Positions 1-64,000 of a DNA stretch of 64,000 bases are shown piece after piece. Each line of letters starts with the position of its first letter. Position 1 is the stretch's first letter. The notes beneath the pieces are model-generated. The model searched no databases, was not told the DNA's origin, and was given only the letters and a program-made list of their open reading frames with translations. The stretch is taken from assembly GCA_963924555.1 (NCBI GenBank), contig OZ004581.1, positions 8,471,338-8,535,337 on the forward strand, given 5' to 3'. The position numbers were made by a program, and so were the translations under genes. Source of the DNA: Crambe crambe. Lineage: Eukaryota > Porifera > Demospongiae > Poecilosclerida > Crambeidae.

Positions 1-382
1 TAATAGCTACTAAGCACAGCTGAATGTATCTTTCAGGCTCACAAGTCCCAGCAGGAATGTATGTATACGTACCTATATCTATGCATGATGTAGGCTAGTA
101 AATAGACACAGCAACTTAGGCTACTTCCCTTTCCCTTTCCCTTCTCCGGGGAAAGCCCAAGCAAGAAGGCAGGGGGTGGAGAACACTTACTTAGAGGCTC
201 AGTCAAAAGAAAGTATATAGCTGCACCATTGCGAAAAATTAATGGTTTGACGTTCGGGAAATTGCACCGTAGGGAGCCGGAGGCGGATGTTAATAATAGG
301 CCATTGGGACGTAGGCGGATGTCGTTAAATTAAAGCCAATAATGCAGCTAGCTAGCTAGTTACTGAGAGCAGTGATGCAGTG

Positions 383-3300
383 ATGTCTGGTGGTGGACAG
401 TTGTCGGAGGGAGACAGAATGGTGCTCCGGAGGGCCCTAGAGCTAGTGTCCTCTTCTATGAGCGGCGATGGACGTGCGAGGTCGAGCTCCAGCGAAGCAC
501 CAGGCACTACTGAGAGAATGGATGCAGTTCCCGGGAGAGCTGCAGACTTGCCAACGACTCCTTGCAGGGCTGCCGTTAATCTGCGCTCTCTGTCACCTGG
601 AGCAAGTAAGGCTGTATAGTCGTCGGGCCTGTAGCCAGAAAAGGGGTGAACAATAGCTAAATAATCTCTCCTCCTAGGGTTCGAAGATGCATACCACAAT
701 GCCATGTCATCCCTACGAGGAGTGAGAGAAGAGCAAAGCAGCCTCTTCAATTGGAAGAAGAAAAAGAAAGCAGCGCCAGCTACCAGCTGGGACCACAAGT
801 TTGTGTGTCTAAGCAGCACCAGTGCAGACAGGGTTCCCACTAGCCAGTCTGGAAAGATGATCTTAGAGGAGGCGGGGCTGGGTGAGAAGACAGTGACAGT
901 ACCAGATGTTGACTGCAGCCCACAAGCGTTTCACCAGCTGTTGTTGGCGGCCTACCCCAAGCTGGAGAGTGGAGGAGGGTTTGAGCTGCTCCGCTGCAAG
1001 CCGCAGTCGAGGGACTTGGTGCTGATTGGGTCGAGGATATCTAGCAGTCCGAGGTTGCTCAAGCGCAGGGTGGGCAATGGAAGAGTATATATCAGGCCAA
1101 TACAGAGGGATCTAAGCCTAGAGGAGGAGGCCCTGGATGAGGAAGTGGAAGGGGTGAGTGGATCAGAGTCTCCCCTATAGCTGTAAGGGGGGGGGGGGGG
1201 GGGGGGGGGGGTGCATGCTTAATTTAATTCAATTGATGCCGTATAGACCCAGCCCACTTTCTTTGAGGTTTCTTTATCCAACATTTAGAAAACACTCCAG
1301 TTCAGATTGCTATTTATAATAGGTGGAAGAAAGGTGCCTTGATTGTGGCCAAAAGTGCAGGGTTGCCCTTCTGAGAGAGCACATGAGGGTGTGTCCAGGT
1401 GGCCCTTCCTCTGCCAGAAGCAGGAGTAGGAGCCCAGAGAGACGTGGAGAGAGATCCACAAGAGATGTAAGACCAGTGCATGTGGGTTGGTGCTCTTCAT
1501 TAGCATTCCATTCACTTGGTAGCTGAAGCTGCTATTAGCATTCCATTCACTGGTGGTCACTGGTTCCTCCTCCCATTCAGTGTGGTCCGTCCTCCTCCCC
1601 AGCAGACTGCTTTGATCTCTGCAAGTACAGCAAAACCAAAATTTACATAGCCTCCTTTCAAGTCCAAGCCATTTGAAAGGATGGAGGCTATGTCATGTTG
1701 CTTGCAGCTAGCTATAGCAATGTAAGCCGTTTGCTGTCCTAACTTCAGTGCAGTCAAGTTCCCAAGGCAATATATCCACTCCCTCATGTCCCCTTATCAA
1801 GCCCCTCGATCATTGGCCTGTTACTGGCAGCATTTAGTTTCAGGCATTACAGCAGATTGCAGTGATCTTGCAACACAGCAGAACCAATAGCCTCCTTTCA
1901 CTATAATTATGTAGTTGGGCTACTTCAAAGGAAGCTATGTAAAAGTTTTTTTTTATATTCACAATGGAACAGCAAGTAGACTTGGATTTTTAAAATAAAC
2001 ATTTTTTTTTATTTATTTATTTTTTTTTACAGGTGTGCTCAAGTTCTGCCAGTGATTCTGATTCCGAGGTATGTAGTATTTTGTACCACGAGGTATTTTG
2101 TACTCAAGTTTTAGCTGCCTCACAGTTAACAATTGCTATGATTGTGCTCCTATTCATGTATTCATGTAATTAATGTTCATGTCAAAATAATAATTATACA
2201 CACAATTAATTTGTTGTAAATAATTTTGGTACAGGCTAAAATATTTTAACATTAATACTCTGTGGATTCAGCTGTTTTGTCCAATCATTGTTCAACACAA
2301 GTATTGAGCCCAGAGGTGTTTATAGTGTCTGAACAATTCAATGAGGAACGTTGAATGGGTTTGCCTCTTTACTATTTTATGGATCTATCAACTGCTCCAG
2401 CCAACCTGAATAGTCAATAGTCTAGTTGTTCAGGACCAAAATTTGTTTGGCTAAAGCATTTTCTGAGATTAAAATTATACCTTGACATCAAAGCTTGAAA
2501 CTAAAAATAATTATGCGGTATCCTTCTCAGCTGCCGGTGGTTAGACTGAGGTCTTTCCAGCCCCCTTCACGATCATCATCTATTGAGGATGTGACCACAG
2601 AGTACGAAGATGTGGAAGAACAGATGTATAGGAGTGCAGTGGTCGAAAGCCTCAAGGGTCCAGACGAGTAAGAGCATACAACTTTAATTAATTTAACGAC
2701 CACTTTAAATTCTGCTCAACACAGGGAACCGACTAGTCTTCGGGAGTTGCTGGCTGTTCTTAGGAGTCGATTCGGTGTGAAAATGGCGGTCAGTGACGAG
2801 GACTGGGCAATCGTCCCACGAACACACATTGTTGTGAGAAGGGATAAGTTACTGGAAAATGCTCTACGTGAAGTCAGGAAGACCAGATTTGATCCCACCA
2901 AACTCTTGAATGTAAGTGATGTCCAATGCGTGCATGGTCTTGGGAGACTGGTTATAATTTGCTGGCTTTGCCTCTACTATTTCATTGTTCGACTCAGGTC
3001 CAGTTTGTAGGGAAGGAGGCAGTGGATACTGGAGGGCCCACCAGGGAATTTTGGAGACTCTTCATCCAGGAAGTGGTTAGGCATTACTGTGTTGGGGATT
3101 CTGGGATGTGCCTGTTTGCCAAGAACATACCCGCATTGGAAGTAAGTGTGAGTGGCATGTGAAAGAGATGTTGCAATCCTCTACATAGCCCAAGAGTGAC
3201 CGCATAGTAATAGCTATACATTTTGGCTCAGTGTATGGTACATATTGTTTTGTTTCATTTATTTATTTATTTATTTTTATCCACCCCATTCAGAGCGAAG

Positions 3301-4504
3301 ATTTCAAAATGATTGGAAAACTAGTGGCGACATCCATAGTCCAGGGAGGCCCTGGATTACCTGTGTTTTCCCCTGTTGCATACAATTACATCTGTACTGA
3401 GAAGTATTCCGAGAAGTTCTCTGCACAGGGGATAGCAGACCCACTTGTCAAGAACTTGCTTGAGATGGTAAGGTGGAGCTATGGCAGCATTTTTATTTCC
3501 CTCCTTACCTGTATGGAACCACCCAGAATGGGGATACTGTGTAGATGTAATTATTTCCAAGGGGCAAAAATATACTGCTTGCCCACCAGCTCTAGTATCC
3601 CTTCACCCCTCGGGCAATTTTCCCCTGGCAAGTGATTGATGATGATGTTAATTCTCTTTAGCTGGAAGCTGCAAACTCCGATGAGTCACTGAGGGAAGTG
3701 TTTGAGCACAGTGACTTCGAGATAACAATGCTAGAGACAGGGTACAGGAAGCCACTGTCGTCTCTCGTCATGTCGGACAAGGAATCGTTAAAAAATACCC
3801 TGAAGACTCACGTTCTTATGAGGGTGAAACCAGAGATTGACCAGTTTTGCGAGGGTTTGAGGATGTGTGGCATTCTGGAGACCATTCGGCGGTACTCGAC
3901 CTTGATGGCTCCCTATTTTAATTACACACCAGTGAATCTAACATCAGGTGTGTGCTTGGTGTATGTGGTATCTAGACTAGTTGTATTCATGCTGAACCTG
4001 TTTTCTCTTTGCAGACTATTTCAAGAATTTGTTTAATCCCATCTTCAATAGTGATGTTGCAAGGAAGGAGAAGGAGCATGCTGCATATGTTTTCTTCATG
4101 GATTTCATTGAAGAATGTGAAGGTGTGTAGCCGGTGACCCTTACCTATATTGAATAATAACCGATGGGAAGCTCCACGTGGGTATTGACCTATGGGTGCA
4201 TGTTTATCAGATACCACGCTCTCTCACAATCATCTGGTGTATGTCTTTAGAACGTGTTGTGAAGACGGAGGCTGGTGAAGTGGTGGGATTAGAAGACCTG
4301 ATGATTTTTTTCTCCGGTACAAAAAAAGAGCCTCCCTTGGGCTTCAGTGAGAAGCCAACCCTCGAATTTACTGAAGGCAACCTGGCCACATCCAGTACCT
4401 GTCTCCCGAATTTGAGAATCCCGATAGACCACTCCACATACTCCAGTTTCAAGCATTACATGACTCTTTCCCTAATGGGACAAAATGGTTTTGGTTCTGT
4501 GTAA
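383..4504 (+). CDS. HECT-type E3 ubiquitin ligase, complete, 11 exons
   Basis: Spliced protein of about 722 residues. Exons: 383-605, 678-1153, 1323-1466, 2033-2068, 2531-2667, 2725-2911, 2998-3141, 3294-3467, 3662-3947, 4015-4122, 4251-4504; all boundaries are GT-AG and all phases agree. The start is the ATG at 383, because this frame joins exon 2 in phase; another open frame at 468 does not. Domains seen: a Ser-rich N-terminus; a region ending GRVYIRPIQRDL that is typical of the G2E3-like invertebrate and fish HECT group; a C2HC finger (CLDCGQKC...REHMRVC); an Arg/Ser stretch; then a HECT domain with VQFVGKEAVDTGGPTREFW in the N-lobe. The C-lobe ends SSTCLPNLRIPI, where the Cys (about residue 689) is the expected thioester cysteine. 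Role known for the family: it accepts ubiquitin from an E2 on this Cys and passes it to a substrate. The substrate is unknown. The stop is TAA at 4502. Confidence 0.87.
1187..1211 (+). repeat. poly-G run in HECT intron 2
   Basis: An uninterrupted run of about 25 G lies 33 bases after the donor of exon 2. Sequence flanking it (about 1163-1280) recurs at about 51205-51305, so this intron carries a dispersed repeat. G runs of this length can form quadruplexes (inference). Confidence 0.8.
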
Positions 4505-4889
4505 TTATTATTCAAGTTCATGTTTGTGTGTGTGTTAGTGGGTGCTGGGGGAGATCTTCCCCATGACCGAATCGCTGGTCCCCACTGACTGGTACAACAA
4601 TTTCAAGTTCAATGATTCTGAGTTGTCGGCGCGTTTGCTGTGGCTTGAATTATGGCATGGGTGCATGGGGTTAAATTATGGGTGACCTGGCTGTTTGCAG
4701 CAGAGTCAGAGCCTGTTCTGGTAAAGGGTTAAGGTTAGTGCAAACTCGACCATGATCATCAATTTCCTAACTCCTCTGCACCCAATATTGATTTGGCATT
4801 CAACAGATCTTAGTTCAGTTTGGTGTCCGTCAAATCAAGTACCTTTGCTCTTCTTGGATAGGGCTTGTCCCCTTGCAGGGGATAATTTA
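4505..4889. other. no gene seen downstream of the HECT gene
   Basis: I see no convincing coding signal or repeat here. The first 150 bases probably hold the 3' untranslated region of the HECT gene; I do not see an exact AATAAA close to the stop. Confidence 0.5.
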
Positions 4890-5345
4890 AATGATATGAG
4901 CACATTGAAGTATAAGAGTTCAGTTCAGACATGAGTACATTGAACTTGATAATGAAATGCAGAGTGATGATGTGAGCACATTGAAGTATCAGAGTTCAGA
5001 CAATGCATATGAGCACATTGAAGTATAAGAGTTCAGTTATTGAACTTGATAATGAAATGCAGAGTGATGATGTGAGCACATTGAAGTATCAGAGTTCAGA
5101 CAATGCATATGAGCACATTGAAGTATAAGAGTTCAGTTATTGAACTTGATAATGAAATATGAAATGCAGAGTGATGATATGAGCACATTGAAGCATAAGA
5201 GACATGAACACATTGAAGAGTTCAGTTCAGACATGAGCACATTGTACTTGATAATTCCAACACAACGACACGAGTACAGTTTGATATTGATGATCCCAGT
5301 TTAATAATTGATGATTCTGACATGAGTACAGTTTAATAATTGAAC
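4890..5345. repeat. tandem repeat of about 98 bp, degenerate
   Basis: Two near-identical long units (about 4960-5057 and 5058-5155) are built from submotifs reading GAGCACATTGAAGTATAAGA and TGAACTTGATAATGAAATGC, with more diverged pieces on both sides. No long open frame is maintained. Confidence 0.75.
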
Positions 5346-5393
5346 TTGCTCAGCTTGGTGATCTATTTCTATTTTTGTCCATCATGGCTTTCC

Positions 5394-5625
5394 ATAAAAT
5401 AATGTCACACTGATCCGTCCTTCTTTACTTCTCTCTATTTATTACACAGGTGCACATGTCTGCATCCTTCTCAATATAATTATCAGTCTGTAAAAGATGC
5501 AGTATATGTATATGTACCTGTAGCACCTGTGTGATAAATAGAAGTTATTAAAGAGGGATGGATCAGTGTGTCTATTCACAACACAATAACATAGATCTTC
5601 ATTTATTTATCCATAGATTGAATAG
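5394..5625. mobile_element. MITE-like element, copy 1
   Basis: An inverted repeat of about 50 bp starts CACACTGATCCGTCCTTCTT at about 5407 and returns as its complement, ending at 5570. The similarity to the copy at 44230 continues about 55 bases past the second arm, so the mobile unit is probably about 230 bp. No coding capacity. Confidence 0.7.
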
Positions 5626-6827
5626 GGCATAAAATGTAATTTTACCAGTGGACAAACTACTGCTTCTAATCAATGTTGTGAGTTTATATTTCATGATAAT
5701 TTATCTCAATTGATATCAAATTATCTAAATCACTTGATACATCCTACAACTACTTCACCAGACTACAACTCAATCTTCTTCCCCTGATGTACCATTTTGA
5801 AATAAATGACATCGTGTTTGTTGTGTGTCAACTCAAAGAGCCAAAAGGCCACTTTGATCTGTCTAAGCACGTTTCATTCAGTTCAGCTTCTGCTAGGTCA
5901 TCATCCAAGATGTCTCACACAAGAGTAGACACTTCTATTTTAATCACCTGCCACGTCTATGGAACGCCCTTCCTCCTATTGACCTGAACTCATCCTTTCC
6001 CTCTATCAAACGACATTTGTTAGAATATTTCTATAGCTAATCACTTTTTGATTCATTTTTCAGTGGACAACTCTTGCAGCTATCATTTTATGTGCCCATG
6101 AGTGAACTCCCGATGTCACTTTTTAATTTAATTGCATGTCATGGCTGCCAGTTTACCAAGTTGATCTTCAGTACTTCAGCCATCTTTTTGTCATTCCTTT
6201 CTGTGCAGGGTAAAATTAATATCAGGTTTGTGACTTTGACATAATATTCCGTATAAAATCATACTAGAGGGATAGATCAGGTACAGCTGCAGAACCTCTC
6301 TAACTACCATACCCAAATAGGGAAATATGGTAAAGGGTTGCTACATCAGACTAGGGTTCTGTGTACATGCATACTTATCATGCGCCCTTTCAGAAGTTTT
6401 CAACCAGCACCATCATGTTCCTAACACTGTGATGGCACTTTCCCTCTCCATTTCCTCTTTCTACCTCCCCAAACCTCATTCCTAACACTAGCACAACCCT
6501 TCCTCCTCCACCCCACACAAAGCAATTCATCAAGGAGTCCACCTCTCCCTCACAAGGAGTAAGAACAACCTACCTGTGCTGGTAGATTAATATTATTAAA
6601 TCTACCCCTTTTGTGGTCAGCACAACACAGGAAATAGTGGGTTATCAGTAATGGCTGGACATTCCAGATCTCCACCCGAGTCCTAGCTATATACACTAAC
6701 ACAGATGCTCAAAGGTTGACACACATACCATTACAAACTTCAGGATCAACACAATAATAAAAAGTGGTGCTCCTAAAATATTGTCAGCATTGTTTTATAA
6801 GTTGATAGTTTCCAGCCCAAGGCTATA
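5626..6827. other. no gene seen
   Basis: AT-rich sequence without a credible open frame. Short open frames here lack splice partners or any recognisable domain. Confidence 0.45.
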
Positions 6828-6985
6828 GATATGTGGCCATGGGGTCCTCCTGTTGTACCCCCTTCAGCTTGTAGGCTTCCATCGCTATTTTGCTGGGTTC
6901 CCAACACTTCCCTCTCATCCATGACCAGCAGTCTATCCATCTTCCTCTCTCGTTCTCTTCAGCCAGTACTACCTGGGGGGAGGGG
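6828..6985 (-). pseudogene. fragment of SLU7 last exon
   Basis: On the minus strand broken frames read MDRLLVMDER and, after indels, EPSKIAMEAYKLK and EDPMA. These match the C-terminal end of splicing factor SLU7 ([23 protein letters not shown]). The flank to about 7012 is also shared with the SLU7 relic near 48.06 kb, so this is a segmental copy rather than a processed one. Not functional. Confidence 0.7.
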
Positions 6986-7077
6986 AATAGATCAGGTGAT
7001 TTTTATCAAAGCTGAATGCCTGAATCATGGTCCCCAGTGTGAGTGACTTGAAACAGTCTGACATAATATCTTATCAA

Positions 7078-7152
7078 ACTTCTATAACAACTATTAGGAC
7101 CATATTACTATGAACAACTATTAGGACCATATTACTATGAACAACTATTAGG
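7078..7152. repeat. tandem repeat, about 32-bp unit
   Basis: Between two and three units containing AACTATTAGGACCATATTAC. Confidence 0.75.
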
Positions 7153-8249
7153 TATGAACTGTCATAATCAGAGGGAGAAAATATGTCACTAAGTGACTGA
7201 AACCAGGGGGAAATGATCATGGCACAGTACAACACTTCGATATGGACATTCTTGTTTCATTTTTTGTTATTTGTTTGGAGGGAACATGTACAGCTGTTTT
7301 CATCTTCTGGGAGTCCAGGGAAACCCCCATGTGTTACCCACAATCAGAGTTACATGTAGGGACATGCCTGCATAGTTTTGGGCATAATGGGTTGAACCTT
7401 AATGCCAGCACAATGCTGGCATAATAGGGGATTTTTAATTCCAGGGGTTGGCAGATATGGAGGTATTGATGTCGACTCTTGAGTTCCTTTGTATAAACTG
7501 CTGAATTAGAGTAGCCACCTATGTAATTGGTGGTGGTAACAAAAAAAAAACTGTCTTCTGCTGCAGTTTTCTTTACTAAACGTTTCAGCAAACTAACTTG
7601 CTGCTGATAAAATTATGATGGATGACTAAAGAGGCTGCAATTATGCTACAATAAATTTTCTTACCAATTTTTTAAAAGCATAATTGTTGAGCATAATAGG
7701 GCAGGGGTTCTGGCATTGGAGCATAGCATAATAGGGAAGATAAAAAAGCATAATATGCATGTCTCTAGTTACATGCTGGGCTGTGGCCTGCCAAATAAGG
7801 AAAGTCATAGAAATTGCATTCTGACTGCATTTAATCATAAAAACTGTCCATGTCCTACAGTTATCAGATCATGGTCATTTCTAATTTGTTAGGCAAATGA
7901 GGAAGATTAGAATTTCAAAAAAAGTGATATTTGATATGGAGAATGTCATGATCTGTCTGTGTACTACACTAATACACTGTCTCCCTTTGCTCAGCATGTG
8001 GATCTTCTAGCATGCTCCTCTATTTTAGTGTATCGGTTTTCCTCCCTTGGTTTGTGTATGGGTGTTTCCCCGTAGGGGTGCACACTTTAGCTAGTACCAG
8101 TCCAGTAACCACCAATTAATTCTTAACATAACTCATCAAAGAACTGACAACTTCCTAGGAAAGGTATTCATGTAGACAGTGATAACCACTTTCTTCCATC
8201 AATATTAATTGGTGGGAGCACAGCAGGCTAGCATTTCCAAAAGAGAAGT
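7153..8249. other. no gene seen; diverged repeats
   Basis: Contains GCATAATAGGG-like motifs at about 7380-7430 and 7685-7760 and short stretches similar to the SLU7 flank near 50.5-50.7 kb. No coding gene is supported. Confidence 0.45.
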
Positions 8250-8285
8250 TTAAAAACCACACACTAGCTATCTTATTAGTTTGCA

Positions 8286-8355
8286 CACACTGACAGGTGC
8301 AGCTAGCGTGATAAGGTGCAGCTAGCGTGATAAGGTGCAGCTAGCGTGATAAGGT
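8286..8355. repeat. tandem repeat, about 19-bp unit, three copies
   Basis: Three head-to-tail copies of GGTGCAGCTAGCGTGATAA inside the left inverted repeat of the surrounding element; the right arm has one diverged equivalent. Confidence 0.9.
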
Positions 8356-8536
8356 GCACATGTACTGTATAAATAAAACTTGAGCTTTGAGGTTGACCAT
8401 CATGAGCTTGCTACATGCTCCCTTCACAGTACAGAACGAGAGTTGCCATTACCTATGCTTTGATTGATAGAGAGCATGAGTCTATTCCCACTTGTATTAC
8501 TAGATGCATCATTAGCTGATTATCTTGCCAAAACAG

Positions 8537-8751
8537 GTGCAAGTCACATGACCATATCAGTGGGATAATTATAAACCAGATGCAAGTCACATGACCATAT
8601 CAGTGGGATAATTACAAACCAGATGCAAGTCACATGACCATATCAGTGGGATAATTACAAACCAGATGCAAGTCACATGACCATATCAGTGGGATAATTA
8701 TAAACCAGATGCAAGTCACATGACCATATCAGTGGGATAATTACAAACCAG
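8537..8751. repeat. 43-bp tandem repeat, five copies
   Basis: Five nearly identical units carrying CAAGTCACATGACCATATCA followed by GTGGGATAATTAYAAACCAG. The paralogous element at 12692-12778 has only two units, so copy number is labile. TCACATGA is an E-box-like core (inference only). Confidence 0.92.
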
Positions 8752-9978
8752 ATCACAGACTGGAGCTAGCCATGGTGAGTGGATGGAGAGGAGTGTCCAC
8801 TACAGGAGAAGGGGTAGACATTATGTGTTCTCTTATCCATGGTGTGACCTCACTCCCTAAGAACAAGAACCTGGGTAGACTTAGTGCTGCTAGAGGCCAT
8901 GGTCTTCCCCCCCCCCCCTGGAATTTCAGTACTATTGACATAGTTACTAGCTATACAAGAAGCCTTCTATTCACCTTGAGTTCCCATACTGTAATGTTGT
9001 GTTGCTGAGTCAATGCTGACTACACCTGATGTTACCAAGGGCAACCACATGATACAGCAAATTCCTCCTGTGGTATGATACATATGAAGTAGGGTCCAAC
9101 CCCACAATAAATTCAGACTCTTTCAGATTGTTCAAGCTCTGTGTACAGTAGCTGGGAAGTAACTTAGCAACTGAGAAAGGTGAAACTTAATGAACCAATT
9201 GACTAGTGCCACATACGAGCAGTTAGAAACTTAGAAAGTAAGGAAAAAACTGCTGTGGTGGACCTGAAAGTACAGGGGTGTGCTAAACTTACATATTTTA
9301 GTGGACACAATAATAATAGGTAACCAAAGAGAGTCACGTTCTGCTATCTAAGAATCAACCAATGTGGCAGCTTACAGACAAGGACTATGTTTGTGGGTTA
9401 TGTGAGGTAGTAGGTGATAGGAACTTTCTGATTTCTGATGCTACCGGACTCCATTAGCAGGAGTGGTCCCTCACTTTCCAGGAGCTAGCCATGGGTCGGG
9501 AGATTAATGGGACTGAAACTTAGTGTTGATCGGATTGGGTTCTCCCCTGATGGCATAAACACCTCTAGAGTAGCAAACAGGAGTATTTCACTGTTTTATG
9601 TAAAATAGGTTCCATCAGGTAATTGGTCCTAGCCAGTAGAGTGGCGGACAAATACACTTCCAAAAGTCACTTTTTTATTTTTCTCTAAAAACTTTCTCAA
9701 ACACATACACACACTCCACTGAATACGGTAACCCTTGTGCATGTCCACTGGATCTGTTGTTTTCTTACCACTATTAACAACTTAGGCAATGGCAACTCTC
9801 GTTCTGTACTGTGAAGGGAGCATGTAGCAAGCTCATGATGGTCAACCTCAAAGCTCAAGTTTTATTTGAGAGAAAAGGTACTGTACATGTGTGAGAAAGA
9901 TCACCTTATCATGTGAGCTAGCTAGCTGCACTTGTGTGCTAACAAATAAGATAGTGTGTAAACAGGTCAACAAGGACT

Positions 9979-10800
9979 CTGCAATTTCTCACTGTTGTTC
10001 ATCCACTCTCTCTGCTGGTATTTGAAATTAGGTTAAAAATTATAGTGAATGATCAAGGTGCCAGGTGAATTAAGACCACACACATCACACTGACTGAACT
10101 TGCATACCCCATGCATATGCATAACAACTGGTCAACAGAAATGGTAAGCCATTGTTGCCCATGCACGTTGGCTTTCACTTTAATAGTGTACAAATTCCAA
10201 CAGTTATTTTTAAAGAAACTTATGACCATAGGGATTAGAGATTTTAGCTTATATGGTCAGTCTTCTTGCTGCTAATAATGGCAGGGGCATGTCACATGAC
10301 TTATTCTACAGAGTTCCCATAGTATAAAAAAGAATGCAATTCAGTAGACTGATAGCCCAGCTGCCATTCCTGAAGCAATAGCAGTGAGGATTAACAGACC
10401 ATTCAGAGAATTGTTATAAACTGGCCAGTTTAAACACAAATTGCCACAGGCCCTCCACCTATCGACCACTGTAATAAGTTGACCTGCTGCCAGGGACAAG
10501 ATGATTATGACAGTAGGTATTTGTGAATCCCTGGTTGGTCATAGAAGGATACATAAATCACTGGTAGAATACTGTATCTCCATTACACATTATGCTCATG
10601 TCAACACTTGGAATTTCAGAATACACCATTACTTACTAGTTCATCTAGACTCACTTTTCCCAGTCTTGCTTTTGGCAACCAAGCTATGAACATGTGATCG
10701 TTAAAAGGACCAGAGGACTATTATAAAGTAAGTTCCTTGCATCAGCTAGTATCTATCATTTGTGTTGGTTGTATTGTGATGGGCACATAATGGTGACCCA
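9979..10800. other. no gene seen
   Basis: AT-rich, no sustained open frame and no recognised repeat. Confidence 0.45.
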
Positions 10801-10892
10801 CTTTGGTTTATACACACTCGTAAAACTCTTCAGTGAAGTGGCACTTGACTGAAGAGTTTTACACTTGACTGCAGAATGTGTATAAACCAAAG
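10801..10892. repeat. inverted repeat / hairpin
   Basis: Outer arms of 16 bases (CTTTGGTTTATACACA and its complement) enclose inner arms around TAAAACTCTTCAGT; together the 92 bases fold into a long hairpin with one bulge. It could be a small palindromic MITE. Confidence 0.8.
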
Positions 10893-11513
10893 AGTGCCAA
10901 GATTAAGAGGTGTTCCATGTGTCTAGAAGCATAGTCTGCATGGAAATAACATCAGGACTGTCTCTAATCTGATTAGAGGGGATGGTCCAGATTTGATGGA
11001 TGTCCATGCAACCTTTGTGGACACTATTTGGATCAGCAAACTGATTAAAGAGAAGTGACCTGCCAATGGACAATGCACCCAAGCAGTTCCATTGACTAAG
11101 GTGTGCATTATTTAAGGTTTGTTCCACTGTGTTACGAACAGACACACACATACACAGTAGTACCTGGAAATATTCAGCACTTCCATTATGAGATATTCGA
11201 CTTCCTTCACTTCCTGTGTAGGAGGAAGTAAACCCTCTGTTCTGTCATGGAATATGATGTCTCATGCACTGTACTCACAGCTAAGTCCAAGTCCTCCTCC
11301 CCCTCTCTTACAAAGCCTTTCTCCATGTCAAAGCCTGAGAAAGCCACAAAACGCAACCAATCAGAATCCTCACTGTTGACATCACAAAGTCTGTTTTATT
11401 AATCGGTAAAGGATCGATTTTTGCGCTGATTCTTATTTTAAATTTTGCGCGCGCATTAAATTTGATCGATGGATCATGGAGGGGGTTAAAAAGGACATGT
11501 ATAATAAAGATCA
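10893..11513. other. no gene seen downstream of the death-domain exon
   Basis: No supported coding region. The GCGCGC-containing stretch at about 11400-11460 recurs near 53270-53320, another sign of dispersed duplications. Confidence 0.45.
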
Positions 11514-11794
11514 CTAGAACTTCTCCCAACAGTACTTCATTTCAATACTAATTACAATATCTTTTCGGTTGACCAAAGGGTCTCTGAGGGCTGTGCAGAG
11601 ACTGTTCCAAGATGGTGGCTGACTTCCCTTCATCTTCAGCCACTGCTCAATGAGATCCTTCATGCATCCATTGATATCATTGGCATTATTATATCTGATT
11701 TTCTCAACTTCCGCATTTGGCAGTCCTATAGCCGCTCCAAGATCTCTCCACTCCCTCACTATGCCAATCAGTGCTGTCCTCACATTACGATAGG
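11514..11794 (-). CDS. terminal exon with death domain (subtype B), copy 1
   Basis: The exon begins after a CATGCAG acceptor and ends at a stop. It encodes YRNVRTALIGIVREWRDLGA, then a GLPNAEVEKIR segment, a WLKMKGSQPPSW stretch and DPLVNRKDI. The WRDLG, PSW and DPLVNR landmarks are those of the death-domain fold, a six-helix module for homotypic contacts in apoptotic and inflammatory signalling. Two paralogous exons are at 22005-22310 (broken) and 57329-57642 (intact). The short tail ends KYCWEKF. It is fed by the linker exons at 11881-12291, whose phases fit. Confidence 0.8.
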
Positions 11795-11880
11795 CTGCAT
11801 GCAAGCAAATAACGACTTATTAAATTATATATTTGGTAGTGCTATTACATGTGCATGCTACAAGTAAACTATCAACTCAC

Positions 11881-12375
11881 TCAAGGTGTCATCTCTAACT
11901 TCAACTGATTTCCTTGTTGGTTCACTCTATAGACATACACAGTGTGTGTAAGTTGTCTTTAAATCATAAAAGATGACATTCTTTATAATTATACTTACAT
12001 CAGAAGGACTACTTGTTCCTTGTGGTTGAGGTTTGTTGGTTAAAGATGGTATGGAATGAGTAGATGGATTTTGTAAAATTTGAGTTTCTGAGAGATAGGA
12101 AAAACTATAATCATTAGCTATTAAATGTTTACAGCTATAAATATAGCCAGATAAATAGAGGTATAGCTACATACACAATATGCATACTAGTAATGTTGCT
12201 ATATACCTTTCTCAAATTCCAGCTGCATCCATCTATAAAATTCCTTGCTCTTTTCCCAGTGTTGTTCTCTGTCTAATTCACTCACTTGGGCCTATAATAA
12301 CCATTATTATTAAACAGTAGCTACTTAGCAATACTTACAGCTGGAGCAAGTAAATGTGGCTGCCTCGTCAATACT
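11881..12375 (-). CDS. linker exons upstream of death domain B, copy 1
   Basis: Four small exons with GT-AG borders: about 12342-12375 (LTRQPHLLAPA), 12207-12291 (charged helix AQVSELDREQHWEKSKEFYR then WMQLEFEK, probably coiled coil), 11999-12087 (Pro/Ser/Gln linker TQILQNPSTHSIPSLTNKPQ then PQGTSSPSD), and 11881-11926 (SEPTRKSVEVRDDTL). Splice phases run 0, 1, 0, 1 into the exon at 11794. Which upstream exon they join is unclear: the death-domain exon at 13847-14154 ends in a stop. They may be an orphan 3' module or belong to an alternative transcript. Confidence 0.65.
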
Positions 12376-12534
12376 GCATGGATATGATAATGTGATGGTG
12401 TTATTAACTTGCACATTATAACTAGCTGTAGCTATTAACCTTCTTCAAATTGTACTTTTGGCCGATTCATTTCCATATGACACCACGACCGATTGCTTTA
12501 CCCCTTGCTGTGCATGCGCGTGTGGGTAATAAAA

Positions 12535-13280
12535 GTTGAGCTTTGAGGTTGACCATCATGAGCTTGCTACATGCTTCCTTCACAGTACAGAATGAGAGTT
12601 GCCATTGCCTATGCTTTGATTGATACTGAGCATGAGTCTATTCCCACTTGTATTACTAGATGCATCATTAGCTGATTATCTTACCAAAACAGGTGCAAGT
12701 CACATGACCATATCAGTGGGATAATTACAAACCAGGTGCAAGTCACATGACCATATCAGTGGGATAATTACAAACCAGATCACAGACTGGAGCTCATGGT
12801 GAGTGGATGGAGAGGAGCGCCACTACAGGAGAAGGGGTAGACATTATGTGTTCTGTTATCCATGGTGTGACCTCGCTCCCTAAGAACCAGAACCTGGGTA
12901 GACTTAGTGCTGCTAGAGGCCATCAGGGTTCAGGGTTTCTTTCGGGGGGGGGGGGGGGGGGGGGGGGGGGCTTTCACCCCCTAGAATTTCAGTGCTATTG
13001 ACATAGTTACTAGCTATACAACAAGCCTTCTACTGAGTTTGAGTTCCCATACTGTAATACCTGTTGTTACCAAGGGCAACCAGAAACACATGATACAGCA
13101 AATTCCTCCTGTGGTATGATACATATGAAGTAGGGTCCAACCCCACAATTAAATATTACCCTTTCAGATTGTTCAACAGTAGCAGGGAAGTAACTTAGCA
13201 ACTGAGAAAGGTGAACCAAGTGGATACAAAATTGACTAGTGTCACATAAGAGTAGTTAGAAACTTAGAAGGAAGGAAGTA
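12535..13280. mobile_element. partial second copy of the 8.25-kb element
   Basis: Direct similarity to about 8380-9243 over roughly 750 bases, with only two of the 43-bp units and with a G run (about 12944-12970) where the other copy has a C run. The terminal inverted repeat on the right is missing. Confidence 0.75.
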
Positions 13281-13846
13281 AGTTAGAACTTAGTAAACAA
13301 CCAAGAAAAGTGGCAATGCCTTAATAGACTATAGTAGACTATAGTACTGAATGTACCCAAGGAAGCATGTGTTGTGGACCAGTTCAATAACAAGATTATT
13401 GTTATCAATTCTTTCATTTTCAATGGAAGAGAAAATAACAAAATAGCATAAATAGGGTCGAGGAGAAAATAGCACAAATAGCAAAATAGCAGGGAGAGGA
13501 GAAAATAGCAAAATGGTACAAATAGCACATAATTATATCTTCTCTCTACAAGACCCTGCTATCTTGCTATTTGTGCCATTTTGCTATTTTTACAATAGTT
13601 TGATATAGTCAGCTATGACCAAGGGTACAGTTACATGTAAGATATTAAAGCTGTGTCTTCGGGGGCCTAATTTGTTTATTTATGTATCATTTAAAATCAT
13701 TCACACTGATGATGACTATTATAAAGTAGTTTGTGCATTTAAAAATATTTGACTAGTGTAGTTTGAATATATAATACAATTTCTAGTCACAAACTTTACA
13801 AAGCAATTTTGTAAATAATTCTTTTTTACAATAATAAAAAGAAGCA
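13281..13846. other. no gene seen; simple AT-rich sequence
   Basis: Holds self-complementary runs of ATAGCAAAATAGC and its inverse (about 13435-13590). No coding signal is supported. Confidence 0.5.
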
Positions 13847-14154
13847 CTAGTTATACATGTAAAACTTAGCTTCTATCGACTTTGCGAGTTGATTGAGTTT
13901 GCATTTTTCCAGTACAGAAATAAGAGTTTCCCAGGACACAGGGTTTTCCCCCCCTCCTTGTAGCCATTCTTGTAAGATTTGAATATTGATTTCTTCTGCA
14001 TTTTTCATTTTTTCTTGTTCTATGGCTTTAACGCGTGCACCAGTCTTATCATTAAGGAGACATATTCCAAATTTTCTATACTTGTCCCCTAACTCTTCAA
14101 CCAACTCATATTGGATAATTTCAGGCATGGATGGGGAGCTGCGAAGTCCTGGTC
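13847..14154 (-). CDS. death-domain exon (subtype A), copy 1, with stop
   Basis: Encodes ELVEELGDKYRKFGICLLND, then an alpha-helical segment, ILQEWLQG and NPVSWETLISVLEKCKLNQL. It aligns along its length with the exons at 31125-31442 and 59379-59684. Unlike those two, it has no good donor after the last helix and runs into a stop, so it is probably the last exon of the ZU5 gene. Confidence 0.78.
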
Positions 14155-17100
14155 CTGTGGATTAATTCTTATAATGGTTACAATAGGTATACCCTTATTA
14201 CATGCTATACATGCATTGTGCTTCAGACCATTATGGAGTGCATGATAATAACTAAATATTTACCTTCTTTCCTCCAATTGTACGGAATCCCATACGCATG
14301 TTCTGGATGTAAAACATGAGATTATGGTATGATAGGAGAATGCATTACAGTGGAGTAGGAATGGGGGGCCTGCCCCTCCCCCCCCCCCCCCCCCCATAAA
14401 ATTAATATTCACTACTATAATTATGTGGCGTAATATCTTATCTCTTATCTTTTAAGACTCTCCCCCTCCGCTGGCCCCCTCAACTTTCATTTTGTTCCTA
14501 CTCCACTGCATTAGCTCATACTTTTGTGCACGTATGTAATTCTCATGCATGCAGGAATACATCTACCAGTAGCTTACATTATAGCTACCTATTACTTACT
14601 AGCACACGTTAGTAGAACAGCATAAGGCTCATCCTCATTCTTATTCAAATTAAATTTGAACTTTACAGTTAGGGGACATTGATGTTGTGGTTTAGGGGAG
14701 ATCTCCATCTGCATTCGAGGCGGATGTCTCTTTTGTTTATCCAGTGATTCTATCAATTCCCCATCCTTACTCCAAAACTCCACATCTTTAAGAAGTACCT
14801 ATCAATATATTTGACCACATGATATAGCTGATAAACCATAATGCAGTAACAGGGATTATTAAAAGTTTTATACATCCTCCCAAGATGTTCCATATTAGGT
14901 TGTTTTGTTGACTGTGAGCATAAAAAAAGAGTTTCTTTTTTTTTTGCATGCACATGCAATGACATGCTTCCACTCTACATGTACATGCATGGTTAGAAAT
15001 TCGGACCAAAAGCATTAATTTTAGGTTGATAAATCACTTAGGTTGATAAATGCTGAACCAGTAGGACTGCTGATTTATAGGTCAGTGATCAACCTCAGTG
15101 CTTACAGTCTAAATTTAACCTTGTGCTTATGGCATAGAGACCTACACTTTGTGTGTAGCATGTACTATTTTATTCTCAAATTACCTTGTGTGGCTTTGTT
15201 ATTGCTATTTCATCGCTACAGTCAATTTCAGTTAATTGAATATATCCATCACTTAAATCCTCCAGTGTGAAATCTTCTAGATGGAGATGTTTATACTCTT
15301 CTTCTGGATAGTGATGTTTAAGCCTCTGGACAACAACCAAACAAATAAAATTAAAGCATCCCACTTGGAGTAGATATGAATTTTTGGTATCAAAATGAAG
15401 CTAAAAATAGGTTATGCAATTCAAGGCTCATTCAAGGTGAAATCCACTGTGTTTTTGAGCAAACACTTTATACCCACCTAATGCAAGCACCTCTAAATAA
15501 GATAGCTAGTGTCCTTAATTAAAGTCTTGAGCTGTCCAGTAGCAGATCTTTTATGAACATTTGAACATTATAGAGACAGTAATACCTGCTGGTGAGAAGC
15601 AAATCACCTCCTTCACTGAATTTTAAGGAAAGCACTCATTCATGACTATACTTTTCTAAGCACTCTTTTTTTTTTGCATGGAAACAATACAAACAAGAAT
15701 AACCTCCAAGATAAGGACAATTAAAGGTCTTTCCTTCCAAGTGTCCTCCATTCAGAGGTTCCACTGTATAGTTATGAACTTACCTCTTTACATGGTGGCA
15801 TGTTAAATGATATGTAGATGTAGACATCTGAACAATCCTTGCACACTTTGGGCTTCACACAAGTGAGGCTGTATCCAAAGTTACTTACAGTCTTTTTATC
15901 TTCCTTTCCAATACAAGTGAAACAAAAATGATCGAGAGAAAAAAGGCAATAGTTGCCTTTCTTGTGCTTAAACAAAGACATAACTTTTGCTCTGCTTTCC
16001 AGAGGTTTAAAGTGATGCACAGTTTTTTTTCCATTGTAGTCAGTGTCACTGTGATGAGCCTTGAGCAAGATTACTCCAGAGTCATCTTGCATTATGTGAG
16101 GTAATATAATCTTGATGGGTTGGAGCAATTGTACCTCTTCTTGTGGACACAGGAATAAGATTGGAGAAATAGGGTGCATATTGGTCGGATAACTGAATGG
16201 TCCATGCAAAGCTATGCCTACTTTGATGTTAACGGTCAAACCATCTTCTATCGCTCCTTTAGGGATTTCCACAATAACTCCCATCTTTTCATTTTTGAAT
16301 CTTGCACCATTGTGGTCAAAAGAAAAAGTTTCAAGTGGTTGTAAAAATGGATATTCATAAATGTCAACTTCTGTCACTTTCTCCAAACTTGGTTTTGTTG
16401 CATTATCTGAATGGATGATACCATGCAGATGAGTATAAATTATGGTTTATTTGGAATGACAATTTTACGGATTTTCTATTTCTGTGATAGTTAATAGTAA
16501 TCATTCATGCAATCACCAGCTATAATTATAGCTAACAGTGTCTGAGTCACCAAGTAACTACATGTAAGTATGCCTGTAGCTTTGACTACATCAGATGGTT
16601 GTCAAGGAAGGTCCTGGAGCTCTGATTTTTTGCATGCTGGCTACTGACCACTACAGGATAGAAGGAGATTAACTTTTGTAGACCCAGCCAACCCCTTCAT
16701 ATCTGCTAGAGTGTGACTTGTGCATATGACCACCCTTACTAACTAAATTGCAACGGCTTGAAAGCATCTCCTCCCTTCATATTCTGATTATGGAAACCCC
16801 AGGTAGCTAAATCTCCCATGATCACTCTTCTAAATCTTATTCCTGAAGACCTATACTTAACACCTGTGTAGATAACAGTGGTACAGAGGTCTTTTTGTTG
16901 TTGTTGTTTTTCTGCTTGGTATGTGTTTGCCCTTGTTACATACCAAGTAGAAAAATTAACAAAACTAGGGCAATGTGCAACTTTTGACAGCGAGCAACCA
17001 AGGAAGTGCTTTAACTCTTTAGGAGATTTTGCTGCTGAGTTTACGCAACAAGATAAGCCTAGAACCTCTACAACTACTACTATAACAATGTGCAGCATTT

Positions 17101-17687
17101 GACAGTGAGCAAGTGAGCAATTAAAGTAGCTGATAGGCTCCAGTGCTTGATAATGCTGTCAGAGACAAGAGTCATGTTAGTGGCGGTTCCAACTAGGAAA
17201 GCTGTAAATGCTTATCACAAGCACTTAGAAAAGCCAAGTGCCTACAACCCACTTAGATAAGCCTAGTGCCTCTATGACAAAAGGCTGTAGAAAACAATCT
17301 AGCTCAATTAGCTACAATTGGAGCATGCACATTCACCTGGGCCATTTTGGAGTGTAGATTGAATAATTGCAATGAGTCATGACCTGAAAGTCAGCTCACT
17401 TGCTCCGCTCACTTGCTGAACAAGTGAGTGCAAAAAATTTCTTCTAGGTTAAGTAGGGATGGCCTAAAATCTAGCTGGGCTGTATAATGCTCATATGTAT
17501 GTAAATGAAGTCTTACCAGACTTTGGAAGACCAACAAATGTTGAGTGAGCAATTTTTCTTTCAATAGTTTCTTTATTATCAGCAGCTTCCTCAATATTTC
17601 TTAGGATTTCAGAATCATCCACGGCTGCTTGGTCATTAGCATCATTATCAACTTTTTTAATACTTGTATCGGCACCTGATTGGTTCT
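13847..17687 (-). CDS. ZU5 and death-domain protein, 5' end not resolved
   Basis: Exons in transcription order: 17687-17517, 16406-15784, 15325-15185, 14798-14600, 14302-14264, 14154-13847; all have GT-AG borders and matching phases, giving one open frame to a TAG at 13847. Order: an acidic helical linker ending STFVGLPKSG; a ZU5 domain; about 130 residues of unknown fold; a C-terminal death domain. ZU5 plus death domain is the arrangement of UNC5, PIDD and ankyrin relatives, so an adaptor role in death or immune signalling is likely (inference). The first listed exon starts two bases into a codon, so at least one upstream exon is missing; candidates are the death-like exons at 20469-20905. 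Confidence 0.72.
14348..14508. mobile_element. 161-bp MITE with 5-bp target duplication
   Basis: Ends read CAGTGGAGTAGGAA and its complement TTCCTACTCCACTG; CATTA is duplicated at 14343-14347 and 14509-14513. It carries a long C run. It sits in an intron of the ZU5 gene. Confidence 0.88.
15590..15775. repeat. dispersed repeat, inverted relative to 61.9-62.1 kb
   Basis: The stretch containing GGTGAGAAGCAAATCACCTC and, at its other end, CAGAGGTTCCA-like sequence matches the reverse complement of about 61875-62075 in the same order. It lies in an intron of the ZU5 gene; its partner lies in an intron of the second ROC-COR gene. Confidence 0.7.
15784..16406 (-). CDS. ZU5 domain exon
   Basis: This 623-base exon encodes about 207 residues. 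The segment GVIVEIPKGAIEDG followed by a run of beta-strand-like residues, HPISPILFLCPQ and QPIKIILPH is the ZU5 signature (IPKGAL-type turn and a Pro-His strand). The last third has Cys pairs (CVKPKVCKDCSDVYI) that may bind metal. It splices in phase 0 to the next exon. Confidence 0.8.
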
Positions 17688-18785
17688 CTGCACAAAAATT
17701 TAGTATTATGAGTATGATACACCATACAGCCGGATATTTTCAAGGCTCAAAATTTCCATCAATTAAAAAATTTCCTTGAAACTAGTTTCCTTGAACTATT
17801 CCTTGAAACTATTCCCCTAGCCCTAGCCCCAATCAAGTCAACTGAGGGATTTCTACTACTTATATCAAATGTATGTTCAATGTGGATATCATTTAGTATT
17901 GTAGTTTATACTTATTATGGACAAATCATCCCCCCTACCATTACGTAGCACAGTCCTTCTCAAAGGACTGCTTTCTCTCAAGTGAGAACCGGATGGCTGC
18001 TTCAGCTTGCATCAGACCCAAACCCAATTTGTTTGATTGTTCGCCTTGAGCAGTGACTCTAATGATACCAGAAAATTGTTCACAACTCCATTGCTTATGC
18101 AGATGATATGGCATGCTATAATGCATTCCTGGCAGAAGAGGCAGAACTAAGACATTGTTCTTTTCTTGCTATTATTAAATTCCCTGATGTACCTAAATTT
18201 TGGTGTGCTAGCCTTGGTGCCGGATAGCTAGTAATCCTGTTTGAAGGACTTTGGGTGGGTATTTGCTAATTGGTGCAAATCTTCCAGAGTCCTTCCAGTA
18301 CTTGGCCACACCTTAATTCTTATCAAAGTTAAGGGAAACTCGTAAGAGTGGAAGAAAAGTTCTGTCAGTTGAAGTGGTAAGAAGCACCAGCCTTGCTCCT
18401 GTTGTGGTTGTCTAGTAGCTATAGCTTTCAGTTTCTTCAAGTGTAATTCGGTTGTAACTCTGAAGGTTCCTACAGATTTAAAGGCCATCTCTACCTACAG
18501 TCCAGCTATAAAAAGGACAGACCTGCAACTGACTGGGGTCACAATGAAAAGCAGTGAAGTGCTAACCCTCAGCACACATTAAGAGTTAATAATATAATTT
18601 TGCAGATATTGAGCAGATCATCAATGAGGAGGAGTATTAAGTATTTTATTTTGAATCATCTATAAAGCATTCCATAATACTATTGAGGTAGCTAGCAGCG
18701 TCTGTACTACACATCTTGAATTATCATCAGTGCCTGCATGTACAGCTTGGAGAACTGCACAGATATGATTAACGTGGTTCAGCAA
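17688..18785. other. no gene seen
   Basis: Several short open frames on both strands lack acceptor/donor support or recognisable domains. It may include the true upstream part of the ZU5 gene or old LINE sequence. Confidence 0.4.
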
Positions 18786-19720
18786 AGGCCACCACGCTGA
18801 AAGAGCAGTTCGCTTCCACTTTCTCCCCTGCAGACACAATATCTAACCTCCCAATCATGCACACTATAAAGTGCTCCTCCAAGGAGGTCTCTCACCTACT
18901 GTCTACAATCCATTGCAATACAGCTACCGGTCCAGATGATATGTCTAGCACCAATACTTGTTCTTCTATCTACTTTCCATTAACCAACCTCTTTAAGTTC
19001 CTGAGGGCTGGAAGCTTTCCAACATAATTCACAAATCAATCTTGTTGTCAACTACCGGGTGTTATACCCCTCATTTCCAAGGTTCTAGAAAGGATAGTGC
19101 ACAATGCTATCATTACACATGTCCTTGAGAACAATTACCTGTCGCCAGACCAATTTTTTTCATCCAAGGGCTTCCACACAAACTGTTCTCTCAGTCACCC
19201 GTGTGGTATTAGGCCCTGGCAGACAACAGCATGCAGTGTTGTTGTTCTATATATTCTTTGATTTGAGCAAAGCTTTTGATAGTCTATCCCACTCACTTGT
19301 AATCAACGCATTAGCCAGAGTAGGGATTTGTGGTAACCTCCTTGCCTGGATCAATGACTATTTGGTTGAATCACATCAACTGTATATGTGCCAAGGCAAG
19401 AAAACTCTCCACCGCTTCCTTCGAGGGGCTGGTCAATGTTGCCTCAGTGTTCAGATCACTAGTTCTTCCTATCTTAGACTATGGTGCTCTGCCGTCGCAC
19501 CCTTAAGGGTGAATCTCTCATTCCAAAGGATGTTTTCTAGTCAAATCCATTGGGCGACTCCACTCACTCGCTCTTTTCAGACTGGACAGGCCAGCTTCAC
19601 TAACAGTGTTATCTCACACTGGAACTGTCTACCAGAAAAAAATTATTTCTGTTCTTTCTTTTAAAGGTCATTTAAAATTACATCTGCAATTGTATCTAGT
19701 CTCTTGTGTATCTTGTGTTG
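18786..19720 (+). pseudogene. LINE reverse-transcriptase remnant
   Basis: Across shifting frames the plus strand reads TATGPDDMS, then VIPLISKVLERIVHNAI and LSPDQFF, then FFDLSKAFDSLSHSLVINAL and LLAWINDYL, and finally FTNSVISHWNCLPEK. These are motifs of non-LTR retrotransposon reverse transcriptases and of their common C-terminal end. FDLSKAFDS is the usual place of the first active-site Asp. Frameshifts, stops and a missing YxDD core show it is dead. Confidence 0.8.
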
Positions 19721-20280
19721 CGTATAGGGTAGCCTTAACATTAGCTGTTGAGCTAGTTGGTCTATCCTCATGCTTTTTATTAAAGGTATGAAGGAAAAAA
19801 AAGCTGTAGATAGATATAGAGTAGATAATGGTCAGCAGCACAGAGTGTGCATTATATGGAGTATAGTTTAGGCTCTGTTGTACGGAACTGGAATTGTGCC
19901 CTTCTTTCCAGAATAAAGCCTTTATTCCAAATTGGAACACTGGAGAGTATCATCTAGACACCATTAAGGCTGAATTGAAACATACACTCAACCAAGCACT
20001 ATAACCCTTGCACATGTGATGAAGTTTGATCAGCTGTGTACTACAACTTAAGTTTACTTACCTGAATTTAGACAATTGTCAAATAGCTATTCAATGTCAA
20101 AGGTGTAGGAATAGGGGGCGGGAGGGCCATAAATTAATCTGATGAAGAAAGTATTCCTAACACAAAAAGAAGCATGATGATTCCGCCCGCCCCCCTGAAT
20201 ATGGGACTGTCATACAGTTTTAGCTTAAAAATCTTTTGCATATGTCCAGAAGTATAGCTAACCTTTCTCCAACTACTCAA
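19721..20280. other. no gene seen; G/C-run repeat pieces
   Basis: A GGGGGCGGGAGGG run at about 20115 faces a CCGCCCGCCCCCC run at about 20188, so a short hairpin-like MITE is possible. Nothing else is recognised. Confidence 0.4.
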
Positions 20281-20468
20281 TTTCTGTAGTACTAGATATA
20301 CCCTGTAGCTACATGTATCATGTGCAAAATGCTACCTTGCTTCAAATTCTTCTTATGCATTACTCCATCTTTCTCGTTCATCTTCTGCTCATATTCCTTA
20401 TTGCTTCCATCTTTGTGGTATATTAAGGAGAAATGATTGTCCATCCATAGATAAGCTACACACTTCAC

Positions 20469-20905
20469 CTTTCTCAAATTCTTTCTTTAAATGATCAATC
20501 TCCTTGTTCTTTTCACATATCTCTTTGTCCATCTGCTGTTCAAAATATTCCTTATAGCTTCCGTATGTTAATCTTGGGGGGAGGGGAGAGAGAGAGGGAG
20601 GAAGGGAGGGAGAGAGGGAGATAAATAACCAATGAGCAAGTTATTTACACAACTTACTTCATTTGCATGTCTTTTATTCCTATGGAACTCAAGTGGTGCA
20701 GGAGGTAAGGTCTAGCTAGAATATTCATCATATCCATCTCCTTCTGCCATTGTTCTAGCAGAATCTTGGCATCATTGTTGATGTGCTCCAAGTGTTCTGA
20801 CATCTCCAAGGCTTCTGCTAGTTCCTTCACCTTCTCACACTTCTGAACCTCCATGGCAATAACCTCAAGTTCGGCAGAAGAAAAGATTATAGCATTACTT
20901 GCCAT
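20469..20905 (-). CDS. death-like domain exon and coiled-coil exon, orphan pair
   Basis: The exon 20905-20658 (248 bases) encodes SSAELEVIAMEVQKCEKVKE, LAEALEMSEH, LLEQWQKEMDMMN and LLHHLSSIGI. It has the same length and phases as the exon 34009-33762 of the ROC-COR gene and is clearly its paralogue. The next exon, 20572-20469, encodes a charged helix (EKNKEIDHLKKEFEK). No GTPase exon precedes them: a pogo-like remnant lies upstream. They may be 5' exons of the ZU5 gene or a stranded duplicate. Confidence 0.65.
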
Positions 20906-20991
20906 CTGGTTAGGATTAACACACAATAATCAAATCTAGTTCCCACCTATTGAATATTCAACCAAAGGTTTAGGTCAACATTTTTAAATTT

Positions 20992-21137
20992 TTGCCACCC
21001 TATTATCACCCTAGTGTCATGATAGTGTCTCTGAGTAGTTTACTGAATTTTGACGAAATGGCATTTGCCACCCTATTATCACCCTAGTGTCATGATAGTG
21101 TCTCTGAGTAGTTTACTGAATTTTGACGAAATGGCAT
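20992..21137. repeat. 73-bp tandem duplication
   Basis: Two consecutive, virtually identical copies beginning TTTGCCACCCTATTATCACC. It abuts the pogo-like remnant. Confidence 0.9.
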
Positions 21138-21171
21138 TTTCAATGAGCATAATCAAGAATGGTGTGGAATC

Positions 21172-21717
21172 TATCCATTTAACCCTAATGCTGTAGATAG
21201 TGCTAAAATGCTCAGTTCAATAACAGGTGACCCTGGTGAAGTTCCATTGAATGAGGCATGGATCTATAGTCTAGCAGTGCTCGTGTTAGCACTAACAATA
21301 GTGAGGCTGGGTCTAGCATTTCGACTAGTGCCCATGTTAGTGCTAACAGCAGTGTTTCAAGTGGTGCAGGGATTGGTGTGTCACCCATAGTAGTTTAACA
21401 ATTCACTCCTCCTTTATTTGACACACCAAGTACATCAGATGCTAATAATAGCACTCAGGTTAGCTAGCACAAGCACTCCCGGAAACATACCAAATTATTT
21501 GAGTGATATTCTTGTCCCCCCAGCCAAAACTTCAAGTAAGCCTAAAAGAAGGGCAATCAAGGCACGAGTGCTCACTGATGATGAGTTCATGGCAATTCTT
21601 TTGGAGAAGGAGAAGAAGGAGCCGAAGAGAAAGAACAGAGGAAGCAGAAGAAATAGAGAAATGGGAGAAAGAGAAAGAGCAGAAGAAACGGGAAAAAGAG
21701 AAGAAGAAAAGCAATAG
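21172..21717 (+). pseudogene. C-terminal fragment of a pogo/Tigger-like transposase
   Basis: One frame, with a single stop at about 21388, reads YPFNPNAVDSAKMLSSITGD and later YLSDILVPPAKTSSKPKRRA and IKARVLTDDEFMAILLEKEK, followed by a Lys/Glu tail. PFNPNAVD and the LVPP...ARVLT...L.EKE block are the conserved C-terminal end of pogo-group DDE transposases. The DDE core is absent. Confidence 0.75.
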
Positions 21718-22004
21718 AGGAGCAGGTCAAGGAAAAGGCAGGCACCACTGATGGATCTTTCTGGATCTTGCGATACATGGTACCATACATAATGTGCTAG
21801 TTCTTATGCGAAGAATGTGTATAAACAATATGAAGTGTTCTATTTATAGTTTCCTTGATTGGCAACATGTACTAAGGACCAATAATTTAAGGTGATAATA
21901 GGTGACACTACACGACAATATTATATAATGGAGCCTAGCTCTGAATGTGAAGGACATTTTCTTTTCTGGGGAGAGATCTTCACATTATCCATATCCACAT
22001 CAAA

Positions 22005-22310
22005 TCACACATCATAGTTACCCTCCACCTCCTCCACCCACCAACCTACCATAGCCATACAGTACTTTTGTTCGATACTAGATGCAATGTCTTTGCGGTT
22101 GACCAAAGGGTCTTTGAGGGCTGTGCAGAGACTGCTCCAAGATGGTGGCTGACTTCCCTTCATCTTCAGCCACTGTTTGATGAGTTCTCTCATGCATCCA
22201 TTGATGTCATTGGGGTTGTTCACTCCTATCTTCTCACAGCATCTGATAGTCCTAGGACGACTCCAAGGTCCTCACTTTGTCAATCAGTTCTGTCCTCACA
22301 TTGCGATAGG
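22005..22310 (-). pseudogene. death-domain B exon, copy 2, frameshifted
   Basis: Same architecture as the exon 57329-57642, but a small deletion after YRNVRTELIDKVR removes the WRDLG helix and shifts the frame. The second half regains the ancestral frame (NPNDINGCMRELIKQWLKMK, DPLVNRKDIASSIEQ). The domain is broken unless a cryptic acceptor rescues it. Confidence 0.72.
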
Positions 22311-22419
22311 CTGCATGCAGGCAAACACACAATGGCATGACTCACAGCTATGTTGCTAGGTAGCTCACTGAGTATAACTATACATGTGCATGACATATAC
22401 TAGTAAACTATCCACTCAC

Positions 22420-22936
22420 TTAAGGTGTCATCTTTAACTTGACTTGCTTCAACTGATTTTCTCATTGGTTCATTCTATAGACATACACAATGGAGGTTGT
22501 CCTTAAATCATGGAAGATGATGTTCTTTAAACTTACATCAGGAGCACTGCTTGTTCTTAGTGGTTGAGGTTTGCTGGTCAAAGTTGTGGACTGAGTAGGT
22601 GTTGGACTGCAACCAGGTTGAAGTTGAGATACACTTTGCAACTGGTTCAATGCTGAGATGGAAAACATTATCATAATAATATTAGCTAATAGCTACCATC
22701 AGTGACAGGTCAGGGAATAGACCTATATTATTTTACCTTTCTCCAATTCTTTCTTCAACTGATCAATCTCTTTGTCAGTTGTAGCTGCATTGACTATATT
22801 CATGAGTCAGTTATAATATTGATATAGTTGAACTCTGCACTTACAGAAGTACCAAGTGATTGCTGATGAGGTGGACAAGTTGAAGATGCTGACTGGGTCA
22901 GTCCAAGACCTGAATTCTGATGTGAAGTTTGACGAT
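22420..22936 (-). CDS. linker exons leading to death domain B, copy 2
   Basis: 22936-22845 encodes DRQTSHQNSGLGLTQSASST and CPPHQQSLGTS. 22652-22537 encodes LNQLQSVSQLQPGCSPTPTQ and TSKPQPLRTSSAPD. 22474-22420 encodes NEPMRKSVEASQVKDDTL. A possible coiled-coil exon (KEIDQLKKELEK) lies at about 22735-22787, but its phase does not fit simply. All are short, Pro/Ser/Gln-rich and probably unstructured. Confidence 0.6.
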
Positions 22937-23195
22937 CTAAAGGTAAGAAGGAATGATCTTGATTGAGTATCCATCTAGCTAAACTACACACTTCACCTTT
23001 CTCCAATTCTTTCTTTTAATAACTGATCAATCTCCTTATTCTTTTCTTGTCAGTTGCTGCTCGTAGTGTTCCTTGTGACGTAGGCCTGAGCTAATTATTT
23101 GGGAATAATTTTTTGAATAATAGTAGGTAAGTTAGCTTCTTTCAGAATAATAATAAGAGCTAGGAGGCAAGGTTCTAGTGAGCCAAAGTCAGTCA

Positions 23196-24592
23196 ATCCC
23201 AGACAGAGTACCTGATGAGTGCTTAAGGGTAAATAGAGGTGGAAAACTATTCTGTGGTGCCTGCAGGGAAGAGCTTAGTTTGAGAAAGAACATTATTGCA
23301 AAATCATTTAAATAGTAAGAAGCACAAGACCAGCAAGGAAAAGCTCAGCACCAGTAAATCTAGAGAGAAAGATATCATAGACAGTTTGTTGAGGATTTAT
23401 GATGCTGAACACCACCCTGTTGATGAAACACTGCCTATGGATCGTGTGTACAGGGTCAAGGTCTTGAAGAGCTTTTTGCGTGCTGCTATTCCTCTGACAA
23501 AACTGGACCTATTCTATGATATACACGATTAACTGACAGACACCATATGAGTGACCTAATACCTTTCCTATGTTCTCAAGAATAAAGTGACATCAAGACC
23601 GAGTGACCCATATCATCTTCAATGGCACAACCAGACTGGGCGAAGCTTTGGCTATTGTTGTCAGGTTTGTTGAGGACTCTTTTTCAATACAGCAGCGACT
23701 AGAATGCTCGTCAAGAGTATGTCCGGAGAAGAGACAGCTCAAGAATTGATTAATGTCATCTCAGCACAATATGGTATCAGTTCAAATAAGCTTGTTGCTG
23801 CTATGGAGCAAGTATGAAATTATGAAACAGCTGATGGACCTGATGAGCCACCATTCCTTGAAGAGGCGATCTTCTCACCTGCTACCATTGAGAAGCTACT
23901 CTCTGTGCTCCGGAATCCTCGTGAAAAAAAGCTTCTTCAGGTGAAGCTAGCTGCAACAATCAATGCAGGTATGCCGTTTGTAATTTGTAAAGGCAACATA
24001 CAATTTAGAAGGTGACGGTTCATTAGTACTCACCTGTTATGACACTGTGAGTGCCCTGAATATGTCAGCCCGGCAAGCCCATTACCCCAATTTGGATGCT
24101 ATTGCTGCACAAATTGCAGTTGATGCCCATGAAGAAAGTGATTTGCTACAACATGCAAAGAGTTGTATTCAGCCTGGGATAGCATACTATTTTCAACAGG
24201 TATCCACCAATATGAAGACATCTCTGGAAGCTTTCAAAGCAGCTAGGCTTTTTTCTCCTTTTTGGTTAACTGAAATCAATCTAAGTGTTGCTGCTATTGA
24301 TTCCCTCACTGCTTTTCCTTTCTTGGGATCTGAAATACCTGCTCTAAAGCAGGAGCTTCCTGCAGCCCAAGATATTGATCCTTCATTTGGTCCCCTCATT
24401 TTTTGGAAGAATCATGAAAGCGACTTACCCACTTGGGCTAAAGCTGCCCGAAAAGTGTTACTTGTACAGCTTTCTTCAGCCGCCTCAGAGCATGTCTTTT
24501 CACTTTTAAGGAACTCTTTCGGATAGAGGCAAAATCCTGCCTTGCAAGACTACATTAAGACATCTTTGATGCTGCAGTACAATAATCGATGA
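23196..24592 (+). pseudogene. hAT transposase remnant
   Basis: A BED-like finger is split by a frameshift (GKLFCGACREELS then NHLNSKKHKTSKEK). A middle block reads MLVKSMSGEETAQELINVIS. The C-terminal dimerisation region, 24047-24592, reads WAKAARKVLLVQLSSAASEH, VFSLLRNSFG, a TAG stop, then RQNPALQDYIKTSLMLQYNN. These are the landmarks of hAT transposases. Several frameshifts and the stop mean it is inactive. Confidence 0.82.
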
Positions 24593-24950
24593 ACTAGCTA
24601 TGTATGACTGTCAATTCTGTCTGTGTTTTGAATAATAGGGAGCAAAATGTTGAATAAAATACTTGCATTTATAAATGATTAATTAGCTCAGGCCAATGCG
24701 CAAGTGATATAAGCTATGATATCACTGATGAGCAAATCCCTTTTGGTCACGCCCCTGGCCTAGCCTCGTCCCCAGGCTCTAAAATTTGCAGAGCCGGGTA
24801 CAAAATCCTTCCTCCTCCCTGTTGTTGTGAAGTGCTGCAGTGCAGAGATAGATACATGCACATTCTACCAGTGATCACGTCCATGTGGATAAAGTGCCCA
24901 AAAAATGTAACATTGTCAGAATGAGATTGAAAATTGTATGTTGACAGATG

Positions 24951-25088
24951 GCTGGCCTATGGCTAAGTGGTGGGGTCCTCTAGTCGTGCCCTCTTCATCT
25001 CATGGGTCTCCGCAGTGGGTTCCTGACACTCTCCTTCCTTCAGAGGTCTCTTCCTCTTGTCCTTCTGTTCTTCCTCTGCTGGTGTCTG
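24951..25088 (-). pseudogene. second fragment of the SLU7 last exon
   Basis: The minus strand reads PAEEEQKDKRKRPLKEGECQ, EPTAETHEMKRARLEDPTT and a stop, matching the SLU7 C-terminus ([25 protein letters not shown]). No upstream SLU7 exons accompany it. Confidence 0.7.
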
Positions 25089-25152
25089 AACACACATACA
25101 TAGCCAGCTAATATACTATTCACCAAAATTACAAAAATTAACCTCTTTTTAG

Positions 25153-25213
25153 GGAGGGAGGGAGGGAGGGGAGGGGAGGGAAGGGGAGGGGAGGGGAGGG
25201 GAGGGGAGGGAGG
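25153..25213. repeat. GGGA/GGGGA purine microsatellite
   Basis: Uninterrupted G/A run of about 60 bases. Confidence 0.95.
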
Positions 25214-25594
25214 TGATTGTGGCTATAGGGACCAGACTATTAATTATGTTACTCCCAAGCATCAGGTATAAGGCAAATTATCAGGCATGCAAAGTGTTAG
25301 GATCAAGGAAGCAAATATTGCTCATGAACTGTATGTGTGAACCTATTAAACACTTACACTTCAAACCATAAATTGGGATAAATTGGGAATTTTCATTGGA
25401 TGTTTACAGTTTTATTTTCTTTGTTACAGTTTACTTGTAATGAGCTTTTACACTATTTGTACAAAGTAATTTAATTTCATGGAATTAATTTTCATTGTTA
25501 AACATGACCACAAAATAAATCAACATCGAAATTTCCCAATCTATGGCAGTTATAACCACATAATCATAAATCAATGGCATTCTATGAGTCTAGC

Positions 25595-25692
25595 TACAAA
25601 CACCAAGGTTATGAACACCAGAGTTACAAACACCAAGGTTATGAACACCAGAGTTACAAACACCAAGGTTATGAACACCAGAGTTACAAACT
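25595..25692. repeat. 30-bp tandem repeat, about three copies
   Basis: Units alternate CACCAAGGTTATGAACACCA and GAGTTACAAA. The open frame through it (MNTRVTNTKV repeats) has no start context or flanking domain, so I do not call it a gene. Confidence 0.9.
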
Positions 25693-26042
25693 GACCAGTT
25701 AAAAAAACAGTGATTTCACTTGCACACACCAATAATCACGCATCCACAATTTATTTCATGCAGCTGCTTTTTTTCAGCTAACCCCATTCAAATACCATTA
25801 GCTTCAGAGATAATTATGAACACCAAAAATCCCAAAGGGTTCATAAGTCTGAGGCCCAAAATAGCATAGTAGGAAACAGTAACAAGCTGTTACGTGAGTG
25901 AATGGTTGTGGAGTCCCACATCCCAGGCCCAGTAGTATAAGTTACCACATAATACCTCTAACCTACCATACCAGTACCAACCTACCATACATCCCAAATA
26001 TCAGTACCAACCTACCATACATCCCAAATATCAGTAGCTATA

Positions 26043-26550
26043 CATAGGCGGAGGAACATAAATTTACCTGGGGGCCAACCCCAAACCCCCATTGCACCAT
26101 GCGTACCAACAATAATTGTGATTTAATTTAAAAACAAGAGTCAAAATTCAGTCAACACAAACAAGTTCTATACGTAACAGTAAGTTCTAATAGATACCAA
26201 AATAATATCTTCCAGCAATTAGCAATCAAGCTGCTGCAACAATTTAAGTGACTAACTTAGCCTCATGTGTGAATGATTTTCATGTTTGCATGGAAAAGGC
26301 ATGTGATTGCCTATTAGCTGCATGTAGGAAGCTGTTAGCTAATGTGTTGCCTCAATATGCTTACATAAGCCTAGCGTGGCCAACAATCCACCTAGATAAG
26401 CCTAGCACTTATATCAATAGAGTTGAAAATGTTTCACTTTGCACATGCAGTCATGTATAACTGTCTCCTACAATGACTTAATAGTTGAATGAAATCTGGG
26501 GGGGGGGGGGGGGCCATGGCCCCCTGGCCCCCCTGGTTCCTCCGCCTATG
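26043..26550. mobile_element. 508-bp MITE with 5-bp target duplication
   Basis: Terminal inverted repeat CATAGGCGGAGGAAC; CTATA is duplicated at 26038-26042 and 26551-26555. A G run precedes the right end. No coding capacity. It lies just downstream of the linker exons at 26576-26799. Confidence 0.9.
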
Positions 26551-26575
26551 CTATACCGACCTACCATACATCCAC

Positions 26576-26799
26576 TCAAGGTGTCATCTTTAACTTGACT
26601 TGCTTCAATCGATTTTCTCATTGGTTGACTCTATAGACATACACAATGGAGGTTGTCTTAATCATAGAAGATGATGTTCTTTAACTTACATCAGGAGCAC
26701 TGCTTGTTCCTAGTGGTTGAGGTTTGCTGGTCAAAGATGGTGTGGACTGAGTAGGTGTTGGACTGCAACCAGGTTGAAGTTGAGGCAACTGGTTCAATG
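26576..26799 (-). CDS. linker exons of the ROC-COR gene (second Pro/Gln block)
   Basis: 26799-26690 encodes ALNQLPQLQPGCSPTPTQST then PSLTSKPQPLGTSSAPD. About 26630-26576 encodes SQPMRKSIEASQVKDDTL, but its donor reads GTGGAT instead of the GTGAGT of the paralogues. The MITE at 26043-26550 follows directly. Splicing onward to 22.9 kb would need to cross the hAT remnant. Confidence 0.6.
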
Positions 26800-29633
26800 C
26801 TGAGATGGAAACATAATATTAATAATAACTACCATCAGTAACAGGTCAGGGAATTTGTGAATACACACCATTAGACTGGTGGACTCTCTGGATCTTACAC
26901 TTTCTTAGCCTCAAACCCAGCCTCTTTTTTTTTGGGGGGGGGGGGGGGGGGGGATGGGGAAAAAGAGAGCCTGGTATCCACTGTTTGCGCATGCGCCAAT
27001 TTTTGATTAATAAACACGCATGTGATGACAAGTTTTGACGTCGAGAAGTGCTAGCAATCTCATGCATGATGTCGTACTATTCCGAGAATGCTTAGATCCT
27101 CCAAGGCATCAGAAGTAACAAGGACTTCAGTGGCTCAGAAGAGAAGGCTATCTGATCTAAGACTGGCAGATGTAGCGAGGTAGTACTGGCCAAAACATCG
27201 TTGGTCGATCATCAGAGCATATATCTACATCTATGATCAGAGCAACTAGTGGAGAGGCAACCAGTACCCACTATGCTTCACCAGCATCATCATGAAGGGG
27301 AGAGTCTGGTAGAACAGATCTTTCTATAACCAGTTTGGTAGACAAACAGAAACATCCTTCCCATCGAGTGTGTGTTGTTCCTTCTTCGGGAATGCCAAGT
27401 TTCTCCAAGGAGAAACGAAGAGCAGCAGCAAAGGAGCACGAGTAGAACTATAGCTAGCATGCAGCATTGTACTTGTTGTGCAACCACGCCCATTAATTAT
27501 GACGATTGTGTGGCGGAATATCCGAGTGATATCCTGATTCCCAGATTTCTGGGAAAAACTGGCACATGCGCAAACAGTGGATACCAGGCTCTCTTCCCCC
27601 CCCCCCCAAAAAGGAAAAGAAAGAAGAGAGGCTGGGTTCGAGGCTAACACTTTCTGTCCTCTAAGATAGTTTGGCACAATTTGCATGCTATCTACAGTAT
27701 CTAGTCACACAACCCACCCATACCATGTAACACTGGATGGGGCCCCACTTCAGCTAGCTAGCTATATAACATTAGCATCCCATAAAATTTAATTTTTTGA
27801 GGACAAACATTTTTGAGCACAATGGTAGCTACCCTCAGTCATCATGTTATAGCTCTGGGCCACGATATAAATATTGTGACTAGACCTATAAAATTCATTA
27901 TTCAGTAACCTAATGTTTTCCACCCTAACACACACTCTGACCCAATAATTACCTGTATGAGCAAATTGTGAGGACTGATGGTGTCTCTTAGACTTTGTCA
28001 AAGGTTGTTCATCTATTAAAGATCGTTTGCCTATCAGAGAATACCAATACAAGATTTATGTGAAAATCATAATGCTCTGTACTGTAGGTAAAGGAAACTG
28101 TTAAAGGGTAGGTGAAATGAAAATTTTTTTTTACATTTTTGGGTTGTTTTGTATGCCTACATTACTGGGAAAAAATATGAGAAGCATTGGTTGAAATCTC
28201 ACCAAGAAAATAGCAGTAGAAGTTGACAATTTTATTTACATCCTGTTTTGGGCGGGGCTTACTTGTGATGTCATAGAGGGAACTCATTGTACAATCCCTA
28301 TTGAAAATAATAAAATTGCTGGAGTCTGTATTTCACACATGGTTCAGTGTATTCCCTCCAAACTTTACACAAGTTAATCTTAGAGTATGCTAAAAGTCAT
28401 GCCAATATTTGAAGCTCATGCCTGTTACCAAAGGTGAGATATTCAAAAAATCACTTCAAAATGTAGAAACAAGCACTCAGAGCTGATGGCCAGCTTGTCA
28501 TGCTATAGGTAGGGAGCTAGAATTCTCAGATAGACTTACTGGAGCATGTGTGAGTTATACATATACAGCACAAGGCATCATACCTACTAGCTGTCAAACT
28601 AAGCTTACAAGCTAGCTAGGCATCATCTTTTATGCTGTATAGCTCACACATGTTCCAGTATATCTAAGACAGCTCACACATACTCCAGTAAGTCTATCTA
28701 AGACTTTTAAGCCCCTACCTACAGCATACTAGATTGGTCATCAGCTCAAAAAGCCTATTTTTATATCTTGTATGCAGTGAAGGATATCTCACCTTTGATC
28801 AGAGGCATGGACTTTAAACTTTGTTACAGCCTTTAACATACCCTAGCATTTGTTAGTGCAAACTTTGGAGTGGAAATATCAAACCTTATGTGAAATACAG
28901 ACTCCAACATTTGTATTATTTTCAATAGGGATTATACAATGAATTCCCTCTATGACATCACAAGTAAGCCCCGCCCCAAACAGGATATAAATGAAATGGC
29001 CAACTTCTACTGCTATTTTCTCAGTGAGACTTCAACCAATGCTTCTCATATTTCTTCCCAGTAATGTAGGCATACAAAACAACCCAAAAATGTAATAAAC
29101 TGAGAAATAATTTTTTCATTTCACCTACCCTTTAAGATAAAAATTACAAGCCATATTCAAACAGAAAATAACTTTGGGATCAACTAAGTTATAATTATTT
29201 ATTATGATGATTAACCAAAATTCCAATTTCTGCTCCAAGCAGAATTGATAACAGCTACTGTCTATGCATAAATAGCTAAACATGTAGCTATCAACATTGA
29301 TCAGAAAGAGTTAATGGGCACAAAATTAAATAGTTAGGGAGATGCAAAAACTCATCTGCCAACATAAAATTAATGTCCCTCTAGGACTAAAATTTTGCTC
29401 CCTCCTTGCCATAATGATAATGGGGGTAAAAAGGATGGTCTCCTCCCATTTGCCACAAAATAATAAAGTCCATAACCACTCGATCCCTCTGAGGTGGTAA
29501 AACATGCAAGTATGAATTTCGGACAAACAGCTGCTAGATCAAGACTAGTGATCTCGTTACATAATTCACACCATCCCATAAAAAAGTTATACCGAATCAC
29601 AATGACACACAGGAAATGTTAGGTACCACCGAG

Positions 29634-29704
<71 letters not shown>

Positions 29705-32700
29705 AAAACAAAGAAAAAAAGATGAACCTTGTGGAGTGTGTGCTTCTTTTGAAATAGGAAGGGTGGATGCTGAGGTGAATTGCTGCAATACTTCTGAATC
29801 TGTATTTAAAAGGTGATACCATAAACTACACATCTATACATGATTCAAAACACCATTGCAATTAAGTACAAAAATCTAAGTTTACCTTCATACTTTCCAT
29901 GGATGGAACATTTCTCAGCATTGAGAGCTGCTTTGAGATCTGCCGCCAATTCTTCCTGTCGGCCATCTTTCAACAAGTTGTATAAGCCTCTCCATTTCTC
30001 TGAGTAGCGTTTGCAGTGGGGCATTTGGGGAGCATTGGCCAGCCATTCTCCAATCACATCTCGTAAGCAATCAACATCGGACTCTTGCTTTGCTACGGAC
30101 TTGATGCGATAAGGTGGGATGCCAACAAGCTCAGCTATCTTCTTCCAGTAGGGAGCCAAGTCATCCAGGATTCTGATTTCTCTGTGCTTGGCAGTTTCGC
30201 AGTCAAAGTACTTGATCAGTTGTAAGCTTTCAATGGTTGCATCTTCATCCCAAAGAGGACTTGTACCAACTGTTGTAATGATAAAAATACATGTTCACAT
30301 TATACTGTAGTGGATTGTAATCATGACTGCATGGCTATATACCTTGTTTGCTAACTTATACTACTAAATCACATACTAACCACATTAACAATACTAACAC
30401 TGGATGGGGCCCCCACTTTCTGGCACCCCAGGTGTTAATTTTTTGAAAACAAAGGTAAGTCATCATGTTATAGCTCAAAAGTTAATTTTTTGAAAACAAA
30501 GGTAGCTACCCTCAGTCATCATGTTATAGCTCAAAAGTAGGTTAGGAGGCGATATAAATATCGTGACTGACTAGACCTATAAAATTCATCATTCATTGCC
30601 TAATATTATTCACTCTAACACACGCTCTGACCGTGTATTACCTGTATGAGCAAATCGTGAGGACTGATGGTGTCTCTTAGACTCTGTCAAAGGTTGTTCG
30701 TCTATTAAAGATCGTTTGCCTATCAGAGAATATCAAGATCATGTGGTAATTAGAATGCTGTATACTGTAGGCACAGGAAACTGTTAAGATTAAAATTACA
30801 AGCTGAAAATAATTTCGGGATCAACTTAAGATATAATTATTTGAAAGATGATTAACCAAATTCCAATTTTTTTCCAAGCAGAATTGATATACTCTCCATG
30901 CATAAATAAACATCGATCAATTTATAAAATAAAGGAAGAATAGCCATCATGCATGTCACTCGGCCCCAGCAGCAGGCAATGATATAGCTATTATGCACAT
31001 GCATTATTTTCCATGTGCTTGCTACGAAAATTAGACCTGCGGAAGTTTTTTATTATAGGAACAGGTCCAGAAATCACAAAATTTTAAACCTCCGAAAATT
31101 TATACAATTACGGTATCCAATTACCTTTCCAAATCACAGTGTCTCTAATAGATTCAGCAAGTTGGTTCAATCCAATATCTTCCAGCACAGACACCAGAGT
31201 CTCCCAGGACACAGGTTGTCTCCCTTCCCCAAGCAGCCATTCATGAAACACTCGATAGTTGATGTCTTGTGCTTTCTTCATCAGTTCTCTCTCAAGGGCA
31301 CTGATGCGCGCTCCAGTCTGGTCTTCCAGGAGGAGTGTTCCGAACTCAAGGTACTTAGTTCCAACTTCTTTAGTCAAGTTCACTTTAGAGTCTTGCAAAG
31401 GGCAGCAGATGATGTCCGTCATGGTTGGGGGACTGCAAGAACCTGCAATTAAAGCCCCATGAAGTTTCACTCAGATAAGGGAGTCTATAGTCCACCAGAC
31501 CCACTTGCCAGTGTATACATGTACTGTAACTATGACGACTGTAGTGATAGGCATTCCTGCTTATGATTGCATCATGCATTTGCAGCACATGCACTTGAAG
31601 CTGCACTGTGTTGAAAGACATGAATTGTATTGCCAGTCAGAGGCAGTTGCCAGCTCATCTAAGGGCACTGGAAGAATGGTTCATATTGAAGTCAGAGAAG
31701 TGTCTAATCAGACAACCTTATGATGAGATCACCTAGCTCTCTATTATTAGTGCTGGTCACATGACTTGTGACCAATCAGATTCTCTGAAAAGTGTGCTTT
31801 AAATCTCATAAAGCACACTTTCATGTGCACTAAATATTTAGTGCACACTTGAGAAACTGTGCTGAAGGTACATAGGAGCCTAGTGGAAGATCCACTAGGA
31901 CTATGACCTTCCAGCCTCAGTCCCTAGTGCTTACAGTAAGTATATGTCTTAATGTTTTCTTTTATAGACTTTAGCATTTCACTTTTTACATTGGGTTTCA
32001 AACAGGAAAACCTCAGGAATTTACCTCATTTATTTTTTTGAATATCATTAAATTAGAGCATTCTTACTGAACCAAAGTGTGTCAGAGCTTGCTAGGTACC
32101 AGGGCTAGGCTAGGGCTAGGGTTCTGTAAGGACCAACTGGAATTTGATTGGTCACAAGTCATGTGACCAGCACTAAAATGTTTAGATCACTCTTTTCTAG
32201 CTCCATGTGTTTTAATGCATGGTGCACTCGAATGATGCTATAATGCTCTCAGTGATGTAATGCACTCGCCTTCGGCTCGTGCATTACATTCACCTCGAGC
32301 ATTATAGCATCATTCTCGTGCAGGTGCATTAAAACACTTAGAGCTAGAAAAGAGTGAACTAAATATTACTTAAAGGCCACTCCACCATGTTGCATTTATT
32401 TCAGCTACAGTGAAACCTGTCTAATCAGACCACCCCACAATGAGACCACCTAGCTATAAAGCCACTCCATCATGTTCCAACAGCACTTATAATTGATCTC
32501 CCTAAAGAAACAACCTCCCTATTAAGGTCACTTGTTCCTGGCCCATAGGTGCATTCAGTAAGTAGGTTGCACTGTACATGTAAAAGAGGAGCCTTAAAGT
32601 GCATGTTGTGATTCACCAACTGAAATGCCTGGAACTCCACGCAGTACTAGTTCTACTAATACTAGAGGTTGTCCCTTTACAGAGGAAAATCATATATTGG

Positions 32701-33573
32701 GACATAACCAAGTGGTCTTTAAAGAGAGGAAGTCTCTGATTCCCTGAAGATTCTCTGAATAGGGAGGTCTTGTTTCACTGTAGCTACTAGCAAAGCACTC
32801 ACTTAAGGTGTCATCTTTAACTTGACTTGCTTCAACTGATTTTCTTGTTGGTTCACTCTATAGACATACACAATGGAGGTTGTCTTTAATCATAGAAGAT
32901 GATGTTCTTTAAACTTACATCAGGAGCACTGCTTGTTCCTAGTGGTTGAATTTTGCTGGTCAAAGATGGTGTGGACTGAGTAGGTGTTGGACTGCAACCA
33001 GGTTGAAGTTGAGGTGCACTTTGCAACTGGTTCAATGCTGAGATGGAAACATTATCATAGCAATATTAATAACTACCATCAGTGACACATCACAGGTCAG
33101 GGAATTTGTGAGTGCACACCATTAGAGGTATCAGACCAGGTGGGGTCTCTGGATCTTTCACTTTCTGTCCTCTAAGATAGTTTACATGTTATCTACAGTA
33201 TCCAACCCATACCATGTAACACTAGATAGGGCCCCCACTTCCCCAGATATATACCCATAAAATTATGTTGAATTAATTTTTGAGGACAAATATTTTTGAG
33301 CATAATGGTAGCATGTTAACATAACTCAAAAGTGGATTAGGAGGCGATTTATGTGAACATCAGAATGTAGGTAGGTACAGGGACAACTCCTAAAAATGTT
33401 AAGATAAAAATCACACGCTATATTCAAAAACATTGGGATCAACTAAGTTATAATTATTTGAAAGATGATTAACCAAATACCAATTTCTGCTCCAAGCAGA
33501 AATTGGATATGCTCTCTATGAAATAAATAAATAGGTATCAACATTGATCAGAAATTTATAAAAGAGGGGAAGA

Positions 33574-33639
<66 letters not shown>

Positions 33640-36600
33640 ATAAATGATGAACCTTGTGGAGTGTGTGTTTCTTTTTCCTTATAACTTCCGTCTTTGTGGT
33701 ACATTAGTCTAGATGGGGGGGAGTGTTAAATCATGAAAAATTATTATTTGGCATAACTTACTTCATTTGCATGTCTTTTATTCCTATGCAACTCAAGTGG
33801 TTGAGGAGGTAAGGTCTGGCTGGAATATTCATCATCTCCATCTCCTTCTGCCATTTTTCTAGCAGAATCATAGCATCATTTTCGATGTATGGAAGATGTT
33901 CTGACATCTCCAAGGCTTCTGCCAGTTCCTTCACCGTCTCACACTTCAGAACCTCCATGGCAATAACTTCAAGTTCAGAGGAAGAGATGTTTGCATTAGG
34001 TGAATGGTCCTGCATGAAATAGGTAAAGAGCAACAGTCATTATGAAATGAGACAAAGAGGTATGACTCACTTGTCGAATATTGAACCAAAATTTCTGGAA
34101 ATCATTTAACTTTGTTTGATTCCCTTTCTGACAAATGAGGGATGGGTTGGAAGTGGTGGGATATGATGGAAGGATCACAAAATGATCGTTTTGTGGGCAG
34201 CCTTCACATTTCAGTGCAAAATCAATATTGGTTCCAGGAAGCCACTTTTTGATATCAGAAGATGAGTCTTGAAGTATTTCAAGAATATCACGACATGAAC
34301 TTATGAAGAAGGGACAGTTGTACTCTCTTGAATTGATACGTTGTACATCAACTCTCACACTAAACTTTTCTTCTGTAATGAAAAGTCTGTCCTGTTGCTG
34401 TCCAGGAGATCCAAACAAAAATTGGATTTGATTTCGATATATTTTTTCATTGACAGGTAAATAACATTTCGGGTGCTTTGACATGACTGCTGCCAGTTGA
34501 GTGAAGAAGCCTGGAGGCAAGTAGTTGGTGTTGAAAACAAGATGAAAAGGAATTGCAAATTTGATGGCAGTGCTAATTGATTGTGGATCATCAACTTTCA
34601 ATAAATGAGGTAGCATGGATGGAACGAAATACTTCATACCAGGACCCTTATGCTTTTCGATACTGATTGTAGCAATAATCAAGAAATGTTCCAACAGATC
34701 CACAATTTGTTGAGGTTGCAACTCTTTTTGAGCACTCAATACTTCCTGGTATAATGATTCTACTAATACTCCATCCTCACGCAGCAACTTCCAGAGACGG
34801 CTGTTTCTATATTCTTCTCGGCCTTCCAGTGCCAACAAACGGGCTATTTGCTTGATGAGCCATTGAGGGTCAGCAATGACACAAGACTTCAAGCTGGGGA
34901 TGTCTGAGTAGTGAAAGAACACGGCAAGATCGTGATAGAATGCAAGAATGCTAGTAAGAGTATCTTCAGGGATTAAACATGCTCTGCACAATTTCTTCAC
35001 TTCCTCTAAAGGAACTACTGGCTTCTTTTGAGATCTGGCATATCTCTGGAACACTTTCCTGAATAGCAACCAAGTGATTGGAGTACGAATAGCTAAGTTT
35101 TTTGTTGCAAACTTATTCACAATTGTACGAATGACCTTAAAAGTGTTATCTTCTTCAAGCTCTCCTTTACCAGCTGTTGTGTTATCGACTATTGCTCCAT
35201 CCAAAACAATGTCAGAAAAAGCTTTATCTGTAAATTCTGTAGAAAGCTTTTCAAGAATCTCATCCTTCCTTTCCTTGACAGAAAAATCATCACCATGTGA
35301 ACCAACTGGTAGAATGCGGGGATATTTGGGGAATGCTTCATCTTTATCATTTTCTTTATCGAAAAAGAGTCTCTTATTCAAGAAAGTAGCATGAATGGTG
35401 GATATCCACTGCACCATCAGGTCCAGTGTGGATATATCTTCTAGATGCTCAGTGGCTCTTCCTTTCAAATATGTGAGTGACCGACACTGATCATGGAGAT
35501 CAAGTCTGGCATCAAACATTAAGAGAAACAATGTCCTCGCTGTTAGGAATGCACGAAGAATTTTAAGAAAGACTGGCTGGCCTCCACAATCCCACACATT
35601 CAGATAAACTTCCTCTTCAATAAATGGGTCATCAGTGGTTATAACAGAAAGAATCTCTTTCCAAATCCCCTCAATTAATGGGTCGTCAAACTTGGGGACA
35701 ATTTTACTAGATTGACTTTTGCCACTGCTCACATCACTTCCACTGCTTGCATCACTTTCTGTGGCAGAATTAGAATCTTTGTGCTCAAGAATAGTTTGTA
35801 TCAACTGAGCCATTGCCTTGATTTCATCAGCATCAATTATTTTAGTCCAGAACTTTCCTTCCTGGCTGCAGGCCCAGTAACTCTCAGTGGGACGGAGGGA
35901 GAATGTGTCAGCCACCTGGGTGCTGTAGGCTTCACAGGGAAGGGGCAGATTCATCAAGCCATTGAGTAGACTGCTCTTGCCCACACCTCCAGGACCAACG
36001 ATCATCACACGAGCATATGCAACCTTCGTTTCACCATGCCCCAGGGCATTCAGGTAATCCACTGAAAATCAAACGTACAAAATAATTAATATCAATCAAA
36101 ATAAAAATATTACCTTCAGTCCTTGAGGCTCGAAACTCAATGAAAAAGGATTCAACATGGAAACAAAGTTGATTCATAAGTGAATTATGCACAAAAGACA
36201 TACACTCACCACCTGAAAATATGAACACCACAACAGTGAAAGTATTATGAGATTCAGTGAGCAAACACAGGGAGAAAGCTGACTCTCAGATCATGACTCA
36301 ATGTATGTGTTATGATTAACAATGCATTAATTTTGGTAGACAACATGTAAGTAACAATGCAGAGAGTGAGTCAGTTCAGAATAACTTACTTGCTGAAGGA
36401 ATGAAATTAAGCATCAAAATACGACAGTGAAGGTATGGCAGGGTAAGAGAATAGAGAGCATATAAGTAACAATGCAGAGAGTGAGTCAGTTCAGAATAAC
36501 TTACTCGCTGAAGGAATGAAATTAAGCATCAAAATACGACAGTGAAGGTATAGCATGGTAAGAGAATAGACAGCATGTAAGTAACAATGCAGAGAGTGAG

Positions 36601-39600
36601 TCAGTTCAGAGTAACTTACATACTGAAGGAATGAAATTAAGCATCAAAAGACGACAGTGAAGGTATGGCATGATAAGAGAATAGACAGCATGTAAGTAAC
36701 AATGCAGAGAGTGAGTCAGTTCAGAATAACTTACAGACTGAAGGAATGAAATTAAGCATCAAAATATGACAGTGAAGGTACGGCAGGGTAAGAGAATAGA
36801 CAGCATGTAAGTAACAATGCAGAGAGTGAGTCAGTTCAGAATAACTTACAGACTGAAGGAATGAAATTAAGCATCAAAATACGACAGTGAAGGTACGACA
36901 GGGTAAGAGAATAGACAGCATGTAAGTAACAATGTAAAGAGTTCAGAATAACTTACAAACTGAAGGAATGAAATTAAGCATCAAAATACGACAGTGAAGG
37001 TACAACAGGGTAAGAGAATAGACAGCATATAAGTAACAATGCAGAGAGTGAGTCAGTTCAGAATAACTTACTGGCTGAAGGAATGAAATTAAGCATCAAA
37101 ATACGACAGTGAAGGTACGACAGGGTAAGAGAATAGACAGCATGTAAGTAACAATGCAGAGAGAGAGTCAGTTCAGAATAACTTACAGACTGAAGGAATA
37201 AAATTAAGCATCAAAATACGACAGTGAAGGTACGACAGGGTAAGACAATAGACAGCATGTAAGTAACAATGTAAAGAGTGAGTATATTCAGAATAACTTA
37301 CCAACTGAAGGAATGAAATTAAGCATCAAAATACGACAGTGAAGGTACAACAGGGTAAGAGAATAGACAGCATGTAAGTAACCATGCAGAGAGTGAGTAC
37401 GTTCAGAATAACTTACCGACTGAAGAAATCATCAAAATATGTCAATGAAGGTACGAAAGGGTAAGAGAATAGACAGCATGTAAGTAACAATGCAGAGAGT
37501 GAGTCAGTTCAGAATAACTTACAGACTGAAGGAATGAAATTAAGCATAAAAATACGACAGTGAAGGTACGACAGGGTAAGAGAATAGACAGCATGTAAGT
37601 AACAATGTAAAGAGTGAGTCAGTTCAGAAAAACTTACTCGCTGAAGGAATGAAATTAAGCATCAAAATACGACAGTGAAGGTATAGCATGGTAAGAGAAT
37701 AGACAGCATGTAAGTAACAATGCAGAGAGTGAGTCAGTTCAGAGTAACTTACATACTGAAGGAATGAAATTAAGCATCAAAAGACGACAGTGAAGGTATG
37801 GCATGATAAGAGAATAGACAGCATGTAAGTAACCATGCAGAGAGTGAGTCAGTTCAGAATAACTTACCAACTGAAGGAATGAAATTAAGCATCAAAATAC
37901 AACAGTGAAGGTACGGCAGGGTAAGAGAATAGACAGCATGTAAGTAACAATGCAGAGAGTGAGTACGTTCAGAATAACTTACCAACTGAAGGAATGAAAT
38001 TAAACATCAAAATACAACAGTGAAGGTACGGCAGGGTAAGAGAATAGACAGCATGTAAGTAACAATGCAGAGAATGAATATGTTCAGAATAACTTACAAA
38101 CTGAAGGAATGAAATTAAGCATCAAAATACGACAGTGAAGGTACAGCAGGGTAAGAGAATAGACAGCATGTAAGTAACAATGCAGAGAGTGAGTCAGTTC
38201 AGAATAACTTACTCGCTGAAGGAATGAAATTAAGCATCAAGATACGACGACAGGGTAAGAGAATAGACAGCATGTAAGTAACAATGCAGAGAGTGAGTAC
38301 GTTCGGAATAACTTACTCGCTGAAGGAATGAAATTAAGCATCAAAATACGACGACAGGGTAAGAGAATAGACAGCATGTAAGTAACAATGCAGAGAGTGA
38401 GTACGTTCAGAATAACTTACCTCCTGAAGGAATGAAATTAAGCATCAAAATACGACAGTGAAGGTAAGACAGGGTAAGAGAATAGACAGCATGTAAGTAA
38501 CAATGCAGAGAGTGAGTACGTTCAGAATAACTTACATCCTGAAGGAATGAAATTAAGCATCAAAATACGACAGTGAAGGTAAGACAGGGTAAGAGAATAG
38601 ACAGCATGTAAGTAACAATGTAGAGAGTGAGTACGTTCAGAATAACTTACCTCCTGAAGGAATGAAATTAAGCATCAAAATACGACAGTGAAGGTAAGAC
38701 AGGATAAGAGAATAGACAGCATAGACAGCATGTAAGTAACAATGCAGAGAGTGAGTACGTTCAGAATAACTTACCGACTGAAGGAATGAAATTAAGAATC
38801 AAAATACGATGACAGGGTAAAAGAATAGACAGCATGTAAGTAACAATGCAGAGAGTGAGTACGTTCAGAATAACTTACCAACTGAAGGAATGAAATTAAG
38901 CATCAAAATACAACGACAGGGTAAGAGAATAAACAGCATATAAGTAACAATGCAGAGAGCGAGTAAGTTCATAATAACTTACCTCCTGAAGGAATGAAAT
39001 TAAGCGTCAAAATACAACAGTGAAGGTACAGCAGGGTAAGAGAATAGACAGCATGTAAGTAACAATGCAGAGAGTGAGTACGTTCAGAATAACTTACCTC
39101 CTGAAGGAATGAAATTAAGCATCAAAATACGACGACAGGGTAAGAGAATAGACAGCATGTAAGTAACAATGCAGAGAGTGAGTACGTTCAGAATAACTTA
39201 CCTCCTGAAGGAATGAAATTAAGCATCAAAATACGACAGTGAAGGTAAGACAGGGTAAGAGAATAGACAGCATGTAAGTAACAATGTAGAGAGTGAGTAC
39301 GTTCAGAATAACTTACCTCCTGAAGGAATGAAATTAAGCATCAAAATACGACAGTGAAGGTAAGACAGGATAAGAGAATAGACAGCATAGACAGCATGTA
39401 AGTAACAATGCAGAGAGTGAGTACGTTCAGAATAACTTACCGACTGAAGGAATGAAATTAAGAATCAAAATACGATGACAGGGTAAAAGAATAGACAGCA
39501 TGTAAGTAACAATGCAGAGAGTGAGTACGTTCAGAATAACTTACCAACTGAAGGATGAAATTAAGCATCAAAATACAACGACAGGGTAAGAGAATAAACA

Positions 39601-42600
39601 GCATATAAGTAACAATGCAGAGAGTGAGTACATTCAGAATAACTTACCAACTGAAGGAATGAAATTAAGCATCAAAATACAACAGTGAAGGTACGGCAGG
39701 GTAAGAGAATAGACAGCATGTAAGTAACAATGCAGAGAGTGAGTACGTTCAGAATAACTTACCCCCTGAAGGAATGAAATTAAGCATCAATATACGACGA
39801 CAGGGTAAGAGAATAGACAGCATGTAAGTAACAATGCAGAAAGTGAGTACATTCAGAATAACTTACCAACTGAAGGAATGAAATTAAGCATCAAAATACA
39901 ACAGTGAAGGTACGGCAGGGTAAGAGAATAGACAGCATGTAAGTAACAATGCAGAAAGTGAGTACGTTCAGAATAACTTACCTCCTGAAGGAATGAAATT
40001 AAGCATCAAAATACGACAGTGAAGGTACGGCAGGGTAAGAGAATAGACAGCATGTAAGTAACAATGCAGAGAGTGAGTCAGTTCAGAATAACTTACTCGC
40101 TGAAGGAATGAAATTAAGCATCAAAATATGACGACAGGGTAAGAGAATAGACAGCATGTAAGTAACAATGCAGAGAGTGAGTACATTCAGAATAACTTAC
40201 CAACTCAAGGAATGAAATTAAGCATCAAAATATAACAGCGAAGGTACGGCAGGGTAAGAGAATAGACAGCATGTAAGTAACAATGCAGAGAGTGAGTACG
40301 TTCAGAATAACTTACCAACTGAAGGAATGAAATTAAGCATCAAAATACGATAATGAAGGTACGGCAGGGTAAGAGAATAGACAGCATGTAAGTAACAATG
40401 CAGAGAGTGAGTCAGTTTAGAATAACTTACTTGCTGAAGGAATGAAATTAAGTATCAAAATACGACGACAGGATAAGAGAACAGACAGCATGTAAGTAAC
40501 AATGCAGAGAGTGAGTACGTTCAGAATAACTTACCTCCTGAAGGAATGAAATTAAGCATCAAAATACGACAGTGAAAGTAAGACAGGGTAAGAAAATAGA
40601 CAGCATGTAAGTAACAATGCAGAGAGCGAGTACGTTCAGAATAACTTACCTCCTGAAGGAATGAAATTAAGCATCAAAATACAACAGTGAAGGTACAGCA
40701 GGGTAAGAGAATAGACAGCATGTAAGTAACAATGCAGAGAGTGAGTACGTTCAGAATAACTTACCAACTGAAGGAATGAAATTAAGCATCAAAATACAAC
40801 AGTGAAGGTACGGCAGGGTAAGAAAATAGACAGCATGTAAGTAACAATGCAGAGAGTGAGTCAGTTCAGAATAACTTACTCGCTGAAGGAATGAAATTAA
40901 GCATCAAAATACGACGACAGGGTAAGAGAATAGACAGCATGTAAGTAACAATGCAGAGAGTGAGTACGTTCAGAATAACTTACCTTCTGAAGGAATGAAA
41001 TTAAGCATCAAAATACGACGACAGGGTAAGAGCATGTAAGTAACAATGCAGAGAGTGAGTATGTTCATAATAACTTACCTCCTGAAGGAATGAAATTAAG
41101 CATCAAAATACGACAGTGAAGGTACGGCAGGGTAAGAGAATAGACAGCATGTAAGTAACAATGCAGAGAGTGAGTACGTTCAGAATAACTTACCTCCTGA
41201 AGGAATGAAATTAAGCATCAAAATACGACAGTGAAGGTAAGACAGGGTAAGAGAATAGACAGAATGTAAATAACAATGCAGAGAGTGAGTACGTTCAGAA
41301 TAACTTACCAACTGAAGGAATGAAATTAAGCGTCAAAATACAACAGTGAAGGCAAGAGAGGGTAAGAGAATAGACAGCATGTAAGTAACAATGCAGAGAG
41401 TGAGTACGTTCAGAATAACTTACCAACTGAAGGAACATCAAAATACGACGACAGAGTAAGAGAATAGACAGCATGTAAGTAACAATGCAGAGAGTTAGTA
41501 CGTTCAGAATAACTTACCAACTAAAGGAATGAAATTAAACATCAAAATACAACAGTGAAGGTACGGCAGGGTAAGAGAATAGACAGCATGTAAGTAACAA
41601 TGCAGAGAATGAATATGTTCAGAATAACTTACAAACTGAAGGAATGAAATTAAGCATCAAAATACGACAGTGAAGGTACAGCAGGGTAAGAGAATAGACA
41701 GCATGTAAGTAACAATGCAGAGAGTCAGTTCAGAATTACTTACTCGCTGAAGGAATGAAATTAAGCATCAAAGTACGACAGTGAAGGTAAGACAGGGTAA
41801 GAGAATAGACAGCATGTAGGTAACAATGCAGAGAGTGAGTACGTTCGGAATAACTTACTCGCTGAAGGAATGAAATTAAGCATCAAAATACGACGACAGG
41901 GTAAGAGAATAGACAGCATGTAAGTAACAATGCAGAGAGTGAGTACGTTCAGAATAACTTGCCTTCTGAAGGAATGAAAATACGACAGTGAAGGTACGAC
42001 AGGGTAAGAGAATAGACAGCATGTAAGTAACAATGAAGAGATGTTCAGAATAACTTACCTCCTGAAGGAATGAAATTAAGCATCAAAATACGACAGTGAA
42101 GGTAAGACAGGGTAAGAGAATAGACAGCATGTAAGTAACAATGCAGAGAGTGAGTACGTTCGGAATAACTTACTCGCTGAAGGAATGAAATTAAGCATCA
42201 AAATACGACGACAGGGTAAGAGAATAGACAGCATGTAAGTAACAATGCAGAGAGTGAGTACGTTCAGAATAACTTACATCCTGAAGGAATGAAATTAAGC
42301 AAATATAACAGTTAAGGTAGGACAGGGTAAGAGAATAGACAGCATGTAAGTAACAATGCAGAGAGTGAGTACATTCAGAATAACTTACCTCCTGAAGGAA
42401 TGAAATTAAGCATCAAAATACGACAGTGAAGGTAAGACAGGGTAAGAGAATAGACAGCATGTAAGTAACAATGAAGAGAGTGAGTACGTTCAGAATAACT
42501 TGCCTCCTGAAGGAATGAAATACGACAGTGAAGGTAAGACAGGGTAAGAGAATAGAATGTAAGTAACAATGCAGAGAGTGAGTACGTTCAGAATAACTTA

Positions 42601-43973
42601 CCCACTGAAGGAATGAAATTAAGCATCAAAATACGACAGTGAAGGTACGGCAGGGTAAGAAAATAGACAGCATGTAAGTAACAATGCAGAGAGTGAGTCA
42701 GTTCAGAATAACTTACTCGCTGAAGGAATGAAATTAAGCATCAAAATACGACAGTGAAGGTACGGCAGGGTAAGAGAATAGACAGCATGTAAGTAACAAT
42801 GCAGAGAGTCAGTTCAGAATTACTTACTCGCTGAAGGAATGAAATTAAGCATCAAAGTACGACGACAGGGTAAGAGAATAGACAACATGTAAGTAACAAT
42901 GCAGAGAGTGAGTACGTTCAGAATAACTTACTTGCTGAAGGAATGAAATTAAGCATCAAAATACGACGACAGGATAAGAGAATAGACAGCATATAAGTAA
43001 CAATGCAGAGAGTGAGTACGTTCAGAATAACTTACCTCCTGAAGGAATGAAATTAAGCATCAAAATACGACAGTAAAAGTACGGCAAGAGAACAGACAGC
43101 ATGTAAGTAACAAAATGCAGAGAGTGAGTTTATTCAGAATAACTTACCCGCTGAAGGAATAAATTAAGCATCAGTGACAGTATGACAGGGTAAGAGAATA
43201 GACAGCATGTGAGTAACAATGTAGAGTATGAGTTGGTTCAGAATAACTTACCATCTGAAGCATCAAAAACAACAATGAAGGTACGACAGGGTAAGAGAAT
43301 AAACAGCATGTAAGTAATAGTGCTGAAAGTTGTCAAGAATAACTCACGTCCTGAAGGATCTAAATATGTCAATGAAGGTATGACAGGGTAAGATAATGAG
43401 AAGTGATAAAACAATATGTTAATGAAGTATAAGTAATGACTTACCAGGAGAAGGGGTAATAAGTTCCAACATCAAATTGAGTGTGTATGGTGTGAAAGAA
43501 CATGATGCCAAATATAATAATGTCAGTCTTGAATGACTCACCTCCTGAAAGAAAACATTGATACACATACTAACTAAAGGTCGTGATCATAACATAATTC
43601 AGCACTTTCTAATCAATAAATATTCCAGACACAATCTTGAAACCTCCTTCCTTTTTTTGGTAAAGGGTTGACAAGTGAGAATTGGCCCCACCCGTACGTA
43701 CCCATGGGCCACATAGGCACACTGCAGTACAGCACAAGCTGCACTTCAGGTGAGGAAGGAATGAGCTTCCAAGTCATTACCAGTGGGTTGCATTGGTACA
43801 CCCTCTATAATCAATACTCCACAACTAAACATGACTAAATGAGCTGTCACACCCTAGTCCCTAGTCCCTAGCTACCTTTTTCATGTGAATACACTCACAA
43901 AATATGGTTCAGCTCTTCTAGAAGTAGCCTTCTTCTCTGCTTCTTCATTCTCTTCACCTTTTTTATCACTCAT
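26690..43973 (-). CDS. ROC-COR GTPase with several death-like domains and an upstream microexon array
   Basis: Exons in order: 43973-43899; the three-base array 43544-36210; 36135-36114; 36061-34071 (ROC-COR); 34009-33762 (death-like); 33708-33653; 33037-32919; 32857-32803; 31442-31125 (death A); 30719-30642; 30269-29886 (death C); 29799-29728; 28030-27953; 26799-26690. Every junction checked is in phase. The 3' end is unsettled: it may go on through 26576 and 22936-22420 to the broken death domain at 22005. ROCO GTPases such as DAPK1 also join ROC-COR to a death domain, so a nucleotide-controlled scaffold in death or immune signalling is the best guess (inference). Confidence 0.75.
26906..27646. 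mobile_element. 741-bp element with 9-bp target duplication
   Basis: Ends TAGCCTCAAACCCAGCC and GGCTGGGTTCGAGGCTA extend into imperfect inverted arms of roughly 90 bp. ACACTTTCT is duplicated at 26897-26905 and 27647-27655. A paralogous segment at about 33150-33180 shows the uninterrupted target. A 9-bp duplication suggests a Mutator- or Merlin-like enzyme (inference). Confidence 0.88.
27953..28030 (-). CDS. 78-base KRSL linker exon, copy 2 of the ROC-COR gene
   Basis: Encodes GKRSLIDEQPLTKSKRHHQS then SQFAHT. It is phase 1 at both ends. The same exon occurs at 30642-30719, 58542-58619 and 61741-61818, always 78 bases. It is basic and His-rich and probably flexible. Confidence 0.72.
28105..29131. 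mobile_element. 1,027-bp inverted-repeat element at a TTAA target
   Basis: Ends AGGGTAGGTGAAATGAAAA and the complement, with arms of roughly 350 bp; TTAA is present on both sides (28101-28104 and 29132-29135). The paralogous intron near 30780 has the same flanks with a single TTAA and no insert, which is the empty site. TTAA use fits piggyBac- or Kolobok-type transposases (inference). It has no coding region. Confidence 0.92.
29631..29701. repeat. (GA)n microsatellite after exon 29728-29799
   Basis: About 70 bases of GA, which is CT on the gene strand, beginning about 27 bases into the intron. Confidence 0.95.
29728..29799 (-). CDS. short linker exon ending HTPQ
   Basis: Encodes DSEVLQQFTSASTLPISKEA then HTPQ. 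The donor is GTTCAT, weaker than other donors in this gene, and is followed by a long CT run. The exon at 33653-33708 has the same donor and CT run. Confidence 0.6.
29886..30269 (-). CDS. death-domain exon (subtype C)
   Basis: A 384-base exon, phase 1 at both ends, encoding about 128 residues. The segments APYWKKIAELVGIPPYRIKS, CLRDVIGEWLAN and WRGLYNLLKDGRQEELAADL carry the WKKIA/LG, EWL and L..AL helices of a death domain. No other copy is found in this window. Confidence 0.75.
30642..30719 (-). CDS. 78-base KRSL linker exon, copy 1 of the ROC-COR gene
   Basis: Encodes GKRSLIDEQPLTESKRHHQS then SRFAHT, phase 1 to 1, between death domains A and C. Confidence 0.72.
31125..31442 (-). CDS. death-domain exon (subtype A), copy 2
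   Basis: A 318-base exon, phase 1 at both ends. It encodes DSKVNLTKEVGTKYLEFGTL, LLEDQTGARISALERE, FHEWLLGEGRQPVSWETLVS and VLEDIGLNQLAESIRD. The landmarks EFG, EWL, PVSWETL and L..L fit a death domain. The closest relative is 59379-59684, where most positions are the same. Confidence 0.8.
31748..32178. mobile_element. MITE with 32-bp terminal inverted repeats
   Basis: Left end TTAGTGCTGGTCACATGACT continues for 12 more bases and returns exactly inverted at 32147-32178. Inside are two further hairpins: AAGTGTGCTTTA with its inverse, and the palindrome TGCACTAAATATTTAGTGCA at about 31836-31855. Confidence 0.85.
32187..32359. mobile_element. fold-back element of about 173 bp
   Basis: The sequence beginning ACTCTTTTCTAGCTC folds back on itself almost along its full length, around a loop near CTCGCCTTCGGCTCG at about 32265. 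It adjoins the MITE at 31748-32178. Confidence 0.8.
32405..32787. mobile_element. CAGTGAAACC-type MITE
   Basis: Begins CTACAGTGAAACCTGTCTAA and ends TTTCACTGTAGCTA. Related copies are at about 60288-61070 and, degenerate, at about 52880-53040. Confidence 0.7.
32803..33708 (-). CDS. linker exons between the first two death-like domains
   Basis: 33708-33653 encodes LMYHKDGSYKEKETHTPQ. 33037-32919 encodes ALNQLQSAPQLQPGCSPTPT then QSTPSLTSKIQPLGTSSAPD. 32857-32803 encodes SEPTRKSVEASQVKDDTL. Phases run 2-1, 1-0, 0-1 and join exactly to the death A exon at 31442. Pro/Ser/Gln-rich, low complexity, likely unstructured. Confidence 0.68.
33574..33636. repeat. (GA)n microsatellite after exon 33653-33708
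   Basis: About 63 bases of GA, CT on the gene strand, starting about 16 bases into the intron. Confidence 0.95.
33762..34009 (-). CDS. death-like domain exon next to the COR domain
   Basis: A 248-base exon entering in phase 0 and leaving in phase 2. Encodes SSSELEVIAMEVLKCETVKE, LAEALEMSEHLPYIENDAMI, LLEKWQKEMEMMN and LLNHLSCIGI. The helix pattern and the LLEKWQ position fit a compact death-fold domain. Its paralogue is 20658-20905. Confidence 0.72.
34071..36061 (-). CDS. ROC-COR GTPase exon
   Basis: A 1,991-base exon encoding about 663 residues. Walker A / P-loop GPGGVGKSS lies near residues 23-31, the DxxG switch appears as DCGGQP at about 158-163, and SHGDD near 255-259 is in the place of the base-contacting G4 motif. 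COR follows, with CVIADPQWLIKQIARLL as the typical DPQWL strand. Near the end a Cys pair (CEGCPQND) is shared with the COR exon at the right edge of the window. ROC-COR proteins work as GTP-controlled dimers. A Ser-rich loop (SDASSGSDVSSG) interrupts the G domain before switch II. Confidence 0.88.
36114..36135 (-). CDS. 22-base exon between the array and the GTPase exon
   Basis: Encodes FRASRTE plus one base, which joins the next exon to give V-DYLNALGHGE. The acceptor is CCTTTTTCATTGAG and the donor GTAATA. It starts in phase 0, matching the phase of exon 1 and of all three-base units. A longer alternative exon that reads upstream to 36212 would not match the phase. Confidence 0.65.
36210..43544 (-). 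repeat. tandem array of 66 candidate single-codon microexons
   Basis: Unit about 115 bases (variant 104). On the minus strand each has TGCTTAAT (candidate branch point), TTTCATTCCTTCAG, three variable bases, then GTAAGT (GTGAGT at 36210, 43348 and 43542). Triplets, minus strand, by lowest coordinate. GTG 36210; CAA 36390, 40431, 42932; CGA 36505, 37638, 38213, 38317, 40097, 40880, 41744, 41859, 42174, 42717, 42828; TAT 36620, 37753; TCT 36735, 36850, 37187, 37523; TTT 36957, 38098, 41633; CCA 37072; TTG 37302, 37868, 37983, 38879, 39545, 39648, 39867, 40201, 40316, 40765, 41309, 41424, 41518; TCG 37417, 38775, 39441; GAG 38421, 38651, 38983, 39098, 39202, 39317, 39982, 40535, 40650, 41079, 41194, 42059, 42389, 42504, 43036, 43542; GAT 38536, 42278; GGG 39763; AAG 40984, 41963; TGG 42602; CGG 43148; ATG 43252; GAC 43348. 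A further unit at 43445 has lost AG. Use as exons is inferred. Confidence 0.8.
43899..43973 (-). CDS. first coding exon of the ROC-COR gene
   Basis: ATG at 43973; 25 codons, MSDKKGEENEEAEKKATSRR then AEPYF, followed by GTGAGT. Highly charged, no signal peptide, so a cytosolic protein. It ends in phase 0. The next candidate exon is the three-base unit at 43542-43544. A further GTAAGA donor lies upstream in what is probably the 5' untranslated region. Confidence 0.65.
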
Positions 43974-44229
43974 GATGTGATCCAGTAAATATTTCTTACC
44001 TGATCCAAAAGTCCGTGGGTTCAAAGGTTATAATGATTCACTACGCATGCGCAAGATGCAAGTGGTTTCTGCACATAAATAAAAAAATCTGAAATGGTCT
44101 CAAAATTAATGTCTAACCTAGATGAGTGAATGGTTTTAAGAAAGCATAAGTGAAGAGATTAGATAACATGATAAGCATTAAGTGATACCTGCACGTGAAA
44201 AGGGGAAAGTCATTCAGCCTGCAGTGTGA

Positions 44230-44452
44230 AATAATGTCACACTGATCCGTCCTTCTTTACTTCTCTCTATTTATTACACAGGTGCACATGTCTGCATCCT
44301 TCTCAATATAATTATCAGTCTGTAAAGGATGCAGTCATGTATATGTATACCTGTAGCACCTGTGTGATAGAGAGAAGTTATTAAAGAGGGATGGATCAGT
44401 GTCTATTCACAACACACTAACAAAGAACCTCATTTATTTACTCATAGATTGA
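44230..44452. mobile_element. MITE-like element, copy 2
   Basis: Same arms (CACACTGATCCGTCCTTCTT and complement) and same distal segment as the copy at 5394-5625. Confidence 0.7.
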
Positions 44453-45645
44453 AGAGCCTGAGTGAATACATTCACACACTTCTTCTCTATCTGACCTCTC
44501 ACCCACTTCTCTCTCATCCACCATCTAACCGCTCACCCACTTAATTCCTTCTTCTCCATTTAACCTCTCACCCACTTCTCCATGCATCCTCCACTTTTTC
44601 TCCATCAAACCTCGCACCCACTTCTTCTATCCTGTCACATACTTCCTCTCCACCTAGCCTGTCCCACAATTTTTAGCCTGCCGCCCACTTGATGGAGGAA
44701 CTCTTTCAGAATTCTGACCGTGACCAAAGATGTCAGTCAACAACATTCAATGCACTGCAATATGAGCACTTTGACAAAGCATGTGACATATCACTCAAGT
44801 CATGTGTTGAGGACAGACTCCTGTACAATTCAGTAATGTTTCTGCAAGAAGTTAGCTAACTATACAATTATTATGGGGGGGACGGGGGGGGGGGGGGGGG
44901 GGGGGGGGGGACGGGGGGGGGGGGGGGTGCACCCCCTCTGAATTTAATAAAAAAAAATAACTAGCAGAATAACACTGAGGCAATGACTTATCCTGTTTTT
45001 GCTTCCCAAATACCAAATGCAATAATATAAGAAAACTCTAAAATTTTCCCAGGGGAGCATACCCTAGTTGGCGGGCCTTGCATGCTGTGTAGCCTACCTT
45101 CAATTCCTCAATGGAACCCAGATTTGGTACCCCCCAATATTTCGTAGTGGATTTTGTACCCATGCGAAATATCATAGTTGATTTTGCACCCCCACACCAA
45201 ATATCCTTGAATTCTCCAGTGGTTTTGGTTTGATATCCCCATGGGTGCAAAAATCCCTAAGTAGATTCAAAATCCACTACCACATCTTTTCAGTGGATTT
45301 GGTATGGGGGTGCATAATAATTCACTAGTGGATTAGGTAGGGGGTACGAAAAAAGGGGTGCCGAATTTCCTGTGACACCATACCTGGTCTTACACCTTAA
45401 GTTACGGTATACATGGGCATCATGCCCCCCCCCCTTTCAAATTCCTAGATCCACCCCTGTACATAAGCAAGAAGATTTTTCTGTTGTAAAGGTAATTTCT
45501 ATGTCATATATCTAATGGTACAGTACATATGTACATGTTAACCTCCTTTTTCTCGAGGGTGGGCATAGGCGCCGCCAGACTAGACATGCAATGTGGTCTT
45601 AATAATAATCATTGTTATGATAATACCATGGATATTACAAAGCAT
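44453..45645. other. no gene; repeat with long G runs
   Basis: A CT-rich repeat (ACCTCTCACCCACTTCTTCT-like, 44480-44670) is followed by a G tract at about 44874-44927. A segment up to about 45465 then follows whose right end (CTAGATCCACCCCTG) resembles the ends of the MITE at 59776. The left end of that element is not clear. Confidence 0.5.
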
Positions 45646-47726
45646 TTAAATACACAACTCCTGATCTGAAATGAAGTGAGACACTAAAGGCATCTCAGGA
45701 ACAATCAGTTCACAAGGTTGTGGCCCAGCCCCACCCATTTCTTTCACAGCTAAATACTGTGAATGTGATGAGCTGTAATCTGGGAGATCTTCATCACTGA
45801 AGGAAACGTCAAATTCATTCCCAGAATACTCTTCACTGGAGCTGGCAGTAGAATCTTCATTGGAGTAGATACTCCCCTCGTTTCCACTCATCTCAGGAGG
45901 TACTTCGTGGGACGGCTGGTAAGTGGTGCAAGCACGAAGAGAAAATGGCATTGTGATCACAAACTCATCTCCCTCAACATTCGCTTCAGGGAGAAGTGGC
46001 ATAGCATAGCTGCCATCTTGTGTCTCAGTGGCCTCATCATTCGCATCACCAGCTGCTTCAATAATCACTATGGCATTGTTTGGACCAAGACCAATAAAAA
46101 GCGCAAATATTTGTAAAGACGTGAAAAAAACTGGCCGACAAGGATAGTGATTCTCCATCTGTTCTGATTCAATGGAGCTTGGAATTCAGATGATGCAGAA
46201 TCGACTGAGTAATGAGGTGTAACGTCAGAAGTCTGAAAGTGATGAGAGTCAAGTCATTACCAGGTGAGGTGAGGCCTGAGCATGAAAAGATTTCAAGTAC
46301 ACTGGGAAGGATTCCGAAGTATTGGACAACCAAGAGGATTCAAGTAGCAACTCTTGATCGTTTAACGCACCATTTCCACCACCATTCAATCGTGCTAGTT
46401 CTCTGTTTAGCCTGTCACCCACTTTTTGGCGAGGAACAGAGAAACATTCGTGGTGAGTGGCTTGCATGCTGGCATATCTCTGAAGTAGTTCCTCTACAGG
46501 ATTGGGAGAGAATTGTGGAAGATAAGACTGTACATTTTGATGGAGAGGGTTGATGGTTTTTATACCGAATATGTCGATGAGAGTCAAGGTATAGCGATAC
46601 AAGCACTTGGAGAGGTCACGTGCCGAGGATCGGTTCGATAGTCGGACTTCTTTGCAATTCTGTAGATGATTCTGCAGGTAGAAAAATGAATTTATCAAAT
46701 GGATGTGTAATCTGCTCATATAGTTTCATTGCTGCTGAAACATAGTTTATAGTTCACCCAACAGTGAAAATAAGGATAAAACGCTTCACAGTGAAATCTC
46801 TGAACAAGGGGCCAAATTCAGCCAAACTGAATGGAATGAAATGACCTTTCCTAACCTCCGGAAAGGGCCAACCTCTCTACAAAGATCAAAGAAAAAAAAA
46901 AAAAAATCTGTCCCAAACATTGAACCTGGCTGTTGTTCAGTATGTGCACATCTGCCCTCAGAACCTCCCTTTATACTCTCAATCCCCTCGGAACCTCCCT
47001 TTATACTCTCAATCCCCTCAGAACCTCCCTTTATCCACTCTCAATCCCCTCGGAACCTCCCTTTATCCACTCTCAATCCCCTCGGAACCTCCCTTTATCC
47101 ACTCTCAATCCCCTCGGAACCTCCCTTTATCCACTCTCAATCCCCTCGGAACCTCCCTTTATCCACTCTCAATCCCCTCGGAACCTCCCTTTATCCACCC
47201 TCAATTCCCTCGGAACTCCCTTTATCCACTCTCAATCCCCTCGGAACCTCCCTTTATCCACTCTCGAACCTCCCTTTATCCACTCTCAATCCCCTCGGAA
47301 CCTCCCTTTATCCACTCTCAAACCCCTCAGAACCTCCCTTTATCCACTCTCACTTTTAACTGTTGTCTTGGAAGAACCAACTCACACAATGGACACACCA
47401 CTGGTCAAGATCTGAACGAGGTCCTAGACATGACGTAATCTATGCTTACATGTGTCTGCGACCGACGACTGTGATCTATCGTGCCATGCCTTCCAAGTAT
47501 CATCTCACACTTTAGCTATTTAACTCTAATGACTTACCCTGCTGGCTACATCATCGAGCAGCCTTTTGTTTCGAGCATTGTAATCAGATAGCTTCTTTCT
47601 TTGGCCACGGCTTGTATACGTATTGTTGTAAGAAGATCGGCAATGCTGAATTGGAAGTTGCTTAATAACTGACATGGTTGGAAAGCTAGGTAACTCATAG
47701 AAGACTAAACTATCGGATATACTCAT
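45646..47726 (-). CDS. unrecognised protein, three exons, about 370 residues
   Basis: Exons 47726-47538 (63 codons), 46671-46261 (137 codons) and 46158-45646 (170 codons and stop); all junctions are GT-AG in phase 0. I do not recognise the family. The N-terminus (MSISDSLVFYELPSFPTMSV) is followed by a basic stretch (RGQRKKLSDYNARNKRLLDD). The middle is helical (FSPNPVEELLQRYASMQATH, VGDRLNRELARLNGG). The C-terminal 120 residues are acidic and Ser-rich (NEDSTASSSEEYSGNEFDVS, FSDEDLPDYSSSHS). There is no signal peptide and no clear membrane segment, apart from a hydrophobic stretch (FFTSLQIFALFIGLG) early in exon 3. A regulatory or nuclear protein is possible; this is a guess. Confidence 0.6.
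46962..47354. repeat. minisatellite, 32-bp unit, about 12 copies
   Basis: Units read GGAACCTCCCTTTATCCACT then CTCAATCCCCTC. It lies in intron 1 of the unrecognised gene. Open frames run through it in all three plus-strand frames because the unit lacks stops. Confidence 0.95.
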
Positions 47727-48859
47727 TCGAGCGTATTAATTTTTTTTATTTTAACCGCGAACCCAGCGCCATTCTTAATCGCACCTTATTTTCGCGGGTC
47801 AACCTGATTGCATATTAAACTGGTAACAGGATGGTGCGTGTTGTTTTGATATAATATACAGCAGCCATGGTCTGAGGATATGCACACTATGCAGCCATGG
47901 GGTCCTCCTGTTCAGCTTGTAGGCTTCCATTTCTTCTTCAGTGGGTTCCCGACACTCCCCATCCCTCTTCAGAGAGTTGTATGGTCTCTTCCTCTCATCC
48001 ATCACCATCAGTCTCTCCATCTTCCCCTCTCGGTCCTCCTCAGCCAGTAGTGCCTGAGGGTGGGGGAGGGGAATAGATCAGGTGATTTTATCAAAGCTGA
48101 AAGATACTGATTATGGTACAGTAAACTCCCTCCTTAATTAACAAAACCTTCTGAATTCCTATTAAGAGCCATTAGTTATTAATTGGATAGAGAAAACATG
48201 ACTACATTTTTGAGAAATAACAACACTTTATTTTTTGAAATTCCTCATTTTCCTAACAATAATTCTTTCAATTTAGTGTGACCTGATAACATAGATGTCA
48301 ATATGCAATTTTCCCCACTTTGGAATTTCACCAATTTTCATAGCAACAAATACCACCAAGGATTAAACAAAGAGGGTTATACAATAGAATTACTCAAACC
48401 CACCCCAAGGCAATTGCACTTCATTATTATGGTGATGGCATTGTGTCATCACCTGCCAGACGTGTGACAGTGGAGGGTAGAAATCTTTTGAAAAAAGACT
48501 CACCAGTGACCTCAGCTACCTAATTAACCCTACCAGTGAGGTAAGATAGCTCTTGGATCCACAGAAACCTTATAGACCAGATAAAGGGAATCTTCCCCTG
48601 CTATCCCCCTAAAAACCACTAATTCAATGATTATTTAATAGGACCTAGACACAATAAATCTAGAAAATTATTGTAATTATTGTGTATCCATACACCAGCC
48701 ACTACTATGATATTCCACACGAATAGTTCAACATCATCCTTATACGACATCCACTTCCTATAGGATTAGCTATAGGATTAGACAGCTGCTACTAATAATG
48801 ACAGGGACAATCACAGGAGGAGGGAGGGCATGTTAGAGTCTTGCTACTAATAATCATAT

Positions 48860-49190
48860 GACCTTGAGTTCCCATAGTATAAAAATGACTAACACTGTGT
48901 TGCCTTGGAAACCCCAGGCAGATATTAGCCTTATACCTGATGTTACCAAGGACAACGGAATTATGAGTATTCCAACTAGAAACAGCATGTTAACAATTTC
49001 CTCCATGTGGTAGATTGCCTGAGGATAGAGAGCTATGAAGTGGGTCCAACCCAAATAATATGGTTGTGCATACAAATACTGTTCCTGATTGTTCAAGCCG
49101 TAGTAAAGATGAAACTTAATTAGTAAACAACTGAGAAAAGTGGAATACAAATAGACTATTGCCACAAAGAATGAATGTACCCACTTCAAT
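48860..49190. repeat. diverged copy of the right half of the 8.25-kb element
   Basis: GAGTTCCCATAGTATAA, CCTGATGTTACCAAGG, CTATGAAGTGGGTCCAACCC and the following blocks appear in the same order as at 8980-9250 and 13030-13290. It sits in an intron of the SLU7 relic. Confidence 0.65.
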
Positions 49191-50204
49191 AAATTTCAAT
49201 TTATGGCCAAATGAAATTAATGGCCACTTCAAATTCATCAACAGTTAACTTGAGCCACGTGCCAGAACATGCTGTGGACCTGTTCAGAACACTTGTATGA
49301 ATAATATAAAATGGCTCATTGGCTCAAGTTACTTGTTGAATTAGACCACTTTTCTCTGCTTTTGAGAGATCCTTAGTGCAAAGGTCATCATGATATTCAC
49401 ACTCTTGCAGTTAGTGAATTTCTCTCCAGTTTTGGTTCAAGGTTTTTTTGCATGAGGTGTTCTAGAGGTCTTTTGCATGAGGTGTTCTAGGGGTACTCTC
49501 TCTCTCTCAGCTAACTTAATACTTACTGAGTGATTGTTTGGGAAGATGTCTTCTTCATAACATAACTTAGCAATGGCTTTCTCTTGTCCCTTGATGACAT
49601 TGCCAGAGCGAGAATACTCCACATAATTCTCAACAACAGTTCAGTGGGTGGTACCTACACAATGACAAATACGCATACCATATAAGGTAGTAGTAATATA
49701 TCATAGCTCCAGCCAAGACCCACAGAATAGCAGCAAAGAAAAGGGAAAGAGCAGTCAGTGAAGTCATCATTATTGTTGGGACCAGATATTATACTGTGAG
49801 CAAATGTGTGCGAAATTTTCAGAGAAACCAACCAATCAGCATTGGACTGCAGTAAAGCAGAAATATCTCAGAGGCACAGTCAATTTGTTTGTATGGCAAA
49901 TGAGGCTCCAGTATGACTATTGCTTTGAAAGTCCTGTGTGCCTACGAATCTTGATACAATTAGGCCCTGAAGGAGGCAATGTGTGATAGCTAACTACATC
50001 ACTTCTTAAACCAACAAACTTCTGGCCTAGCCCAAGAATCCATTTTCTTGGTCTGGCCAGGAGCGTTAATGGATTGTATTATACATGTTTATCGTATCAC
50101 ACTATTTTTATCTTTGTTTATATTTCCTGATTTGAGCAAGCTAAAATCAATGATTGAATTCCTAGCAGGATTAGAATTGTGGAGATGTCTTGCCACCTGT
50201 ACCT

Positions 50205-50250
50205 AGAGCACACACCACACCATACCACACCACACCACACCACACCTCTG
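50205..50250. repeat. CACAC/CATAC simple repeat
   Basis: About 40 bases of CACACCACAC-type sequence. Confidence 0.9.
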
Positions 50251-50807
50251 TCAATACCATACCACCTGCAGGCTAGCACCTAGAAAACAGTCCAGATAGT
50301 AATCATCACTATTGCCCCATCTCTCATTGGACCTGTTGCATTGGACTACATGATTGGTTTAGAAAACTCTTTGGTCAAGTCAGTGCCCAGTCACTTGACC
50401 ATTACAAGAAGTGATTATGCCCACAAAGTGCCTATTATGATGCTCCCTAACTAATTATAGAAGCATGTCTAACGAGGTTAGTGAATTAGAACCATGGAAA
50501 CAGGAGGGGGGGAATATCATTATAACAAAGTGGCTTATCACATGACCTGGGAGTCCAGGAAAAGCATGTCACCCACACCATAATTCTTATTTGCCTAACA
50601 AAATTAGAAATTAGTGTGACCTGAAAACCGTAGGACACAGGACAAACATCATCATGACTTCCTACTACACTCATGCAAATTCTTCATTCTCATGGTCTTC
50701 TAGCATGGTCTCTCATGTACACATCTGTCATGATTATTATGTATGTCTGTCATGACTGTCTCCCACCCTCTGCATGTAATCCTTGATTCTAATGATCTTC
50801 TAGCATG

Positions 50808-50810
<3 letters not shown>

Positions 50811-50860
<50 letters not shown>
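50811..50860. repeat. (CT)n microsatellite
   Basis: Fifty bases of CT followed by a C-rich tail. Confidence 0.97.
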
Positions 50861-50863
<3 letters not shown>

Positions 50864-51099
50864 CCTCCTCCATAGTAAGCAAGTGCAACAAAAACACCAC
50901 TTAGGACTTACAACCACCAGTAACCACCCAAGAAATAGCAACTTCCTGGTTGTAACAGTGTACCTCCCCAAGGCAATCCATTATGGGCATAAACCAAGTT
51001 CATAAGGTCACTTTCAGGCATGGGTATACTTTCTTCCATCATTGTTGATGTGTTTAGAGGTATGTGACCTACCCATGCAATGGTGACAGACAAGATGTA

Positions 51100-51310
51100 C
51101 ACATGATAAGGTGACCTTTCTCTCACATGTACAGTATCTCTTCTCTCAAAGTGAGCTTGCTATATGTTATACATGCTCCCTTCACAGCACAGAATGAGGG
51201 AATATCAGAGTCTCCCCTAGCTGTACTTTCAAACAGGGTCCTTAAGTATATTCATGAGAATATAATTCAATTAGTGCCATAGACCCAGCCCACTTTCTTT
51301 GAAGTTCTAT
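51100..51310. repeat. dispersed-repeat junction
   Basis: 51100-51205 resembles the terminal arm of the 8.25-kb element (GATAAGGTGACC... CATGCTCCCTTCACAG). 51205-51305 resembles HECT intron 2 (TCTCCCCTAGCTGTA, TAGACCCAGCCCACTTTCTT). Confidence 0.65.
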
Positions 51311-52684
51311 ATCCCAACAGGGTGGCCCACCCTGCATTTAGTATGTACGTACTTTTGAGTCCAAGCAAAATCTTTGATTTCACCTTCAGGAGCTGATGTC
51401 CTCACAAAGTTATCACCAGCAAACTCCAACCTGCACACATAACACACAATAGATGACTGAGTGAAGTCAGTGAACACTATTGCAATGATGCATGGGTACT
51501 GCATTAGGTAAAGGGTAATCACATGGATAAATTTCAGGTGAGCATTAGCACACCATTTATGGATTTACAGTGAAGGGTCTTTGTTGGTGGGATTGTCCCT
51601 CATGTAATGGGTCTTGGGGTTGTATTACTGTCAGGTACTTGGCAGTGTCTTCCTCGATGTCGTCCGAGTCTTTGGGTCAAACTTGGTCTCCACCATGTCA
51701 GCATCATTGTCCTGAGAAGCCTCCTGCATGTCACATGATAGTCACATGATCAGTGCTGAGTGAGCATTATACACATGTAGCAGAGCATGATAAAGAGGTT
51801 GGTTTAAGGAGTTGGCCTGCAGCCCCTACACTAAGTCCAGACTTAACAGTTACCTACTTTTGCTTGCCAGACTGTTGGAAAGGGTCTGGTTGTTAGACCT
51901 TTCTGTTGTCTTATTCTTGTACTTGTGATTTCGATTGGCCATACCAATACGGAACAATCAGTCAGACCCTTTCCTTCTTTTGGTTGGTAAGGGGTGAGAC
52001 TATAGCAGATGCCTCTAGTTATTGGACCGACTACTCCTCTATACATACATACATACCTTGATGGAGTCTATCCGCTTTGAGTTGCTTCTTGACCATCTCC
52101 ATCTTGGCATACTCCTCCACCACAGCCTGGTGAGCATCAGGGTTGTACCCATTCCAATAATCCCTCTTCCTGTTGTATGTCAAGGTCAAGTTAGGGTGCA
52201 GGTACTCATCGAGCTTGATGTCCTCACCCGTGAACCACTTTATGAGGCCTCTACAAAATGCATAAATATGATCATGCTGCCTTGCTTGCCAGTGCATATC
52301 AGTTGGGACAGACACACTAGAAGTGTCCTAATGCACTTGTAATTCATCACAGCATAACTTGAGAAATAGTCAATCTCAATTTCTTTGGGATTTGCCATGA
52401 CGACTATTACGCCATAATATTGGATCCACTTATAATGCTGACCTTTGCTTTTTTTTTCTTTTTTTTTTTTTGTTAACTACCATGGTGCACTCAGGTGTCC
52501 CAAGTATCCACTGTAACAGGTAAAGGGTCATCATTGTGATAAACTCATGATATAATACATGCAAGGACTTACATCCACCACAACACTTGATAAGCAGCTG
52601 CTCCATGAACCTTATATAGTGTGGTGATATCTGGATAGAGTTCAATAAAAAGAACTTTACAGTCAAAGCTGGAATCAACAGTAC

Positions 52685-52825
52685 AGTGAAACCTCTGAAT
52701 CTTGGGACCCATCCTTTCATCCTTAGTATAGAGAGGTTGTCCTCTTTTGGAAGTTATTTTGTATAGAGTGTAAAGGATGGAGAGGTTTGTCCTCTTTCAG
52801 ACTGTCCTTTATTCGGAGGTTCCAC
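52685..52825. mobile_element. small palindromic MITE
   Basis: Ends AGTGAAACCTCTGAAT and ATTCGGAGGTTCCACT are near-complementary, and the inside repeats TGTCCTCTTT in both halves. Confidence 0.6.
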
Positions 52826-53379
52826 TAAAGGCAACCAAATCCTTATACTTCTGTAATGCACTTCACTCAACAATTCAGATTATTAAGAGTATGAAACCTG
52901 TATTAAGAGACCACCCTACACCTCTCTTTAACACTTGGTTATGTCCCAATAGTGCTTGTACCATTGACTTTGACCTCTATAATGGGACCACCTTTTTGTG
53001 GTTGCTAAAGACAGGTTGCACTGTATCAGTATGTTTGATCAGTGCTCAAAATAACAGCCTGATCATGAAACAGGACGTTTTCCAGCCATTTTCCCCACAC
53101 ATCTGGTCACACTATTATCTAATGACTCTCAATACATCCTAACCTTTTTTTGGACTGGTCCTATTTCCTTCCTTTCTATGAACATGGATGTCTCTTGCAC
53201 TGCACTCACGACTAAGTCAAAGTCCCCATCTTCTCCCTCTCTCTCAAGCCCACTGTGGTTTATCAATTGGTAAAGGATCGTTTTCGCGCCGATTCTTATT
53301 AATTTAGCGCGCGCATGCATAATTATAAACTGCCCAATAGATGAATCATTGTAGTTAGATCAATAGAACTGTTGATGGC

Positions 53380-53456
53380 CACCAAGCAGTGGGGTCCTCT
53401 TGCTAGGAATACGCTCTCTTCCTCTCTTGTTCTTCATCTGCCAGTGGTGCCTGAGG
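53380..53456 (-). pseudogene. third stray fragment of the SLU7 last exon
   Basis: The minus strand reads PLADEEQERKRAYS, a stop, then QEDPTAWWP, matching the same C-terminal end of SLU7 seen at 6.8, 24.9 and 47.9 kb. It lies about 50 bases outside the transposon at 53505. Confidence 0.6.
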
Positions 53457-53504
53457 GAGAGGAATACACACAATTTAAATGAGAGAGAATTCTGAATGTA
53501 AGAG

Positions 53505-56500
53505 TAAATTAATTGTTTCACAGGCAATTTACTGTAGTGAAGCCATGCGCGAGTGCGTTATTTAATAATAATTAGTGACCTTTGTACTTTAATTATCAAT
53601 ACACAGTTCTTGACCACAAAAATGCATTATTATGCTAATCTGGGCTTTTTGGTGGAAGCCACTGTCTGTACTTTACTGCGTTTACGTTTGAAAACTTTTG
53701 GCTTGCTATTAAAACAAGATTCACAGGTTGGCACTATATCAACAGCTTCCTCTCCTCTCATAATTTCATCAAGTGTTCCACAATGCACACATACATTCTC
53801 AAATACTTGTGAAGAATAGTATGCAGTTTCTACTCTGGTAGAGCAAGTTAAGTTTCCAAGAACAAATACACGCTGAAGGAGATCTCTGTGTAATGGAGGG
53901 GTATCATCAGAGACTAAATCACTCAACTGGCTGCCACAACTGTACATTACATCACAGAGCAGGTCTTGCAAACACCTTTCCTCAGGATGCTTGAGCTTCC
54001 GTTGGGAGTAAAGAACTCTGGGTTTTAGGCACTCACAGCACTGTATAGTCTCACACACATTCCTAGCAAACTGAGCATTGGGTTGGAAAGGTAATCCGTG
54101 TGATTTCTTGACCCCTTTCAAAAGAGTTGGACGAAACTGTTCTGTAGTCGAAGTTCCATATATTTCTTCAAAATTCTTATAATGCTCTCCTGTGCAGTCA
54201 GGAACCGGATCAGGTAAGTGGTAAAGAGAACTAAAGACTTCAGGAGGCAAACGAGGAGGAGCACAAATAGTACATGTGGCCTTACCACACTTCTTGATAC
54301 TGAATGAATATGCACGCTCTTGGCAACAATGACGGAGGAAGTTTCTCAATCCTGGCCGTTCATTTAATATAGCTTTGGAATGATCTTTCCTTATCAATTG
54401 GGGGTCGATCCGAAGAATATGGCTCCAAAATGAATCCAAGTCAGCAGAAGATGCCGCATGAAACACTTTAAAAAAATGTTCTTTGAGCTTTAACCAGACA
54501 AAGAGCGATTCAAGTAGTAATTTCACAGGCTCCATGGAATCAGTGAGAGCACTTCGAAGTTGAGGACGTGCTTCAGAGGCTTCTCGGATCTGCTTCACAC
54601 GATTGCAGTTTACTATTCATTTTTCAAGATCTTCTGTCATGCTGGAACGCATGAGGCCCACTGCTTGTAATGCAATGTTCACAATAGACATGATACGCTC
54701 CACTGGATTTTTCCAGGAGTGGTATGGTGGTGTACGTACTGCAATCAGCATGTCAAGATTCTTTTCTAGGAAGAGATTAATCAGAGCAATCTTGGTAGCC
54801 AGAAAAGTTGTGTTATGGTCAGGTCCACCATCGGTATATAAACACAGAATAGGCTTGCCATCACATTTTTGTGCTGTCATATTCTACAACAGTAAAGATA
54901 AATATTATTGCAGAGGCCACACATACATATACTGGGCCCACAAACCACTGATTGTTGAGGCGAGTGTTATATAGAACATGGGGATTGCATGAGACTACTA
55001 GCATGAGGGTTTAACCACATGGGATTTTAAAGAATTAAGTACTCCAAAACCTGAGGGGGGAGGTCATTAAATAGAAACATATACTTACCTTGGAGAACTC
55101 GGTAGCATGTCTTAAAGCTGAGGATGGCTCGAGTGCAAGATCTTTCAACCCAACAAACACCTGTCCACGATGGAATGACTCATCAGGAGAATTCGGAATA
55201 TCAACAATAAGGGCAACACTTGGAATCAGACTAAAACGTGTAAAGTCATGGTCTGAAACAGAGAACGATCGGTTGAGGGAGACAAGCACAGACTTTCCAC
55301 GTTCAACAGCAGCAACTGGGTGGCCGGGTTCACCTACTTTACAATGGTGCTTATCATCCAGTGAGGCAAAGGTGCAAAAGGAGTCATATTTTACAGAAAA
55401 TGATCTAAGATATCGGTAGATAGCTGAAGCATAGTGAGCATCTTCATGAAATTTCCTTAACTGCCTTGCCTGCACCATGTGTTTGACCTTCAGGCGACCT
55501 GTATACTGTGAAGCCGATTGTTTGGATGGATCTTTTGGCCAAAATTGGTAACGTAACCAAGCTTCTGAAGGTGTAGGAGTACCTTCTGGGCACTTCTTGG
55601 CAACTTCAGTGAGCAAATCCCGAGCAGAAAGAGCTGAAGCAAGGTAAGTAACATCTCCATGCCGCCTTTCCTGAACACACATTTCAGTTACACTCTCCAG
55701 ATATCACTTACATTCATCCCAAAAGAATGAATACTTCTCAGGCTGTCCCTTGTTCAATTCTCTCAAATCACACACAATTGACGAATCTTCACAGTCCAAT
55801 AGGAGGCGCACACGCTCATCAACCTTCACCTCATTAGAAGTACGGCTAGCTGATACATCTCCAGTCAATCGTTTATAGATCTCACGAAGATAAGCTGGTT
55901 TAATAGCACAAATTCGCCCAAAAGTGTATGTGGCTGCTTTTTGCATGGTTCGAGTATGGTACACACCAATTCTGTCCTGAATAGACTGTGCAGTTTTCAA
56001 GTTTTTGTCCAGCAATTCACTCGGACTGGTTTCATCAGGAATACGCCAAATGAAATGAAGTGTACCCAAATTGTTCCCATAAGCATGACTAAACATCACC
56101 GCATGAACATCAATTCCCTCAGATAAACAATCAAGGTAGTACCTTCGTTTTCGAACATCTTGAGGGCACAGATCATTCAAGAATACAGGGCAAAAATAAC
56201 TCGCTTCCTTCAAAACACTATTGATAGCCTTATAGCGTTCAACGTAGGCCAACTTAACAGGAAAATTTGGATTGAATATCTGGAATTTTTCAGCTTCAGA
56301 AGATCCTCTGATTGGAACTGGTGATTGATGGCGATCACTTGCTTTTTTCCGCTGTTGGTCAAGATAATCACAGTAGGATGAGAGACTGTTAGCAATTTCT
56401 TTAATACTTTCATTTATACTTGACCAGATGCTTCTACTCAACCATGGCTCTTCACTAATATGAAATAAGTTTTGACTGAATGTTCGTAATTTAGAAGCAT

Positions 56501-57264
56501 CCATTGGAATTCGCTTGTGTCCATGAGATTCAGGTTTGTTGAAGCCTGAAAATCTGGCATAAAGACTAGGTATTGTGATGTTACGACTCATTAGTGTATT
56601 TTCATGCCCATCAATATACCACAAGACATCTGTCAGAACATCCACAAACTTCTTCCCAGTTGTTTCAACAGCATCAGGACTCCAACCAAGCCCCTGCTCA
56701 TCCAGAAAATCAATAAATTTGTTCTTCAGCTTGTCTTTATTAGTTCGCTCAGCCACTCTCTTCGGAACATGCTTAATTAGCTGCACATCCCTCATAACCT
56801 GAAAAGCATCCCGAAGAGGCCTCTTCACCAACTCAGTAACTGCTTTTTCCTTAGGGCTGATGACAAACTTCAAGAACTTCCCAAAACACAGCATATCTCC
56901 AATTTTTGCACTTAAAAACGATGTTTGAAAAGGTCCTGAAGCAGTGGTGCCAATGAAACACTCAAAAGGTTGGTCTTTCAGGTCTTCTGGAAACAAAAAT
57001 CTCGAGCAACCATCCATTTCTTGTTTAGAAAACTGTTCAAATGCTTCTGCTAGTGTAGCTAACTCATCAATAGGATGTAAACCCCAGTTCTTCAAAACTT
57101 TCAGGCCAACACAAATTTGCACCGACATGACAGCCATTTTGAAACTGAGCACGCACGTGCATGCACGTGTTTAATTAATTTACTGCGCATGCGCAGTAAA
57201 ATTAAATTAAATAGCATGCTGGTGATAATTAACACGCGTGATTGCCTGTGAAACAATGAATTTA
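53505..57264 (-). mobile_element. 3.76-kb DDE DNA transposon with 24-bp inverted ends
   Basis: The left end (53505-53528) and the complement of the right end (57241-57264) agree at all but about one of 24 positions; both contain ATTGTTTCACAGGCAAT. They bracket the transposase gene exactly, with 100 bases or so to spare on each side. I see no clear target duplication outside the ends. I cannot name the superfamily. Confidence 0.82.
53630..57137 (-). pseudogene. DDE transposase with two in-frame TGA codons
   Basis: Two exons, 57137-55089 and 54883-53630, joined in phase 0 across a 205-base intron; about 1,100 codons. TGA occurs in frame at 55704-55706 and at 54617-54619; otherwise each exon is open. 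Catalytic candidates: FASLDDKHHCKVGEPGHP (first Asp), YTDGGPDHNTTF (second Asp) and SWKNPVERIMSIVN (Glu, in the NPxE setting common to many DDE enzymes). The C-terminus has several Cys pairs (CGKATCTICAPP, CCECLKP, CVHCG, CESC) that look metal-binding. The N-terminal 480 residues have no motif I can name. Similar proteins are common in sponge and cnidarian genomes (from general knowledge, not checked). Confidence 0.75.
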
Positions 57265-57328
57265 CTTATAAAAGAGGACATTTTCTTTTCTGGGGAGAGG
57301 CCTTCACATTATCCATATCCACATCAAA

Positions 57329-57642
57329 TCACACATCATAGCTATCCTCCACCTCCTTCTCCCACCAACCTACCATACAGTACTTTTGTTCGATACTTGT
57401 TGCAATGTCTTTGCGATTAACCAAAGGGTCTCTGAGGACTGTGCAGAGACTGCTCCAAGATGGTGGCTGACTTCCCTTCATCTTTAACCACTGCTCAATG
57501 AGATCCTTCATGCAACCATTGATGTCATTGGGGTTGTCATATCTGATTTTATCAACTTCTGCATCTGGCAGTCCTAAAGCTGCTCCAAGATCTCTCCACT
57601 CCCTCACTATATCAATCAGTGTTGTCCTCACATTGCGATAGG
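57329..57642 (-). CDS. terminal death-domain exon (subtype B), copy 3, intact
   Basis: Encodes YRNVRTTLIDIVREWRDLGA, ALGLPDAEVDKIRYDNPNDI, LIEQWLKMKGSQPPSWSSLC and DPLVNRKDIATSIEQKYC, then a short acidic tail and stop. It is the best-preserved copy and the reference for the two others. Confidence 0.82.
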
Positions 57643-60600
57643 CTGCATGCAGGCAAATACACAATGGCATGACTCACAGCTATGTTGCTAGGTAGCTCAC
57701 TGAGTTTAACTATACATGTGCATGACATATACTAGTAAACTATCCACTCACTTAAGGTGTCATCTTTAACTTGACTTGCTTCAACTGATTTTCTTGTTGG
57801 TTGACTCTATAGACATACACAATGGAGGTTGTCTTAATCATAGAAGATGATGTTCTTTAACTTACATCAGGAGCACTGCTTGTTCCTAGTGGTTGAGGTT
57901 TGCTGGTCAAAGATGGTGTGGACTGAGTAGGTGCTGGACTGCAACCAGGTTGAAGTTGAGGTACACTTTGCAACTGGTTCAATGCTGAGATGGAAACATA
58001 ATATTAATAATAACTACCATCAGTGACAGGTCAAGGAATTTGTGAATACACACCATTAGAGGTAACAAACCAGGTGGGTCTTTCACTTCTGTCCTCTGAG
58101 ATAGTTTGGCAGCTATCTATCTACAGTATCTAGTCACAACCCACCCATACCATGTAACACTGGATGGGCCCCCACTTCAGCTAGCTAGTCACAACCCACC
58201 CATACCATGTAACACTGGATGGGGCCCCCACTTTAGCTAGCTAGTCACAACCCACCCATACCATGTAACACTGGATGGGGCCCCCACTTCAGCTAGCTAG
58301 TCACAACCCACCCATACCATGTAACACTGGATGGGGCCCACACTTCAGCTAGCTAGCATCCAATAAAATTTAATTTTTTGAGGACAAACATTTTTGAGCA
58401 CAATGGTAGCTACCCTCAGTCATCATGTTATAGCTCTGGGCCACGATATAAATATTGTGACTAGACCTATAAAATTCATTATTCATTGTACTAGTAACCT
58501 AATATTATTCACCCTAACACACACTCTGATCCAATGATTACCTGTATGAGCAAATTGTGAGGATTGATGGTGTCTATTAGACTCTGTCAAAGGTTGTTCG
58601 TCTATTAAAGATCGTTTGCCTATCAGAGAATACCAAGATCATGTGACAATTAGAATGTTGTATACTGTAGGCACAGGAAACTGTTAAGATTAAAATTGAA
58701 AATAATTTTGGGATCAACTAAGCTATAATTATTTGAAAAAATAATTAACCAAATTCCAATTTCTGCTCCAAGCAGAATTGATATACTCTCTATGCATAAA
58801 TAAACATTGATCAATTTATAAAATAAAGGAAGAATAGAATTAGTTAACAGGCATATCATGCTACGAAAATAGTTGGGGAGACAGTTCATATTGCAAAAAT
58901 TCATCTGCTGACAAAATCAATGGTCCCTCAAGGACCGAAATTTGAGGGTCCCTCCTTGCCAGGAGACAATTTTTATAAAATGAATGGTCTCATCCAATCT
59001 GCCACAAAATTGAATCAGAGTTCTCCCCAAAGGGTGGTAGAGTGGTGCAGAACAGCTCTGATGGGTACCATTTTTGTTTCATGTGGTTAAAAGAATGTAT
59101 TTTAATTGCCACAAGAATGTCAAAATCCTTTTAATGTGGTGTTCAAGCACCGCTCTGATCAATTTTTCTGGGGAGAACCCTGTAAATAATAAAGTCCATA
59201 ATCACTCGATCCCTCTGAGGTGGTAAAACATGCAAGTATGAATTTCTTGCTTGTATGAATACACAGTGATGTGGGTGTCACACTGTGGTGGTGGACCATT
59301 GATGATTGTCCAATTATCATTCCATGAGCAGATAAACAGCTGCTAGATCAAGACTAGTGGTCTAATTGTATAACTCACAACAAATCACAGTGTCTCTAAT
59401 AGATTTAGCAAGTTGGTTCAATCCAATATCTTCCAGCACAGACACCAGAGTCTCCCAGGACACAGGCTGTCTGCCTTTCCCTTGCAGCCATTCTTGAAAC
59501 ACTCGATAGTTGATGTCTTCAGCATTCTTCATCAGTTCTTTTTCAAGGGCACTGATGTGAGCTCCAGTTGGGTCTTCCAGGAGGAGTATTCCGAACTCAG
59601 GGTACTTTTTTCCCACTTCTTTAGTCAAGTTCACTTTAGAGTCTTGTAAAGGGAAGTTGACGATGTTTATCATGGTTGGAGAACCTGCAATTAAAGCCCC
59701 ATGAAGTTTCAGGAGATGAGAGTCAATAGTCCCTGGGACCCTAATAATAGTCCACCCTGACTAGCTGGACCCACTCAGGGGCAGATCCAGGAATTTTGAA
59801 GGGGGGATTTCAGATCTGCACTTGTGCATAGAAAATTTTTTTTCAAAAACCATGCCCATTTTAAATTAGAAATGCCCACTTTCAAACGATGTGCTTTATT
59901 TCAAATTTCATAAACAAGCCTTGTCTAGCTGCATGAGCGAAGGTTCGCTAGTTAGGCTACCACAACTTACAATAGTTAGCTAGAAAAGGGGGGGGGGCAT
60001 CTTCCCCCAATGCCCCTCCCATGGATCTGCCCCTGCCACTTTGTACTTTGAGGTACACACATACAGTACATGTACTGTAGCTATGACAACTGCATTGTTA
60101 GCCTAGCGCCTGGATGAATTGTATTGTTAGCACTATGAGTCAGAGGCAGTTGTCAGCTCATCTAAACGGTTCATACTGAAGTCAGAGAGATTATGCAAAT
60201 ACAGTCTAATCAGACCACCCTGTGATGAGACCACCTGGCTCTTTATTATTAATGGCCACTCCACCATGTCCAAACAGCACCTATTTTAGCTACAGTGAAA
60301 CCTGACCACCCTATAATGAGAGCTCTCTATCAAAGCCACTCCATCATGTCCCAACAGCACCCAGGGGTTCATTTAGGGGGGGGGGGGGGGGCATTTGCCC
60401 CCCCCCCTTGGGATTTCAGTAATATTAACTAAATGACATAGTTAATACAACAAGCCTACTATTCTTAGTTAGATAAGCATGGCTGAGTCCCCCAAGGCTA
60501 AGAAGAATAGATCAAAGAATTTCCGGCAGCTCTGAAGCTGGTATAGCTTCCTCTGCACACATATTGATAGGTGATATGATGTGTAGGTAATGTCCATTGA

Positions 60601-63600
60601 TAATACATAAGTCATTGTTAATATCAAGTGGGTGGAGTTTATCCAAAAGGGTGTGGTCAGGCAAAAGTGGACGTGGTTAGGTCACAAAATTTTCCGCGCA
60701 GCTTGCCCCCCCCCCCCCCCCCCCCCCCTTGGGTATAATCCTAAATGAAACCCTGGCACCTATTCCAATTACTTTGACCTCCCTAAAGACACCACATCCT
60801 TATTAAGGCCACTTCTTCCTGGTCCATATAGGTGGTCACAATTCATAAGCAGGTTGCACTGTACGGAGCAGCAATGCCTTGAACTGAAATGCCTGGAACT
60901 CCATGCAAACTCCTATCAGTACTATTTCTACTAATAAGAGGTGGTTGCTTTATAGAGGTAAAAATAAAATGGTACAAGCACTATTGGGACATAACCAAGT
61001 GGTCTTTAAAGAGAGGTGGTCTCTGATTCCCTGAAGATTCCCTGGATATGGTGGTCTTGCTTCACTGTAGCTATACTAACAAACTATCCACTCACTCAAG
61101 ATGTCATCTTTAACTTGACTTGTTTCAACTGATTTTCTTGTTGGTTCACTCTATAGTAAAAGTTGTCTTTAAATCATAGAAGATGACATTCCTTAGCTAT
61201 AACCACTTACATCAGGAGCACTGCTTGTTTCTAGTGGTTGAGGTTTGCTGGTTAAAGTTGTGGACTGAGTAGGTGCTAGACTGCAACCAGGTTGAAGTTG
61301 AGGTACACTTTGCAACTGGTTCAATGCTGAGATGGAAACATAATATTAATAACTACCATCAGTGACAGGTCAGGGAAGTTGTGAATACACACCATTAGAG
61401 GTATCAGATCAGGTGGGGTCTCTGGATCTTTTACTTTCTGTCCTCAAAGATAGTTTGCATGCTATCTAGTCACAACCCACCCATATACCATGGAACACTC
61501 CATATATGGATGGGGCCCACGCTTTCTGACACCCCTGATTATGTCATATCAATTTTTTGAGGACAAACATTTTTGAGCAGAATGGTAGCTACCCTCAGTC
61601 ATTATGTTATAGCTCAAAAGTGGATTAGGAGGCTCTGAGCCACAATATAAATATTGTGACTAGACCTATAAAATTCATTATTCATTGTGCTAGTAACCTA
61701 ATATTATTCACCCTAACACACACTCTGATCCAATAATTACCCTTATGAGCAAATTGTGAGGATTGATGGTGTCTATTAGACTCTGTCAAAGGTTGTTCAT
61801 CTATTAAAGATTGTTTGCCTATCAGAGAATTTTATGTGAAAATCAGAATGCTGTATACTGTAGGCTACCATACATGTATACACTGGAACCTCTGAATAAA
61901 GACACTTACATACTAGGGGAAAAGACCTTTGTTGGAGTTACACTTTGTACTGTTTCCATGTAAAATATAAGTCTCTGATAAATTATTCATTGCTTAGAAA
62001 AATAGTCATGATGATATGCTCTTAAAAGGAGGTGATTTGCTTCTCACCAGCAAGCATTACTGTCTGCTTACTCTATGAGGCTCTATGTCTAAATGTTCAG
62101 TCTGCCTCCAAGACTGAGAAGCTCAAGATTAGCTAGTTAGCTAGCTATGTGCTTAATTATGGGTGTGGCTCATGGGTGTGGTAAAATGTCCACTTTTTGG
62201 AGGCACTCTTTAATTCTTTTGGACATCAAGCATCCATTGTCCAGAGTTCGAGGGTAATCTGGTTTTAAATACATTATAGCTAGCTAGTTCTATACAATCA
62301 ATGGTTATCCGTTATCTGCTTCTGGGAAGATCAAGAGATATACATACGTGCATACATACATTACACACATCATACATACATAAGTTATATTCTCACCTAG
62401 ATTTGTGCTTGTAATGCTTTCCTTAGGAGTCTTTAACAGAGCTACAATGTCATAATGACAATAGTAAAGATAGTGGCATTTACAATAATTCAGCAAGCGA
62501 GCTCAGCAAATGACTCCAATGTACGTATGTTGCAATAGACAAGCTATATATGACAGCTTTTGTATCTAAACCACTTGCATTCTAGATCCAACTGAATCTA
62601 CGTTAGCAATAAATTGAAGAAACTGGAGTTGGCTCAAAAGATCTTGCTTGCTCACTTGCTAAATGTACATTGCCCTAGTTTTAGTCTTATCAAAACAAGT
62701 GAAACACAAAAATAATTCTTTCCACATAACTAAGAATGAAATTCAATGCTCAGCTAACTACACTAAAGGTAGTGATCGTATATGAGTGCATGGTGTTACT
62801 ACACCATGAATTTCCAGCACAATATACAGATTTTCAATGGGATCATAGGAAATATATTGCATCTCTGGTTTGGAATATTCTACTGGGTCCACACTATGCA
62901 TGCATGCACTATTATGAGAAATTAGCTTTTGTTGATTTGCATTTTACTTCTCTATTTTATCCATAATGAGGCTGCCAATTGCACGGCCCAGTAGGATATT
63001 CATCCAGAGATGCAACACATTTCCTATGATCTCTGTATATCATGTTGAAAATTTTTATGGTGTAGTAACACCATTCGTCTCTGTAACCACTACTTTCAGT
63101 GTTCCACCACCCTTATAGTATTGCTTACCTCCATCAAACCAATTTCTTCCTTCCTTGGGAATACGTTTCGGACGTGTAACACCACACTGATACTTCTTTC
63201 CTTTTATTATTTCATGAAGTCCAGGACATTCCTTACATTTGAAGCATATGATAGGTTTAACTCTCTCCTCCTTATAATGTAAATTTTTTGAAGATTTCTT
63301 GATAGACTCCTTTAGAATAAAAAGGATAGTGCTGCAAATATCTTGCACAGAGGCAACTTCATTGTCGTCATCATCATCATCATCAGAGGATGAGGGAGAG
63401 GAGGAGAAAGGATCAAATATGACCTCAAAATTGGAAGGATGCATTTTGATGGACATTGTACCATGTTTTATTCCACAATGCTCAACAGTAAATGTGACTT
63501 GATCTCTGAATATCCCTTCTTCTTTAAGTTGGAATTTAATATCACAAAAATCATTTCTTATATCTGACTCTGGATTCATAATCTGAGTGACTAAGACACC

Positions 63601-64000
63601 AAATACACCTTTTGGACAATGTTTACTTGGAAATTTAATACCTAATGATGAAATCTTTGAGCTAACCATTTTACCTTCCGGAACATGGTTTAGAATGCAT
63701 GGAATGAAAAATTTTTCTTCATTATCTGCTGTTGTAAATTGAGCAACAATGCGAAGGTGGACCAGGAGACCTAGAAACTTTTCTGAGCTGATTTTATCAT
63801 CTCCTTTTGTGGTATTATTAAAGACAGACAATGAAAAAATACCCTTCTCTTTTAAATTTTTTTTTTCCTTAGTGGTAAGAGGTCCACTTTTGGAGAATGT
63901 TTGAATGATAAGTTCAGTGACTTTATCGAAAAGAACTTGAGGATCCTTAACAATAATGTTGTTTAGGTGTTCCACATTGAAGTACTGAATGATGCCAATT
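57329..64000 (-). CDS. second ROC-COR and death-domain gene, 5' part outside the window
   Basis: Exons in order: beyond 64000 to 63129 (COR), 61818-61741 (KRSL), 61326-61211 (Pro/Gln), 61151-61097 (SEP), 59684-59379 (death A), 58619-58542 (KRSL), 57984-57866 (Pro/Gln), 57806-57752 (SEP), 57642-57329 (death B, stop). All borders are GT-AG and the phases agree throughout. The KRSL, Pro/Gln, SEP triplet occurs twice, each time before a death domain, so the 3' half arose by duplication of a four-exon block. Role as for the first ROC-COR gene. The P-loop and GTPase part are not in view. Confidence 0.75.
58121..58360. repeat. tandem repeat, about 59-bp unit, four copies
   Basis: Units contain AGTCACAACCCACCCATACC and ATGTAACACTGGATGGGGCC. 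Single copies lie in paralogous introns near 27.7, 30.4, 33.2 and 61.5 kb, so this is a local expansion. Confidence 0.9.
59379..59684 (-). CDS. death-domain exon (subtype A), copy 3
   Basis: Encodes DSKVNLTKEVGKKYPEFGIL, LLEDPTGAHISALEKELMKN, FQEWLQGKGRQPVSWETLVS and VLEDIGLNQLAKSIRD, phase 1 at both ends. Close paralogue of 31125-31442. Confidence 0.8.
59776..60035. mobile_element. 260-bp MITE with 5-bp target duplication
   Basis: Ends CAGGGGCAGATCCAGG and CATGGATCTGCCCCTG; CCACT is duplicated at 59771-59775 and 60036-60040. Confidence 0.92.
60288..61070. mobile_element. CAGTGAAACC-type MITE split by another MITE
   Basis: The outer parts match the element at 32405-32787 (AGTGAAACCTG, AACAGCAC, ACTTCTTCCTGG, TTCACTGTAGCTA). 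The paralogue shows the uninterrupted sequence across the insertion point at 60361. Confidence 0.7.
60361..60755. mobile_element. nested MITE of about 395 bp
   Basis: Ends CCAGGGGTTCATTTAGG and CCTAAATGAAACCCTGG, with CAC repeated on both sides as a probable short target duplication. It carries a G run near the left end and a C run near the right. Confidence 0.8.
61875..62105. repeat. dispersed repeat, partner of 15.6 kb
   Basis: Inverted copy of about 15590-15775; see there. Confidence 0.65.
62106..62786. other. intron sequence without recognised features
   Basis: A TACATACGTGCATACATACA simple repeat at about 62340-62385; otherwise nothing I can assign. Confidence 0.45.
62787..63085. repeat. 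inverted repeat touching the COR exon
   Basis: The left arm, about 62787-62897 (ATGGTGTTACTACACCAT, GATCATAGGAAATATATTGC, ATCTCTGG, TACTGGGTCC), returns inverted at about 62985-63075. The right arm overlaps the read-through end of the COR open frame, just past the predicted donor at 63128. Confidence 0.75.
63129..64000 (-). CDS. COR-domain exon, cut by the window edge
   Basis: Open to the edge. It reads IQYFNVEHLNNIIVKDPQVL then FDKVTELIIQTFSKSG; VKDPQVLFDKV is the COR equivalent of DPQWL. An acidic run (SSSDDDDDDDNEVAS) and a Cys pair (CFKCKECPGLHEI) follow. I place the end at the GTAAGC after NWFDG, because this puts the exon in phase 1 to meet the KRSL exon and matches the end of the COR exon at 34071. 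The open frame itself goes on to 63055. Confidence 0.78.

Follow-up and report, generated by a model that had tools for sequence, protein, structure and literature searches.

A tandem series of 66 candidate microexons, each exactly one codon long, lies 5' of a ROC-COR GTPase gene in the window analysed here, a 64,000-nucleotide stretch of the genome of the sponge Crambe crambe. Judging from the sequence, the triplets are very likely used as exons in mRNA, and it is probable (roughly 0.7) that the 66 microexons are joined mainly in order as one chain, which would give a continuous, gene-specific N-terminal peptide of 66 residues. In many related signalling proteins of this genome, extended segments seem to be encoded likewise, one amino acid per exon, with near-identical introns separating the codons.

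The one-codon array in the window

The first-pass annotation had described an array of 66 units of about 115 bases with nearly constant flanks, and its description was borne out on recount. All 66 units lie on the minus strand, and in each of them precisely three bases separate an AG from a GTAAGT-type donor. The step between units is 115 bases in 34 of 65 cases and 104 bases in 15. Typically, a candidate branch point (GATGCTTAAT) and a run of pyrimidines precede the AG, the three bases and GTAAGT. The triplets take the 17 forms tallied earlier (GAG 16 times, TTG 13, CGA 11), specifying 14 amino acids and no stop, and in transcript order they read EDMREQRRWEEDREKRRFLLLEEKRLEEQLLRELGLLSEEEELSEDERRFLLYRSSLSPFSSYRQV. 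Position by position, the variability of the triplet is 1.75, 1.88 and 1.46 bits, compared to at most 0.74 bits over the 18 bases upstream and at most 0.49 bits over intron bases 1-16 downstream; at intron bases 17-18 the variability goes up again. Where a [CT]AG site in the array is followed by GTAAGT within 30 bases, the gap is exactly 3 bases in 60 of 60 cases, and the strict motif, found 60 times on the minus strand, occurs neither on the plus strand of the window nor in 20 random Markov windows.

Some units are irregular. The unit at 40203 has TTGAG in place of TTCAG, those at 42506 and 41965 have GCAAGT donors, and one degenerate unit retains a donor but lacks an acceptor (Table 1). Units were collected by requiring at least 10 pyrimidines in 15 bases for the window count, or at least 9 in 15 for the counts over several arrays, together with a G[TC][AG]AG donor. 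This left out degenerate units, among them a GTAAAT unit and a 31-base exon in the array designated C1b and the units at 8234332-8234095 of the array designated C1c, both of which are treated below. Among the 873 units collected, 862 have GTAAGT donors, a figure to be read with the collector's own requirement for a similar form. With three bases from AG to donor, the array units fall within the size limit of microexons, which is about 30 bases. The window gave no match to Rfam and no tRNA. Two other tandem repeats in the window, at 46955-47352 and 58130-58356 (32- and 56-base units), contain no motif unit.

Table 1. Coordinates of the window gene and of the candidate array, in positions of the window
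Feature	Position	Strand	Remarks
Exon 1	43899..43973	-	75 bases (MSDKKGEENEEAEKKATSRRAEPYF), starting with ATG; phase 0 at its end; GTGAGT donor at 43898
One-codon microexon array (candidate), 66 units	36210..43544	-	First triplet 43544-43542 (GAG), last 36212-36210 (GTG)
Donor of degenerate unit without acceptor	43439..43444	-	Sequence
Proposed 22-base exon TTTCGAGCCTCAAGGACTGAAG	36114..36135	-	Phase 0 to 1; TTGAG acceptor, unusual
ROC-COR GTPase exon	34071..36061	-	Acceptor before 36061, GTGAGT donor at 34070
Exon after ROC-COR (DHSPNANISS...)	33758..34009	-	Behind a 61-base intron; ends at TAA or at an overlapping GTAAGT donor

The open reading frame at 33996-36068 carries the Pfam domains Roc (7.2e-9) and COR-A (2.4e-15) in one frame, as in Roco GTPases, and its protein gave a weak sequence match to the Roco chains 4wnr and 3dpu. 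Of the earlier label, a death-domain GTPase, the GTPase part stands, and a Death domain is not evident for this gene: the exon at 34009-33764 had no Pfam Death match up to E=1. A relative, P0070, which looks spliced, does contain Death domains (9e-12), with a different N-terminus that weakly matches a glycine zipper. The 22-base exon was chosen because, among the AGs tried by eye, it was the sole one joining the phase-0 array to the ROC frame, and by eye it is the counterpart of the PP..EEEIL exon of the genes on C11. Its need for a TTGAG acceptor counts against the chain reading.

Further domains were seen elsewhere in the window. Exons with ZU5 and Death domains (15772-16446 and 13847-14161, Pfam) have copies at C1:6608442 (97% identical) and C1:6610799 (92%), downstream of an 8-unit array remnant. 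Of three Death-like exons, the one at 57329-57673 passes the Pfam cut-off, and those at 59362-59760 and 31108-31470 fall below it. By eye, 18773-19664 and 53630-57170 contain open reading frames resembling, respectively, the remnant of a reverse transcriptase and a transposon-like gene; those at 53630, 55035 and 55704 had no Pfam match.

The triplets as probable codons

The avoidance of stops is one reason to regard the triplets as coding. Across 16 arrays (C1b and C1c excluded), none of 748 units is a stop when read in phase with the flanking exons, as far as these were visible, whereas base composition at the three positions predicts 54.2. When each codon was counted only once per array, the figures were 0 stops in 165 types against 11.0 expected, and 5,000 shuffles never gave fewer than three. 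Inclusion of C1b and C1c raised the count to 2 stops in 873 units (68.5 expected), or 2 in 199 types (14.3 expected), owing to one TGA in each of these arrays in the phase-0 reading, which counts against the chain reading. The arrays moreover spell coherent peptides, each array its own (ERHRDYPPPDDPYYSPPPPDDPDYS..., IRRLGAAKAAGYARAAGYARRLG...), with PPPPDDPDYS repeats in one C11 gene. Together with the exact three-base length and the phase 0 of the flanking exons, these results strongly support the proposal that one-codon coding exons precede the ROC-COR domain.

The same tendency was seen in the genome at large, where CCTTCAG-TRR comprises 72 TGG and 4 TGA sites and no TAA or TAG. One of the four TGA sites lies in C1b and three on C12; the one C12 site inspected is outside any array. 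The looser TTYAG-TRR gave 58 TGG and 5 TAG sites, the latter counting against the chain reading. Units of the form TTCAG-TAG-GTAAGT are located at C1:8424768, 8611693, 8636858, 8668426 and 9004724, and are either stops or zero-base exons formed by way of the second AG; in units with TTCAGTAG directly before GTAAGT, splicing might occur at that second AG.

Other properties of the triplets were less uniform. On C11, four-fold-box triplets end in T in 208 of 219 cases and two-fold-box triplets in 138 of 190 (p=3e-10, or p=0.003 with each codon counted once per array). The C1 arrays lack this effect when counted by array (p=0.8) and show the opposite direction when counted by unit (p=0.013), which speaks against the chain reading. 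Amphipathic periodicity was assessed in 10 arrays against two nulls. The array of the sister gene described below gave 0.01 by shuffling and 0.06 by relabelling, the array at C11:7183455 gave 0.02 by relabelling and 0.09 by shuffling, and the remaining 8 of 10 were not significant by either null; that helical periodicity reached significance by one of two nulls in only 2 of 10 arrays is likewise counted against. Triplets ending in C are almost missing in 18 arrays, with only GAC, CTC and CCC among 42 types, perhaps because C followed by GTAAGT gives a CpG.

Distribution of the arrays in the genome

The unit type, at first noticed in a single array, is spread through the genome far beyond it. 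In a scan of 143 Mb (119 contigs), CCTTCAG-NNN-GTAAGT was found at 3,040 exact sites, compared to 5 for a reversed-pattern control. The longer motif CCTTCAG-NNN-GTAAGTTATTCTGA was found at 2,282 exact sites and TTYAG-NNN-GTAAGTTATTCTGA at 2,786, with none in either control. Spacings of 0-2 bases between exact CCTTCAG and GTAAGTTATTCTGA were absent genome-wide, and thus so was the acceptor abutting a donor, or zero-base exon, of a recursive splice site with exact flanks; a few degenerate units of C1c resemble zero-base sites. Spacings of 4-30 bases occurred at 3 sites, each being two units fused, so that no true exon of 4-30 bases (6, 9 and 12 included) was found with exact flanks anywhere in the genome. 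No viral contig contained the tandem motif pattern.

The association with ROC-COR genes is seen on C11, where the fetched stretch at 7.13-7.27 Mb contains 12 arrays of at least 3 units and 12 ROC-COR genes, every array being located 5' of its own gene and ending about 0.55-1.7 kb from it. The plan is that of an exon 1 of the MAERRQEKKL type in phase 0, the array, an exon like PPHEPTEEEILE and the ROC exon. Exon 1 was located for 7 of the 12 genes and ends in phase 0. The PPHEPTEEEILE-like exon, judged by eye, starts in phase 0 and ends in phase 1 in all 6 genes inspected for it. A third ROC-COR group, with 4 genes at C11:5.83-5.89 Mb, includes one inspected gene with an array of at least 16 units and an intron version of its own, and the same array plan is hence seen in three ROC-COR groups. 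The intron consensus of the C1 type is 71% identical to either C11 type, and the two C11 types are 84% identical to one another; the C1 and C11 ROC-COR proteins share about 41-46% identity over long matches. On C1, the search gave 23 ROC-COR genes by our own count after merging of pieces, 5 of them with internal stops. At least 227 units stand in one series on C1, from 6636360 to beyond 6663500, which lies behind a copy of exon 1 (84% identical); over C1:6.637-6.6635 Mb it spells a highly charged, coiled-coil-like chain.

A second class of genes was encountered on C1. The C1c array (about C1:8229163-8234625) is followed, instead of by ROC-COR, by a membrane-helix-like exon and an Ig exon (I-set, 1e-10). 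Six close copies of the Ig exon (94-100%) occur in the C1 cluster, and one of them, at 8817820, lies about 5 kb past the end of the fetched C1b array. Beside the Ig exon of C1c, Ig exons are found at C1:8375852, 8436407, 8817820, 9156743 and 9235186. Triplets begin with T or C in 97% of C1b units (the first 12 being excluded here and from the hydropathy analysis) and in 88% of C1c units, compared to 7-73% in the other 14 arrays listed. Both arrays would seem to read best in phase 1, as hydrophobic peptides with codons split over neighbouring microexons: ...QRESPL-YYTAIVIVLALALLAMLAIILASMFAAAAVAPM... for C1b and ...ERVIVAVAVILVVVVVVVVVDVEEGAPAVVVFFAMVF...AFVSASVMIKWMP-(Ig) for C1c. In this phase both TGA triplets cease to be stops, and the phase might change at an exon of 31 bases in C1b and at one of 4 bases in C1c. 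The details are less clear-cut: of the AGs in the helix exon of C1c, one agrees with phase 1 and another with phase 0; more than one path leads through the degenerate units at the start of C1c; and the 31-base exon of C1b recurs at 8825350, where it is unreadable in the manner of the first copy and would need an internal AG. The C11 arrays are also hydrophobic and mostly stop-free off-frame, despite phase-0 flanking exons where these were seen, and hydropathy by itself is therefore no proof of phase. The split-codon reading, if right, would be a hint that neighbouring microexons are joined in order.

Evolution of the arrays

A sister gene at C1:8720499-8722568 has a ROC-COR region of 100% identity (rounded) over 690 residues. 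The 330 bases that run from the ROC exon into the array, taking in the 22-base exon and the last microexon, are identical to the window, an identity that extends to the edge of the fetched sequence. The sister array, fetched up to 8730900 and comprising at least 69 units, spells RQIKSYLDGLSKESSKLPPEKIRQIKSYLDGLSKEKIRQI... and differs from the window array in 60 of 66 aligned codons, although both end on RQV. In the phase-0 reading, no string of 5 residues is shared between any two of the collected C1 arrays. That the GTPase and flank are identical and the array unrelated suggests that arrays have been swapped or rebuilt, and they seem to be exchanged as cassettes beside a constant GTPase.

Comparisons of introns point to how arrays grow. 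In all 11 arrays with such pairs, introns are closer (0.1-6.5% difference) between units that share a 5-residue context than between units with different residues (3.3-13.6%), the same-context difference being at most 2.9% in 10 of the 11, which indicates that intron and codon were duplicated as blocks. At the same time, among 282 unit pairs on C11 whose two flanking introns together show no more than 3 differences, the codons differ in 116, of which 93 differ at two or three positions and 114 are nonsynonymous. On C1 the codons differ in 12 of 136 near-identical-intron pairs, all nonsynonymous in phase 0; these tests were limited to introns of equal length, with C1b and C1c translated in phase 0. 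Between paralogous C11 arrays, 0 of 186 codon sites had changed compared to 92 of 8,132 intron sites, although with about 2 codon changes expected the absence of change is non-significant by itself. In the sister array, the second and third repeat stretches compared differ in one codon (2 of 33 sites). We read these patterns as introns under concerted evolution and codons held by selection. Targeted hypermutation of the triplets, an idea suggested by identical introns with different codons, was rejected as the main cause on the grounds that the C11 paralogs keep their codons while their introns differ, and the combination of concerted intron evolution and codon selection is the more likely of the two. 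Codon-intron lineages common to several arrays (the nearest unit of another array has the same codon in 24-39% of cases compared to 8% by chance) were set aside as support, since they are partly plain paralogy.

A proposed splicing chain

If the triplets are joined in order, exon 1 would be spliced to unit 1, and the donor lying three bases behind this junction would be used next. Repetition of the step would add one codon at a time to the growing exon, each time leaving the next GTAAGT three bases behind the junction. Splicing of this kind would be intron-defined and ratchet-like, because a three-base exon hardly fits both splice-site complexes at once, and recognition of such an exon by exon definition is hardly possible. 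Two introns of the window gene are 52 and 61 bases long, in keeping with intron definition, and near-perfect donors are what one would expect if the exonic bases next to the donor are variable. Crossovers between the introns of phase-matched arrays would give in-frame products, allowing duplication, trimming and exchange of the peptides in steps of one codon with the GTPase unchanged.

Protein and genome searches were made for traces of the array peptides. A protein search scored 8,000 candidates and gave 435 matches; among the 120 listed, 17 were read, none with an array peptide. By eye most of these look like unspliced genomic open reading frames; P0070 looks spliced. Residues 1-118 of the window model gave no match at E<=1 among 2,278 protein candidates, and residues 1-175 of a C11 model gave 9 protein matches, none over more than 50% of the query stretch. 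A search for retrocopies of the window N-terminus in the genome gave 33 matches at E<=10 (31 at E<=0.002), all inside query residues 1-34, and they therefore represent exon 1 with little or no array. The peptide of the sister gene gave no genome match, a negative that carries no weight.

The in-order chain was weighed against four other explanations. Independent skipping of real microexons, by which one gene could produce very many N-terminal peptides, is unlikely, yet it is the most plausible of the four, as exons of exactly three bases in one phase leave any subset in frame and near-identical splice sites give no obvious cause for pairing neighbours only. Against it, codon order is preserved between the paralogous arrays, the 31- or 4-base exon seems to set the phase of all later triplets in two arrays, and introns of about 100 bases together with intron definition would favour neighbours. 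The first-pass annotation had left it between a single residue chosen among many and a chain of residues, and had drawn a comparison with Dscam. The tandem layout, the near-constant flanks and the variable exon content indeed resemble Dscam-like choice, in which one or very few microexons per transcript would place a single variable residue. The two consensus units folded gave no signal beyond that of shuffled sequences (z +1.65 and -0.87), and the peptide composition and repeats are specific to each array. The frequent recurrence of the same codon, e.g. 16 GAG in the window array, and the long codon strings kept by the C11 paralogs favour the chain, so that we consider the choice of single residues quite improbable.

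The two remaining explanations have very little probability. A neutral tandem repeat within an intron, its units skipped and its triplets noise or splicing decoys, would be compatible with the multiplication of intron and codon blocks and with the occurrence of degenerate units, but not readily with the lack of stops in 748 units, the variation centred on the triplet, the absence of 0-2-base and true 4-30-base exons with exact flanks, or the presence of an array beside each ROC-COR gene of the fetched C11 stretch. Equally doubtful is a mobile intron placed between all codons of older coding exons. It would account for near-identical introns flanking unrelated codons and for the natural-looking peptides, but random insertion predicts exons of 6, 9 or 12 bases, and the insertions at many positions with varied exon lengths that mark mobile introns or introners were not found. 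Moreover, the closer introns of units sharing a residue context in 11 of 11 arrays, and the T-ending of four-fold codons on C11, which would be unlike an ordinary exon, argue against it.

Possible role and comparison with known systems

The family context makes it likely that the array peptide of the in-order chain is a rapidly diversifying recognition or interaction segment, as in an immune-like or self-recognition family, and the large GTPase clusters, the few Ig genes and the exchange of the array in one sister pair point to recognition biology. A bolder and rather tentative reading is that one kind of first exon and a codon array head both intracellular ROC-COR GTPases and membrane Ig receptors of one animal as address tags or recognition codes, perhaps with further variation from skipping. 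The array would then be a germline 'movable type', writing a private sequence in which each intron is a recombination joint and new sequences emerge in frame, and the tags could pair receptors with signalling partners or distinguish self from non-self.

If spliced as read, segments of 66 to more than 220 residues would be built with one splicing event per amino acid. This would be a new way to build and shuffle protein segments, would test the limits of the spliceosome through serial three-base exons in which each donor sits just three bases from the preceding junction, and would make intron recombination that can spare codon and frame an evolutionary tool that did not turn up in the literature search. 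A search of titles and abstract openings, largely open-access, gave no arrays of 3-nt exons, which is weak evidence of absence; such arrays would be easy to overlook, as three-base exons are difficult to annotate.

Dscam-type genes contain tandem arrays of alternative exons, which are similar to each other and vary in coding content. The arrays described here differ in having one codon per exon and no folding signal in two consensus units, and in that joining is favoured over choosing. Compared to Roco proteins, Roc and COR-A are common to both, and the N-terminal codon array is the difference.

Single 3-nt microexons have been described in mouse Ncam and Drosophila TnT (PMC8042270) and are listed for Drosophila homothorax (PMC7392893). 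The likeness lies in an exon of exactly three bases, which here would add one residue. Those are single exons of otherwise ordinary genes and are proven in RNA, whereas the present candidates, 66 to at least 227 in series, are read from genome sequence. Recursive splicing, as outlined in PMC8605326, uses ratchet points that look like zero-base exons in long introns. Common to it and the proposed chain is an acceptor with a donor directly behind it, so that every splicing step puts a further donor at the junction or close to it. The arrays may thus act as a ratchet without belonging to the recursive splice sites; the chain differs in that a codon would be left at each step, with introns of about 85-115 bases and dozens of steps consecutively. 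Plants have microexons of 1 to 15 nt that were missed by annotation, and those of 1 nt keep conserved GTRAGT donors (PMC8831610). The tiny exons and strong GTRAGT donors are common to both systems, and, as far as the sections of that paper used here extend, the serial array of 3-nt exons is seen only in the sponge genome.
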